DNA of 64,000 bases from Polychytrium aggregatum (taxonomy: Eukaryota; Chytridiomycota; Chytridiomycetes; Polychytriales), in NCBI RefSeq assembly GCF_025602895.1, contig NW_026516268.1, forward strand, positions 205,448 through 269,447, given 5' to 3'. Position 1 is the first letter of the stretch; every line of letters starts with the position of its first letter. The notes below the pieces were generated by a model, which worked only from the letters and a program-made list of their open reading frames with translations, ran no database searches and had not been told where the DNA came from. Position numbers and translations under genes: made by a program. Shown here one piece after another: positions 1 through 64,000 of this stretch.

Positions 1-516
1 TATCGATCGACCTGCCCACTCGTCGGCACGGAACGATGCCTGCTCTTGCTCGAGCCAAGCACGGCAACGTACAATTGTGCTTATCTTGGCCTTGCCAATG
101 ACGGCCCGGACTATGCTCGGATACTCGACTGAGGAGTCGGCCTCAGCAACATCCTTGGCGCTCTGGCCAGCCTGCTCCTTCTTCTTGTCATAGGTATCTG
201 TGGTCCGAGGCGAGAGATCAGGGAGCCGATGAGTGCGTGGCTGCCACATGGACCGTCTGCGACACGCATCCGATGCTCGCTCATTCCATCATCGCTTTCC
301 AATCGTTCGATCGTTCGATCGTTCGATCGTTCAATCGTTCAGCCGAGCCTGGAGCGAGGCATGCTCTCTTCCAGGTGTCGAGGCAAGTCGCTCATTGCTC
401 AACGTACATCGCTTCATGGTCAAGAAAACCGTCCCAGACGACTTTGTCCTGCCAAAGTGTGTGTTGAGCTGGGCCAGAAACTGTGCAGAACGTGCGGACA
501 GATAATCGAGATACAT
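1..516 (-). CDS. SRP14: Signal recognition particle subunit SRP14 (partial, runs off the left edge)
   Basis: SRP14 is the Alu-domain subunit of the signal recognition particle, which slows elongation while ribosomes are targeted to the ER. Exon 408..516 encodes a start followed by QFLAQLNTHFGRTKSSGTVF, the SRP14 N-terminal pattern. It ends in phase 1 at a GTACGT donor. Exon 73..197 restores the frame with KRY-TYDKKKEQ, an acidic loop, then RAVIGKAKISTI, the conserved beta strand. A further GTACGT donor at 72 leads to exons outside the window, so the C-terminal third is missing. The start at 516 is the nearest in-frame Met; an extra upstream exon is possible because a CAG sits just before the QFL segment. 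The gene is divergent from SmD1. The family match is direct sequence similarity seen by eye. Confidence 0.85.
302..343. repeat. 8-bp tandem repeat inside the SRP14 intron
   Basis: About five copies of an 8-bp unit (cgttcgat) lie within the 198..407 intron of SRP14. It is simple-sequence DNA with no coding role visible. Confidence 0.8.
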
Positions 517-1112
517 GAGCGACGCTTCTACGATCCGAGTTGGCGACATCACGGGTGTCTTTCTGGCAAAGACCAGTTGCGGTGGTGCCAGCGCTGCGAT
601 GGAGCCTTCGGTGAAGCCGGTGCTGAAGGTTTCTCTTACAGAGTGGTTCTCGAGGTGCTGCTTTGCTCCCATCGTGGATGCGATGCTCGACTGGATTGGA
701 GTCTGGGAGAGGCGATCTGGATTGACCAAGAGCAAGATCGGAGACGAGCGCGGCCGCCGATCCAGGAGACCAGCGAGACCGAGACGGCCAGAGAGAAGGG
801 AGCGAGAGACGTGCGAGAGGCGGTCCGAGAAGCAGCCGAGAGCATGCTGCTGTGGCGCCAGCAGCAGCACAGAATAGGGGCCAGCGAGGGCCCGCACCCG
901 TGACCGGCGCAACAGGCGTTAGGGTTCTGGATCCGATCCGTTTGGCGAGATCTCGTTTTGCAGGACAAGCAGCCGCCGTTCTTTGCTTCAAGCTCTGTTC
1001 ATCTGGACGATTGCTCCTGCTTTCGTCTCCACTCGTCACCGCCGCTGCCGCCGCGACCCAACCCAACCTAACCCGACCAGACCCGATCCGACCGTCTGCA
1101 TCCTCTGTCATC
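517..1112. promoter_or_regulatory. Divergent intergenic region between SRP14 and SmD1
   Basis: This 596-bp spacer separates the SRP14 start (minus) from the SmD1 start (plus), so it should hold both promoters. Long open frames here are GC-rich shadows without recognisable domains. No clear TATA box was found. Just before the SmD1 start is a C-rich run containing repeats of ccaaccc/cccgacc type. Confidence 0.4.
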
Positions 1113-2279
1113 ATGAAGTTGGTCAGGTGCGTCCATACCCGGGCTTCCAAACATGGCGGCATGCGTCGTCCGGCCACCTCAGCCTCGACCGATCGCAGAC
1201 CAGGCGATCGCATTCCACTTGGTCGGGCACAGCAGTCGAGCGTCGTCTCTAACCCTCTCTCTGCTTGATCTTGCTGCGCATGCGCTTGCATATTTCGATT
1301 GCGATGGTGGTGGATCGCTTGGATCTGCTCTGATCGATCGGATCTGCGGCGTTGTCTGTGGGGCTGTGGCTACAACGGACCGTTTTCCACTGGCGACCGA
1401 TCGATGACCCTTGGCGGACGACGGACCCTTGTCCTTGATAACGGCAACCACAACAACGGCAACGACAATGGCCATGAAACAACCCAACGGCGATGGCAAC
1501 AAAACAACAATGCACATCGCCGCCATCGCCGGTGGGGTGTGATCCCGCGCCTGACCTTGATCGTGCTTTCGATACACGGATACACCGACCACGGTTGCGT
1601 TCGACCATATCGAAACGGGATCACGGCATGGGATTGCTCTTTGCGGACGAACCAATACGGGAATTCGATCTCGCAAATGCCAGATTCCTCCAAAAGCTCA
1701 ACAACGAGACCGTCACAATCGAGCTGAAAAATGGCACGAGCGTCCACGGCACCATCGCCGGTGTAGACATGCAGATGAACACGCACCTGAAGACCGTCAA
1801 GATGACGGTTCGAAACAAGGACCCCGTCAACCTCGAGTCGCTGTCGATCCGTGGATCAAACGTTCGATACTTTATCCTGCCGGACTCGCTGCCCCTGGAC
1901 ACGCTCCTCGTTGACGACGCACCCAAGTCGAAAGGCAAGAAGAAGGAGGGTAAGTGCCGATCGGCGACAGGGGAGGAGACGCAGCTGTGTGCTCTGTGTC
2001 GCTGGACATGGAGCGGGCTTTGTCATAGGATGTGCATCCGGTATCTGGTTCCACGGTGCGAGGCAAGGGTGTCTCGTTGGCCGGTTGCAGAGCAGTGGGC
2101 GCATATCGGCGCTCGTTCATTTCGTGGACACTCTCTCACATGCGGTTTTCCTATTGTCTGGCTATCCATTCGGTGAATCCCGCAACTCGCTCTGCTTCCT
2201 GTCGAACGGCTCTCCAGTGGCACCTTCCCGAGGACGTGGCCGTGGACGAGGCCGTGGCAGAGGTCGTGGACGTCGCTAG
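1113..2279 (+). CDS. SMD1: Small nuclear ribonucleoprotein Sm D1
   Basis: SmD1 is a core Sm-ring protein of spliceosomal U1, U2, U4 and U5 snRNPs. Three exons, 1113..1126, 1684..1949 and 2218..2279, join in frame to give 113 residues, close to the usual 110-120. The 14-nt first exon encodes MKLV plus two bases of Arg. Exon 2 continues with [18 protein letters not shown] and carries both Sm motifs: Sm1 is around [17 protein letters not shown] and Sm2 around [13 protein letters not shown]. Exon 3 encodes the RG-rich tail (seven RG pairs), the usual site of symmetric arginine dimethylation. Introns are GT-AG, with donors GTGCGT and GTAAGT. The tiny first exon means automatic annotation could miss the true start. 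Confidence 0.95.
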
Positions 2280-3066
2280 ATTCCCGCCATCGCCGGTTCC
2301 TGATCCCATGGAGCACCTCCGGCTTTCCCCTCGCCTCCTGCTCTCATCCCCTCCGCCCCCGGACATTTTGTCACCCAATTCGTCCTGGAGACACGCTTCC
2401 TTCCGCCTCCGATCAAACCCTCGCACATCCCAAATAAACAGCCAACTTCCAGACCCAGTGCGTCTGCTGTCCGCGGGAAGGCAAGATGCCAGTGGGGCCC
2501 AGTGGAGCCCGGTGGCACCCGGTGGGTAGCAGCGGTAGACGAGCTGTGTTTTTTGGATGTTCGACAAGTCGAGTCTATTGGCTAGATGGGTGTGGAGCTG
2601 ATGGTAGTAACGGATGATGAAAAGGGCGGGCTGGGGCGATGAAGCAAGGGGGATCTTGACGGGGAGTGTGTGGCAGTGATGGGAGCTTCGGACGGTGACA
2701 TCGACGGGTAGAGCCCGACTCGGGCGACAGAATCAAATCAAGGTAGATCAAGGCGAATCAAGGCAAATCAAGGCAAGCCGAGGCGAACCGAGGCATATTG
2801 AAGCAAATCAAGATAGATCAGGATCATGGGAGGAAATAAACAGCCAAGTCAAAGCAACTGTGCATGCGGGGCAAGTGGCCAGCAGAGTCAAATAATAGAA
2901 GCAAGGTCTAAGGCCAACGACCAGAGTGGTCGCGAACAAGCATGATCTACGTGGGAAACACACTGGGGCGTGAGCAGACCGACCGCCGACATGCCGGCAC
3001 CGGCCATGTCCGAGACATTCGCAGCCCCGCAGACGTCGACTGATCTGAGGGGGGGGGAAGGCAGTT
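2280..3066. other. Intergenic region with a degenerate short repeat
   Basis: No gene is recognisable between the SmD1 stop and the RGS gene stop. Positions about 2740 to 2822 hold roughly nine degenerate 9-10-bp units of the type aaatcaaggc. The rest is unassigned and probably contains two 3' untranslated regions, since the flanking genes converge. Confidence 0.6.
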
Positions 3067-6000
3067 TTACCGCAGCTTGAGGGCGAGGCGATCCTCAAGC
3101 CAGAACTCGATCTGGTTGCGCATCAGGGTCGCGTGGTTACCCCATAACTGCGCTGCTTCTGAGGCATATCCTCGGGGATGGTCTGGACCAAGGAACGAGT
3201 CGCGAGCGGGGTCGCCGTCCTCGTCCTCCTCCTCCTCCTCCTCGATGCTGGGCTTTGGGAAGGTGATGTCGAGCACTTGAGTTAGCACCTTCACAGCGGC
3301 CTTGGTGACGGGGTCGGCCTTGAGGTTCATCAGCTTGTACTTGCCGCCGAGGGTGGTGACCCGGCTGATGAGCTTGTCGAACTTTGAAATGTAGAGCGAC
3401 AGGAACTTGGACCGCGACGTCATGAACGCGGTGTAGTGCTTGGTCAGGAGCTCAAAGACCTCGTTGTAGGCTTGTTGGAAGATGAGCGGGTCGATCAGGT
3501 TCTTGTCGTCCCGGCCGAGATCCGGGGTCAGGGATGGTGTCATCGTCGACAGGATCTCCTTCATGCCATCTTTGACGACGCGCTTCGCCTTGTCCGTGAC
3601 GTTGATCTCGAGTGTGCTCGAGGAGTCGAGGTAAGTCTGGTAGATCAGCACGGCCTCGACGTCTTCGTGATCGTTTTCCCAGTAGCGCTGGACATCGATC
3701 GCGAAAAAGAGCAGCTCGACAGAGTACTTTGTCAGCAGGTACGTCAGGAAGTAGATGAGCGGGACTCGGCTCGAGAGCAGCAGGTTGAGGGCGGTCGCTT
3801 CGGCCGTTATGTTATAGAGCCGCGTGATCGACACGGGCTGCGGCGGCTTGGAGGAAGTGGTGGAAGTGCTGATGCGTCCATATCCAAGCAGAACCGAGAT
3901 GTTGGACATTGCCGTCGGTGGGATGGACGAGAGTCGAGACGACACTGAGTTTTGCGACGACTGCGAGGTGAGGGAAGCCATCGAGCCCACCGACAATGGA
4001 CGCGATTGCCTCGACCTGGGCGCTGTTGGAAGCTCGATGGAGGGGCTTCGAGGGTCTGTTGGGTTGATTACAGCGGAGCGGGTGTGAGTAACAGCATCGG
4101 GGCTCTCTGTACAGGTCGCGGGCGACCTTGGTTCGATAAAAAGCCGTGCCATCGGACGGATCGACATAGCACGGCCGCCGTCCATCCGGGATAGCGAGAT
4201 TAAGCGTTGACGACGAGACGCCTATTTCACGGCCGAAGCAGGGCACTGACGTGGACAGAATGCCGTGCGCCTTTGTAGCTTACATGGAACCGCCGGCAAG
4301 GGGCGTGGCCGGGACCGGAGCGAGGAAGCGCGAGGCTGGTGCTGGGATCCTTCAAAGGCCGAGGTGCTGTGTCGTGCTCCGCCCTGGCCGTTCTGCTCAA
4401 GGGACTGAGCGGTCGACTCGAGAGACTGGATGGCCTCTTCCCACAGGGCATCGAGCTGGCCGCGAAGCGCTGGATCCGCGGCCGGGGCGAGGTCGTGGTT
4501 GGGATCCGAGACGTCGTTCTCGGCCCACTTGATGTAGTTGAGCGTCGCCCAGCCGATCCACTCCTGGTCAGCCTTGGTGCGGCCATCGATGTCGGTGACA
4601 AGCCGCTGGGCTTTGGAATAGCCAGCAACGCCGGTGGCCTCGTCGCCGCCTTCTTGGGTCGTCAGTGTGCAGTCCGAGGAGGACGAGCCAAGGTTGTTTG
4701 GGTCGCCCGATTTGCTGACATCGAATGGGTCGCCTTCGGTCTTTGCCGTGAGCGGGGCGTATCCGTACCCCAAAGCTTGGCTTGGAAGCCGAGCACCGGA
4801 CTTTGGGCTGGTTGTGGCCGCTTCGAGCTTGCGGGGCAGCGTGGCACCCGATGGGCGTTTGAGATCCTCGATTTCGATGCGAGACTCGCCCAGAGACCGC
4901 GAGAGTTTGGTGTTGCTGTTGATGTGGAAGATGGTGGCAATCGGGTCAGTTGGACGGAGACGTGGCCAGTAAGGTGCTATTTGATCATACTAATTGCAGG
5001 GAGGTGGGGGCATGCTATGACCGAGGCGAGGCCAAAGTCGCTCGACAGCCACCGTACAGCACCCATCCAGACGAAGGGGGCAGTCAGTTCTAGTTTGGAA
5101 TCTATATTATCTAGTGAGCCGGCTGCGGTAGGGTTGGTCACTTACGCCTCCTCGGTCATCTCGAGCTTGTAGTAGAGCATCACCAGTTCCTTGTTCTTGG
5201 CGGCAACCTCTTCTTTCGCCAGGCGCAGGGATATCTCCAGTTGCGATATGACCGACTGGGCCTCCTTCTGAGCCTCCAGCAGCGACTGGATCTTGGCTTT
5301 GCTCTCGCCCAGCCGTCCGATCAGGATGCGCTTCTCGATATCATGCTCGTTGATGGCTGAGTTGAGCTGGGATTGTGTGTCCTCCAGAGCCTGCTCGATG
5401 GCGGTCATATCTGCAAGGCTCGCTGCTGGCTCGGGTTTGCCGTTCGACAGAATTGAGATGGCATCGGCGAGGGCTGCGCTCTTCTGCTGAAGCTCTTCCG
5501 ACCGCAGCTTTTCGTGCTCGTGCTCCTCGATCAGGAGGGCCAGTTGGGCATTGACGTAGTCAAAGTTGCGTTTGAGCAGCGTATAGTCCTTGGCCTCGAC
5601 CACCAGCTCACGGATGCGAGCCTCGAGGAGCTGTTTCTCCTCCTCGTGCTCCAAGGCCATATGCGTCGCGCTGGCCTTTGCGTGCTCCAGAGCCTTCTTG
5701 AGTTGCTGAAGCTCGTGCGCCGAAGCAGTTAGAGAGTGGGATAAGGGGCTGGCCTCGCTCTGGCGCGGCTCCGGGCCGGTGTGCATCTTGTCGACACTCG
5801 CCTTGAGGTCGTCATAGTCACCCTGGGATCGTTGAGCGTTGGCGAGCGACTCGGCAAGCTGCATCTCAAGAGTCTCCTTCTCGAGCTGGTGGTTCTTTTG
5901 AACAACCGAGTAGTGCGAGTTGAGCATGGAGAACTGGCTCTTCAGGTGCGCATAATCTTGCTTGATGGCGTCCAGCTCGGACTTGAGCCCTTCCATCTGG

Positions 6001-7051
6001 ATCTGCCCGTCGGAAACCGTGCTGGGCAGCGAGTCACGGAAGGAGCGCTCGCTCCGAACAGGGGTGGCAATGCGTCGATGGCTTTCTGCGTGATGGACCA
6101 ACTCTGACTCGGGCCTGGGCTCGTATACCGACTCGACGATTGGCTCGGGCTCGGCAACTTCGACGGCATGTGCATGCTGGGGACTGGGACGCACCGTTGC
6201 CTCCGGTTCTGGATATGCGGCTGTGTCAAATGAAGCCATTGAAACCGGACGGGAGTCACTGAATGCCGGAGAGGCGGGGCGGGAGACACTAGCAGCGTCG
6301 GAGGGATCTGGGGTGCCTCGACGGCTCGTGGTTTCGCTTGCGGTGTCAAGGGTTTTTGCGATCCGGATGGTGGTTTGAGGGCCGGCTCTGCGGGTGGGTT
6401 TCTGGGTCCCGTTCTTGCCATGGTGATGGCCGGCATGGGACACTTTCGATGCCGACGCGGACGATTTGACAGTGGAGGACTTGGTCGTGGCTGAGGCGGT
6501 CGAGTTGGTTGACTTGGTAGATGGAGTCGGCTTGGGGTGTCCATCGGATTTGGTAGCGGTTGTCGATCTACTTGCCGCGGGAGTTGGCGGCTTGAGCGAC
6601 GCTGCTGAAGCTGACCGGGAGACACTCTTGGAGGCTGTCGAGGGCTTTGTCCCGGATGTAGACTTCTTGGTATCATTCTTGGGCTTTGCCGACTGGGATG
6701 GCGTTCGGGTTGGAGTCGCAGACCGCGAGACAGAGGCAGAAGACGATGATGCCGAGGACTTGGATGTGGAGACGGCAGTGCTTGCGCCGGTCGATCGTCT
6801 GGCCGCTCCTCCAGCCGTCTCTGACTGCTTCAGAGTTGTGACGACGGTTTTCTGAGACAATAGAGCAAAGGATGGAGGAGCCAGGGTCAGAGTACGATCG
6901 GCGGCACAGTGACCGGGACGACAGCGGGCTTGGCCAGGCAGTTCGGGAGACGAAGGGTAAAGGCCGCCAGCATTGCAAGACATCTGGATTGCGGAAGGCT
7001 CTGCAGACACCGAGCAACGCGACTCACCTTGGTGGATGATGCAGTGGGCAT
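3067..7051 (-). CDS. Ser-rich coiled-coil protein with a C-terminal RGS domain
   Basis: Proposed exons are 7028..7051, 5146..6851, 4284..4915 and 3067..4055, which close in frame at 1116 residues. The first exon encodes MPTASSTK. Residues 10 to about 330 are Ser/Thr/Pro-rich, and about 350 to 570 form a heptad-rich coiled coil. Residues about 870 to 1010 match an RGS domain: YLLTKYSVELLFFAIDVQRYW, then IYQTYLDSSSTLEINV, then FQQAYNEVFELLTKHYTAFM. RGS domains accelerate GTP hydrolysis on G-alpha subunits. The alternative is two genes: the upstream part can read on to a stop at 4222 (807 residues), with the RGS part starting at a Met at 4185. I prefer one gene because a GTAAGC donor at 4283 and an acceptor at 4056 keep the frame and join two Pro/Ser-rich stretches, and 37 bp is little space between genes. 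The RGS assignment is firm; the join is inference. Confidence 0.7.
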
Positions 7052-7280
7052 CGGTGGCTTGTGCACGGGATTCGTGAGAGGGTATTCAACTTGTGCGGTG
7101 AGAGGGGGCGCTCAACTTGTGTGGTGGCAAGGTATACCTGGGCAGGCGCAGAACACAAAGTTGATAAGCAGCTGGCCTGGTATCGGAACAGGCGGCTGAA
7201 GCAGCGATAGCGATGGCGATGGCACTCACTGATGGGAACTGCCTGTTATTCCAGGAATGGCCGGGTATGGATGAATATGG
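7052..7280. promoter_or_regulatory. Divergent spacer upstream of the coiled-coil/RGS gene
   Basis: This short region lies between the minus-strand start at 7051 and the open plus frame of the Sel1 gene. It is G-rich and has no recognised element. It probably contains both promoters, although the true Sel1 start may be further right. Confidence 0.35.
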
Positions 7281-7710
7281 ATGAATATGGATGAATATGG
7301 ATGGATACGGGTGAGGCCAACGAAAACTGGAGACTGGGCCGGGCAACGAGCAAACAAGCGGGGTCAACAGAGCAGCCAGAAAATGGTCAACGAAAACGTC
7401 AAACAAACAGTCAACGAAAACGTCAAACAAACGGCCGAAGAATATCCACAAACAATACCAGGGCGACACGCAGCGACGACGACAGGCCGCAAGACTGGCT
7501 GCGAGGCAGGATGCGGGACAGACGAGGCCAGAGAGAGTTGTCGCTCCGGGCTTGGCCGGCTCCGGAAATGGCGTGGAGCGGTGGGGCGGTGGGTCGCACA
7601 GTCTATTTACAGCGTGCGGCAAGGCGACCGATTGCCGTCGCTCACCGGCCGGTCACGTTCGCTCATCCGGTCGGTCACATCTGCTCATCTGGTCGGTCAC
7701 ATTCGGCTGA
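7266..7710. repeat. Three small tandem repeats at the 5' end of the Sel1 frame
   Basis: There are about four copies of a 10-bp unit (atggatgaat) near 7267 to 7306. Two direct copies of a 24-bp unit beginning gtcaacgaaaacgtcaaac start at 7386 and 7410. About three copies of a 22-23-bp unit containing cggtcacattcgctcat lie near 7630 to 7710. Their density suggests that the first part of the long open frame here is noncoding. Confidence 0.75.
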
Positions 7711-8561
7711 TCTCGTTCTTCTGGTCCTCCATCCACATCGCTTTCCTCCGGGGTTGGTTCTCGCTCATCGGCCACGGAGTCGAACAGAGCGACGCAGCAG
7801 CTCTCAACCACTGGCAGGAAGTCAGTGCTCAATCCACCGACCCAGTCATCAAGCCCATCGCCACCCACATGGTCGGCTGGATGCACTACCTCGGCCGAGG
7901 AACTTTGCGAGACCAGCGCAAGGGCGTCAAGATCATCCGCGATAACAAATCGGACCGATTCCCTTTCGGGGAGGGCGAGTGTTTGAGGGGTGGTGGTGAC
8001 GAAACGATGGCGGCTCTTACCGCCTCGGACTGGCCCGCCCCACGCAAATTTTTCGAGCTGTGCGAATTGGGATCGAATCAAGATTGGCTGTGCACACACC
8101 TCATGTCCGTATGTTTGGTCAATGGATTCGGAACGACCCAGGACCAGACGGCAGCAGCGATCATCTTCGAGCTGCTGGCCAACGACGGCCACAGTCACAG
8201 CCAACAGTTGATTGGACTTTGCCACTATCATGGCTGGGGAGAATCAGAGAACTACCCGGTGGCCTTGGATTGGTTCAGCAAGTCCGCCGACCAAGGCAAC
8301 CCGTATGGACAGTGGTGGGTGGGTTGGTGTTATCGTTGGGGGGAAGGTGCTCCCAGGGATTTCACCAAGGCAGCCATGTGGTTCAGCAAGTCAGCCGAGC
8401 AGGGCAATCGGTACGGACAGTGCAATCTCGGATATCTCTACAAAGACGGCAACGGCGTCACAGAGTGCATCGACACCGCCGTCATATGGTACCGCGAGTC
8501 TGCAAGCCAGGGAAACGAAGAGGCTATCGATAGACTCAAGGAACTTGGCAAATGGCCATGA
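7281..8561 (+). CDS. Sel1-like repeat protein
   Basis: An uninterrupted 426-codon frame ends at 8561. The region from about 7770 onward holds four or five Sel1-like (TPR-type) repeats of 36-40 residues, seen in phrases such as MVGWMHYLGRG, ALDWFSKSADQGNPYGQWWVG, AAMWFSKSAEQGNRYGQCNLG and AVIWYRESASQGNEEAIDRL. Sel1 repeats form alpha-alpha solenoids that scaffold protein complexes. The first 150 codons are low-complexity and repeat-derived, so the coding start is uncertain; an upstream exon or a start near 7650 is possible. There is no clear signal peptide. A second gene that looks related begins at the right edge of the window. Confidence 0.7.
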   Translation: MNMDEYGWIRVRPTKTGDWAGQRANKRGQQSSQKMVNENVKQTVNENVKQTAEEYPQTIPGRHAATTTGRKTGCEAGCGTDEARESCRSGLGRLRKWRGAVGRWVAQSIYSVRQGDRLPSLTGRSRSLIRSVTSAHLVGHIRLISFFWSSIHIAFLRGWFSLIGHGVEQSDAAALNHWQEVSAQSTDPVIKPIATHMVGWMHYLGRGTLRDQRKGVKIIRDNKSDRFPFGEGECLRGGGDETMAALTASDWPAPRKFFELCELGSNQDWLCTHLMSVCLVNGFGTTQDQTAAAIIFELLANDGHSHSQQLIGLCHYHGWGESENYPVALDWFSKSADQGNPYGQWWVGWCYRWGEGAPRDFTKAAMWFSKSAEQGNRYGQCNLGYLYKDGNGVTECIDTAVIWYRESASQGNEEAIDRLKELGKWP

Positions 8562-9396
8562 TTCCCGTGCCCTTCTGGACGATGGCTCTCCATCGCCATG
8601 AAGCATTCTAATACACAGACCCATTGCCTCCAAAACTATCGCTGGGGCTGGCCGTGCAACACCATAGCTACTTACAGAGGCGGAGCTGCCTCGACACCCC
8701 CCGGGATGGCATCGGGGACGAGACTATCTTTTGCCCGGCATCCGCATGGCCGATGGTGCATGGGTATGCATCCACTCCCCTTCCCCAAAACAAGGCAGCG
8801 AATCAACCCGAGCAACCAGGGTCCTTGCTCGCCCCCCCCCCCTGTGGCATGATGCTTGCAAGACAATGCTATGATGCTATGTATTGCAATTCAGTCAGAG
8901 CCGGCCTCGTCGGCATTCGTGTTTTGGGGCGCCTGTGGGTTTGGGGACCGAGTCAAATATGACTCCTGCCTGCAGGTTCAAGGATAGCGGTCCTATGATA
9001 TGGGGGGACGCGTTTGCTTTCCCACAAAGAATGTCAAACTTGCCCATGGGTGTTCCAGCTGGGCGAACAAATCACTGACCGAGCAGTGGAACAGCGAGCG
9101 GCTTGCCAGGCGGCGCAACAGCACAGCAGCGAGGCGCGGTGAGAGACCCACCGCCCAAGCACAAGTCGGTCACATTGGCAGACCCGGAAGCGCAGAAGGG
9201 AACCACGGCATTCATTCAACACAAATCGATGAACAGCCAGACCAAGCCGCCGTCTCCTGGCTCGTCCGGCCGACAAAAGACGCTCCCCTCGGCCATTCCC
9301 CTCGCCGTTGTTGTCTCCTTTCGACTCCATCGCCGCTCCCCTGCCCCCGTCTGGCTTTGGAATCGACATCTTCGTCGCTTCCGTCCCAAACCCAGC
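8562..9396. other. Intergenic region, no gene recognised
   Basis: This 835-bp region has only short unsupported frames. A C9 run lies at about 8831. An in-frame extension upstream of the next gene is open back to 9103, so the first exon of that gene could be longer than proposed. Confidence 0.5.
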
Positions 9397-12300
9397 ATGC
9401 TCAGAGCATTCTCCTGCTGTTTCGGAGGGCTTGCTGCCCCACCCAAGGACCGAGATGTCCCCTCGCAGACCAAGGCCCCTGTCTCCCAGCAGCCAAAGTT
9501 CCAGCCACTGACTGATCCCATGGGCTCTTGGCGCCATCCCATCGAATGCCTCGTCAGTATCGCGCGCGACGAGCCCGATGCTCTCCTGATCAACACCTAC
9601 GAGAACGGTGCCTCAGAACGCTTCAGCTATCTCCAGGTGTGGAAGCAGGCTTACTCGATCGCCCAGGCTCTCAAGGCCCTCCCTGGCTGGGATGATGAGA
9701 GCCACGAGGTCATCGGCACTTTCTGCGAGACAGAGGCCCACTGGATGATCTATTCGTTCGCGGTGTGGATACTTGGCAAGTGAGTATCGGCTGTCGGTGT
9801 GACGTTGTGCTGTTGTGATGTTGCGATGTTGTGATGTCGCTTGTTCGAGGCGGTGTTCACAGTCCACATCACATGTCCAACTCCATGACAAGGGCCGAGT
9901 CTCACCAATCCTTTGATCCCCATCTAGGAAAGCACTCAACTTTGCTCTCAACCTGCCCTCTGCTGCCCGCAAGACCCTGTGCGAGAGGTTTGTCCTGTGT
10001 GCTTGTCCCAGTCGTGACTCACGAGATGAGACGTCCCAGCGACCTCTGTGTTCAAACCTGACTCGGTCCTTGGCCTCAACCGGTGCAGATACTCAATCAA
10101 GTACATCCTCCATCATCAAACAAAGCCTGGCCGCACCGAGGGTGTGACGCTGATCGATGCCGCCACCTTCTCGGTGCTGGACAGCATTCCGTCCCCGTCT
10201 CTCGATGTCTGTGCGCCGCTCGACGATTACGTCACCATCCAGTGCACCTCCGGAACGACAGGTATACATGACTGCCTGAGTGGATGTCACAGCAGGATGG
10301 CTGAGGATGGTGTTGTGCTGACGACGCATGTCCAATCCGTGACGCTGATCCATTTCGTCTCGGGGCCGATTCCACAGGCATCCCCAAGTCGTGAGTCTTC
10401 CTGAGACAGTTGATCACATATTGCAATGTTTGAGCTCTCACCTCTGAATCGCAGTGGAGGAGCCTCAGCACCCGAACTAATCCCTCTTGCATGTCCATTC
10501 ACGAATGCAGTTTCAAGTTTGCCCACACCGGAGCCATCACAGCTCGGGCCGCTATCGGCATTGCAAATTGTAGCATCGGGCTTTTGCAGGTACGACAAAT
10601 GATCCACGACTCGGTGCAGGACTGCCACTGTCGAGAACGATGCACTGACGTTTGATGGTTCTCAGCTTCCATCGTTTGTGGCGACATTGGCCCTGTTCCT
10701 CAGTGCCCTGAATCTTGGAGGATCTGTGTGGATTCCAAAGCCCACACTCAGCTCCATTGACAAAGCAAAGAGCGTTATTCAAATACTCGATGACGGTGTT
10801 GACTACGTGTACTTGGTGAGTGAAATGCCGGCGAGGGTGTCGGAGCTCATTTCATCCATGTGCTGACGCTGGCGGCGCTCCCACAGACTCCATCCTTCAT
10901 GAAGATGATTATCGGCATCGCCACCTCGCTGAACCCGAAGGTCAAGTGGACGAACACAAAAAAAGTAATGCTCGGCTCGGAAAGTATTCCTATGAGTATC
11001 ATTTACAAGACGAAGGAGCGTTTCCCAAAGGTTGAGTTCCAGTCAGTGTATGGATCAAGCGAGGTACAGTTCATAGAATCCGTCCTTCGCAATAGCACCA
11101 AGTTGGTTGGTCACTAATCCAAAAACTCGAACCAGACGATGGTCATTGGCGCACTTTCGTATTCGAGAATCCCGGCCAACAGCGAAGTTCCAGAGAAGTT
11201 GGTCTACAAGCTGGCCAGACCTGGCGTTCGTTGCATTCTCTTTGACGAGGAGGGCAATGTCGTCGACCAACACCAAACCAAGGAAGGAATCCTGGTCTTT
11301 GCTGTCGACAAGGACCATCCCATCAAGAACCACCCCAACTTTGCCAACGCCGATCCCGGCAACAAGCTCGCCTCGTTCGGCTTCCTCGAGGATGGCTCGC
11401 CCCGTGTCTGCACCATGGACTGGGTCGAGATGGTTGGCGAGAAAGAGTTCACTGTGGTTGGAAGGTGAGTCAATGGCTGGGTGTTGCATCTCATTGATGG
11501 CGAATGCACATCTGGCATCCTGACTACACATCCCACTCCTGCATCCCGAGTACTCACCCCATCCATTCCCTCACTCCACACCATCACTCCAGATTCGACC
11601 AGAAGATCAAGGTCAACGGTGTCTATGTCGACCTCAACGCCCTCGAGGAGCTGGCCAACGAAAACATGTCCAAGATCATCTCGGACTGTGCCTTCATCCA
11701 GACCTCCGAGAAGAAGATCGTGATGCTCTTTGTCCGCAGAAGAGGCTCTCAGGTTAACCCCACTCCTGCCGAGCTTCTGCAGCTGACCGAGGACATGTTT
11801 GCGCTGACGAACGTCGCCAAGTTCCCGATCCACAACTGCTTCGAGCTCGACGAGTTTCCCTTCAACGACTCGGGCAAGCGCGACCTCAAGAAGCTCAGGC
11901 GCATCGCCGAGAATGTCGATCAGTTCGGCAAGTCGGTCGAGTACCCTCGTTTGAAACTCGCCAACACTCCCCTGTCCCGCACCGCCGCCAAGATCTCCAC
12001 ACTTGGCAGCCAGATCATCGACAACCCCGCCCTCGACGGCCGCAACTACTACATCGGCGGTGTTGGCTTTGACTCGCTGAGTGTCGGTCGTCTGGCCCTC
12101 GCCATCAAGGACGAGTTCAATGTCGAGGTCTCGCCACTTATCTTGCTATCGAACGGAATGACGCCGCTCGATGTCGCCCAGCTGGTTGTCGACATCCTCG
12201 ACGACAGACCGATGATTCCCCCGACCGTCCATCTGGCTGCTGAGGCCGCCAAGCTCGACGATGCGAGTGTGACGGCCGAGGGTCTTCCTCCGTTTGTCTA

Positions 12301-13771
12301 TCCCAAGGACCCTCGCGGCATCGTCCTGACCGGTGCCACTGGCTTCCTCGGTGCCTTCCTGGTCTTTGAGCTGGCCCACAAGTTCCCTCGGGCCAAGATC
12401 TACTGCCTCGTGCGGGCCCCGACCGAGCAGGCGGCTGTCGAGCGCATCATCAGCACGGCTCAGAAGCTGGTCCTCGATCCGAGCCAGAGAGCCTTCCTCG
12501 ACCACAGCCTCAAATCTCGCCTCGTTGGACTGTGCGGCAACCTGTCGCAGGACAAGTGGGGACTCTCGGACGAGCGATGGAAGGAGATCAGCGAGGAGAC
12601 CGACATGATTGTCCACAACGGCGCCGAGGTCCACTGGCTGTTTGACTATGACAGACTCAAGGGACCCAACGTCCTTGGCACGGCAACAGCACTGAGACTG
12701 GCCACAACCCACCACCTGAAGCCGCTGCACTACATCTCGACCATCGGCACGATCCCGATGGCCAAGAAGGCAGACAAGCCGCTCGAGGAGAAGATCTACT
12801 CGGCCTGGAACATCTCTGGCGGGTATGGCCAGACCAAGTGGGTCTCTGAGCAGCTGGTCAACAAGGCACGATCGAGGGGAGTGCCGGTGACGATCATTCG
12901 CCCAGCCGTCATTGCCGGCGACAGCCAGTACGGAGGTGAGTCGAATGTGGTGTGGTGTGGTGGAGATGTGATGTGGTGGAGATGTCTCATTCATTCCCAC
13001 GGACTGGCCATGAATCGATGGTCTCGATTGTCAAGTGCCACTCATCCACCAACTGACATCAACTGACACCTTCACACCTCCATTGCTCCAGTGTCCAACA
13101 CGGACGACTACATCTGGCGATATGTCAAGGGATGCATCCAGCTCAGTGTTGCTCCCTCGCACGCCACTCTCGTCACGATGACCATGGATCCCGTCGACCA
13201 TGTTGCCAAGGTGGTTGCCGAGATTGCCGGCTCGGAGGAGGCCCTGTCCAAGTTTGTGTTCCACATCAGCGACTCGGAGCACAGGTGAGGAGTGTGTGAT
13301 GTGGTGTGCGATGTGGTGTGTGGTGTGCGATGTGGTGTGGATGGTGGATCCTGACTCTGATTACTCACTCACTCACTCACTCACTCACTCACTCACTCAC
13401 TCACTCACTCACTCACTCACCACAGTGTCCTCTCCGAGACCCGGCTGTTTGAGATTGTCAGGAACCATGGCTGGCCGATCCTGTTCGAGACCCGCGAGCA
13501 GTTCAAAGAGGCCTTCCACTCCCATCCCGCCGTCGAGAGCAACGCCCTGTTCCCGCTCATGCACATCATGATGGACATGTCCTTCAAGATCGACAACGCC
13601 AACACCCGCTCGATCTACCCAACGCCCTGTCCTTCGCTGGAGGAGGTTGTCGAGAAGTGTCTCAACTATCTGCACCACGCTCGCTTCTTGGGCGATCCCC
13701 TGGACCCGTCTTCGTCCTTCAAGATCAAGTATCCCGAGACCAGCGTGGTCACCCGCACCGGCCGCAACTGA
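9397..13771 (+). CDS. NRPS-like carboxylate reductase (adenylation - carrier - thioester reductase)
   Basis: Eleven exons close in frame at 1081 residues: 9397..9779, 9928..9987, 10089..10261, 10378..10390, 10511..10589, 10666..10815, 10887..11063, 11136..11464, 11593..12935, 13092..13284 and 13426..13771. The N-terminal adenylation domain shows CTSGTTGIPKS (A3), VYGSSE (A5), GRFDQKIKVNG (A8) and FPFNDSGKRDLKKL (A10). A carrier domain follows with VGFDSLS, whose Ser is the phosphopantetheine site. The C-terminal reductase has a NADPH-binding GATGFLG motif (exon 9) and a short-chain-dehydrogenase-type YGQTK pair. Enzymes of this layout activate a carboxylic acid with ATP, load it on the carrier and release it reductively as an aldehyde or alcohol. 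There is no condensation domain. The layout resembles fungal carboxylic-acid and aminoadipate reductases, but the substrate is unknown. The Cys-rich start MLRAFSCCFG could be lipidated (inference). Confidence 0.88.
13362..13424. repeat. Tetranucleotide repeat in the last intron of the reductase gene
   Basis: About 15 copies of a 4-bp unit (actc/tcac) run up to the CACAG acceptor before exon 13426. The repeat itself supplies the pyrimidine-rich tract of the intron. Confidence 0.85.
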
Positions 13772-14591
13772 GGTCCGATGCACCACGGCGATGTGGGTTC
13801 GGGACTCTGAATGCCTCATAATCTTGATAATATCCCGTGTTTCGTGTCTCTTGTTCTATTTGGATCTGTCGTCTCTACCTTTTCTTCCAGATGTGCCTTG
13901 TCTCCCGTTTCCTTTTCCTGTCCGTTACTTCTTTGGTGATCCCAGTGATGGATGGTTTGCTTCGATTGGTGTGTCAACCTACTTTGCAATATACTGCTCC
14001 GTTGACCACCTCGTTGGCCGTGTGCCCTTGCGCACATCCAAGCCAGGACTGAGTGAGAGTGTGGCAGAATACAAATGGGTTCCTTGGCCCAAGCGGCTGA
14101 TGATACCAACGAGGCCGGGCCATCGGCTCTCGACTCTCGCAGCTGAGCGGGCGAGTTGACAAGGAGGCATTCGATCAATATCCCGCAGTCGCGGCCCATC
14201 TCGAAAATCCAGGTGGGGTCTCCCCAGGAGCTCATTTATTTATTTATTTCTCTCTTGGAACGGTTGTGTGAATCGTGTGGAGTGAGGCAAATGGTACATG
14301 CACAGCAAGCAACATGCACGCATGCACCGACAACCAAACAAACAAAAGATGAAGAAAAGAACAGAGGATAGCATAATAAAAAACAGGGAGCAAGCAGTTT
14401 GGGCAAACCAAGTAGCATTGGAGCAGCAAGCGGATGTGTCTCCATCCTTGCGAGAGCACGTCGCCTATTCTCGGTAGCCATTGCAACGAGTGGGCAGTGC
14501 CGTTCAGACGGCACACAACGGATCGATTCAGTTCTGTTGGCACTGTTCGAATTGCCGCGATCTCGGCTTCGGACGAGCGGCCATGGCTCCA
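13772..14591. other. Convergent intergenic region
   Basis: This 820-bp region lies between the stops of the reductase gene (+) and TUP1 (-), so it should contain two 3' untranslated regions. It has an atttatttattt run near 14233 and AT-richer stretches near 14330 to 14390 suitable for polyadenylation signals. No gene is seen. Confidence 0.5.
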
Positions 14592-17500
14592 TCAGTCCAC
14601 TTTCATATCGTCGGGTCCGCTTCCTTGGGGACGAGACTCGCCCTGTGATGCAGGGGCCTGAGATGCCGTCGCTCCTGCCGGGGATGGGTCGCCGTTCTGC
14701 GATGGGGCACGTTGCGGGGCGGACGACGACAGGCCCGAGGCCGGCTGGTGGGACGGGGAGTGAGGCTGACCAGAGGTCTGAGCCGGGGGCTGCTGTGTGG
14801 GCTGCGGTTGAGGCGACTGGGACGACGGTTGTGGAGGAATATGAGGGGGCTGTGTTCCGGCCTCTGCAGGCAGCGCCGGGCTGGACGAGGCCAAAGGTGC
14901 GTGGGATTTGGAGCCGTGGCCGTCCTGGGCATGTGCTGTCGACCCAGAATGGGCGGGCTGGGAAAACGACGTGGATGACATCATCGAGGGACCAGCGGGG
15001 ACGAATCCATCGGGAGGGAGTTCGGCAGCAACTCGCCAGATTCGTACCCGCGAGTCACCGGAGCCCGTGGCAAACAGGCCACCAACGGGGCCAAAGGCAA
15101 TACTGATGACTGCTCGGATGCGATGGGGGCATTCATGAAGCAGGCGTGTCATCCGCCAGTCGAAGGACACCGAGCAAATCCAATGGGCGGAATGAGTAAA
15201 CAAAGAGAGTGAGCAATCAGTAATGCAGGTAGGCCCGAGCACAACACGCAGCGGAGCGCTGCGCGGAAGGGGATTCTGGCGCCGTGAATTCACCGTTGTT
15301 TCTACTCAGCATCACCCGCACACCCGTCCATGTGCAACGCCAGGCTCAGTTCTGCCTCGTGTGTCCAGTTTCCTGTGTCGGTCGACTTTGACTGGCAGGC
15401 GCTGGTCGTGTCCTCTGCTCATCGACGGCCCCGTCGGCATTTCCAACCAGAACAATGCCACCTCACTCCACGCCACACCACACGGCACCGATTCTCGCTC
15501 CAGGTGCGTATTGTATCTGGGATGAAGGCACTCACCAGAGTTTCGATGGCCTTGCAGCATGAACTGGCAGACCGAGTTGGGTTCAGTCCGCGAGCCCTCC
15601 GAGTTTGCCCGGCCGTCCCAGAAGATCACTTTGCGGTCCTTGCTGGCGCTGACAACCCACTCGACACCAGCAAGGATGTCGCCGCTGGGAGTGCTCACAG
15701 CTTCACCATCATCATTGACACGGCCCAGGCTCGAGTTGACACCGGCAAAGGCAACCGAGAGGACAAAGTCGCGGTGACCCTCGAAGGTGTGGCGACACTC
15801 GGTCGTGACGATGGGCTCATAAGGCTCCAGCTGCGCGGCCGACGTCGATCGGCTACTTTTGGCAAGGTAGTTGATCGTGTGAGGTGAGAGATCCCAGATC
15901 TTGAGCGTCCGATCGAGGGCGCCAGACACGACTGATCGGCCGTCGGGCGAGAACGCGACCGCATAGACCGAGTCTGAGTGGCCCTCGAATCGCTCCAGCA
16001 TCTGTCCGGTCTGGATGTCCCAGATGCGAACCATACGATCCAGAGAGCCCTAGAGACATGGGCACCATAGTTAGTCGCTGTTGGCACAATGGCATCCAAC
16101 GGAGCATGGGAGTGCTGTGGCGGATCGAGGGAAATGGCATGCATGTCACGCTGGATCATGTGGGGTGCACATCATGGAGTGTGCATGACAAGGAGAATGC
16201 CTCCAAAGCGCGGATGGCTTTGCAGCCCAGGGTTGATATGTACCGAGACGACGCAGCGGCTGTCCAGCGGGCTCATCGCGATGCTCGTGACACCGAGATC
16301 CTTGTATCCGGGGCCAAGCGTCTTGTCGTTTGCGACCGACATCTCAACTGTACAGCGGCCGGTTTCAGAGTCCCAGACCTACAAGCCATAGATACATGTA
16401 TGAGGTATGTTGGCGGTGCATCACAAGCAGTGCATCGCTGACAGGCTCGAGCGAGTCCGATGCAAATGGAGCCATCTGTCTCCGAGCGACTGCCTCTCGC
16501 GCAAGCAACGTCTCATCGCATGATACTTACGCGAATGTTGTAGTCGCCACTTCCGCTGACAATATACTTGCCGTCCTTGGACCAATCCAGGCTGTAGATA
16601 TCCTGGCTGTGGCCCGTCAGCACGATCTTGATGCGCGATTTCGACAGATCCCAGACACGAATGATTTGATCCTCAGCGCCGGTTGCAAGGTATTTGCCGC
16701 ACGGCGAGAAAGCGACCGAGCGCACGTAAGAGTCCGCCTCGGGATTTTCGCATTCGTCATCGACGAGCGAGCTACGATTCACGGAGTGGATCCAAACTGA
16801 TTGTTAATTCCATGCGTGCGACAGGCCACACCAGTAGTGATCTGAATCTCGTAGTGTCGGCCAAGGGCGCTTCCCATCTTGACAGATCGACGGCATCCAT
16901 TTGAGCTTTTATCAAGCAAGTGGCGAATCATAGCTACAGCAGACTAGATTGATACGTACGCGATTTGTAATCCGGTGATGGCATCAAACAGACGCACGCG
17001 TCGATTTGATCCCGTGGCAAGGAACTTGCCGTCGTTTGAGAATTTGACACAGCAGACAACGCTGTTCCACCGCGCATACAGAAAAGGAGGGCAGAAATGT
17101 AAGCCGATATGGTCCCGAAACAGGTAACGCGCGATGCGGTCAAGACATAGACCCGTTACTTGTCCGCTCACCTTCCGTGGTCGAGATTGTGGACCAGACG
17201 GACGTTGAGCTTGGCCTGCTTGAGGCTGGGGCTCTTGTGGTTGTAGACAACCAGCCAGTCATCATTCTCGGTCTTCCAGGCCTGCGGAGATTCGGGGTCG
17301 AGATCATAGAGGCCAGTGACTGGCTGGTGCGCGCGAAGCCGGGGGGGAGCTACGTTGGCAGGTGGCTGCTCAGCAGCGTGATGGCCATGCGTCGGGCCGC
17401 GGTTGTTGCTGTTGTTGCTGTTGTTGTTGTTGCTAGGGAGAACCGATTGAGGGCGGTTGGCAGGGACATCACCGGGATGCAGGTTATGGTTGGGGCCTGG

Positions 17501-18905
17501 GTTGGGATAGGGTTGCGAAGGATGATTTGGGAAGTTGTAGTGGCCATGGGGGCCAGGGTGGACCGAGGGATCTCGGTCGGGTCTCTGATGCCGATCAGAT
17601 GCAGGGAGATCCAGGTGGATGGATCAAATAGGGTCATAACGACGGTGGATCACGTCGCAAGTTAGTAGAGTCGCAGCTGTAATCTATATTCGTACCGCAG
17701 AGTGGAGTAGCTCGTCTGAACAGAGGAGGGGCAGGAGGGGGGGGACTCACCGGCTTGAAACCGTCGCCATCGGGCTTTGGAGTCATTTTCGGGGGTAGGG
17801 ATTTGGGACCAAAGCTGCCGTCACGATACATAGGATCAGACATATGGACATCCTCGCCAAGCCTGGGCTTCTTTGGATCCATCGGACTCGGGCCGTTGGG
17901 CTGGCTGTACATGGCGGGCGGGAGATTGCGCTCATGCATCATTTCGCCTGTTTGGTAGACATTGGTGTTGCGGTGTTAGGTCCGACTGTGGAGCCAGCAA
18001 GCGAAACAGTACATGGAGCGAGGAAGGGAGGTAAACCGGACCACTGGACATGCAGCTGAGCCACGGCGAGCGTAACTGATACGATCGCAGCGTGGCTGAG
18101 TGCGACGACAGTCCAAGTGGCCTCGAGAAAGGCTAGGACGGCGCACAGAGCAAGGTCATTACCGTGGTGGCCGCTTGGGATCGAAGGTCTGTTTGGGCCA
18201 GGAACATTTGGAGGGGCACCTTCAGGGAATGAGGGGCCATTGTTCCAGACGCCCTTGCCGTCATTTGGGCCTCCACGGCCATCCAGTAAAGCCCGCAGGC
18301 GCTTGATCTCATCCTCGTATTGGTCCTTCATCTTGAGATGTAGCCGCTCGAGCTCGATGAAGTTTTGCTGAAACTGAGCGACTTCCTGGATCTGGTGGCT
18401 TACTGGAGAAGGGATGATCGAGAGGATGGAGAGGCCACGGGTTCAGAAGAGACGAGGAAGCAACACCAACAAAAGAGGCAATATGGGGTATGCAGCATGC
18501 AATTCTATGGAGCGAGCGAGAGGGCGCAGGTGGGAGAAGAGCATGGACAAAGGGAGCCAAGATCGATCAAGGGATGGATCGTTCACAGTGACGAACGGAG
18601 AGATAGACACGGGCAGGGAACTAGGGGGGCCATGCGACGGAATGGCAAATACATTTTTGCTCGGCTTCATCTCGCTGAATCTTGACGGTTTTGAGCTCGT
18701 TGCTGAAGTAATCGAACTCCTTCTTGATGGCGTCGAGGTATTCGGGGATGCGGCGGCTCGATGACGTGGGCTGCTGTGGTTGAGGCGGCTGCTGCGGCTG
18801 CTGCTGCTGGCTCACCATAGGCATATGCTGGGCCTGAGGAGGGGGAGGCTGAGGCTGCTGGGGAGGGGGCTGCTGGGGGGGCTGGCCGCGCTGCTGATAG
18901 GACAT
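14592..18905 (-). CDS. TUP1: Transcriptional corepressor TUP1
   Basis: Tup1 works with Ssn6/Cyc8 in the nucleus as a general corepressor, recruited by DNA-binding proteins. Nine exons close in frame at 870 residues: 18653..18905, 18163..18402, 17751..17947, 17172..17584, 16960..17061, 16531..16771, 16244..16378, 15536..16049 and 14592..15109. After a Gln/Pro-rich start, residues about 50 to 130 form the tetramerising Tup_N coiled coil ([15 protein letters not shown], later [20 protein letters not shown]). A Pro/Asn-rich linker leads to [17 protein letters not shown] and [18 protein letters not shown], then about seven WD40 repeats with ending pairs such as IRVWDLS, VRIWDIQ, LKIWDLS, VIFWDG and VRIWRV. 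An unusually long Ser/Pro/Gln-rich tail of about 140 residues follows the propeller. The last acceptor gives [10 protein letters not shown], the known Tup1 final blade. It is divergent from eIF2D. Confidence 0.93.
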
Positions 18906-19313
18906 GGCGGGTGGACAGGTGTGGGTGCGGGTGCGAGACGGCTGGGAAGCCAAGACAGATCAAAGCAAAACCCGGCGAGCAGAGGAAGGAAAACGGGCCG
19001 ATCTCGGAAGGCGACCAGGGGGCGAGAGCGAGAGCGAGAGGCCGCGACCGAGAGCGGGGGCGAGAACGCAGCGAGACGGCGCCGAGAACGTGACTGCCCG
19101 CGGCACGGAACGGCTGCTGCCACGGACAGGCTCGTGTCACTGCCGTGCACTCGATCCGACATGCACTCGATCCGCAATGCACTCGATCCGCAGTGCACTG
19201 CCACACACCGCCATCCACCCCCGGTTCGGCGTCCGCGCTTGTCCGCCTTCACTTGTGCTTGCGCTTCTCGTCTTTCACGCCGCCCAACCACCCACATCCA
19301 TTCATCGGCAGCC
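18906..19313. promoter_or_regulatory. Bidirectional promoter region between TUP1 and eIF2D
   Basis: The two starts are 408 bp apart and face away from each other. The region has GA-rich runs (gagcgagagcgagagg near 19024) and four near-copies of actcgatccg/catgcactcgatccg between 19148 and 19196. Both could bind shared factors; no TATA box is obvious. Confidence 0.5.
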
Positions 19314-22300
19314 ATGTTCAGGAAGGCCTTCACCGTCAAGTCCCAGGACCCGCAGCGATCGAGCGACCGGCGCAAGTTCCGCTCCGAGCTCACCGCGCGC
19401 TTCCCAGGCCTCCTGGATGTCGATCCGGCAACAAGCTCTCCGCTGATCGACGTCGTTTTCCCGCTCAAGCAGACGGCGTCCTCGGGCCTCGTGGTGATCT
19501 CCAAGATCACGACTTCAGGCGGCGAAGTCCTGTCCGTCTTCAGTCTCGACGGCCAGCCGGCCTTCTTCAAGGACAGCTACGGATACATTTATCCAACCGG
19601 TGGGGTGTTGCTCGATGGCGTTGCCGATAGGCCTGTCCTCAAGTTCTTGATCTGGCTGCACATGACTGCCTGCTGCGATCTCGCAATTTTGCAATTCCGC
19701 CTCGTATCCGTGGTGTTCATCCGGTATTTTGACACCATCGTCGCATCACGAACATGCAAACTAAACCAATTGGTGCAATCGCCTCACTCACCTGGACAGT
19801 GTACACCATCTGGAAATCCCCGAACGCATGGACGACCTTCACCACTCATGAACCTGTCCTGAAGCGCCTGTTTGGCGGTGCCGGTAACCCATTGCGAATG
19901 CGTGCCTGTCGGTGTTCCTTCATGTTGGTGCCACCCTTGCCGTTGGAAAGACCCACTGACCGAAATAACCGGCCATACGCAGATCTGATGCTCCCGGGCG
20001 TTGTCCGGCCTGGGGCCGGCTTTGCCTCGTTCAAGGCTGATGAAGTCGCCGTCGTCAACATCCGTGGATACGAGTATGTCCCAAGCATCTGGCCCGCGCT
20101 GCATATTCAGGCAGTTGTTGCTCTCATGCTGGAGTCACTGGCCTCCAGCGACCCCGAAAGGGTGCTCAATGCACCCGTATTCCATGGATCGTCGTGAATT
20201 ACCATCGCGGATGAGCATCCTGCTGTTCTCTGAGCCAGGCGCTCTCCCGCAATCCATCAAGCGACCGTTTTGGATTCTGCATGCAGAGACGCTCGCGCTG
20301 GTGTTCTATTCCAACATATTGCTTCTACTCCACCGCACCGGACCCATCTGTAGCATTCCGCTTGCGGTGGGGCGCACCGCCTATTCCGCTGACGAAATCA
20401 ACGCGATGGGAAAGCTGCAAGGCAAAGCCGTTGTCATTGCACACACGTATGGCGATCATCTGTGGTATGTTTGCCCTCAGCCCGTACCCCCGCCACATCG
20501 ATTGACTCCACTCTCGTGAAGATAGTGGGTCGGTTCATTCATTCATCCACAAATGCGTCGGGGTCACTTCCGTTTGGATACCCCGGCGATTGATCCCACT
20601 ACGAAATCGCAGGCAAATGGGTGATCGCTCGGAACCACCCGAGATTCCCCAGAACTTTGACGACACCCCCGAAGAACTCGACAGCGAAGATGAGACAGAC
20701 GAAATCGACGATGCAGACAATGTTGCGCCCACAGATGCCGAAATTGATCAAGCCGATGCTGTCCAGGTCTCGGTCGACTCTGTCACCGACCTCGCTGCAC
20801 AGCTCGATGAAGTCCATGTCGATGTCACCGCCGATGCCCAAGATAACACCGTACCGGAGGAAGCCGTCGAATCGCTTGACGACGATGCAGTTGTAATCAC
20901 CGCGAAAGGTAGGCACGCCCATCCACCCCGCGCTCCTGTGCATAGACCGTCGCGACGAAGGCCAATATTATTCGACGTGCGCATACAACTGGCCGCACAA
21001 AATCGAACATGCTGCTGGTCTCCTCATGGACAAGTGCGCACAAGCTGCACGCTTCATGGTTTGAAGCACCTCTGAGATCCGTCTTCCCTCTTGTCCTCTC
21101 AATTGTACAGATATGGACGAGTTTCTTGAGACGGCCTTTCTCACCTGCATAACCACCAAACTTGCCGAAGACCCAAAAGTGCTCCCCTTGCATGCTAGCA
21201 CGCTGTACTCCAACTACATCATCCCATGTCGGTCGCTGGGCTCTATTGTGGACATCAAGCTCTCGACTCACAAGAAGGTGCAATCACGTTTGGGAAGCCT
21301 GTTCCGGTGCTCGCATGCCACCGCCGTCTCGTTGCTCCACAGCGTTTGCTCATCGACGGCTGAATAAGCGTGCGAGTGTCAGTGTTCCTCAAACCAGCAC
21401 GGTGGTAATGCACGGGGTAACTTACACCCGACTCGGACTTGTCTTCTTTCCAGGTTGGAAAGTTCTTGAAGGTCATGGAGAAGAAAGGGCTTGTCAAAAT
21501 CAAAGAGAGAAGCGGCGAGACCGTTCTCGTGGGCATCAACTTTCAGCATCCGCAGTAGGTTATGTTTCTTTTTCTGTCCTGTTCGTCGATTCAGGGGCCT
21601 GTTGTCAATATGGCGACCCTCCCTCATCTATCGTAGCCTGGCGCGACCGGGAACTGAAGGCACGACTGAATTGAGTGCACGACCGGGATCTCACCACTCG
21701 AATGTCTTATCTTGCCTCCCGATGCCATGTAATTCCGTTTGCCAAACCTTCCCGGATCACACCAACAAAGAATCGTAGCCTTTCAGCCCCCAAAGAGGAT
21801 CGCCGGTGCCGAAAAGCCAGTAAAGAAGCCCGACAGTACCACAGGCTCGGCGCAAACTTCGACTTCCGCTCTTGCTGGCGAAACAATCAAAACTACAGAG
21901 CTGCTCAAGCCTCACGGCGCCACACTTGCGTTCTTTTCGAACCTCGGCTTCAAGGACCGGCTCTTTACCCTCGCCGAACTGCGAGACTCGGTCGGTCAGT
22001 ACATCCAGTCGCAGTCACTTGCCGACGAGAGTAATCCCCGGTAAGTGGAATCGGCCGAAGGGCACGCGCAAACATCTGCTATGCGACTTGGGGTTCGGCG
22101 CCTGCACCAATGCTGATCCAACTGGCATCTTTCTGTCTGAAGGATGATCAAGCTCGACGACTTGCTCGGCAATGCCGTCCGAGCCAAGGACGAGGACTTT
22201 GTGTGGCTCAAGCGAGATGTGATTGTCCAGCGGTACTTGATTTTCGCCCAGCTACTGCCGCACAATGAGCTTGACAGTACCGGACGATATCCTGACCCAC

Positions 22301-22953
22301 CCTCCTCCTGCTTCGGCCGTCGTTCCAACGGGATCACTTCCAGTCTCTCCGATCGCATGCAACCGCATTATGAGCTATGCATTCCAGGACGTGAGCCCGA
22401 AATTTGGTAAGTGTTTCAGACGGTGATGCGTGGCGCCGGACTTGGCCGTTCAGTGGTCGCGGTTGGTATTTGGTGCTGCTTTGATTTACTCGCTCCTTGG
22501 AAACGTTACATTCGCTGCCCTTCGAGTAGCAAAGGCGCCTTGGTCCCCATGCTCGTTACCATTGAGCAGCGACAAGGCCGGAAGATGGTCACTCGCATCC
22601 AAGGCACCGAGCGCTATGGCATCCAGCCAGACGATCTTGCTGAGAGGCTCAAGGTCAAGTGCGCCAGTAGCGCGACGGGTGAGTAGCGAGGCCCGTGTCT
22701 CGGCAAGCGTTATCGCTCGCACTTGGGGCTGCTCGGGCTTCAAGCTAACTCGCCATCGGCGCTGCTGCTTCCAGTCAATCCGCTCGTGGTGAAGGCCAAT
22801 GCCAAGCCGCTATACGAGGTCATGGTCCAAGGGTCCAAGCTCAAGGAAATCAAGGCCGTTTTGGCGGACGAGTACCATATCCCCTTCACCAAGGGCGAGC
22901 CACGCAGCAGCCGATTCGTGGACGTGGTCGACAAGTCTGGTGGAAAGAAATAG
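19314..22953 (+). CDS. TMA64: Translation initiation factor eIF2D (TMA64 / ligatin)
   Basis: eIF2D binds the 40S P site and helps tRNA delivery or 40S recycling. Twelve exons close in frame at 628 residues: 19314..19599, 19800..19883, 19983..20073, 20354..20464, 20613..20908, 21111..21277, 21454..21554, 21771..22040, 22143..22232, 22344..22406, 22530..22678 and 22775..22953. The start MFRKAFTVKSQDPQRSSDRRK is the conserved eIF2D N-terminus. A DUF1947/PUA region follows (DLMLPGVVRPG, IPLAVGRTAYSADEI, HTYGDHLW). Next are an acidic linker, the winged-helix segment (MDEFLETAFL), a SWIB-like part (ATLAFFSNLGFKDR) and a C-terminal SUI1 domain (TRIQGTERYGIQPDDLAERLKVKCASSATVNP). All introns used are GT-AG. 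The product name is secure; a few short exons could shift by codons. Confidence 0.92.
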
Positions 22954-23148
22954 ACTGCGACCTATCCTGGTATTCCCAGGAGATGCTGCTGTTTGGGACA
23001 GAACATGTATCTGGCTTTAATCTAGATATCTAACTCGTCGAAGGAACAAATGGCGCTGCGTCATGGCGCATGGTGTGCGGACGGGACCTTCCTTCCTGCA
23101 CACAGAGGGAGGCGTTGGCGGGCTGGGTTGATGTACGCGTGGCTCGCT
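22954..23148. other. Short convergent spacer
   Basis: Only 195 bp separate the eIF2D stop from the helicase stop on the other strand. The two transcripts probably overlap or share termination sequence. Confidence 0.6.
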
Positions 23149-26100
23149 TCAGGCACCGTCGCAGAGGAACAGATCTTGGATGAGCTGGATAGGGGCTTGG
23201 TCATAAACGACAAGCTTCGGGTCTCGGATCTTGTCTTCGAGAATGGCGTCGAGCAACGTTCGGATTCCATTGACCAGGACTGGGAAACGAGAAACGAGAA
23301 ACGAGAAACGAGAAACGAGAAACGAGAAACGAGAAACGAGAAACGAGAAACGAGAAACGAGAAACGCAGTGGGTCGTGAATGTGTGTCCGGAGGGGCCAG
23401 ACGGGCAGCTCAAGCTCAACCTCAACCAGGGCAATCCCGCACCGGGCGGAGCTCTTGATGTTACAACTGACCTGCGATGCGAGGGAACGCTTGGAGGGAA
23501 ATGTTGCCTCCCACACGCACGACGCCGTGGTTGTGGTCCATGGAGAGCGGGCCTCCAAACATCAGGATCGGCCAAGGCGAGATCGTGGTGGTGTCGCGCA
23601 AGAATACCTTGGAGGTCGAGACCATTTGGTGGAAGACGATGAAGGGAGAGTCGAACTTGCGGGCGGAGAAGTTGATCGATGTGGGGTGGACGAATGTGCG
23701 TCCTAGTTTTGGGTGTCAGGACGGTGGAATATAGCGGCGGCCGAACAAGGTTGTCAGCTGCATCCATCTGCGCATCAAGCCGACCGCACATCCCGAAACC
23801 ACCCCTCGAGCTCGCCTGTACGGCTTTGGATTGCCTACCAATCCTTTCCAGGCGAAACTTGATCTCGGATGCCTCGGGCAGCTGTGCCACCGATCCGTTG
23901 GGTGTCTCAACATACGTCGTTGGTGGGTTCTCGATCAGGACAACATTGGGATACAGTCCCGCAAGAAGCGCCGCCTTGATGATCTTGGGCGACTGCGAGT
24001 TGCTGTTCATGCGCGGACACTGATCCAGGACTGGCCGTTTGCTGTCTGACTCCACAAAGCCAATGTCGACCAGGTTGTCGAAATACTGCTGCCGCAGATC
24101 GGCAATGGCGCTGAGCGTGATCTGCGACAGGAAATTCTGCTCACAAAACCGTCGCTCGGCTGCTTTGCCTTCCTCACGCACTTGCTTCCATTCATCAAAG
24201 GCGCGGTTGTCCGTGAGCCAGTCGCTCTGTTCTTCGCTGAAACGGCCCCGCGCCCTATTCGGCAACCAGGCGACCCGAATGCGTGGTGTTAGTATGGGAC
24301 GAGGGTGGGAGCACACTCGCTGAATGGAAGCGGCTGAACGGTGTCGTTCCCAGCAATGGTCTTGCCCACCATGGAGACACCCGTCAAGGAGGAAAGGATG
24401 AGCAATGCTGCCAAACTCACTCTTTTGCTTCATCGCGACTGTCCATCGGCGACACAAATGGGCTCTTGGTGCTCATGCATGCCGCGATCGTCAGGATTGG
24501 ATCCAGACAGTTCAGGATACAGCCAAACCTATCATCAAGGCCAGCGGATGCACTACGTTAACTGCTGGCTCACAGACAAGCGCCAGCGGACTATGCATCG
24601 CGCCCGAGGACTTACAGCAGCATCTTGGCGATCCTGAGGTCCGCCGGAATGGTTGCCTGTGCATGGCAGTGTGAAGTGTTTCAATGTTTCCGCAGTCGTG
24701 AGAAACCAAGGTCATGCCAAACGCAAGTCTGTCCGAGGGCTGCAGCAAAACGAACTTACCAAATGCTTTCCGAGTGCCGTGAGCGTGCCGCTGCTTTTAT
24801 TGACTGCATTCAGATCCTTGAGCGTATTCAGAGCTTTGGTGATGTTCTCCACGGCCGGGGGGTCAAGGGCCTAGAAGGCAGCCATCTACAGCGTCAGAGG
24901 TGGCACGTGGCTGTCGCTTTGCCCATCGTATATATATGCCAGTGTGCCCACCTTGCGCAGAAAGATCTGAGGATCCTCGTATCCCAGCGCCAGAACTTGC
25001 AAACAGAGCTGCTCCAGCGGAATTCTCAGAATCTCGGGGAGGGCTTGCGCCGGCATCTTGCGCTGTTCGAGCTTCTTGGTGTACAGCTTGAAACAGAAGC
25101 CTGGCCGCACACGGCCGGCACGACCACGGCGCTGCTTGCACGAGGCACGCGAGGCCCAAGTCTCGACCAGAGCCATCATTTGGCCATCATAGTTCATTTC
25201 TAGCAGTAGTTCAGGACGTTGTTATGATGGACAGCTCGCACATGCATTCTGGTGACGCTCAATGTGCAACGGCAACATGGGACCCGCGGCTTACCCTTGA
25301 CCTTGCCGGCATCGATCACAAACACGACATCATCGCTATTGTATGACGGAGGCGGAATGGTGAGGTTTGGGAGAGTGATCGCGGAGAATCGCGAGACAGC
25401 CCCTCTGAACATCCACACGGATGTCCCGCTCTGGCTTACATCGTAATACTCGTTTCGGCAATGTTTGTCGACACAATGATCTTGCGACAGCCCTTGCCAT
25501 AGTTCTTGAAGACCAGCGACTGCTCTTTGGTGGAGAGGTTGGCATGGAGCGGCAGAACCTGCAGCCTTCCGCAGTCCGTGACTTCCGATTTGATTTGGTC
25601 GATGCACTTTTTGATTTCCATGACACCTGGTCGGAAAGCGCGAAGCGGCAATTCGGTGAGGTCGAGTCAAGGGAGAGGTCAAGTCAAGGGAAAGGGCAGT
25701 GTCGACACAAACTTGGTTGCCACGCAAGCCAACCAACGGGCTTTGCTTCCACCGACATTTAGGTTCTCGTCGTCCACCTCTGCGAGCGCGCCTATCAATG
25801 CATTGCCCATAGCGCCGCCACGGGTGCTTGACGCAAGCCGTACCTGGCATGAAGATCAAGATGGCGCCGTCGTCTTCTGGCAGACTCATGATGTGTCGAA
25901 CCACTTGGGCGATCAGCTCGTAGTTGATGCGATCGCTTTCCTTTTCCGCGCGCATCAAGGATATCATGGTTTGGTCGTCGTAGCCCTCGTCGGTATACTC
26001 CTTCTTCAAATCCTCAAGCTCGCTGGTCTGCTCGATCGAGGCTTTTCCTCGGCCCTTGGTCGACTTGACCATGTATCCAGTCTCCTTCAGGATACTCTCG

Positions 26101-29100
26101 AGGTAACTGTTTGAAGTGCGACCGATTCGTGCGATGAGTATCCCGCGCAGCGTCCTCCGAGCAGACCGCCATGCCACCAGTGCCACGACTTACATGTCTT
26201 TGACTGGATGAGTAAATCCAGGAATCTCCAGGACAGGAGCGTCCTTGAAGTACTCCGAGAATGTGGTAGCGTTGATGGTGGCACTCATCAGGACCAGCTT
26301 GAGGTCCTTTCGCTGAGCCAGCAGATCGCGCAGGATTACGAGCAAGAAATCGCTCTCAACTAAATACAGAAGCACGAAGAGCATGTGCCAGACACAAACA
26401 TCAGCAACACGCCTCAGATACCCTCCCTGCGTCGGTTCATTCGGGTAAGAACGGTGACGGGCTGCCATTGAAGGCAAGTGCGTACCGACACCCTGACGCT
26501 GAGACCGTAGCCCACCGCAGTAGCGGAAACCAACCTCCTCTCTCATGAACCTCGTCAATTATGATGTGCGATACTTGGTCCAGCGAGCGGTCATTGTGCA
26601 ACATCCGAAGCAGGATACCCGTGGTGCAGAACAGCAGCCGCGTGCGCTCGCTGCGGACGGTTTCTCCTCGGATGGCATAGCCGACCGTGCTTCCCATCTT
26701 CTCGTTTCGCTCGGATGCAACTCTCTCGGCGAGGGACATGGCGCTGATACGTCGCGGCTGAGTGCAGATGATGCTGCAATTTGCAGCGCGCTTGGAAGTG
26801 TACATGCTCTCCAAGATGAACTGGCCGACCTGGGTGGATTTTCCGCTGTCAAGCAATATGCAGGGACAGAGGTCAGATTTTGCCGCGCTTCTCAGTACAC
26901 CGCAGCCTATCGACAATCGATCGACAGTTGGGCGACAATCGATTGACAGTCGGGCGACAGATCATGGCAGATCGTTGCTCCAATCCAGGATGGATTGTCA
27001 CTGTGAGCTGCTATCTTGACCCTTACCAGCCGGTTTCACCACAGATAATCACGACCTGGCTACCAAGGACGCTCTGGTTGAACGTTTTGGATACGGATGA
27101 ACGCTGTGAGATCTCTCGGCAGTGTGCTGCATTGCGAGAGCTCGACGAGACCCCCTCCGTCCGATCCATGGATACCTGGTGCGCCACACTCACCTCAATG
27201 ATTTGGTCGCGGAACTTGTACGAGGGAAGCTTCTTGCGTTTCTCGAACATATTGATGAACTCGGACTCGCGCGCCTGCTGCTCGTATTGTTTGAGCAGCT
27301 CCAGGCTAAGTTTCCCGTCTGCGTCACAGAGATTGATTGGGGGCTTGGATCGGTTCGACGGTGCCGATTTGGCCTTGGATCGCTTTGAGGTAGAGTTGGC
27401 AGACAAGCCCGAGGCATCGACGGTACTGCTGGGTTCGGCCGCAGTGCTTCCGCCGATCGATCCATCGTTAGCTACGATCGATACCAACGGCGGGGGCGAC
27501 GCTACGATTGAGGCGAGGTTGCCCTCAAGCCACGAGGACAGCGCGCCAACCAAAGGGAAACCAACCAAGCTGGCGCATTCACTGGCTAGTCCCTTTGTGA
27601 TGCTCAGTCGGATGTATGTTGGAAGCGAGGGATTCAGGACGACGATGCCAGGGATGTCATGAGGATAGGACTCGGTGATGTGGACCTCCAAGGTCGTCTT
27701 CTCAGCAACGCTGCCATCTTCGATGGTGACGGAGACGACCGTTGGGCTGGCTTTGACTGCGTCTTCTCCGTATATAGACACCAACACCTCGACCTCTTGG
27801 TCGATCATCTCCTTCTGCTCCTCAGGCGTTATCTCCACAGATGACTCCTCGGGTGTTTGGTGGCTGATCGCAGCTTTGGTGAGAAGGGACAGCGCCAGCA
27901 CTTCGTTACCCAGAGCCTCGTCCAGCGCCCGCTCACACATTCTACGTGAGTATCCCGAGCGATGCAGGCGAGAGATTGCATAGTTGCGGCCAAGAGACTG
28001 GGTGGTGTTCTTTTCTCCGACAATGTCGGATTCGATCTTTGGCATAAACTTGGCAGGGAGATCTGAGAGTGGTGTCGGGGATGCTCAGTGACAAACAGCT
28101 TACGGAATCAACGCAGCGGGACTCGATAGTGCAAGCATCGGAGACTGCCTACCGTCTTCAGGAACGTGGATACACAGCCAGTCAAGAAGCTCTCGGTCGG
28201 TTTTGGCAAATTGAAGGCCCTCTTCGACCTGGGGCTTGCGGAATCCTATCCTGACGTATTTGTTCAACAGCATCTGCGAAGTGTCCTCAGACTTTGTCCG
28301 ACAAGAGGAAGGTCAGCATGGACGATCCGGGCTGAAGCGTCTTGACACAATCAAAGCTTGCCAGCTAGCATGTTCAATATGATATTGATTCCGAAACACG
28401 ACGCCGAACAAATACATCAGTCGGCCTGCACCCACAGGAGTAGTCCTCGAGTTGGCTGTACAACAGGACTCACCAGGCCACCGCCGTCTGCGAGCGGATG
28501 ATTTCGCTGGATCCGCTGATGCTCCTGCTTCAACAGCTCCTCGATTCTGAATCGCATCTCCTTGCTCATGTTCAAGACAGGGAGGTTGTAGATGTCGGTC
28601 TTGGCATCTCCGTCTCTGGTGGGCCGACTTCCGGGAGCAGGCGTCTTGGCGGCAGAATCTGGGGTCGGGGCCGAGCTCGAGCCTCTCCCGGGCTGCTTCC
28701 CGCTCTGCCGCATTTCCTCGGCCTTGAAGGGGTCTCGGATGTTTGCCGAAGTATCGACACCTTCGGTCTTCTGAGCCTCAGCAAGCTCGGCCCAGTAGCT
28801 GCTCTGCGACGGAGGCAGCAGTCGATTGAGCGACAGGTGCGAAAAGAACTTGAAGAGAGTGTATGTTGCGACCGTCTGTGGGGGGGGGAGAGATGAATGT
28901 GTGAATTGCAAGGTCTGGAGAAAGGGCTTCATCCCATCCGCACGATGTTCGGTCAGCACAAGACACCAACATGCTTGGCCTCCTGGTCGCTTTGATAGTA
29001 CTGGCCGTTCCAGAATCTGAGCGACCTGATCTCTTTGGTTTTTTTGTCCTCGAGCGAGACGACAATCGCACATCGATGGCCCTTGACACCAGAGCTCTGC

Positions 29101-29828
29101 CCTCGGTGGAATCGAGACAAGAAGAGCGGCAGCAAAGGGGAGCCAGCAATCGTTAGCGATCCATTTCACTGCACTGAGGCCGAGCCGATGGACAATCCCA
29201 GGGCGAGCGGAATAGAGCCTGGCGCATCTGGCTGCTGAAATGCGTCAAAGCAGCGGCCCCAACTGCAGCGACGGTGGAAGGGCAGGGAGCCATCGATCGC
29301 CCCGCTCAACTCACGATCTGATACTCAGGCTTCCTCCAGCCAAACTTTTGGCAGTGCTCGTGCAGCAAGCTAACAGGGGTCTGGGCGCCGCTCAACCGCA
29401 AGGTCGGCCGACAGGTAGATAATCGAGCATTGCAAACGGAATTTGGTGAGCGATCCGGGTCAGCGAGGCGAGGCGAGCCAGCAAACGATCAACTGAAATC
29501 TGGGAATGGTACGATGGGGGATGTTTGGGAGTTTCGCACCTTGCCCGTCCAGCTTCCAAAGAGCTTGGGAGGTGCCGGTGGTGCTTCAGGAGTGCCGGAG
29601 CCATCTTTGCCTTTCTTTGAGGCTCCCGACTCCTTGGGGGTGCTCTTGCCGCTTCCTGAAACCGAGCATCAACATCACATCCAGCGGGGTGAGCAAGCGG
29701 TGTCTGGAATGAAGTCTCAGTCGAGGCACACCGGTCCGAGAACAGCAGAGCTGCCTCAGGACGGCGCCGATGTCGGCAGGGAGTCGGCCCCCACCTTGGT
29801 TGGCGCTTCTGACAATCTTGGGAGGCAT
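23149..29828 (-). CDS. DHX57: UBA-RWD DEAH-box RNA helicase of the DHX57 / Ucp12 family
   Basis: A many-exon gene encodes an ATP-dependent RNA helicase. Exon 1 is 29795..29828 ([11 protein letters not shown]), exon 2 is 29540..29655, exon 3 is 29315..29380 ([13 protein letters not shown], the dsRBD-like module) and the last exon is 23149..23279. From the N-terminus, a UBA-like segment ([21 protein letters not shown]) is followed by an RWD domain ([20 protein letters not shown] region, 27500-27900). The helicase core has motif I GETGCGKSTQ split by an intron at about 27030/26857, Ia [36 protein letters not shown] and [12 protein letters not shown]2 and OB-fold regions follow, ending [18 protein letters not shown] plus RWD plus DEAH is diagnostic of this family; I saw no CCCH finger. 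The boundaries of several middle exons were not resolved. Confidence 0.88.
23280..23471 (-). repeat. Intron made largely of a 7-bp tandem repeat
   Basis: The last intron of the helicase gene (donor GTCAGT at 23471, acceptor at 23280) contains about eleven copies of aaacgag on the plus strand, at 23284 to 23366. On the coding strand this reads (ctcgttt)n and forms the pyrimidine tract up to the acceptor. Splicing here joins FPRIA to [17 protein letters not shown] in frame. Confidence 0.85.
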
Positions 29829-30163
29829 CTTGTCGCTGGTGGTTGGATGTGGGCTGGCGACCAGCGAGCCAACAAATACGATCACGGTTTTGGCGCCGCA
29901 GCGCTCCGCAGCATGTTCGGCACCTCCACCAACCAGAGCGCACCAACAGAGGTGGCTATCAGCGTCGGCGCAAAGATGGAATCGAAGCATCGGACCAGGT
30001 GTCTCAAACGTTATATTCATCACCCCCTGAGTCTCCTCGCACTCCGCGTTGTGCAGGACGCAGCCCAACGGGCTCCATCACACCAGTATCGCCCAAGCGA
30101 GGGATCTTGCCCGTATGCTATCCAACAAAGCGACCCCTGTTGCAACGCAAATCCCCATCGGTA
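29829..30163. other. Spacer between two minus-strand genes
   Basis: These 335 bp lie between the stop of the upstream ATPase gene and the helicase start. They should contain a 3' end and the helicase promoter. No motif is recognised. Confidence 0.45.
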
Positions 30164-33100
30164 TCACCACCCGTCGTTGCGCTTGGGCTCCGAGCTGGAG
30201 GCAGGATTGTATCCCGATTCAGCACTCCCCCAGCCGTCGTTTGCGGATGTGCTCGGTGCGCTTCCCCAGCCGTCGCTGGCGATCTTGGTACCTGCAGAAC
30301 CGTTGTTGGGAGTTTTGACGACACTTGCCCAGCCATTGCTGTTAGTGCCCTTGGCGGCACTGGTCGAGCCGTTGGGCTTGTCGCCTTTGGGAGCGGCGGC
30401 TTGCTCGCCGCCGTTCTTGGGCACGGCCGGGACAGACACAGTCTCGGTATTCTGGGCAGCAGCCTTGCCCTTGGCAGGTTTCGGGACCGGTGCCTGGGCC
30501 GGGGTCTGCGTGGGAGTGGTGCTGCGTTTGGTCTCTTGCATGGGCTGGCGCTTTGGGCTGGCGCTGCGGGGACCGCCTGCCGCGTCAGCGTTGGCTTCCT
30601 TGGAGCTGACCGGTGCGCTCTTGGCTTTGCTGCTGCTGGCAGCGCCTGGGAGCCTGGGATTCGCGCTTCTAGGGCCAGCAGTGGGGCTGGGGCTCAGCTC
30701 CTGGTTGCTTGCCATGATGCTCTGGCCGCCATCGTGAGTGATTCGCTTGCGAATGGACACGAGCATGCTTGTGCGGCCCAGCTTGGTGATCTCATCCGAG
30801 CCGTCGTTGCCTGTGCGCAAGAACACGCCGGTCGGGGCAACAACGAGGGCTTGGCCCGTTCGGAATTGGGCAATCCGGTCAAATGTATCCTCGGCGCGCC
30901 CGCCATCGTGACCAATGTAGTTTGAAAGGTACTTCCACCAGGCCGGCGACGAGAACCGATGGACCAGAATGAGCTGGGAGAGCTCGAAGAGCGAGTGGGG
31001 CAAGTTTGTTGGATCTTGCGTCGAGATCACAGTCCGAACGCCCAAGTGGCGAAGTTGGCGGACGATGAAGAGCAGGTAGTTGACAAGCTTGGTTGCCGAG
31101 CCGCTCTTGGTGAGGTACTGAGTTGATTGAGTCGGACGAGGCGATCGAGGCGATCGAGGGGAAAGGGAGAAACAGGATAGTTAGGCAAGAGCCTCGGCCC
31201 ATCAGCGGCCAACAGTAGCCAACAGTAGCCAACAGTGGCCAACAGTGGCCAACAGTGACCATGCATCCATCTGTGTCGATGGATGAATCTGCGGCCGTCG
31301 CTAGTTACCTTATGGGCCTCGTCAAAGACGACAATCTTGCCCGCGGACATGGGCTTCTCGATGTACATGCCAATCGCCACCTGGAACAGGCCGCAGGCTG
31401 AAGCCGAATCAACAAACGGATCTGAGAGGTCGAGAATGACCAACGAGCCCTGACGGAAGAGTGACTTGATCGACTGAGGGACATGGCTTTCGTGGAGCTG
31501 CCCGTTGGAAGATCGCTGGGCGATCTTCTCGATCAAGAAGCTCTCAAGGAGCGATAGACGCATGCTCAGGGGCGAGAGCTGCTGGGCCGTGAAGGACTGG
31601 TTCCGCAGCTCATCCTTGAATCGGTCATAGTCGAACTGATCGCCCATGTCTCTCAGGATGCTCTCGACCACCTCCATGTAGAGCGGCTTGGCGTCTTCGT
31701 TGTCGACAGCCATGAGCGACAGCATGCGCGAAATGTTCAGGTCCTTGACGGACAGGAAAAACGGACGCACCGAGACGTTTGGGATGCCGCTGTAGACCTT
31801 CAGCATGGGCTGGTAGTTGGAGGGGGAGACCAACACGGTCACAGGGATCGACGCCTTGTTGCTGCCGGTGGCACTGCGGCTGCATTTTTCTGCCAGATAG
31901 ACGGCCTCGCAGGGCTGTGTGCCCTCGAGTCCGCCAGAGGCATCAAAATGGCAGACCAGACCAGAGAGGGGGGCTTTCAGGGAGCCGATGCGGCGATCCG
32001 AGATCAGATATCCTTCGAGCAGGGTGGAGAGGGTGTGCGACTTGCCGGAGCCCTGCACACCGCAAATGACAGCCGAGAGCGGCGTGTTGGTGTTGACGTA
32101 GACTCGCGAGTCGTTGTCGGCGCTCACCTCATGAGAGGGGCCCATGAATCCCGTTTTCTCGCCGAGCAGCGAGTACTGATCGCTGATGTAGATGGGGTGA
32201 CTGGGGTCGCGGGACCGGTCCAGAACGTCGCGGGTGAAGATGGGGCAGTTGGAGACTTCATGCTCATGGGCAAACTGGTTGGTATGAGCTTTGTCGTTGA
32301 GGAGCGACCATTCGCTCTCCGAGTCGGCGCCATCATCCACATCGGGCACCCACGAAGGCACTTCGCCCAGCGGATCCTCATCCTGTATCTGGGAGCTGAA
32401 CTCGACCAGGGTCCGGAGCGACGATGGAACGATCGTCGAGACCATCCCGGTTTTGATGGCGCCTTTCTTGCCCGGCTTTGCGTGGGCACTTGAAGACAGC
32501 GGTGCCGGGACATTTATGTAGGCACTTGCGTCAGGGCTGCTAGTCGGCGCAGGAGCGGCGCTCTGAACGGGTGGTTTACTCTGAACGGGTGGTTTGTTCT
32601 GGACGGGTGGTTTGCTCTGAGCAGCGACCGGCTGTGCAGGCCGGGGAGAGGGGCTGCGGCTGACCGGGACGCCGATCGATGCATTGGTGGTGACCGAGAG
32701 GGTGCCGTTGACGCTGACGATGTTGAAGTCGGCTCTGTGGTGGGCAAAGGCAGCCATCAGCAGCTTTCTGGGAGACTTCGCATCATGTTTGGAAAATATC
32801 TTGGGGCTGTCATTCATGGCCTTCTTGATCTCCGGGAAGGAAACAACCTGATTGTCGGGAGACAGGCTGAGGAAACGGGCGTTGAGGTAATGGACAATGA
32901 AGCTGTACTTTTCAACCGCGGTGGCCTTTGCACCAGTGTCGTCTCCGAGGGGGCTTGCGGAGATCTCCTCTGCCGACGACAGAGACGGGCTCACACGATC
33001 GGGAACGACAGTGCTGAGCTTTGTGGTGATGTCTACCAGGCCATTAACGTCGATGATCCTGAGATTGTGTTTATCGGCAATCGTGGAGAGATAGGTCTTG

Positions 33101-33258
33101 AGCTTTCCGGGGATCACAATGTCCTTCTGTTTCAAAATCATGCCGAGGGTGGTGGCCGGGTAGATTCCGTTTGGGGAGGCTTTGATCCCGTCCTTGATGA
33201 TCTTGACGACCTTCTTCTCGAGGAACTTGTTGGTGCTGCTCTGGCCTTCGGTGCTCAT
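30164..33258 (-). CDS. HerA/FtsK-like P-loop ATPase with winged-helix-like N-terminus and GW-repeat tail
   Basis: Two exons, 31309..33258 and 30164..31117, close in frame at 967 residues. Residues about 10-60 and 110-190 look like two small winged-helix modules (KIIKDGIKASPNGIYPATTL; FIVHYLNARFL), loosely reminiscent of OST-HTH/LOTUS folds (low certainty). A Pro-rich linker leads to an ATPase: Walker A GVQGSGKSHT near residue 400, Walker B KIVVFDEAHKY at the exon junction near 650, and RTVISTQDPTNLP with FRTGQALVVAPTG, the late motifs of HerA/VirB4-type ATPases. The tail is Ser/Ala/Pro/Lys-rich and ends in four GW/WG motifs (NGWAS, DGWGS, DGWGS, DGW at the terminus). I do not know a characterised homologue. 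The second Met at 33258 is chosen because the upstream extension is short and Pro-rich. Confidence 0.75.
31203..31259. repeat. Short tandem repeat in the ATPase intron
   Basis: Five or six copies of a 10-11-bp unit (ggccaacagt / agccaacagt) lie inside the 31118..31308 intron. Confidence 0.8.
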
Positions 33259-34102
33259 GGCGGGTGGATTCGACAGGGGAGGAAGCGCTGTTGGAAACAA
33301 GCGGATACGCGACGCTAGATCGGTGCAGATGCGGCGCTAGACGGGAAGATATACTGCGCTGGATCGGTGCGGACGCGGCGCTGGATCAGCAAGCGGGCGG
33401 CTCGAGCTGCCTTGGCGAGGGCGGGGAGATGAACAGAGCCAGACGGGCCAGGGGAGCAAGACGGGCGACCGCGGGGGGATTTTCGTTTTTTCTGCGGCGA
33501 CGCGTGCGCAGCAGCCGACACGGGCGCCTGGATCCAGAGCGGACAAGGGCCGGGGCGTGTGCTGCCCCGAGCAGATCGGATTCATCACGGCCGATGGCGC
33601 ATTCACCACGGCCAGCGGCTGCATCCGGAAGGACGGGCTGTGCGGCCGATGGGGTCGGACGCAGATTCGCAGGAGCAAAGCGCAGACGGCAGGTGCAGCA
33701 CAAGCGAGCTCCGGCGAAGCGCAATCGGGATGCTCGGAGCCATGCAGGCTGCACTCGATTGTCCGGCGAACAGCCTCCGACGTCATCGCTCCCGCCGCGA
33801 TTGCAGCGAGTATCATTCCCGGAGCCCTTGTGTTGCCAATCAAGCAGCAATCAAGCACGAAATGGAATGATCGACTGAAGAAAGTGCAGTGCTGTGGACG
33901 ACTGCAGATGCCCGGTGTGCAAGTGGGCACATGCGTCATGCCGCCAGGGCGAGCAGGAGGGCATCCACTCTGAAGTTCCTTGCGCTTCTCGAATCTATCT
34001 GGCGAACTGCACCGTTAGACGACTCGGCAGCTCGAACGAACGCGATTTGTGATTTGCGATTTGCGATTTGCGATTTGCAAGTTGCGATTTGCACCGCTCG
34101 GA
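33259..34102. promoter_or_regulatory. Divergent region between the ATPase and the poly-lysine-synthetase-like gene
   Basis: This 844-bp GC-rich spacer has overlapping open frames on both strands without recognisable domains. Near its right end, about 34042 to 34091, are six or seven copies of a 7-bp unit (gatttgc). Part of it could encode an unrecognised first exon of the downstream gene. Confidence 0.4.
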
Positions 34103-37100
34103 ATGCTCCAAAGGAAGACCCTCAGGGCCATCATGGCTGTCGGCGAGAATCTCCGATGCCATGACTACACCGCTTCCATCTCGATTGCCTTTGTCGCATT
34201 CGTGTCCCGCTACCACGACTCGGCCGAGAAGCTGGATCTGCATTTCAGCATCGTCAATCTCTCGTCGTTCTCGTCCATTACGTTTGTGTGCTCGGTGGAG
34301 CTGGCCTCGACCTTTGCCCAGATCCACCGGGTGGTGCTCGGGGCGCTCTTCATGAACCTCCCGCTCAGCGGCAACGACGTCCATGAAATGACCGTCGCCT
34401 GGTCCGAGACCGGCGACTTCCAGTCCAACTTTGCATCGCTTACGTTCTCGTCCAGGGACTTTGGGTCAGGTTTGTGTCTGCCGTGAGAACCACGCCGCCA
34501 TCCCATGTTTTGTACACGCTGTCCTGCCCTATCATGAACATGCCTTGGCCCTTCATGCCATTTGGTGACTGTCTTGCTCTCGAACACACCCATCGATGCA
34601 CCCATGCCGTCCTGGAATTCGTGGATCCCTCTGCTCACGAATCCAATCTTTTGCATTCATCAACGCCTCGCAATCCAATGTACCAAACCACATTCCGATT
34701 CGCACACCGACACCCGTTTCCGTGTCCAGGGCTTTCGCCCTTCGTCGATGAGCTCGTCCATCTCCAGTCGAAAGCAGTCGGATTTGCCGGCCTCTCCCCC
34801 GCGGAGATGGCGCTGGTCAACATCGAGGGCTCCGTCACGGCCTTCCTCGAGTCGCTGGCACAGCACCCCAACTTCCGCAAGATGCCCCTCGACAGCTTCA
34901 ACGTCATCTGCCCCGAGGACTACCAGCGTCTGCTCGTTCTCAGCAACGCCAACAACCTCTCTCCTCAGCCGCCTCGCAAGAGCGACCAGTACCTGGCCAA
35001 CATCTTTGTCCGCACCGTCCAGAAGCACCCGCGCATGCTGGCCCTGATCCACGAGACAAAGTCCATCACCTACGAGAAACTCTTCCATCTGTCCAAGCTG
35101 ATCGCCCAGCATCTCATCGAAAAGTGCGGCGTTCAGGCCAACGACCGCGTCGCCCTGATGTTCCCAAAGTCCATCGAGGGCTTTGCCATCATGCTCGGTG
35201 TGATCCTCGCCGGCGCTGCCTATGTCCCCATCGACAACGAAAAGACCCCGCCCGAGCGTGCCGCCTACATCATCATGGACTCGGCCTCCAAGGTCTCTGT
35301 CATCGTCGACGACGCCCTCTGCGACAAGGTCTCGGCCGAGCTCGACAAGCTCAGCGTCTCCGGCAGCACCATCCTCCTGACCGTGCCGGTTCTGTACTCT
35401 GCCGCCCGCGATCTCTTCATCTCCTCTGGCTCACAGAGCATCTCCATCACCATCGACGACCTCCCTGTCGACCGCAAGCCCTCCGATGGTGCCTACATCA
35501 TCTACACCAGTGGAACGACGGGCAAGCCCAAGGGCGTGCTCATCAGCCAGGGCGCCATCGCCAACCTGGTGGTGGTCGAGCGCGATCTCTTCCAGCTGTC
35601 GCCCGGCGATCGTGTCTTCCAGAACTTTTCCCACAGCTTTGACTTTTCGATCGAGGAGATCTGGATGGCGTACTCGACAGGCGCCTCGCTGGTCATCCCG
35701 ACCAAGGACATGATCTACGCCGGCCCCGATCTGCCCAAGCACATCCAAAAGTACAGCGTCACCGTGTTCTGCTGCGTCCCGAGCCAACTCGGCATCCTCG
35801 TCGGCGAGATGCCCTCGGTCAAGATGATTGTGCTGGGCGGCGAGGCTGCCCAAGAAAATATTGTGCAGCGCTACCGAATGAGGGGCCGCAAGATCTTCAA
35901 CACCTGTAAGTGCTGTTGTTGTGTGGAGTGGTGTGTGGAATGGTGCGGTGAACCTGGGGGCAACCAGAGTCCCGGTGAGACAGACGATGCTCGATCTTCC
36001 ACACATTCATCACATACTCATCACACACTCATCACACACTCACCACACTTATCCCACTTGCGCTGCCCCAGACGGCCCCACCGAGACCACCTGCAGCTCC
36101 ACCTACCTCGACATCTCCGAGCCTGTTGAGAAGATGACCATCGGCCGGCCCTTCATCAACTACACGTCGTACGTCGTCGACTCCAAGAACCGCCTGGTTC
36201 CCATCGGCGCCATGGGCGAGCTCGTCATCGGAGGCAAGAGTGTCGCCGAGGGCTACATCAACAGGTGCGTCCGACTACTCGCCCCACGAACTGCTCTCGA
36301 TTCTGCCCCTCGGCTCGCTGCTGCTTCCGTGGCGCTGACGCTGCATTCTCTCCCCATACAGAGACGACCTCACTGCCGAAAAGTTCATCCACAACCCCTT
36401 CGATCCCAGCGGACGCATGTACAAGACCAGCGATCTCGTCAGGTATGCTGTCGGTCTCGATCGTGTGCACCATCATTGCTCCAGCAAATGTGCCTGTCCC
36501 ACTTGGCCCTGTCGAGGGTGGTACGCCTTGGCCATGACCGACACATCGCTATGAGCTCCGTGTCTCATCGACATGCCATGATGTGTGCTCTGGTCCACAG
36601 ATACACTCCCGAGGGCAACATCGAGTACTTTGGCCGCATCGACTGCCAGGTCAAGATCCGCGGCTTCCGCGTCGAGGTGAGCATCGCACGCTGTCCTGTC
36701 CATCCTGCCCGCACTGCTCGTCGATGATCGTCGATGATCGAGCCATGCCCATGCCGCGGTTGGCATGTCGATCCATCAACTTTGCATCACGGCACCGCAC
36801 TCTGCGACTTCATCTTACTGACCCACTCTGGGGTTTCTCTCCCCTCGCTCCCCCCAGCTCGGTGAGATCGAGTCCAATCTCTCGGATTGTGACGGAATCC
36901 AGAGCGCCATCGCTCACGTCTGGACCGCCCCGAACCCAGACACCGGCAGCACCGAGCAGACCCTCGTTGCCTATCTGGTGCTCGAGACCTGGTGCCACGA
37001 GATCGACGACCGCAAGATCCGCGAGAAGCTCCGTGCCACTCTGCCGCCGTACATGATCCCCTCGGTCTTCCAGCGCATGCTCCCAGAGGACGTGCCGCGC

Positions 37101-40100
37101 CTGACCAGCGGCAAGATTGACCGCAAGAAGCTGCCTCCCATCATTGTTCCCGTGAGCACCGATAGAGGCATTGGTTCCGGCTCTGGCGCTGGCTCTGGCT
37201 CTGGCTCTGGCTCTGGCTCCAGCCCGACCGCCGCTTCTGGCTCCGAGAAGCCTCGCCCCAAAAAGTCAGTCGATGGCCCAGAGCCCATGAATGGCTCGAT
37301 GGAGGATGTCATCACTGCCGTCTGGAAGGACCTGCTGGGCAGCGATCGTATCGCCAAGACCGACAACTTTTTCCACGACCTTGGCGGACGTAAGTGCCTC
37401 ACTCGGCTCGCTGTGACCGCCTTGCAATCATGTATGAGCGACGAGCAGAGTCTAATCATGGATCTCGTTCTACTCCCCAGACTCGTTCCTTGCGGCCAAG
37501 ACCATCGGTGCCCTGCGCAAGCATCCTCGACTGGCCGGACTCAGCGTCCGCGACCTCTACGAGAACCCCACCATCGCCCAACTCGCCACTCTGGCCGCCC
37601 CCGCCCAGGCCGAGAACCGCACCGAGGAGCGCAAGAGCAGGCGCTTCAGCAGCATCAAGCGCACCGCCAAGGTCCACCGCCCTTCGCTTCCGGCCAAGGC
37701 ATTCTGCGGCCTGATTCAAGCGTCGTTCTTGTATCTCTCGACCTTCTTCGGTGGCCTTCCTCTCTACCTGGGCATGTTCTATCTCTACAACTTCCAAACT
37801 ACTATGGAGCTCTGGACTTGGCACTATGTGCTGATCACAGCCATTCTCTTCCTCCTCGTCACCTCGGTGGGTCGCATCTTTGCGATCATGTTTGTGGTTG
37901 TCCTCAAATGGCTCCTCCTCGGCCAGATGCGCGAGCGTTCCGTCCCCGTATACTCCTTCTTCTATCTCCGATGGTGGATCGTCAAGACACTTTCTGGTAG
38001 CCTTGGTCTGACGGATCTTCAAGGCTCGTTCCTGCTCCCGTTCATCCTTCGTCTGCTGGGATGCAAGATTGGCCGTGACTGCAACATCTTCAGCATTAGC
38101 GTTGATGGATTTGATCTGATCGAGATTGGCCACGGATCCACCATCGGCAACAATGCCACGATCATCGCTTACGAGTTTGCCAACGGATACGTGCACTTTA
38201 AGAAAATCAAGATTGGTAAGTGTCGCTGATGGAGGTTGTCAGTAGTGTGGTTGTTCTTGCCGTTGTTGGATCTTTCAGCCGCACTCGGCCTGGGCGATGA
38301 AAGTGGTCTGCCAATGAGTCTGTGTTGGAGTCATCCCCGCATACGACCCAAACTATCACACTGACATCACTGGCCCTCCCGTCTCAGGCGAAAACTGTGT
38401 CGTCGGAGCCAGCTCCGTTGTCGAGGCCGGCGGAATCATGAACGACGGCTCCGAGCTCATGGATTCGTCGCTCCTGTCGTGCAATGACGTTCTCGAGGCC
38501 AACCACTACTGGGGCGGCTGCCCCGGCCGCGACCGCGGCAAGAAGCAGCCCTCCGCCAAAGCCCGCTCGCTCTCCGACGGCAACTTCATCTATGTCTTCA
38601 CCTACTCGATCTTGATGATCCTCGCGTGGTTTATGGCCCAGGTTTTCAAGGGCCTCACCTTCTACCCCGGCTTTACTCTGTACCTGTACGCCAGCTCGGT
38701 GTTTGGAACCAAGAACCTGATCTGGGCCTTTGCCCCTGCTGCGGCTCTGGTGTAAGTCGACAACGGCGATGCAGGTTTCTACTTTGGTCCGCAGCTGGCG
38801 CGAACCAGTGGCTGGCTCAGCATGCCACGTACATTCAAGCATGCGTTTCCATCACCGACATTGTCGCTGACTCTGTTTCCTCCGGACTTCCAGCAACATT
38901 CTGTTCTCGCTCTTCCTGGCCATCGTTCTCAAGTGGATCCTCCTCGGAAAGGTCAAGGCCGAGCGTATCCCGGTGGTGTCGTTCACCTACATCAAATACT
39001 ATCTCTTTGATGCCTTTGTGAGTAGCTTGCATCGCCGTCGAGGATTCGGACTGCATCAGAAGGCTTGCTGTGTCCAGTGTCTTGTCTGCGATGCGATGCG
39101 ATGCGATGCGATGCGATGCGATGCGATGCGATGCGATGCGATGCGATGCGATGCGATGCGATGCGATGCGATGGGACTTGCTCACATTCCTCTTGTCGAT
39201 GGCCACTTTCTTCAAACGTAGTACCATGATATGCTGACCTCCTTCAAGACCGTCTTCAACACCCAATATGTGGTTCCCTGGCTCCGCATGATGGGCTGCC
39301 GCTTGGGCAAGTTTTCCGAAGTGGCATTCTTCAGCCCGTTCCCTGGCGAGCTGCTGACGGTACGTTGTCCTTGACATGCAATCTTCTGCCACTCCGAGCC
39401 TGTTTGGCCATGCTCAGGACACTCACTGTGCGCTCTGATGATTGTAGACCGGACAAGGATCCTTCATTGCCGATGCCGCCGTGATTGCTCCGCCCTACGT
39501 CTCGAACGGCTGGTACAGCACCGGACCCGTGCACATTGGCGACAAGAGCTTCGTTGGCAATGCGGCTGTTGCTCCCGCATACACACACATTGCCAGCGAC
39601 TCGCTTCTGGGTATGTTTGTGGAAAGAATGGACAGACGCATGCTGCACACTCCTGCTCGCTTTCGAGGCAAACGACATGATACTGCGTCGTATGGCTGCG
39701 TATCCTCCAGTCCTGCCTCGAAGCCTTCCTCGTGGCTCGTCGCTCTCGTACGGTGCAGCTCCGTGACTGACAAAACCCCACCTGCATTGATCCGTGGCTC
39801 CAGGCGTCGCCTCCCTGCCGCCGAGATGCCCTCGTAACCCTGAGGCTGGCGGATACTGCATCAATCAAGGCGAGACCTGGCTGGGCAACGAGGCTGTCCG
39901 TATCCCCTTCCGCAACAAGGACGGCAACGACCGCTTTGGCGATTCGTCGACCTACCAACCCTCATTTGCGATGAGACTGCATCGCTACATCTGGGGTGAG
40001 TGACAGTCTCAGTGCTGTATGATGATGAGTGTGTGTCGGTCTCGGTGGAGAGCGTACTCGAGGCAGTGAGAGTTACTGCTTGCTGACTGGATCCTCCACG

Positions 40101-41000
40101 TATCCTGCAGAGGCCTTCCGTATCCTCGTTCCCTCTGCGATCTCGGCCGCCTTTGTTCTCTTCCAGCTTGAGTACTTTGCGCAAGGTTTCCTTGACAACT
40201 ACCTGGACCATGTCCAGAAGATGGTTTTGTTCCCTGCCCTCGTCTGCTTGCTCGGTGTCTTTGAGCTCTTGCTGCTGATCGTGCTCAAGTGGATCTTGAT
40301 TGGCCGCTACAAGAAGACGGAGCAGCCCATGTACTCGACCTTTGTCCGCCGCACCGAGTTCCTCACGGGCATGCAGGAGCAGAATGTTGCGCCCTTCCTC
40401 GGGGCACTCATGGGTGAGTGCAGCAGACCGCACGACTTGCATGCTTGATGTGCAGGCAGGGTTCAGAGGCAGGCGGGCGATGCGGTGGCCATGGCGCATC
40501 TTGGTGGCTTGAACTGCATGGATGTCAATGTCGGCCTGTTTCATTTGCTGACCTGTTGGTGATATACTCGGTTCCATCACGCAGGCACACCCTTCCTGTC
40601 GATTGTCTTCCGCATGCTCGGCGCCCGGGTCGGCAAGAATGTCTTCTGGGCCACCGTTGACTTGACCGAGCACGACCTGCTGACGATTGGCGACAACTGC
40701 ACCGTCGGCTCCTATGCAGTCTTCCAGACACATCTGTTCGAGGACCGCGTGATGAAGCTCGGCCCGATCGAGATCGGCAAGAACTGCAACATCCGCACCC
40801 GCACGATCGTGCTCTACGACGTGGCCATCGGCAACGAAGTCGACGTCAACCCGCTCTCGCTCGTGGTCAAGGGCGAGAGTCTCCCCGACAAGACCACCTG
40901 GGAAGGCCTGCCGGTCCAAAGCGGCCAACGGCGCACAGACGAAACCTCCTCGGACCCAGAGGCAGATACCATGGTCGAAATCGAACCGTCGATTCTGTGA
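34103..41000 (+). CDS. Poly-lysine-synthetase-like (Pls-like) membrane NRPS
   Basis: Fourteen exons close in frame at about 1619 residues: 34103..34469, 34730..35905, 36072..36264, 36362..36442, 36601..36676, 36858..37389, 37481..38215, 38388..38751, 38894..39017, 39222..39359, 39448..39610, 39804..39995, 40111..40413 and 40585..41000. An adenylation domain has YTSGTTGKPKG near residue 380, TYGPTE at 514 and a lysine-bearing A10 GKIDRKKL. A Gly-Ser linker (about 737-752) precedes a carrier domain, FFHDLGGHSFLAAK near 809. The C-terminal half has six hydrophobic segments grouped in pairs around three left-handed beta-helix (hexapeptide-like) modules. Each pair ends in a repeated phrase: LKWLLLG, LKWILLG, LKWILIG. 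This is the layout of bacterial epsilon-poly-L-lysine synthetase, which polymerises lysine without a condensation or thioesterase domain. The polymer made here is not known. The first exon is the least certain. Confidence 0.85.
37176..37222 (+). repeat. Gly-Ser-encoding hexanucleotide repeat
   Basis: A (ggctct)n run within the synthetase gene encodes alternating Gly-Ser, an apparently flexible hinge between adenylation and carrier domains. Confidence 0.85.
39088..39173. repeat. Pentanucleotide microsatellite in a synthetase intron
   Basis: About 17 perfect copies of a 5-bp unit (gatgc) lie in the 39018..39221 intron. It may be length-polymorphic between isolates. Confidence 0.9.
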
Positions 41001-41063
41001 GGGGACAGATCAGCCACCAGTCCCGAGCCAAGCCACCGCGGATTTATTCCACCGATTGGGCCT

Positions 41064-41750
41064 TTGTCCGGCACAGCTCTTCGCTTTGATCAGTCCGCCG
41101 CCCGCTCTCTCGGTCAACTCCCAGATATTGCTGGCCACATGGCCCACGCCGATCCGCAGCACCATACCCACTCTGGTGTGGTTAACTGGCTTCAAGTCCC
41201 TGCTTTCACAAAACCGTCCCGATGGGTCTCTTCTCTTCCGGAGCAGCTTCACGGCAAGCTTCTGATGCAATACGCCGCAGCATCTCTCCCTGCTGCGTCA
41301 AGCGCATGCATGCAAGTCCTCAACGCCGTCCCGTCTCAAATTTATACCGCGGTCTCCGACACAGCAGCATCCGTGCGTCTCTCGTGGATTCCCAGCCGCC
41401 TTAGCATATCGGATCCGGCCGCGACCAAATACGCAGGCGGTGCTGCGGCCGTCTGTGTCCCGGCCATTGCTCTTCCGCTGGCAGCCCCCGTTGTCATTGC
41501 CGCTCTGGGGTTTGGCTCGGGCGGCGTTGTCGCCGGGTCGGTCGCGGCAGGCGTACAGTCGTCGATCGGTTGCGTCTCGTCTGGAAGTGCCTTTGCTCTG
41601 CTTCAATCTGCCGGGGCGATTGGGTTCTCGGCAGCATCCCAAATCGCCATGGCGACAGCCGGGGCTGCAGTGGGAGCAGCTGGCTTGGCGTTGGGCGAGC
41701 TTGGTCGACGGAAGTTCGGTAGGCTGCAGGCCGCTGAAGCCAGAAAGTGA
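41064..41750 (+). CDS. ISG12/IFI27-like (IFI6-16 family) small membrane protein
   Basis: This intronless frame of 228 codons ends at 41750. Its second half, from about residue 115, is a Gly/Ala-rich hydrophobic region with AAPVVIAALGFGSGGVVAGS, followed by further small-residue helices (LLQSAGAIGFSAASQIAMAT) and a short basic tail. This is the pattern of the ISG12 (IFI6/IFI27) family, whose animal members sit in mitochondrial or other internal membranes; fungal and amoebal members exist but their function is unclear. The N-terminal 60-100 residues are not conserved-looking, so the start may be further in, for example at 41265. It lies 63 bp after the synthetase stop. Its stop codon directly abuts a Tc1/mariner-like terminal repeat. 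Confidence 0.7.
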   Translation: MSGTALRFDQSAARSLGQLPDIAGHMAHADPQHHTHSGVVNWLQVPAFTKPSRWVSSLPEQLHGKLLMQYAAASLPAASSACMQVLNAVPSQIYTAVSDTAASVRLSWIPSRLSISDPAATKYAGGAAAVCVPAIALPLAAPVVIAALGFGSGGVVAGSVAAGVQSSIGCVSSGSAFALLQSAGAIGFSAASQIAMATAGAAVGAAGLALGELGRRKFGRLQAAEARK

Positions 41751-41781
41751 CTGTCCCGTTTCTTTCTGGATAGACTGTAGT
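41751..41781 (-). mobile_element. Solitary Tc1/mariner-like terminal inverted repeat
   Basis: Read on the minus strand, 41781 to 41751 gives TACAGTCTATCCAGAAAG followed by AAACGGGACAG, the terminal pattern of Tc1/mariner elements. It matches the right end of the remnant at 49263..49650. No matching partner end or transposase was found nearby. Confidence 0.55.
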
Positions 41782-42427
41782 AAAATGAAGTGGCCTTTGA
41801 CATATCGCGGTCGATTCCATGAGAGGCCATGGCGGATCTGTTTGGGCCCTTGTCCGGCTGTGTTCGACCGGGCCTTGTTGGGGACAACAAGGCGTGACCA
41901 GCTGCGCCACCGGGGTGTAACGCAGGCCAAGCACATGACGCGGCGCCCATGCGCAGCACCCTCGACGCGTCTGGATGTGCGGAATCCCAAGCGAATACAT
42001 GGTCAAGACGAGGTGAATACTTGGTCAAGACGAGGTGGATATTTGGTCAAGACGAGGTGAATACTTGGTCATGACGAGGTGGATATGAAGTGAATCCCAG
42101 CCGAGTATCGAATACGGGATTGTGACATGGTGTCCGTGCTCGTCCGTTCAGTGTTTGCTCAGTGCTCGTTCTGCGTCGCACGCCGACCCTGCCGGACACT
42201 TGTCCAACGACCCTCTGCGCTCGTGCCTCCGGCTGCGGCTCTGGGTTGCTTCTTGGCAGCAAGCCGGTCTGGTTGCCATCCTCCCCGCCCCCCTTTCTCG
42301 ACCCAAGCACCGCTCTCGCCCGGCTTCGCCTGGACTTTCGCCGTCCTTCGGTCTGGTCCTTTCGTCTGCTGCGTCGCTGCCGGTCCTCCTCAACCGGTCT
42401 CTCTGAAAGCAGGTCACCCCCGGCGCC
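41782..42427. other. Intergenic region upstream of the SH3 membrane protein
   Basis: Apart from the tandem repeat listed separately, it contains only unsupported frames. The last 150 bp are C/T-rich, typical of a promoter or 5' leader. A signal-peptide exon for the next gene was looked for here and not found. Confidence 0.4.
41993..42080. repeat. Four tandem copies of a 22-bp unit
   Basis: Units start at 41993, 42015, 42037 and 42059 and share tggtcaagacgaggt, with changes in the gaatac/ggatat half. The units differ at only a few positions. Confidence 0.85.
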
Positions 42428-44770
42428 ATGGTTTCGCCGCTGCCCATTGATCCGTCCAATGTCCAGTGGGCCATCCACCACCAGAGCACACGCATCGCCC
42501 CGCAGTGCGCAACAACGGGCATGTCTCCTGCCAGCATCGTTACCAACTCGGGTGACTATGTCGTTGCCCTGAACCGATGTCTCTGTTTCCCGTCGACGGG
42601 CAACTCTACCGGGAGCTGCCAGTACTTCTCCCTCGTCACCGCAAATAACACCATCGAGACGGTCGATTGCGAACAGGACACAAACTGCTTGACGAACTGC
42701 AAGGTCCTTGCCCAATATTCGACCCTCACCAACAGCCCCTGCACCACCGACCTCTTTACGGGGCCCTATTCTATCTTTGACTACACAACAACTACGTAAG
42801 CATCTGCTTGATCGCCAACGACTCTGTCCGCCCTGCGCCGTCATGACTCTCTTTCCAGCGGCATCGGCTCGGCTGTTCGCTTGGTCTGCTGCTGATCTCC
42901 GAGCCCCACCTGCTCACCTCGCAGCTCATGGACCCATCTGCGCTGGCCCTTGTCTCGCCCACACCTGTCGGCCCGATCGCTCGCTGACTCCTTGCTTGCC
43001 CTCGCTCTCCGGCACAATCGCCCCGTCTCGTCGCCATGACCGACATCCAAGTTTGTGGGATCCGGGTTTCAAGACCAACTACTTCTATTACTATGCCTTT
43101 GCCACAAACGACCCCTCCTGCACGACCATCAGCCAAGCCAACAGAGTGCCTGTCTATCCCAATTGCACCCAGATTCTTCCGGGTGTCTCTGCGATCACCC
43201 TACTGAACCCGATCAGTGGAAACGTCGAGCGCTACGCCTGCACCGACCCGGCCTGCAATTCTTGCCAAATCGTCTCCTCCACCACTCCAAATACCTTGTG
43301 TGGGGTCGATAGCGCGGACTCTGGAACCTACTTTAGCGAGTATCGGAAGGGCGCCATCATGAGCGACCCTTCTCTCGTCCTTCCGAGCCACTTTCCAAAC
43401 CAAAGTGTGCCCGCCGTCTCGGCCACGGCGGCTGCGCCTGGTCCAAGCTTCTCAACCTCCACTTCCACCCCTCCATCGGACTCGAGCAACGCCATCCTGA
43501 TCGGAGGCGTCGTGGGCGGCATCGCGGGTGAGTTGTATTCCGTGGCAGCGTTCCGCCCAACATGGAAGATGCGGCATGCTTGAGGAAATGGCCTATCGAG
43601 CCGCGCCATGGACAGGTCCAACTCCCGTTCATGACAGGCATATAGGCAGTGCATCGCCTTCGCATCGCATCCATTCTGTTCCCGATCGCTGGCTGAGATA
43701 TGCAATATTGGGTCCCCAATCTGTTCTCTCAGTGATTGCCATCGCAGCAGGCGCCTTCATCTTGTGGTATCATCGGCGAAGCAAGCGACTGCAGCAACAG
43801 GATGCGCCGGTGCTCCCATCGCTCCCAAGCGCTGCGACCCAAGCCACGGCTTCCAGCAATGACAGCGTTTCCATCTCTGCCTCAACTCAGCCTCCATCAC
43901 ATTTCGTTCCTGACACTCTCGCCCCAGTTCCGGTGCCCGGTGCTGTCCCTGTGTCTGGCCCTGGGTTCGTGCCTCCTGGTCCTGGATTCGTTCCTCCTGG
44001 CCCCGGGCCAGTACCAGGCTCCAATGATCCCTATGCCCACCAATATCGTGCTTCTCAGATGTCCAACCTCGGACCTGCAGCACCATATCCTCCAGGCATG
44101 AGCTCCTCGCCGAGAGCATCGTATCTCGGTGATCCCGCCTACTCTGGCTCGCCGCAGTCTTTCCAAGCTCCTCCTTATACCACCAACGACCGCCACGGCA
44201 ACCGAGGCTCGTTCCAACCGCCTGTGCATCCGTCCCAGCTGCCAAGCTATCGGGCATCGATGATGTCCCAGCCAAGCAACACCCCGGTCGTTGTCGATGA
44301 AAAGTTCCAAATCGCCAGCTTCCAGCGCGGCAATGCCGAGCCTGAGTATATTGCTTACACCAATGCTGCTGCTGGAGGCTCTCGAACATCCTCCGGGTAT
44401 TCCTCCCAAGGAAGCCTCAGTTCCAAGTATGTTGCTGTTGTTGAAATCCCAAAGGTCCGCCCAACCGATCTTGCCCTCACTGTCGGAGACGTGGTCATTC
44501 TCCAGCGCGGCTTCCAGAACGGGTTTGCACAGGTATGGTCATTTCAGTGTCCATCGCGCGCGAAGGATATCCGTGGCGACGGCCGATTGCACTTGAATGC
44601 CATCGCTTCGGTCGACTGACATCCCATTCCATCCCTCCCAACAACCCGATTCGCCGTTTGGATGGACAATCCACCGTCAGGCATTCAACCAAACTACTGG
44701 CATGTCGGGTGTCATTCCAGAGCACAGCGTCAGGCCGCTGGGTCCGGAGCGGTATTTGCCCTCCCAATAG
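42428..44770 (+). CDS. Single-pass membrane protein with Cys-rich ectodomain and cytosolic SH3 domain
   Basis: Four exons, 42428..42795, 43052..43527, 43733..44532 and 44681..44770, close in frame at 577 residues. Residues 1 to about 265 form an ectodomain with about a dozen Cys and several N-glycosylation sequons (NST, NNT, NQS). One transmembrane helix, IAVIAIAAGAFILWYH, lies near 280-297 and is followed by the basic stop-transfer HRRSKR. A Pro/Gly/Ser-rich cytosolic linker includes repeats of PGFVPPG. The C-terminus, about residues 510 to 565, is an SH3 domain: YVAVVEIPKVRPTDLALTVGDVV, GFAQAFNQTTGMSGVIPEHSV. SH3 domains bind Pro-rich ligands, so a role in linking a surface signal to the cytoskeleton is plausible. 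There is no obvious signal peptide at the chosen start. Confidence 0.8.
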
Positions 44771-45076
44771 TAAGAGAATGTCATTGATGTCATTGTCCAG
44801 GACAATCCAGTCGCGTTCGCCGTTACAATAAATCGTGAGGCCTGTCTATCTTTCTCATGTTGGCGGAGAGGTGCTGACATATCTGTCCGAAATGGAGCAA
44901 TATCGGCTCGTTCCGGGCTGCCCGCACTCTCAACTGTGAAACGGAGACGGGGCGTTCCGCAGGTCATTTTCCTGTTCTCCCCACCCGAAGCATTAAAAAT
45001 GGCACATCAAGTAAAGCCCCCCACGTGATTGAAAACCGGAATTCTATCCACCATGACCACAGGTTCCTGGTTTGAT
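44771..45076. other. Convergent spacer
   Basis: These 306 bp separate the SH3 protein stop (+) and the first receptor stop (-). Nothing recognisable is present. Confidence 0.5.
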
Positions 45077-48000
45077 TCAACTCTTCTGGCTGTCGATGCT
45101 TTCGTCGATTTTGGAAGCAATAATTCGATCGTGTGTTCCAGATGCAGTGATGTCCCCGGGCTCGTGAATAACGATCGTTTTGCTCTTTCGCCTCATGGCA
45201 GTGCCGCCTCTTTCCAGGCTACCCAAGAGTCCATGCCCGCTGTGCCCCAATTGTCCTCCGAGGTCACCGAGGGCACCGATTCCCTTGCCTTTGAAAATAT
45301 GAGGCTTGGCTTTGGCTTCCTTGAAGTTGTTCAAAAACGTCAGTGCTGTCTCCTTTGATCCGAACTCGAGCGTGAGCTGAGACTTGCTGTTTCGGAGCTT
45401 GACGCTTCGGGCAAGTGCTTTGCCACCTTCGGGATCTGATTCGGAGTCACAGGGCTCGCATTCACATGCCGAGAAGCGAAAGCTTGCCTGGACGGTGCCA
45501 TCGAGGCTGGGATCGCGAAAGTCGATGATGTCCAGGGTGACAAACACCAGGACAGTCGATGACATCCAAGCACCTCCGAACTTGAGACCTTGGACGCCGC
45601 AGTCATATACGTAGGTAATAATGTCTGCAGACAACATGCCCTGGCTTCGGATATTGGAATGACCCGAGGACGTGTGCATGGATTTGGGGGCTCCCGACTT
45701 TTCACCTTCGCCAGGGTCAGAGCGGAGGACGCCGATGATCCTGCCTGCAAACAGCGCTGCAGGGACAAACGACGAGATCATGACGATCAAGCAAGCCAGG
45801 ATCACGCGGCCCACGGTGAAGAGTGCTTGCGAGTCCAAGCTTCCGGAGAGAATGTAGACGATCGGAAGGCACAGCACCAACGTCAGGGAGACCATGTAGC
45901 TGCATATGCCAATGACCTTGGACTCTTGGAAGCGCTCGTGAGCACCGCGGGTGAGATAGGCAAAGGCCACACACCCGAGCATGATGGCTCCGTTGATGAC
46001 GTAGAGGACAATCTCGGGCACCACCGTGGACGAAAACGTCGCCGTGCATACCAGCCCGTAGAAACTGCCCTCGACCTCGGCCGTGGGGCCTTCCACGGCA
46101 ACCCATGCTGCACACACCACAATCTCGGCAACCAACACGACAAGCGTCGCGAGGATGAGTTTCCAGTCCGGCGTCTTGAAGACACGCATGCGTCGGTTTT
46201 CAAAGATCATGTAGATCCGCACAGACTTCATCAAGAGCATGCTGCATGCAGTTTGGCGGCAAGAAAGAGTACCAGCAGTCAGCGAGTGAGCGAGCGAGCA
46301 TGCGGCTATCATCCAAGCCGACAGGCAGTGCGAGGGCTCATGAAAGAGAAGATATCTCTCGAGCTTTGGGGGGGATAATGATCCTCTTACGACAACAAAC
46401 CTGAAGATTGAGGAGAAGGCAATGACCGGGAAGAACATCCGGCTGGAGCAAACCAAGGTGCTGGGCTCGGCGGAATAGAATAGTGCGCCGATTTGACCAA
46501 AAACTAGAACCGATACCAACAAAAGTCAGATCAAAACTCCGGGTAGTATCACGGCCTTCGCTTGAACTGATGGCGCACTTCCACCTTGAGCTCGGCTCTG
46601 GCTGTCGGGTTCCAAAAAAATGTGCGTCGACTCAACTTACGGGCCCCGACAACGATTATGTAGCAACAATTCGGCGAAATAGCTTTGATGTTTGGCTTTT
46701 CTCGAAACACGAACAGCATGGCCAGGATGGCGGCGTTGATGAGCCCAGTGATGCTCAGGAACGCCATAATGGCAGTGTTGTAGGACTCGACGCCGTAAAA
46801 GAGGATCATGAATGGTGCGGATGGCTCAGAGCAATCCAGTTGCATGTTGTTCATGAATCCAGCATCGCAGATGCACTGAGTCACTGAGGAGTCTTGAAAC
46901 GGACCATCGACGACGCAGTACCCGTGCTTGCAGGAGTTGGCGGTTATATAGGTCCCATTAGCGTCAAAGTACGGATTGCATGGAGAAGATGCATCAAAGA
47001 GCACCTTTCCGTTTTGGGTGACCAGTTTGAGTGCATCATACGCAAAGCGTCGAAAATCGGGATCCTGGAGATGCATGTATTTGTTTTGAAGATAGAAGGA
47101 GCCGGTTGAAGGCGATGCTGTCGATCGATTCGAGGGTTGCTGAAGGATGATGGCCAGACACATATATGGCGTTAGGGCCACCAGTTCACACATACTCAGA
47201 TCGATCTGCCGTACAGAATCACCATAGACAGACACTTGCACAAGCCGTTCATAGTATGTCGCGGATTACCCACCGTCTCTGTCCCGCCAAAGAGCATCCA
47301 GAAGAGGAAACGAAGTGTGGCACGCATTTGAGCTTCGGCGATGCTGTAGGGCTGGGAGTCTTGCCGAAGGAGAATAAAAGACGGTTCCATGAACGGATAT
47401 GCATTTGGCGTGGTGGTGTCGATGTAGGTCGAGCGAATGTATGTGCCGATGTCGCCCGAGAAGTGTCGCAGAGACGAAACGTTTGTGGTGCTTGCTGTGG
47501 AAAGGGCATTCTGATGAGGAAATAAGGGAGAATGGGTGATCGATGTCCAGTGAGCTGACTGGCCGCTCAGGGACACATGCGTATGATTGGACTGCCGGTC
47601 ATGCCCTTGCCAATTTATCGCTCAAGCGGTGTTGTCCGCAGATAGAGTTTCTCACGGTCGCTGGTTTATCAGTACAGCTGTTGGAAACTCACCGACATCG
47701 TGTATATGGATGGGGCAACGACATCGCCGTTGCGGTTGATGATGTTTGCGATGGCATACAGGTTCAGCCCTGAGGCGAGAGAGGCCAGGGTTGTCGAGGC
47801 CGACGGGTAGTCGACAAAGCCGATCGAGTACGGAGTGACCTGGATGCCGTCCGAGACAATTGTGTTGCTGGAGCCGTAGAATGCTGCAGTGGCCGGGCCC
47901 CATGTCGAAAGCGGGTACGACAGGGAGTTGCCCAAGTTCAGAGTTGGGTCGATGCTGTTGAGAGCATATAGAAAATTGGAGGCAATTCCAGAGGAACCGC

Positions 48001-48751
48001 TAATGGCGATGACCTGGATACGCGAGTTGATGGAGGTCAGTGCAGGGTTGTGCTGAACCAGCCGAGTGTCGTTCCAGTAGACAACCTTCCCGGTGAAGAT
48101 ATCGGCGACATTTTGCCGCGTGAGCGTAAGATTGGTGACATTCAAGTGATAGATGACGGCCACGGAGCTGAATGGGATCGGGATGTCAGGGATCGTGTCA
48201 ATGCATGGCTCTGGTGGTCGCACGATGGTTGCGTGCATCCAAGAAACAGTGAGCAACCGACAGATTCCGCCCAGGAAATCAAGGAGGATGAGCTTGCCTT
48301 ATAACTGAGGGGACTGGGACAAACTGCCCGACAATGTTCCCAGGTCCGACAAACGTGACATTGGAGGGCACGTTATCGGACGCTGCCCAGGTCAAGTTGG
48401 TCGATCCGGCGACGAGGGCCGCACGACCCGCTCCGGAGCCGATTCCAGTGTAGGCGTAGTTGAAGTATGGATCGTAGGTTGAGTAGTAGTTGGCCAGCGC
48501 CGAGTAAACGGCCGCCGGGGCATTCGCACCAACACCCAGGAGCGTCGCCACGCTTTGGACCCATCCGTCTGTCGCGGTTATGCGCAGAACGAGAAGATTA
48601 CTCAGGTTACTGAGCGCATAGGTAATGACAGTCGCGAAGGGGTGGATGCAGCCTGGACGGAAATTATGCAAACAGCCATACCTGCACATCGGAAGTAAAG
48701 CGATGCGACCAAACACCAGGTCAGGAGCCACCGTGATGCGTGCGGGAGCAT
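45077..48751 (-). CDS. Receptor 1: PstS-like binding domain fused to a class C-type 7TM domain
   Basis: Seven exons, 48682..48751, 48298..48568, 47693..48167, 47274..47510, 46641..47139, 46401..46503 and 45077..46241, close in frame at 939 residues. Exon 1 encodes a signal peptide (MLPHASRWLLTWCLVASLYF). Residues about 25-400 match phosphate-binding PstS proteins: GVGANAPAAVYSALANYY, GIGSGAGRAALVAG, TWAASDNVPS, ADIFTGKVVYWND, ISGSSGIASNFLYAL, VTPYSIGFVDY. An EGF-like cluster follows (CKHGYCVVDG, CICDAGF). Seven hydrophobic helices (about 475-770) resemble GABA-B-like class C GPCRs, with AYLTRGAHERFQESKVIG before helix 6. The roughly 170-residue tail has a conserved block (about 790-900). A role as a G-protein-coupled sensor of phosphate or another anion is inference. 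Intron 2 uses a GC donor. It is a tandem paralogue of the next gene. Confidence 0.88.
48168..48297 (-). other. GC-AG intron in receptor 1
   Basis: The donor reads ATAAG then GCAAGC, with the acceptor ATTCAG at 48168. At the same codon position the paralogue (intron 52876..53127) has ATGAG then GTGAGC, so the GC donor is placed by homology and phase. Confidence 0.85.
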
Positions 48752-49262
48752 GATGTGTATCGCAGCGTAGTATCTGCGCCAACAAGGGTCTGATCGCTTC
48801 AGTGAGAATCACCACCAACTTTGGATGAACCGGATAGCGGCGCTCAGATCGAGACGGTGGGGAGGAGGAGCGAAAGCTAGAGGTCGACTACCAACTCGGA
48901 TAATATCCGAGGGAGTGGTCCAGTCATCAATCTCAAATATGATCCAGTGTCCTGTTTCCAATCAACGGCGGTCCTGATGAGCAACTGGTTCAATGACGCG
49001 ATGCCAAGGGCGAATATGCCAGCACGATTATGTGGCTGTCCCTTATGTGTCTGTCCCTTCATTCAAGCGATGCTGTGTCAGCTTAGCACTGTGGCACTCA
49101 TGGCAAGAAGATGTATTCAATCGATTGGCACGTTGGAGCGACTGTCTTCAGTGCGTGGAGGCAAATGATATTCAATACTGTGGCGCTGTCAGAAGCTTTC
49201 CACCTATTGTGCGGGGATCTGGTCTACGACTGAATTGCGCTTGAGTGCGCATGGCGCGATTT

Positions 49263-49650
49263 CATCCACTTGATTCAGAAAAAAACGGGACAATACAGCG
49301 GTTTCCATGAGCATGTAGTATGTGATGTGCTTGCGTCAAGCGAAGCCACAAGAAATAAAACAGATCACTTTGGCAGCCTCCGAGTGAAGACCGCCGGTCG
49401 CTCTCCGGTCTCCACAATCGACCTGCACACTGGTCTCGGAGTGCCAGCGGTGAATGGTGCTCTTGGACACACTGAATATGGAGGCAACCTTACGCAGGCT
49501 ATGGATGAGGTCGTAGCATCGCAATGCGGCGGTGCGAAAGTCGGATGTGTGGCGAATGGTCATGGCCAGCGCGCGATGGTATTGGGTAACTGAATATTCG
49601 ATGAATGGTCAAAAACACGGGTGTCCCGTTTTTTATTGGATTGCCTGTAA
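49263..49650 (-). mobile_element. Tc1/mariner-like transposon remnant
   Basis: The ends carry inverted copies of an AAAAAACGGGACA core: near 49279-49292 on the plus strand, and 49613-49632 on the minus strand preceded by TACAGGCAATCCAAT. Inside, on the minus strand from 49563, a 75-codon frame begins MTIRHTSDFRTAALRCYDL and continues HSLRKVASIFSVSKSTIHRW, a typical transposase helix-turn-helix. The catalytic DDE/DDD region is absent. About 390 bp is far shorter than an intact element, so it is a non-autonomous or internally deleted copy. Its exact ends are uncertain by some 10 bp. Confidence 0.7.
49336..49563 (-). pseudogene. Truncated transposase N-terminal fragment
   Basis: The fragment has the DNA-binding helix-turn-helix of a Tc1/IS630-type transposase (KVASIFSVSKSTIHRWHSE) and then runs into unrelated sequence and a stop. 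It has no catalytic domain and cannot encode an active enzyme. Confidence 0.65.
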
Positions 49651-49851
49651 TCGCAGCTGGCCTCGGGTTCTTCCACTTCTCTGATTCAACGAACAAACCG
49701 AATGCATGGTGGTTGCAATCGACTGCCTCCTCCAAAAACAATACATCTACCATCGATTCTCTGTGTGAGATGACATCAAGACTTTTGGCTGATCGGGAGA
49801 GCTATTGCAAATGCAAACATTTACGGCATTTCCAAATTTTGTGGCGACTCG

Positions 49852-52800
49852 TCACCTAGTGGTGCTGAGGCTACCCTCCGTGGTGCTCACACAGCTATCG
49901 TGGCTTGAGCGAACCGAATCAATAGTGCCAGATTTATGTTCTTTCGAATCGTTTTCCTTTTCCTTTCCACCTGTGTCGATTTTGCTGAGCATCCCATAGA
50001 TGGTTTTGTCTCGCTGAATTGGCCCTCCGACTCCGCCGACTCCGCCGATTCCGCCGACTCCGCCGACTCCGCCGATTCCGCCTACGCCTCTGCCCAATGT
50101 GCCACCCGTCTTGGCCTTGGCTTCGGCATAGTTTTCCAAGAACGTGAAGGCTGTCTCCTTGGCACCAAACTCGAGACTGTAGGTGACCTTGCCCTGGCGC
50201 AACTTGACGCTCCGGGCCAAAATCTTATCGGCGTTGGGGTCGCTGTTCGGATCACACAATTCGCACTCGCACGAAGAGAATCTGAAGCTGGCTTGGATGG
50301 AGCCATGAACATCCGCTTCTCGAAATTCGATCAGGTCCAAGGTCGTGAGAACAAGCACTGTCGAGGACACCCACGCTCCTCCAAATTTGAGTCCCTGCAG
50401 TCCACAGTCGTATGCATAGGCGACGATGGCGGCCTTGGTCATTCCCTGACTGGTGATGGCAGAGCGATTTGTGGTGGTCGGAGAAGACTTTTGGGTTTGT
50501 TTCTCGCTGTCGGGTGCATCGTTTCTGCTCTTGAAAGTCCTGATGAGCCTTGCGGCAAAGAGGATGACGGGTACCAGCGACGACACCACGATCACCAAGC
50601 ATGACATCATCACTTGTCCGAGCGAAAACAAGTCCTGCGAGTTGACTTGATCCGAGAGGGCATAGATCATTGGAAGGCACAGGAGCATCGTCATGGAGAC
50701 AAAATAGCTGCACATTCCGATGACTTTGGACTCTTGGAAGCGCTCGTGAGCACCGCGGGTGAGGTAGGCAAACACTACGCATCCGATGAGGATAAATCCG
50801 TTGAGGAGGTACAAGAGTATGGAAGGGGTCGTTATTGATCCCTTTTCAGTGGAGCACACCATGGCGTAGACGCTCCCTTCGATTGAAGGAGTTGGGTAGT
50901 CGATGCCGATCCACACGGCGCAGTAAATGACTTCCAGGACGACAATGATCCCCGTGGCCAGGATCAGCTTCCAGTCTGGGGTCTTGATCGTGCGGATGCG
51001 CTTGTATCCAAAGATGATGTAGATCCGAATCGACTTCATCAGCAACATGCTGATGTGTGGATGAGATACGATCAATTCACAGGTAACTGGAGCAAAAGTG
51101 CCTGGATGTACTCGGCGATGCGATCTTACCTGAAGACGGAGGAGAAGGCAATCACAGGCAGCAAGATCCGTCCTCCGCAAACGAGGGGGCTCGGATTGGC
51201 AGAGAAGAAGAGGGCGGCAACCTGTCCGATGACTGCGAGCGACGACGATCTGTTAGTGCGTTGAAGGTGCTTTAAGCCAATCGTGGGGCATGTGGGAATC
51301 GAGCAACGGTGCACTCAACTGCGCGATGGATGCACGACTTACGAGCGCCCATCATGATCACATGGCAGCAGCTTGGAGAGATGGCTTGGACGTCCGATTT
51401 TTTCCTCCAGAGGAAAATGAGAATCCATATGCCAATGTTGATGAGGACAGCGATGGCCAGAAAAGCGATGACAACGATGTTGTACGAGTCGATCCCGCCA
51501 AAGAGCAACATGAACGGGGACGCGGGCTCAGAGCAATCCAGACGCAGGTTGTTATAGTATCCAACATTGCAGATGCACTGGGCTTGGCTAGACGACTGGA
51601 ACGGCCCGTCAACGATGCAGTAGCCGTGTTTGCATGAATTGGAGCTGATGTAAGTAAGGTTGGTGTCAAAGACCGGATTGCACGGAGAGGCTGGATCAAA
51701 GAGCGGCTGTCCATTGTGCGTGACAAGCTTGAGGGCATCGTAGACGAACTGGCGTATATTGATGTCTCGGAAGTGTATAAAGTTGTAGCGGTGGAAGTAT
51801 GTGCTCGCCGAAGGCTGCGTCACGGGCTCGGCTGGAGCCACCTTCATAGCACAGCAAGTGCGGTGGTTGTGAAAGGGAATGTCAGCACATAGTATGCTCC
51901 GTCGTGCAAGCCGCAGTACAGGCTTCGACACGGGGTCTGAGGAAGGGATCCTGTCGCAGAACAACTCACCGTCTCTGTTCCGCCAAATATGATCCAGAAC
52001 AGGAATCGCAGGGTTGCCTGGATCTCGGGGGCGGTGAGTCCATAGAGTTGCGAGTCTTGTCGCAGCATAAAGAGCGTGGGCTCCATAAACGGGTAGGCAT
52101 TTGGCGTGGCCGAATCGATGTAGGCCGACTGAATGGCATTGCCAATGTCACTTGACAAATGGCGCAGAGCCGACATGTTGGATGCGACTGGAACCGAGAG
52201 AGCGGCCTTGAAAGAGATTGTGGCGTGGAGAGTACAATGTTGTGAGATGGGAGAGATGCGCTTGTGGGCGAGATACACTCCGAGAATGAATCTCGAATGT
52301 GCAAGAAACACCTTGGGGGTGCAGCGCTCATCCAATCTCCTCCAGCTCAGGCTGAAATCAAGGAAAGATAGTCTGACGCAACTGCATGCTAACTCACCGA
52401 CATGCCTGTTACGGAAGGCTGCACAATCTCGCCGTTTTTGTTGATAATGCTGGCAAAAGCATAGAGATTGAATCCGGAGGGCAGTAGAGACGCCAGAGTT
52501 AGGTTGGCGAATGGGAAGGCGATGTATCCGATAGAGTTTGGAGTGACCTGGATCCCGTCGGACATGACGGTGTTGTCCTTTCCGTAAAGCGGAGGGTTGG
52601 CCGGCCCCCAGGTTGGAAGCGGGTAGCTGGATGGATACGACAGATTCAACGAGGGATCGATGCGGTTGAGTGCGTAGAGGAAATTGACCGTCATCCCGAC
52701 AGTGCCGGCATTCACGATGGTTTGGACCCGAGCCGTGATGGTGGTCAGGGCTGGGTTATTCTGGACGAGCCTAGGGTCGTTCCAGTAGGCGATCTTGCCA

Positions 52801-53566
52801 GAGAATATATCCGCAAGGTTCTGTCGGGTGAGCGTGAGGTTGGTGACGTTGAGATGGTACACGATCGCTATGCAGCTGAAGAGTCCGAAGCGAATGACGC
52901 AGCCGGAATCGAACGCATCGCCACAAGACATGCCACAATGGCATGAACAACCGAGGTGAGACAATATAAAATGGCCGCGAGTTAGCCAGAGCTACCAACG
53001 GAGGTGCTGAGGCGGTTATGGGGGGAGGGTGTGTTGACCCTGGGCGATGTCTGAGGGCAATATCAGCACAGGTGCAAGTAGCCCCGCATACACAATGTAC
53101 TGCACGCCTAGATTCAAGCTGGCTCACCTCATGATTGCCGGAACAGGAACAAAGTTGCCCGAGGTGTTCCCAGGGCCAGTGTACGAGACATTGGACGGAA
53201 CATAGTCTGAGGAGGCCCATGTCAAGTTGGAGTTGCTGGCGATGAGCGCAGCGCGCCCAGCGCCAGTCCCGACATCGCTATAGGAATAGTCCCACAGAGG
53301 ATCATAGACCGAATAGATGGATGCCAGTTGCTGAAAGAGCGAAAACGGGGGATCGGGACCAGCGCCATCGAGTATGAGCTTTGCCTGCTGGCCAGCGGCG
53401 CCTGAAGGGATCAGAATAGACATGGGCAGTGTGATTCTTCGTGCATGAGGGGCTTCAGGGACAGCACAAGCAACGAGCACTCGAGTATAGTGCATGGCGA
53501 TGTCCGCTACAATAGATATCTACCTGAGCATCCGAGCGCAATGGTTAGCACAAAGCACCACCACAT
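49852..53566 (-). CDS. Receptor 2: PstS-like binding domain fused to a class C-type 7TM domain
   Basis: Seven exons, 53524..53566, 53128..53401, 52398..52875, 51970..52206, 51343..51841, 51130..51232 and 49852..51049, close in frame at 943 residues. Exons 4, 5 and 6 (237, 499, 103 nt) are exactly as long as in receptor 1. MWWCFVLTIALGCSG is a signal peptide. The PstS-like part shows LDGAGPDPPFSLFQQLASIY, DVGTGAGRAALIA, TWASSDYVPS, ADIFSGKIAYWNDP and VTPNSIGYIAF. The EGF-like CKHGYCIVDGP segment, seven helices with AYLTRGAHERFQESKVIG, and the conserved tail follow. The tail has a Gly/Ile/Val tract (GGIGGVGGVGG) that receptor 1 lacks. The exons retain clear protein similarity while introns and tails have diverged, so this is an old duplication with both copies under selection (inference). 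Confidence 0.88.
50022..50092. repeat. 9-bp repeat encoding the Gly-rich tract of receptor 2
   Basis: Seven or eight copies of a 9-bp unit (tccgccgac/tccgccgat) encode the GGV/GGI repeats in the cytosolic tail. Confidence 0.85.
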
Positions 53567-54761
53567 AATGATTCGCGTTCGAGATGGAATGCAATTGGCA
53601 TGAGGGAATGAAGCCGATAACAGCATTGAGCAACGGCTGGCGGATGGGCCAGAGCGATGGATGAGGGATGACATGCTGCGAGCGATCTGGCACGAATGTC
53701 CTGAAGCGACCTTGGGCCATATCAGTTGGTGGGGTCTGTGGGACGAGTCCCTGTGGTTCATTTATAGGGCGGGTCGACGGAGATGCTCCAAATGCTCCGA
53801 CTGGAGATCTTGATGAATGGCGGGCGGGTGCTCGCCTTCGTGAGGGGAAGGTGGTGCCCTCGTATCAATCATGCTTCGATGACCCCGGACTGGCTGAGCT
53901 GGACAGCTTGGACTGACGGGCTGGGATCACATCTCTGGACCCTGAAACTGCTTGGTGCCGATCGAGGAGTCTCCGGATTCAGCGATGATTGGAGTTGACG
54001 CCATGTCAGCCTTCCGCGAACATTGTTGTTGTGGCGAGTGACGACCGCTGATCGCCGGTGGGATGACGATAGCTGCTGATTCTTGATGGGAAGTGCATCC
54101 CTGGCAAACGGCGAGTGAGTTGAACAAGACACGGGTCGATGTCTCGGCCAGCATTTTGACAACGATGTGTCATGGACTCGGACAGAATGATGCTCCGACA
54201 AACCAAACTAGATCTCTCTGATTGTCCTGGGATCAGCACGCCAAGTCTTGCTCGATAAGACTTTGCCATAGAGAGAGCCGTAGTGGCCAAAACGATAGAT
54301 GATGCGTGCCAGCCAGGACGGCCCAAAGAATCAGGAGTGCTGGCGTCGCCCAGATTGCGGCCCTCGGTGTGCCAGAGAACGATGCCACAGCCACTTGCAC
54401 AATCCAATCAGACCAGCGAGAGGCCATGACAACACTGTTGGCCTCGACAGCCTCGAACGTCATCAGCGGATGGCTTGGTTTGCCAGGCATCAAGTCGACA
54501 GGAGCAGTCCACCGGGCCAGAAGCCGCAGATCACTGGCCCTCGCGAGGAGTTGGCCTCCCTCGACGCATGCAACAGGATGGGACGATGCCTGACGACGGG
54601 TGGGTGGATTCTCAATCCTGGGTGGCGACAGAGCAATCGACCACAGCCATCGATGCTGCTTCAACCAGTTTCCTGGCAGCTTGCCAAGGACGATCAAGTT
54701 CGTGGGTCGATAGCAGCGCAGCCGGTCGTGGCAGCCACGGAGGCCTGGCAGATTGTGATCT

Positions 54762-54815
54762 GGTCATGTCCCTCTTCATCTCGGCATCCAGGTTGCGATG
54801 AAGAGGGACAGGACC
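54762..54815. repeat. Hairpin-forming inverted repeat
   Basis: Arms of 19 bp at 54762..54780 and 54797..54815 are complementary except for one position, around a 16-base loop. The arm core is TGTCCCTCTTCATC. Confidence 0.85.
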
Positions 54816-55164
54816 ATGCTGACCACTCGAATGGGTTGTTCCATGGGATATATGCTGCGCGGCCTCACGGGGTCTGGAGCGGACATGCTTGTGCGCCTCG
54901 AGGTGTTCATGCGCACCGCACATGCATCGACCTAACCAATAAGCCTAAACCTCAAATTTGACTGGCCAGCGCCACCGCACTGGCCTGGTTAGATTCCAAG
55001 AACGAAAGCCAGACTGCGTGTGGGGTCAGCACGATCCGGAATCATCGCATGACCGGCAGTCCAGACTGTCTGCAGCCCAAAGTCGTGGACAGGTCAGCCG
55101 ACACGAACGATATCGCAGGGATCTGGCTTCGAGCATGGTCATGGAGCAGGTCCTTGGGCAGGAG

Positions 55165-55172
55165 TATAAAAG
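55165..55172 (+). promoter_or_regulatory. TATA box
   Basis: A canonical TATAAAAG lies 75 bp before the start codon of the secreted Cys-rich protein, at the expected distance for a 5' leader of about 45 bases. It is the clearest TATA box in the window and fits a strongly regulated gene. Confidence 0.75.
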
Positions 55173-55239
55173 GCCCCCATCGGTCGGTCGGCAGCACAGC
55201 ACCACCCAACCTTGCCTCCGTCTCAAGATCTACTTCAAG

Positions 55240-55777
55240 ATGAGATTTCTCAGCATTGCCTTGGCTGCCGTTGCCTCCGTTGCCCTGGTGGTAGGTCATG
55301 AGCACATCGTTGACCCTGCCGCCCCAGTCGACATCGTGCCAATGTCTGCTGAGATGGTTCGTTGGCTGTCCAGTTTCATTGAAATTCGCCGCTTTGAAAC
55401 CAAATATATGGGGTACTGAATACTAATTCGACTGCTATTTGTTGCAGAATGCCAACTGCGTTGGCGGCAACGCCTGTATCTCGGACTGCTACATCTCGTG
55501 TGGATGGCAGGGTGCGGCATCGTCTCCCGCTGTTCAGATGCGCTGCCAGAACTGCATCTGGACCAACTGCGGCACTTGCACCACGAACGCCCCGGCTCCT
55601 CCTCCTCCCTCCCCTTCTCCTCCGCCTCCTCCTCCTCCGCGCCAATGCATCGGTGGGAACGCCAATGCCTGCATGGACGATTGTTATATTAGCTGTGGAT
55701 GGCAGGGAGCCTCGTCCTCTACTGCGGTCCAGCTCCGATGCCAGGCATGCATCTCGAGCAGCTGCAACGGATGCTAA
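55240..55777 (+). CDS. Small secreted Cys-rich protein with two repeats
   Basis: Two exons, 55240..55356 and 55448..55777, give 148 residues. MRFLSIALAAVASVALVVG is a clear signal peptide. After a short propeptide-like stretch come two copies of a module of about 40 residues, with eight Cys in the first copy and seven in the second, sharing CYISCGWQGA and a spaced Cys pattern. They are separated by a Pro/Ser linker (PPPPSPSPPPPPPP). The even Cys count per pair suggests disulfide-stabilised domains in a secreted or wall-associated protein. I do not recognise the family; an effector-like or carbohydrate-binding role is only a guess. The donor (ATG then GTTCGT) is weak but keeps the frame. Confidence 0.8.
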
Positions 55778-56568
55778 GACCAGAGATAATGCCTGGGTCG
55801 TTGCTCAACAAAGTGAGAGCATTCTCGGCGACCAGACACTTGGCATCGCTGGAAGAAATAGTGTTAGTTGAGGGCCTGGTCTTATGTGGTGTCATTCTAT
55901 GTGCTTGTTTGGCCTAATCCGGCATCCGAATACATATGGAACATATGGAGAAGGACAGCACTCGTTTTCTCTGGCATCGGAAGCCTCGGGATGGCACTCC
56001 TGTCGTTGTTGGAAATCCAGCAGTTTGGTTGGCTTGGGACACTGTCTTGGTCCATTTCCTGTGGCGACGATCGACTGGAACTGATGCGTATCCCTTCCTC
56101 TGTTTCCAGGAGGCATTTCCAAGGGCAATCACAATGTCGGTCTCCCTTGGCACCCGGCCAATGCCTCACTTGCACATCTCGTGGACATTGCGCTGTTGCT
56201 TGCTATAGAGATCGAGTCGCTTGAATCACTGTCGCATGGGTGGCGCCTTCCGCTTGCGGGGAGCCAACTGTGCGAGGAAGCGTCCTTGATTCAGATCCAG
56301 AAATGAATCATGCAAGGGATCTGTTTGGAGGTCGCTGCTCTGGACTTGTGCCAGCGATGGATGGGGCGTATTCAGGTCGCAGATAATGGGGCATTCCAAA
56401 ATCAAGGCAGATGACCCTTATGATCGCCTTATTTCATGTTTCTTTCTTTATTTCTCATATTCTATGTTATTGCTATTGATTACGTGTTTGACAGAAACAA
56501 GCGACGGAGCATCAAAGAGACGCTGGATCCAACCAATCCAGGCGGCTGGTTGGATCGGGTGACTCACC
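55778..56568. other. Intergenic region, nothing recognised
   Basis: Only short frames are present. The AT-richer stretch 56420 to 56500 just before the transporter is a plausible promoter. Confidence 0.45.
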
Positions 56569-59500
56569 ATGACTCACGGTCATGTTCCCAATATTCGGCC
56601 TGCGTTCCAAAATCCGCCGATGGTCTTCATCACGGACACCATCATGTATCCGTGTCCCGCCAACTCGACCATCTGGTTCGTCGACGACCAGGGTTTCGTC
56701 GTCGTCGACCAGTGCTTCGAACACAGGTGGGTCTGTGTACTATGCGACCAGGCGATGCGTCTCCCAGCCGCTCGCTAAACTCCTTCAACCTATCCTCGCT
56801 GATGGCTGTTGACTGCGACCCTGCCACGCAGCTATGCCGTCGGCATCCTCCCGCTGGCCCTGATCGTCGCTGCTGTCCTCTGGGCCGCCAAGGACATTGT
56901 CCATCCCGCCGCCTCCTCGGACGGCCCCGACACCGCCCTCGTCAACAGCGAAGATGGATCCACCCGCAACCGCTACGGCACCATCCCTGCCGCCGACCAG
57001 CCTGCTCCTCCCGCCGTCGTCGCCCAGAATCCGGCCCTCAAGTGGACCTGTCTGGCTGTCCTCGTCCTCGAGTTGGCTGTCTCTGTCGCTGCCTCGTTCC
57101 AGGACCTGAGCCAGTCTGGTTCTGGCTCCTTCGTCTTCTTTGGCTCGGCTGCCTGGGCTCTTGCATGGGTAAGCCATCGCAGCAGCATTGCTCGTCTCCT
57201 CTCACTCTCTCGCCGGATGCCATGCTCAAGCCCTCGCCGGCATCGTGCTCTCCCACATCGACTGCATCATACTCACATCGCCCGCTCATCCCGCCAGGCC
57301 ATCGCAACCATCGTCTTTGCCGCCTCGACCGGTCCCGTCCCGGCCAGCATCCGCCCCAAGCTGAGCAGCCCCATCCAGCCCTTTGCCCTCGGCTGTGCCG
57401 TCCTCAAGGCTCTCCAGCTCCACAACACCCTGCTCAGCAACAGCGGCGATGCCGTCGCCTCGATCGTGCTCGCTGTTGTCCTGAGCACCATCCTGTTTGT
57501 GGCCAACTTTGCTCTGCGTCTGAGTCTGCGCGAGCAGGTCGAATCGCTGCACATTGTGAAGCTCAAGGGCCCCAAGAACACCGAGGTGAGTGCAGATCCA
57601 ATGTATCGAACGAACGCACGAACAGCGACGCTTCTCTGGCACACATGATGATTCCATGCAACCGCCTTGGCATCGCTGGGTACGGCTATTGCCTCGCTTG
57701 TTGCATCGATGGTGCAATCGCAGGACTGACTACATGTTCTGCTACTCCCACACATGTGCGTGCTGTTGGCATTCCCATTTGCACCCACAGATGCTCCCTG
57801 CCCCCGAGCCCGAGTCCACCTGGTTCGAGAACCTGTTCTTTGTCTGGATGGACGGCCCTCTCAGCCGCGGCTACAAGACCCCCCTGACCAAGAATGACCT
57901 CTTTGACCTGCTCGAGAGCGACAAGTCGGCCGAAGCCTGCCGTGTCTACCGCGAGCAGTACAAGCACCAGTACAAAGGCCTCAACATGCGTCTCTTCATG
58001 ATGGAGCTTCATCCCCTCATCATCCAGATCTTGCTTGGCTTTGCGGTTTCCTTTCTTACCTTCGCTGCTCCACTCTGCCTCTACCAAATCATGAGCTACA
58101 TCCAGAACCCGAACGGCCGCCCCGTTACCGTTGGTTTCTTCTGGGTGTTCATGTCGTTGGTCTTTGGACTCATGTCCACAATTGTGGACGGACAGGTGAG
58201 TCGAGGGCCTAAAAGTCATCATGGTGCTTGGTGCGAGTGCTACTCTGCTGACTCAAGCCGTTGCGGCGACCCGGATGCTTCGGAAATGCCACGTCGTGAC
58301 ATGTAGCAGAGTGCGCTATCCAAGAAAGCGCCTTTGTCGTGTTCACATCAAGTCGCATGAGTTCTAACTATGAGTCTAACGCTCCAAACCTGCCAACAGA
58401 TGTTCAACATGACCAACAATGCCAGCTACCGCATGCGTGCTGTCCTGATCAACGAAATCTTCCAGAAATCTCTCCGCCGCGTCTCTGCCAAGGGCAAATC
58501 CAAGAAGGACGAGGACCAGTCGACGGGCAAGCTCGTCTCGCTCATGTCCATGGACACCGAGAAGCTGGCCATGGCAAGCTCATCTTCAATTCTGGTCACC
58601 TCAACTTTGATCGAGATCGTTATTGCCGTCGTCGCTTTGTTCAGCTTCCTGGGTTGGTCGGCTTCGATCGGTCTCTCGATCATGGTCGTCAGCATTCCCC
58701 TCACCAGCATCATCACCACGAGACTCAACAATGCTTACAAAGCACTCATGGAGAAGGCCGACAAACGCAACACTCGGACCCTCGAGGCTCTGCAGGCCAT
58801 CCGCATCATCAAGTTCTTTGCCTGGGAGCCGCAGTTCCTCAAGCGCATCGACGAAGCCCGCAACGCTGAGCTCAACAATCTGATCTCTTACTTCATGACC
58901 TTGGGCCTCAGTGTCATGCTCTGGTCGTTTGTGCCCGTGATTGTTGCGGTTGTTACCTTCCTGAGCTACACCCTGATCGCTGGCCACGACATGGATGGTA
59001 AGTGATGCGCTCGCACCACCCATGGCCTCGGATGTCTGGTACATGTTGCTCGGAGCATCTCCAATCGACTCGAAACCGATTGAGTGAATATGTCTCAGCC
59101 TCCCACGCAATCTCCAGTCGCTGATGTGTGCTGACCGCGCTGATGTCTCACTTTCGACTTGTGCATGTCTCCCATCCAGCCACCACGGCATTCACTTGCC
59201 TCAGTCTGTTCAACGCTCTCAAGTTCCCTCTGACAGTTTTCCCCGACACACTTTCGGAGGCAAGTGCTCCTCGCATGGCATCGTTCCTGCCTGTTCGCTT
59301 GTCGCCATCCTCTTACCCACAGGACTCCCGCTGACACCCGTCTCCCTTCGCAGTTCTTCCAAATCTATGTCTCATCAGACCGTATCGAAAAGTTCCTGAA
59401 CGAGCCCGAGCTCCAAAAGTTCTCCGACGACCTGCCCGTTTCTCACCCCACCGGCAACACCGAGCCCTGGACCGACCCTGTTGCCGTCGAGTTTGTCGAT

Positions 59501-62500
59501 GCCTGGTTCGAGTGGCACCAGGCCACTGCCGCTCCCGACAGCAAGTCGCCCCAGCTCCCCTGGCACAAGAGACTCGCCAACCTGTTCAAGAAGCAGTCGC
59601 AGCAGACCTCCGAGACCACGCCGCTCCTCGGCTCGGAGCAGCCGGCTTCTGGTGCGGACGACTCGTCCGAGCCCAAGTTTACCCTGCGCGGCCTCAAGAT
59701 CAGCTTCCCTCTCGGCAAGCTCAGCACCATCTGCGGCTCCACCGGCTCCGGCAAGTCCTCGATCATCCATGCCCTCCTCGGCGAAATGAAGTCGCTCCAG
59801 GGCAGCGCCAACCTGACCCGTCTCACTCGCAGCCACCGCTCCAAGGGCGGCATCGCCTTTGTCGCCCAGACCGCCTGGCTCGCCAACGCCACGATCCGGG
59901 ACAACATCCTGTTCGGCGAGCCCTACGACCAGCTCCGATACGCCCGCGTGATCGAAGCCTGCGCCCTGTCCAAAGACCTTGCCTCCTTCGAGTCCGGCGA
60001 CCTGACCGAGATCGGCGAGAAGGGCATCAACCTGTCCGGCGGCCAGAAGCAGCGAGTCTCGCTCGCCCGCGCCGCGTACTCCCGGGCCCACTACATCCTG
60101 CTGGACGATCCGCTCTCAGCCGTCGATGCGCCCACAGCCAAGCATCTCTTTGACAAGTGCATCACGGGCCTGCTCAAGGACCGCACCCGCATCCTCGTCA
60201 CCCACGCCACCAGTCTGGCCCTTCCCGCCACCGACTACCTCGTCGTCATCAACCAGGGCCAGATCCTCGACCATGGCTCGGTCGCCGAGGTCTCCCAGAA
60301 CCGCGAGGTCGAGACCATCATCGCCAAGGAGAACCTCGAGGCAGTCTCGCTCCAGCCCGAGTCCGACCCCGATGCTGGTGAGCTCGACGTCGACCTCACC
60401 GACGAGGAGCTCCTGAGCCGCAACTACTCCAACGGCAAGACGCCCGAAGACGCCAAGAAGCTCATCGATGCCGAGGCTTCCAGAACCGGCGCAGTCCAGG
60501 GCAGCGTCTACTACTTCTATCTGACTGCGGCAGGCGGCTTTGGTGTCATCGTCGCCTACCTCGGTATAATTCTTGTGCAGCGATCGGCCCAAGTGCTGGC
60601 CGACTACTGGCTCAAGGTCTGGGCCGATGCCTACAACCATGCCAACGAGCTCAACACGATGTTTGCCGTGACGCTCTCGGCCCCGCTGTCCCTCAGCTTC
60701 CTCAACCCAGTCTCAGGCAACGACAGCAACACCCTTGTCGATGGATCGTCCGGCCAGTCCGTCAATGTTGCCTACTATGTCCTCATGTACGGCCTCATCA
60801 ATTCGTGCGTCCTCTTTCTCATCATCACCAACTTTGCCTATCGCAGCTGGGTTGGCTACAGGGCTGCCAAGAAGCTGCACGACCAGCTCATCACCCGCAT
60901 CATGTATGCGCCGGTGCGCTGGTTCGATGTCACCCCGCTCGGCCGCATCACCAACCGCCTCTCCAAGGACATTGGAACCATCGACCGTAACCTGATCAAC
61001 ACATGCGCAACGTTTTTCCTTATCCTGGCGAGCGCCACCACCACCCTCATCGTCATCGGCACCGTGACACCGATCTTCCTCGCCGTGATTCCCTTTGTTG
61101 CCTACATCTACTACAGGATTGCAATCTACTACCTGGCTTCAAGTCGCGAGCTCAAGCGTATCCACAGTATTAGTCGCAGCCCCATCTACAGCACCTTCAG
61201 CGAGTGTCTCGTTGGCGTGTCGACCATCCGCGCCTATGGACACGAGGCCCGATTCATCGAGGACAACATGATCAAGGTCGACACCAGCAACCGAGCCCAT
61301 CGCATGCTCGCCCTTTCGAATCGCTGGCTGTCCACTCGACTGTCGATAATCACCTCGCTGATCACCTTCTCTGCCGGCATCGCCATCATCTGGTCCAAGG
61401 ACCTGATCGGTGTGGGCCTTGCCGGTCTCAGCTTGACCTGGGCAGCCACCATTGCAGATAACTTGCTCTGGATTGTTCGTGTCCACTCACAGATGGAGCT
61501 GGTAAGTGCCAGTGCTGGAATGCGACTGATCGGGCAGTGGAGTCGATGCTCACATTGTCGCTGTGTTATTCGATGCGGCTGTCGCTGTGACGGTTCGGGT
61601 GACTCACTTCGTCTCGCCTCACTCCCTTCGCTCTGTCTCACCATCGACAGAACATGAACTCGGTCGAGCGTGTGCACGAATACCTCGAGATTGACCAGGA
61701 AGCCCCCGCCGTCATCGAGACATCGCGTCCTCCTCCCGGCTGGCCTGCCAAGGGCCACGTCCAGTTCAACGACGTTGTCGTCCGCTATGCCCCCGACCTG
61801 GATCCCGTCCTCCGCGGGGTGTCCTGCGAGTTCAAGGGCCGCACCAAGGTCGGCGTCGTGGGACGGACCGGCGCGGGCAAGTCCACGCTCACCCTGGCGC
61901 TGTTCCGCATCATGGAGCTCTCCGGCGGCAGCATTGTCATTGACGGCGTCGACATCTCCAAGATTGGGCTGCGCGACCTCCGCCAGAAGCTCACGATCAT
62001 CCCGCAGGATCCCGTTCTGTTCACGGGCGACATCCGCAGCAACCTCGATCCCTTTGGCGAGCACTCGGACGACCGACTCTGGTCGATCCTGGAGCGCGTG
62101 CGGCTCCTGAACACTCTGCAGGCCAAGCTGGACGGCAGTTCGTCGAGCGACAACCTGCCCGCGCAGACATCCGAGATCCAAGGCCAGACCCAAGTCCAGG
62201 GCCAGAACACCCGTGCCGCCGCCGAGGCGTCCGGGTTCTCCCTCGACACCTCTGTCTCCGAGGGCGGGTCCAACTTTAGCCAGGGCCAGCGCCAGCTGCT
62301 GTGCCTGGCCCGAGCGCTGCTCAAGGAGTCGGCCATCACCGTGCTGGACGAAGCCACGGCCTCGGTCGACAACGAGACCGACGCCTTCATCCAGGAGACG
62401 ATCCGCGGATCCGAGTTTGCCAACTCGACGGTGGTGTGCATCGCCCACCGCCTCCGCACGATTGCCGACTACGACTCGGTGCTGGTCCTCAGCCACGGAG

Positions 62501-62640
62501 AGGTGGCCGAGTTTGGCACGCCCTTTGAGCTGATGCAGCGCGAGGACGGAGTCTTCCGCAAGATGTGCCAGGACTCGGGCGAGTTTGAAGAGCTCGAGAA
62601 GATGGCCCGAGCCAGGGATCAAGCCAAGAAGGCCCTCTGA
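56569..62640 (+). CDS. ABCC-family (MRP/YCF1/YOR1-like) full ABC transporter
   Basis: Eight exons, 56569..56726, 56832..57168, 57298..57585, 57791..58195, 58400..58997, 59180..59259, 59354..61501 and 61651..62640, close in frame at 1667 residues. An N-terminal hydrophobic TMD0-like region (about 1-270) and linker precede TMD1. NBD1 has GSTGSGKSS (about 748), LSGGQKQRVSLARA (about 846) and a Walker B LLDDPLSAVD whose Asp replaces the catalytic Glu. TMD2 follows. NBD2 has GRTGAGKST (about 1409), FSQGQRQLLCLARA (about 1546) and a complete LDEATASVD. The degenerate NBD1 and complete NBD2 are the normal ABCC asymmetry. Members export conjugates, metals or drugs at the vacuolar or plasma membrane; the substrate is unknown. 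Intron 6 is GC-AG. Confidence 0.93.
59260..59353 (+). other. GC-AG intron in the ABC transporter gene
   Basis: The donor is GAG then GCAAGT, and the acceptor is CGCAG. Use of this site joins FPDTLSE to FFQIYVSSDRIEKFL in frame, as expected for ABCC transporters. Confidence 0.8.
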
Positions 62641-63644
62641 GCCCGCCCTCATCCCGGCCAGTGTGCTGGTCAACAACAATCCGAGCGGGTGCCCAGCTGC
62701 TGTGATTTGCGATTTCTGTTTTGTTATTGTGTTGGGATACCGGACTGGTTGGAGCACTGTGCCTATTGGACACCGATGTGCTTGTGTGGTTGACTGCTTG
62801 TGAGTGATTGGATGTTTCAGTGTGCCGTTCTGGTGGAATGGGGTGGTTTTTGGTAGATTCGATCGCTCGACTGAGAGCTCTGTCAAATGAGAGTCTTTGT
62901 GACATCTATGATATTTCTTATGTTCATTCAAATCAGCATGCCCCATGAATGATAATAAACAACCGACTTGGCGACGACATCCCAGATTGTTTCGTGGATG
63001 TGTGCCTGAGAGTCCCCAAACGACCCGGCACCGCAATCGCACTCACGCTGTCGCTAATCGAGTGAGATCGAATGGTGCAAGTGTCGCTCGTTCAAAGTAT
63101 CGGCAATCACAGCCATCGGAATGATGCTGGATTGCAGCTAGGCTGGGACGAGACATCCTGGACCTGGATCGATGGGCTGCTTGCTCTGGCCATCCAGAGA
63201 ACACTCTTCAAACCATGAACGGGACACCGGAACCCGACAATATCGAGTTGATTCCATCGATACCACAATATCGGCCATGGGAGGGATGGCTTCTGTTCCT
63301 GGGGTCGAGGATGTGCTGACTCGTGCAGCATTGCGACACAATTGGACTCGAGAAACAGACCCAAGACACATTGGCCAGGAACAGGATGCAGATGATGCCT
63401 TCCAGGATGTGAGTTGGAGGATGGAGTGATGGAATGTGTGGGAATGATGGAGTGATGGGATGTGTGGGAATGAAGATGAGCACAAGCAATCGATCCATGG
63501 ATCCAACCATGTTCCTGGCTTGGTGGCTGTGCCACTCTCATTCCATTCCACCCATCTCGTCTCGTCTCGTCTCATCTCATATCATCTCCTCAGCATCATC
63601 ATTGAACTCTCATCACATCCCACTCAATCTACACATCGTGCATC
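62641..63644. other. Intergenic region with simple repeats
   Basis: No gene is recognised. Two near-copies of gtgatgggatgtgtgggaatg occur at about 63427 to 63472. A pyrimidine-rich (tctcg/tctca)n run at 63555 to 63590 lies just upstream of the next start and is a plausible core-promoter or leader tract. Confidence 0.5.
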
Positions 63645-64000
63645 ATGGCTGCCAGTGTCCATCATTCAGCCAACATGGCTCGACCGGCCATCAACGAGCA
63701 CATCCCAGATATATTCACCATCATTTGTTGCAACGACGGCTTCCAACTCGCCCTCGACCTCAGCACCATCAAGACTCTCCTCCGAGTGTGCAAGCGGGCC
63801 CGGCCTCTCCTGAGCTCCAAGGTGCCTCACTTCCACCGTTTGTCAGAAGGCAGGACTGTGTCGTCCGGATGGACAGATGCGGATCGGTCTCACACCCAGC
63901 GACAAAATCGCCCTCTCGCTGCACTGCGATGATGATCAAGCCACAACTGACCGATCCTGGCTCGAAGATCAAGCCGATAAGGGCAATGCTGCTGCCTCGT
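63645..64000 (+). CDS. Probable Sel1-repeat family protein (5' part only)
   Basis: The gene starts at MAASVHHSANMARP (63645) and runs off the right edge. The first segment continues NEHIPDIFTIICCNDGFQLAL and LLRVCKRARPLLSSK. From about 63846, in another frame, the sequence reads KAGLCRPDGQMRIGLTPSDK, then ALSLHCDDDQ and WLEDQADKGNAAAS, which looks like the beginning of a Sel1 repeat. Linking the two needs a removed segment of about 25 bases bounded by GT and AG, very short for an intron, or a frameshift. The relation to the Sel1 gene near 8 kb is by pattern only. Confidence 0.5.

Follow-up and report, generated by a model that had tools for sequence, protein, structure and literature searches.

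In the chytrid Spizellomyces punctatus, SPPG_06488 has been described as a class C receptor with a PBP_like_2 domain (Krishnan et al. 2012, PMC3251606), and fusions of 7tm_3 with PBP_like_2 or SBP_bac_1 were reported in 2016 from Plasmodiophora brassicae, where they were termed 'transporters', four of them being assigned to phosphate transport on the basis of homology (PMC4815078). In anaerobic gut fungi, almost half of about 100 class C receptors are described as carrying a type II head that replaces the ANF domain (PMC5168858). Our literature search for reports naming both 7tm_3 and PBP_like_2 found none beyond those on Spizellomyces and Plasmodiophora, and among the literature matches listed there was no report of a ligand for a receptor of this composition. 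The two genes described here, A and B, belong to the same type. The earlier note on this DNA knew of no characterised receptor of this kind in fungi; given the Spizellomyces and Plasmodiophora descriptions, the architecture is already in print, and the pair adds new members.

The genes are arranged in tandem on the minus strand of the window (the whole stretch of DNA analysed, 64,000 nucleotides) and probably come from an early-branching fungus; the introns, a GC content of about 57% and the presence of class C GPCRs would suit a chytrid. They were modelled by hand from that strand without transcripts, and each has seven exons. Gene B (53566-49852, 943 aa) comprises exons 53566-53524, 53401-53128, 52875-52398, 52206-51970, 51841-51343, 51232-51130 and 51049-49852, and gene A (48751-45077, 939 aa) comprises exons 48751-48682, 48568-48298, 48167-47693, 47510-47274, 47139-46641, 46503-46401 and 46241-45077. 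The start of B at 53566 and the stop of A at 45077 coincide exactly with those proposed earlier. All 12 introns end in AG and 11 start with GT, the exception being the GC-AG intron 2 of A, next to five GT-AG introns in A and six in B. The proteins are 54% identical and their divergence is coding-like (dN 0.35, dS about 2.1, which is near saturation; the tail was not computable). Scans of the 64,000-nt window for tRNAs and Rfam families gave no match, and a bacterial-type scan between A and B gave two promoter-like and two terminator-like sites, close to the averages of 1.3 and 1.0 obtained with shuffled sequence.

Both proteins carry a PstS-type (type II) binding domain encoded by exons 2-4, at 47274-48568 in A (minus strand, approximately residues 24-351) and 51970-53401 in B (minus strand, approximately residues 15-344). 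The Pfam model PBP_like_2 was matched above its gathering score of 27 by A (E=4.3e-16, 59.9 bits) and by B (E=1.5e-11, 45 bits). The NCBIfam PstS model TIGR00975 was matched below its cut-off of 205 (A, E=6.8e-34, 117.4 bits; B, E=2.9e-26, 92.3 bits), over positions 3-291 of 315 for A and 2-289 for B. PDB sequence matches included E. coli PstS 1qui for the A head (E=1.8e-12) and PstS 8ods for B (E=4.8e-9). Our own profile of 86 PstS scored A at 82.8 bits (positions 41-328 covered) and B at 64.6, the best of 1000 shuffled domains reaching 6.6; for this profile the 86 were aligned together with A and B, the A and B rows were then removed, and the E. coli row is present twice. The set is biased, as 80 of its members are the best of at least 526 tblastn-confirmed loci and Pseudomonadota names run throughout. 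For the lobe-2 piece given by exon 3 of A (47693-48166, minus strand), the AlphaFold2 model had pLDDT 80.5 and pTM 0.81, and Foldseek returned 32 PDB matches at E≤0.001, the best being PstS 8ods (E=5e-9), a fold match that is not independent because the model's alignment consisted of PstS rows. The earlier claim of a tandem pair fusing a type II PstS-like fold to a class C seven-helix body is thus borne out by the Pfam, TIGR00975, PDB and own-profile matches, with a fold model for exon 3 of A only, and homology of A and B to both PstS-type and class C domains is clear.

Outside the window, searches with the head turned up 16 plasmid records and 5 from the phage collection (23-26% identity), of which 9 and 2, respectively, are annotated there as PstS; the remainder are unannotated. 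Viral contigs were scanned with profiles of the complete alignment, of the tail and of TM3-7, which matched 95, 32 and 20 stretches, respectively, with no relatives among them. In genome contigs, 29 stretches matched when just the A head served as the profile, again without a relative.

The ligand is a different matter. Phosphate or another oxyanion had been named as the obvious candidate from lobe-1 segments (GSGAG and SD), of which GSGAG is literal in A but reads GTGAG in B. In the alignment with bacterial PstS, both proteins depart from the R-x-D-G-S-G-T sequence of the lobe-2 anion loop, which reads I-S-G-S-S-G-I in A (ISGSSGI, residues 169-175) and N-A-G-T-V-G-M in B (NAGTVGM, residues 161-167, in exon 3, lobe 2, 52398-52874, minus strand), so that neither keeps the motif and the candidate is no longer obvious. 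All 86 PstS of the Pseudomonadota-biased set have R135, D137, G138, S139, G140 and T141, where the corresponding residues are I, G, S, S, G and I in A and N, G, T, V, G and M in B; M. tuberculosis PstS3, from outside the 86, shows R, D, S, G and T at this loop. At position 10, which is Ser or Thr in the 86, A and B have Asn or Asp, the acid D31 being that of B.

That the two proteins are extracellular phosphate or oxyanion sensors, with a PstS-derived pocket that binds phosphate through changed contacts and signals nutrient status, seems to us unlikely. Part of the site survives: the equivalents of Ser/Thr38, Gly140 and Asn177 are retained, as is Asp56 (D88 in A, D80 in B) once a two-residue insertion is allowed, and of seven contacts in Xanthomonas PhoX, A retains four (the Ser, Asp, Gly and Asn equivalents) and B three, to which a Ser-to-Thr change is added. 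SAR11 PstS, whose pocket is larger, has Pro where the Arg would be and still binds phosphate, and the R-x-D-G-S-G-T loop is therefore not universal in PstS; E. coli PstS mutants at D137 and D56 appear in PDB titles as phosphate complexes, and CaSR, an animal class C receptor, is described as responding to phosphate (PMC6795806). Against this, Thr10, Arg135, Asp137 and Thr141 are changed in both A and B and such changes occur in none of the 86 PstS, SAR11 PstS keeps Ser and Thr donors of which A and B lack two, and in B the place of Thr10 is taken by an acid (D31). With several phosphate-gripping residues changed, the ligand is probably something other than phosphate, and we call phosphate unlikely and go no further, given the contacts that remain and a SAR11 PstS that manages without the Arg.

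The loss of the anion loop from both proteins would also fit orphan or structural heads, with one or both pockets empty and no role beyond dimerisation or display at the surface, as would the weak conservation of the lobe-1 loop region between A and B (15-residue windows down to 27% identity) and the fact that they are a tandem pair of related receptors. GABA-B2 is a non-binding subunit and offers an analogue. We nevertheless consider this improbable, since the head shows signs of purifying selection (dN 0.29, dS 1.9 between A and B, near saturation) and PstS models are covered over nearly their full length.

The two pockets also differ from each other. Identity between A and B is 5/15 in the loop region, compared with 16/23 and 17/23 in its flanks and 20/21 in the third intracellular loop (A residues 645-665), and with both main anion loops different and this loop nearly identical, the two receptors may feed signals from different ligands to a single pathway. 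Counted by eye, 6 of 10 site positions differ between them, and 127 of 321 positions (about 40%) do so in the head as a whole, a comparison that makes different ligands for A and B only suggestive.

In both proteins the membrane part is recognised by Pfam as a class C GPCR domain, and in the PDB it matches metabotropic glutamate receptors. The 7tm_3 model, with a cut-off of 33.5, was matched at residues 471-712 of A (E=2.2e-35, 123 bits) and 462-708 of B (E=7e-35, 121.3 bits). A Kyte-Doolittle scan (19-residue windows, mean ≥1.6) listed nine stretches in that region of each protein, which became seven after overlapping windows were merged, and together with the 7tm_3 scores these agree with the seven helices read from the sequence earlier. 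The same scan gave one extra peak inside the head of A and of B, and left unflagged the N-termini, which by eye have a hydrophobic, leader-like start in both. A cysteine pair joining TM3 and ECL2 and the ICL3 motif F-x-E-[AS]-K are features of class C GPCRs. When B was aligned to mGluR1, these cysteines (C529 and C610) and the motif were conserved, and A does not differ from B at any of these residues. TM3-TM7, ICL3 and a tail domain are encoded by exon 7 (minus strand), which lies at 45077-46241 in A, as placed by 7tm_3, and at 49852-51049 in B, as placed by 7tm_3 and the mGluR1 alignment, where the ICL3 sequence is TRGAHERFQESK and the exon also encodes a glycine-rich end. Neither the type I flytrap head ANF_receptor nor the nine-cysteine domain NCD3G was matched in Pfam by A or B, which have the type II PBP_like_2 head and six cysteines instead; NCD3G is likewise described as absent from GABA-B (PMC5168858) and from novel non-metazoan class C members (PMC3251606). 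That A and B are solute uptake proteins and not receptors, as the naming of the Plasmodiophora 7tm_3 and PBP fusions as transporters (PMC4815078) would have it, is very improbable in view of the class C GPCR matches of the membrane part and of Pfam matches that include no permease or ABC domain, save for a sub-threshold V_ATPase_I in B (E=0.11).

Exon 5 encodes the linker, a six-cysteine module and TM1-TM2 in both genes, at 46641-47139 in A (minus strand; C405, 421, 426, 440, 442 and 454) and 51343-51841 in B (minus strand; C398, 414, 419, 433, 435 and 447), and residues 401-460 of A are identical to B at 41 of 60 positions. The earlier note had called this an EGF-like cluster. Six cysteines with EGF-like spacing do precede TM1, but the Pfam EGF match was E=0.23 in B and unlisted in A, and the EGF label, being below the Pfam threshold, was dropped in favour of a six-cysteine module. 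With hand-built models that draw on no transcripts, one could imagine that a secreted PBP gene had been mis-joined to a separate 7TM gene, but this is scarcely credible when one open frame runs through linker, cysteine module and TM1-2 in A as in B and the phases and positions of six of six introns agree between the paralogues.

The conserved tail noted earlier was recovered as a cytoplasmic tail domain at residues 746-868 of A (45661-45293, minus strand) and 740-862 of B (50466-50098, minus strand), identical at 77 of 118 positions. By eye it resembled a PH-like fold (strands, then a terminal helix), a candidate that was rejected: the AlphaFold2 model had a mean pLDDT of 47.9, a Foldseek search with the tail gave nothing at E≤0.001, no PDB sequence came closer than E=0.023 (for the tail of B only), and the best Pfam match (E=0.018) was under the cut-off.

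Overall, we find it reasonably probable that A and B are sensory class C GPCRs whose PstS-derived flytrap now serves a small ligand other than phosphate, in all probability a neutral or basic one. The head would be a type II Venus flytrap, presumably displayed at the cell surface, that either derives from bacterial PstS or has an ancestor in common with it, and its two lobes are expected to close on ligand binding. Their movement would reach the seven-helix bundle by way of the six-cysteine module, which stands where animal receptors have their cysteine-rich domain, and the third intracellular loop may then contact a G protein. As the Arg-x-Asp-Gly-Ser-Gly-Thr loop is absent from lobe 2, phosphate should not be held in the manner of E. 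coli PstS, and the retained Asp56, the second acid in B (D31) and a loop without arginine favour a neutral or basic small solute for the putatively repurposed pocket. More tentatively, one may speculate that a eukaryotic GPCR captured a PstS anion trap and made it respond to neutral or cationic solutes, that tandem duplication then split specificity, or separated binding from coupling as in a GABA-B-like pair, and that chytrids thereby possess a family of nutrient sensors whose scaffold was a phosphate binder in bacteria.

The pair provides two well-delimited gene models for a receptor type that we found in print only as domain lists. The label of phosphate receptor gives way to a testable prediction, namely that phosphate binds weakly and that the ligands of A and B may differ, which also counsels caution in naming ligands from homology alone. 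It is moreover in line with the view, put forward from gut fungi (PMC5168858), that class C receptors gained binding modules more than once.

A and B can be compared with several known systems. With metabotropic glutamate receptors they share the 7TM domain, the cysteines of TM3 and ECL2 and the F-x-E-[AS]-K motif of ICL3. Animal receptors are described as combining a type I flytrap with a nine-cysteine domain (PMC5168858), and A and B match the Pfam model of neither. The heads are homologous in sequence to bacterial PstS over nearly their full length, with a fold match for exon 3 of A, but PstS in bacteria is a soluble ABC component and here the domain is joined to a seven-helix body. The type II heads of gut fungi are said to resemble sugar-binding proteins (PMC5168858), whereas those of A and B resemble PstS. 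The Plasmodiophora fusions, going by their description, place a bacterial-type binding domain on a 7tm_3 body as A and B do. Plasmodiophora is a rhizarian and not a fungus. SPPG_06488, likewise compared by description only, is a chytrid class C receptor with a PBP_like_2 N-terminal domain, which is the architecture of A and B.

The two receptor genes are arranged in tandem on the minus strand, gene B at 53566-49852 (943 aa) and gene A at 48751-45077 (939 aa), each with seven exons in models built without transcripts by joining open frames by hand at consensus splice sites between 54300 and 45000. The six introns per gene (80-252 bases) have identical phase in A and B at 6/6 positions; all 12 end in AG and 11 start with GT, the exception being A intron 2, with GC. 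These splice models confirm that the gene pair proposed at 45077-53566 in the earlier note is real and correctly delimited. The proteins are identical at 510/936 positions (54%, BLASTP), and tblastn with both as queries gave no third copy in the window at E≤0.01. Over 924 codons the divergence (Nei-Gojobori) is dN 0.35 and dS 2.1, a dS near saturation, so that the duplication is old and the dN/dS ratio only indicative; tail dS was not computable. A leader-like start is visible by eye in both proteins, and a hydropathy scan flagged neither.

Between the genes lies a 90-aa open frame (49336-49608, minus strand), perhaps a transposase remnant, with an HTH_23 match below cut-off (E=5.2e-4). On the plus strand, a cysteine-rich motif seen by eye, ISCGWQGA, is repeated around a proline-rich spacer at 55427-55777, where a plant cysteine-rich domain match is weak and below cut-off (E=6.3e-5), and 59234-61657 is an ABC transporter frame of family C (MRP), for which MRP1 is the top PDB match (E=1.1e-115). 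Two further plus-strand frames, one with NAD_binding_4 and a phosphopantetheine site (11498-13066) and one of AMP-binding type (34387-36129), have domains as in aminoadipate-reductase-like or NRPS-like enzymes.

In profile searches of the kind proposed in the earlier note, both proteins exceeded the Pfam gathering scores for the class C seven-helix domain 7tm_3 (A, E=2.2e-35; B, E=7e-35) and for PBP_like_2 in the N-terminal head (A, E=4.3e-16; B, E=1.5e-11). The class C assignment of the helical domain is further borne out by mGluR1 as PDB sequence match of whole B (E=2.5e-13), in an alignment where the ECL2 cysteine and that at the upper end of TM3 are conserved in B, which has RFQESKVI in the third intracellular loop (ICL3) for NFNEAKYI of mGluR1. 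Of the proposed EGF-like cluster, the six cysteines with EGF-like spacing ahead of TM1 stand in both proteins, while no EGF model in Pfam reached threshold in either. The conserved cytoplasmic tail noted earlier was recovered as a domain (B 50098-50466, A 45293-45661, minus strand) with 77/118 residues identical between the paralogues (A residues 749-866) and a Cys-rich FSxCECExCD segment. It has no Pfam match above cut-off and is predicted, at low confidence (pLDDT 47.9), as helix, strands, helix; it is possibly a PH-like domain. An RGS (regulator of G-protein signalling) frame above cut-off (E=1.2e-7) is found at 3067-4221 on the minus strand, about 41 kb from the receptors.

The PstS-type nature of the heads is likewise well supported. 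They match PstS in PDB sequences (A, E=1.8e-12; B, E=4.8e-9) and the NCBIfam PstS model TIGR00975 (A, E=6.8e-34; B, E=2.9e-26), yet both fall under the cut-off of the latter. A profile from 86 PstS, in which the E. coli row occurs twice and the rows were aligned jointly with A and B before these were taken out, scored 82.8 bits for A and 64.6 for B, against 6.6 for the best of 1000 shuffled heads used as chance control. The structure model of A exon 3, a contiguous lobe-2 piece (pLDDT 80.5, pTM 0.81), matched 32 PDB chains at E≤0.001 (Foldseek), all titled PstS, phosphate-binding or phosphate-transport protein, or DING protein; this supports the fold but cannot be counted separately from the sequence match, since the underlying alignment (A, B and 16 bacterial rows) included PstS rows.

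The 86 PstS comprise six retrieved records (four with a pstS annotation, a plasmid stretch without annotation and an unverified phage-labelled scaffold) and the best 80 of 526 loci confirmed by tblastn, all Pseudomonadota as judged by titles; frames were obtained for 86/86 and no locus was left out. In E. coli numbering, the columns Thr10 (Ser/Thr), Phe11 and Ser38 are constant in 86/86 (80 being the best of 526), counts not independent of selection because the locus search patterns lay between positions about 25 and 51 of the N lobe and a motif over positions 10-11 was one of two alternatives by which the frame was chosen; the heads have Asn39, Ala40 and Ser68 in A, and Asp31, Pro32 and Thr60 in B. 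The lobe-2 anion loop lies outside both patterns and motif. Here Arg135, Asp137, Ser139 and Thr141 are each present in 86/86, again with the best 80 of 526, and correspond to Ile169, Gly, Ser173 (retained) and Ile175 in A, and to Asn161, Gly, Val165 and Met167 in B; Gly140 is retained in both. Asp56 (86/86, 80 being the best of 526) would correspond to D88 in A and D80 in B given a two-residue insertion, a match supported by one alignment for A and B and by the profile alignment for A, the 86-PstS alignment placing the gap elsewhere and showing Ala and Ser. Asn177, counted along the E. coli row, corresponds to N215 in A and its counterpart in B.

A splicing or alignment slip is an unlikely cause of the changed loop, since it sits within one exon between well conserved flanks, and separate alignments (two for A, one for B, three for both) placed it alike. 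The earlier note regarded phosphate or another oxyanion as the obvious candidate ligand, and the pocket argues against this, with Thr10, Arg135, Asp137 and Thr141 changed in both heads. Canonical phosphate binding is unlikely, and not more than that, because SAR11 CpPstS is reported to bind phosphate with Pro replacing Arg and the Ser and Thr donors retained, and E. coli PstS mutated at D137 or D56 appears in PDB titles together with phosphate. From one retained acid, a second acid in B and a loop without arginine, one would naturally infer a neutral or basic ligand.

Between A and B the lobe-2 loop (163-177) is identical at 5/15 positions and its flanks at 16/23 and 17/23, with 143/255 for the 7TM domain and 20/21 for ICL3 (residues 645-665). 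Among the twelve lowest 15-residue head windows listed, a list that stops short of any further ties, eleven start at 30-40, covering or flanking the Thr10 loop, and the twelfth starts at 159 and extends into the lobe-2 loop. It is tempting to speculate that the receptors feed different ligands into one pathway, which fits the low loop identity and the high ICL3 identity and is only suggestive, as ten site positions cannot separate 6/10 differing (by eye) from 127/321 in the whole head.

Compared with Xanthomonas PhoX, for which seven phosphate contacts are described (Ser34, Ser62, Asp80, Arg159, Gly164, Thr165 and Asn201; converted to E. coli numbering by our constant offset of 24), A keeps 4/7 and B three plus one conservative change, and the equivalents of Ser34, Arg159 and Thr165 are lost in both. 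M. tuberculosis PstS3, outside the 86, has RSDESGT at the lobe-2 loop. In the literature covered (mostly top matches, with most subscription journals outside it), no ligand was found for a class C receptor with PBP_like_2, and the names 7tm_3 and PBP_like_2 occur together in two papers only. Published work describes PBP_like_2 among the heads of fungal class C receptors, as in Spizellomyces SPPG_06488 (Krishnan et al. 2012, PMC3251606), type II heads of the sugar-binding sort in nearly half of the roughly 100 gut-fungus class C receptors surveyed (2016, PMC5168858), and a fungal total of 918 glutamate-class receptors, with enrichment in Blastocladiomycota and Chytridiomycota (2025 survey, PMC12842992). 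A and B are a real gene pair of an architecture already known, to which the pocket analysis adds evidence against the phosphate label and a clear test.
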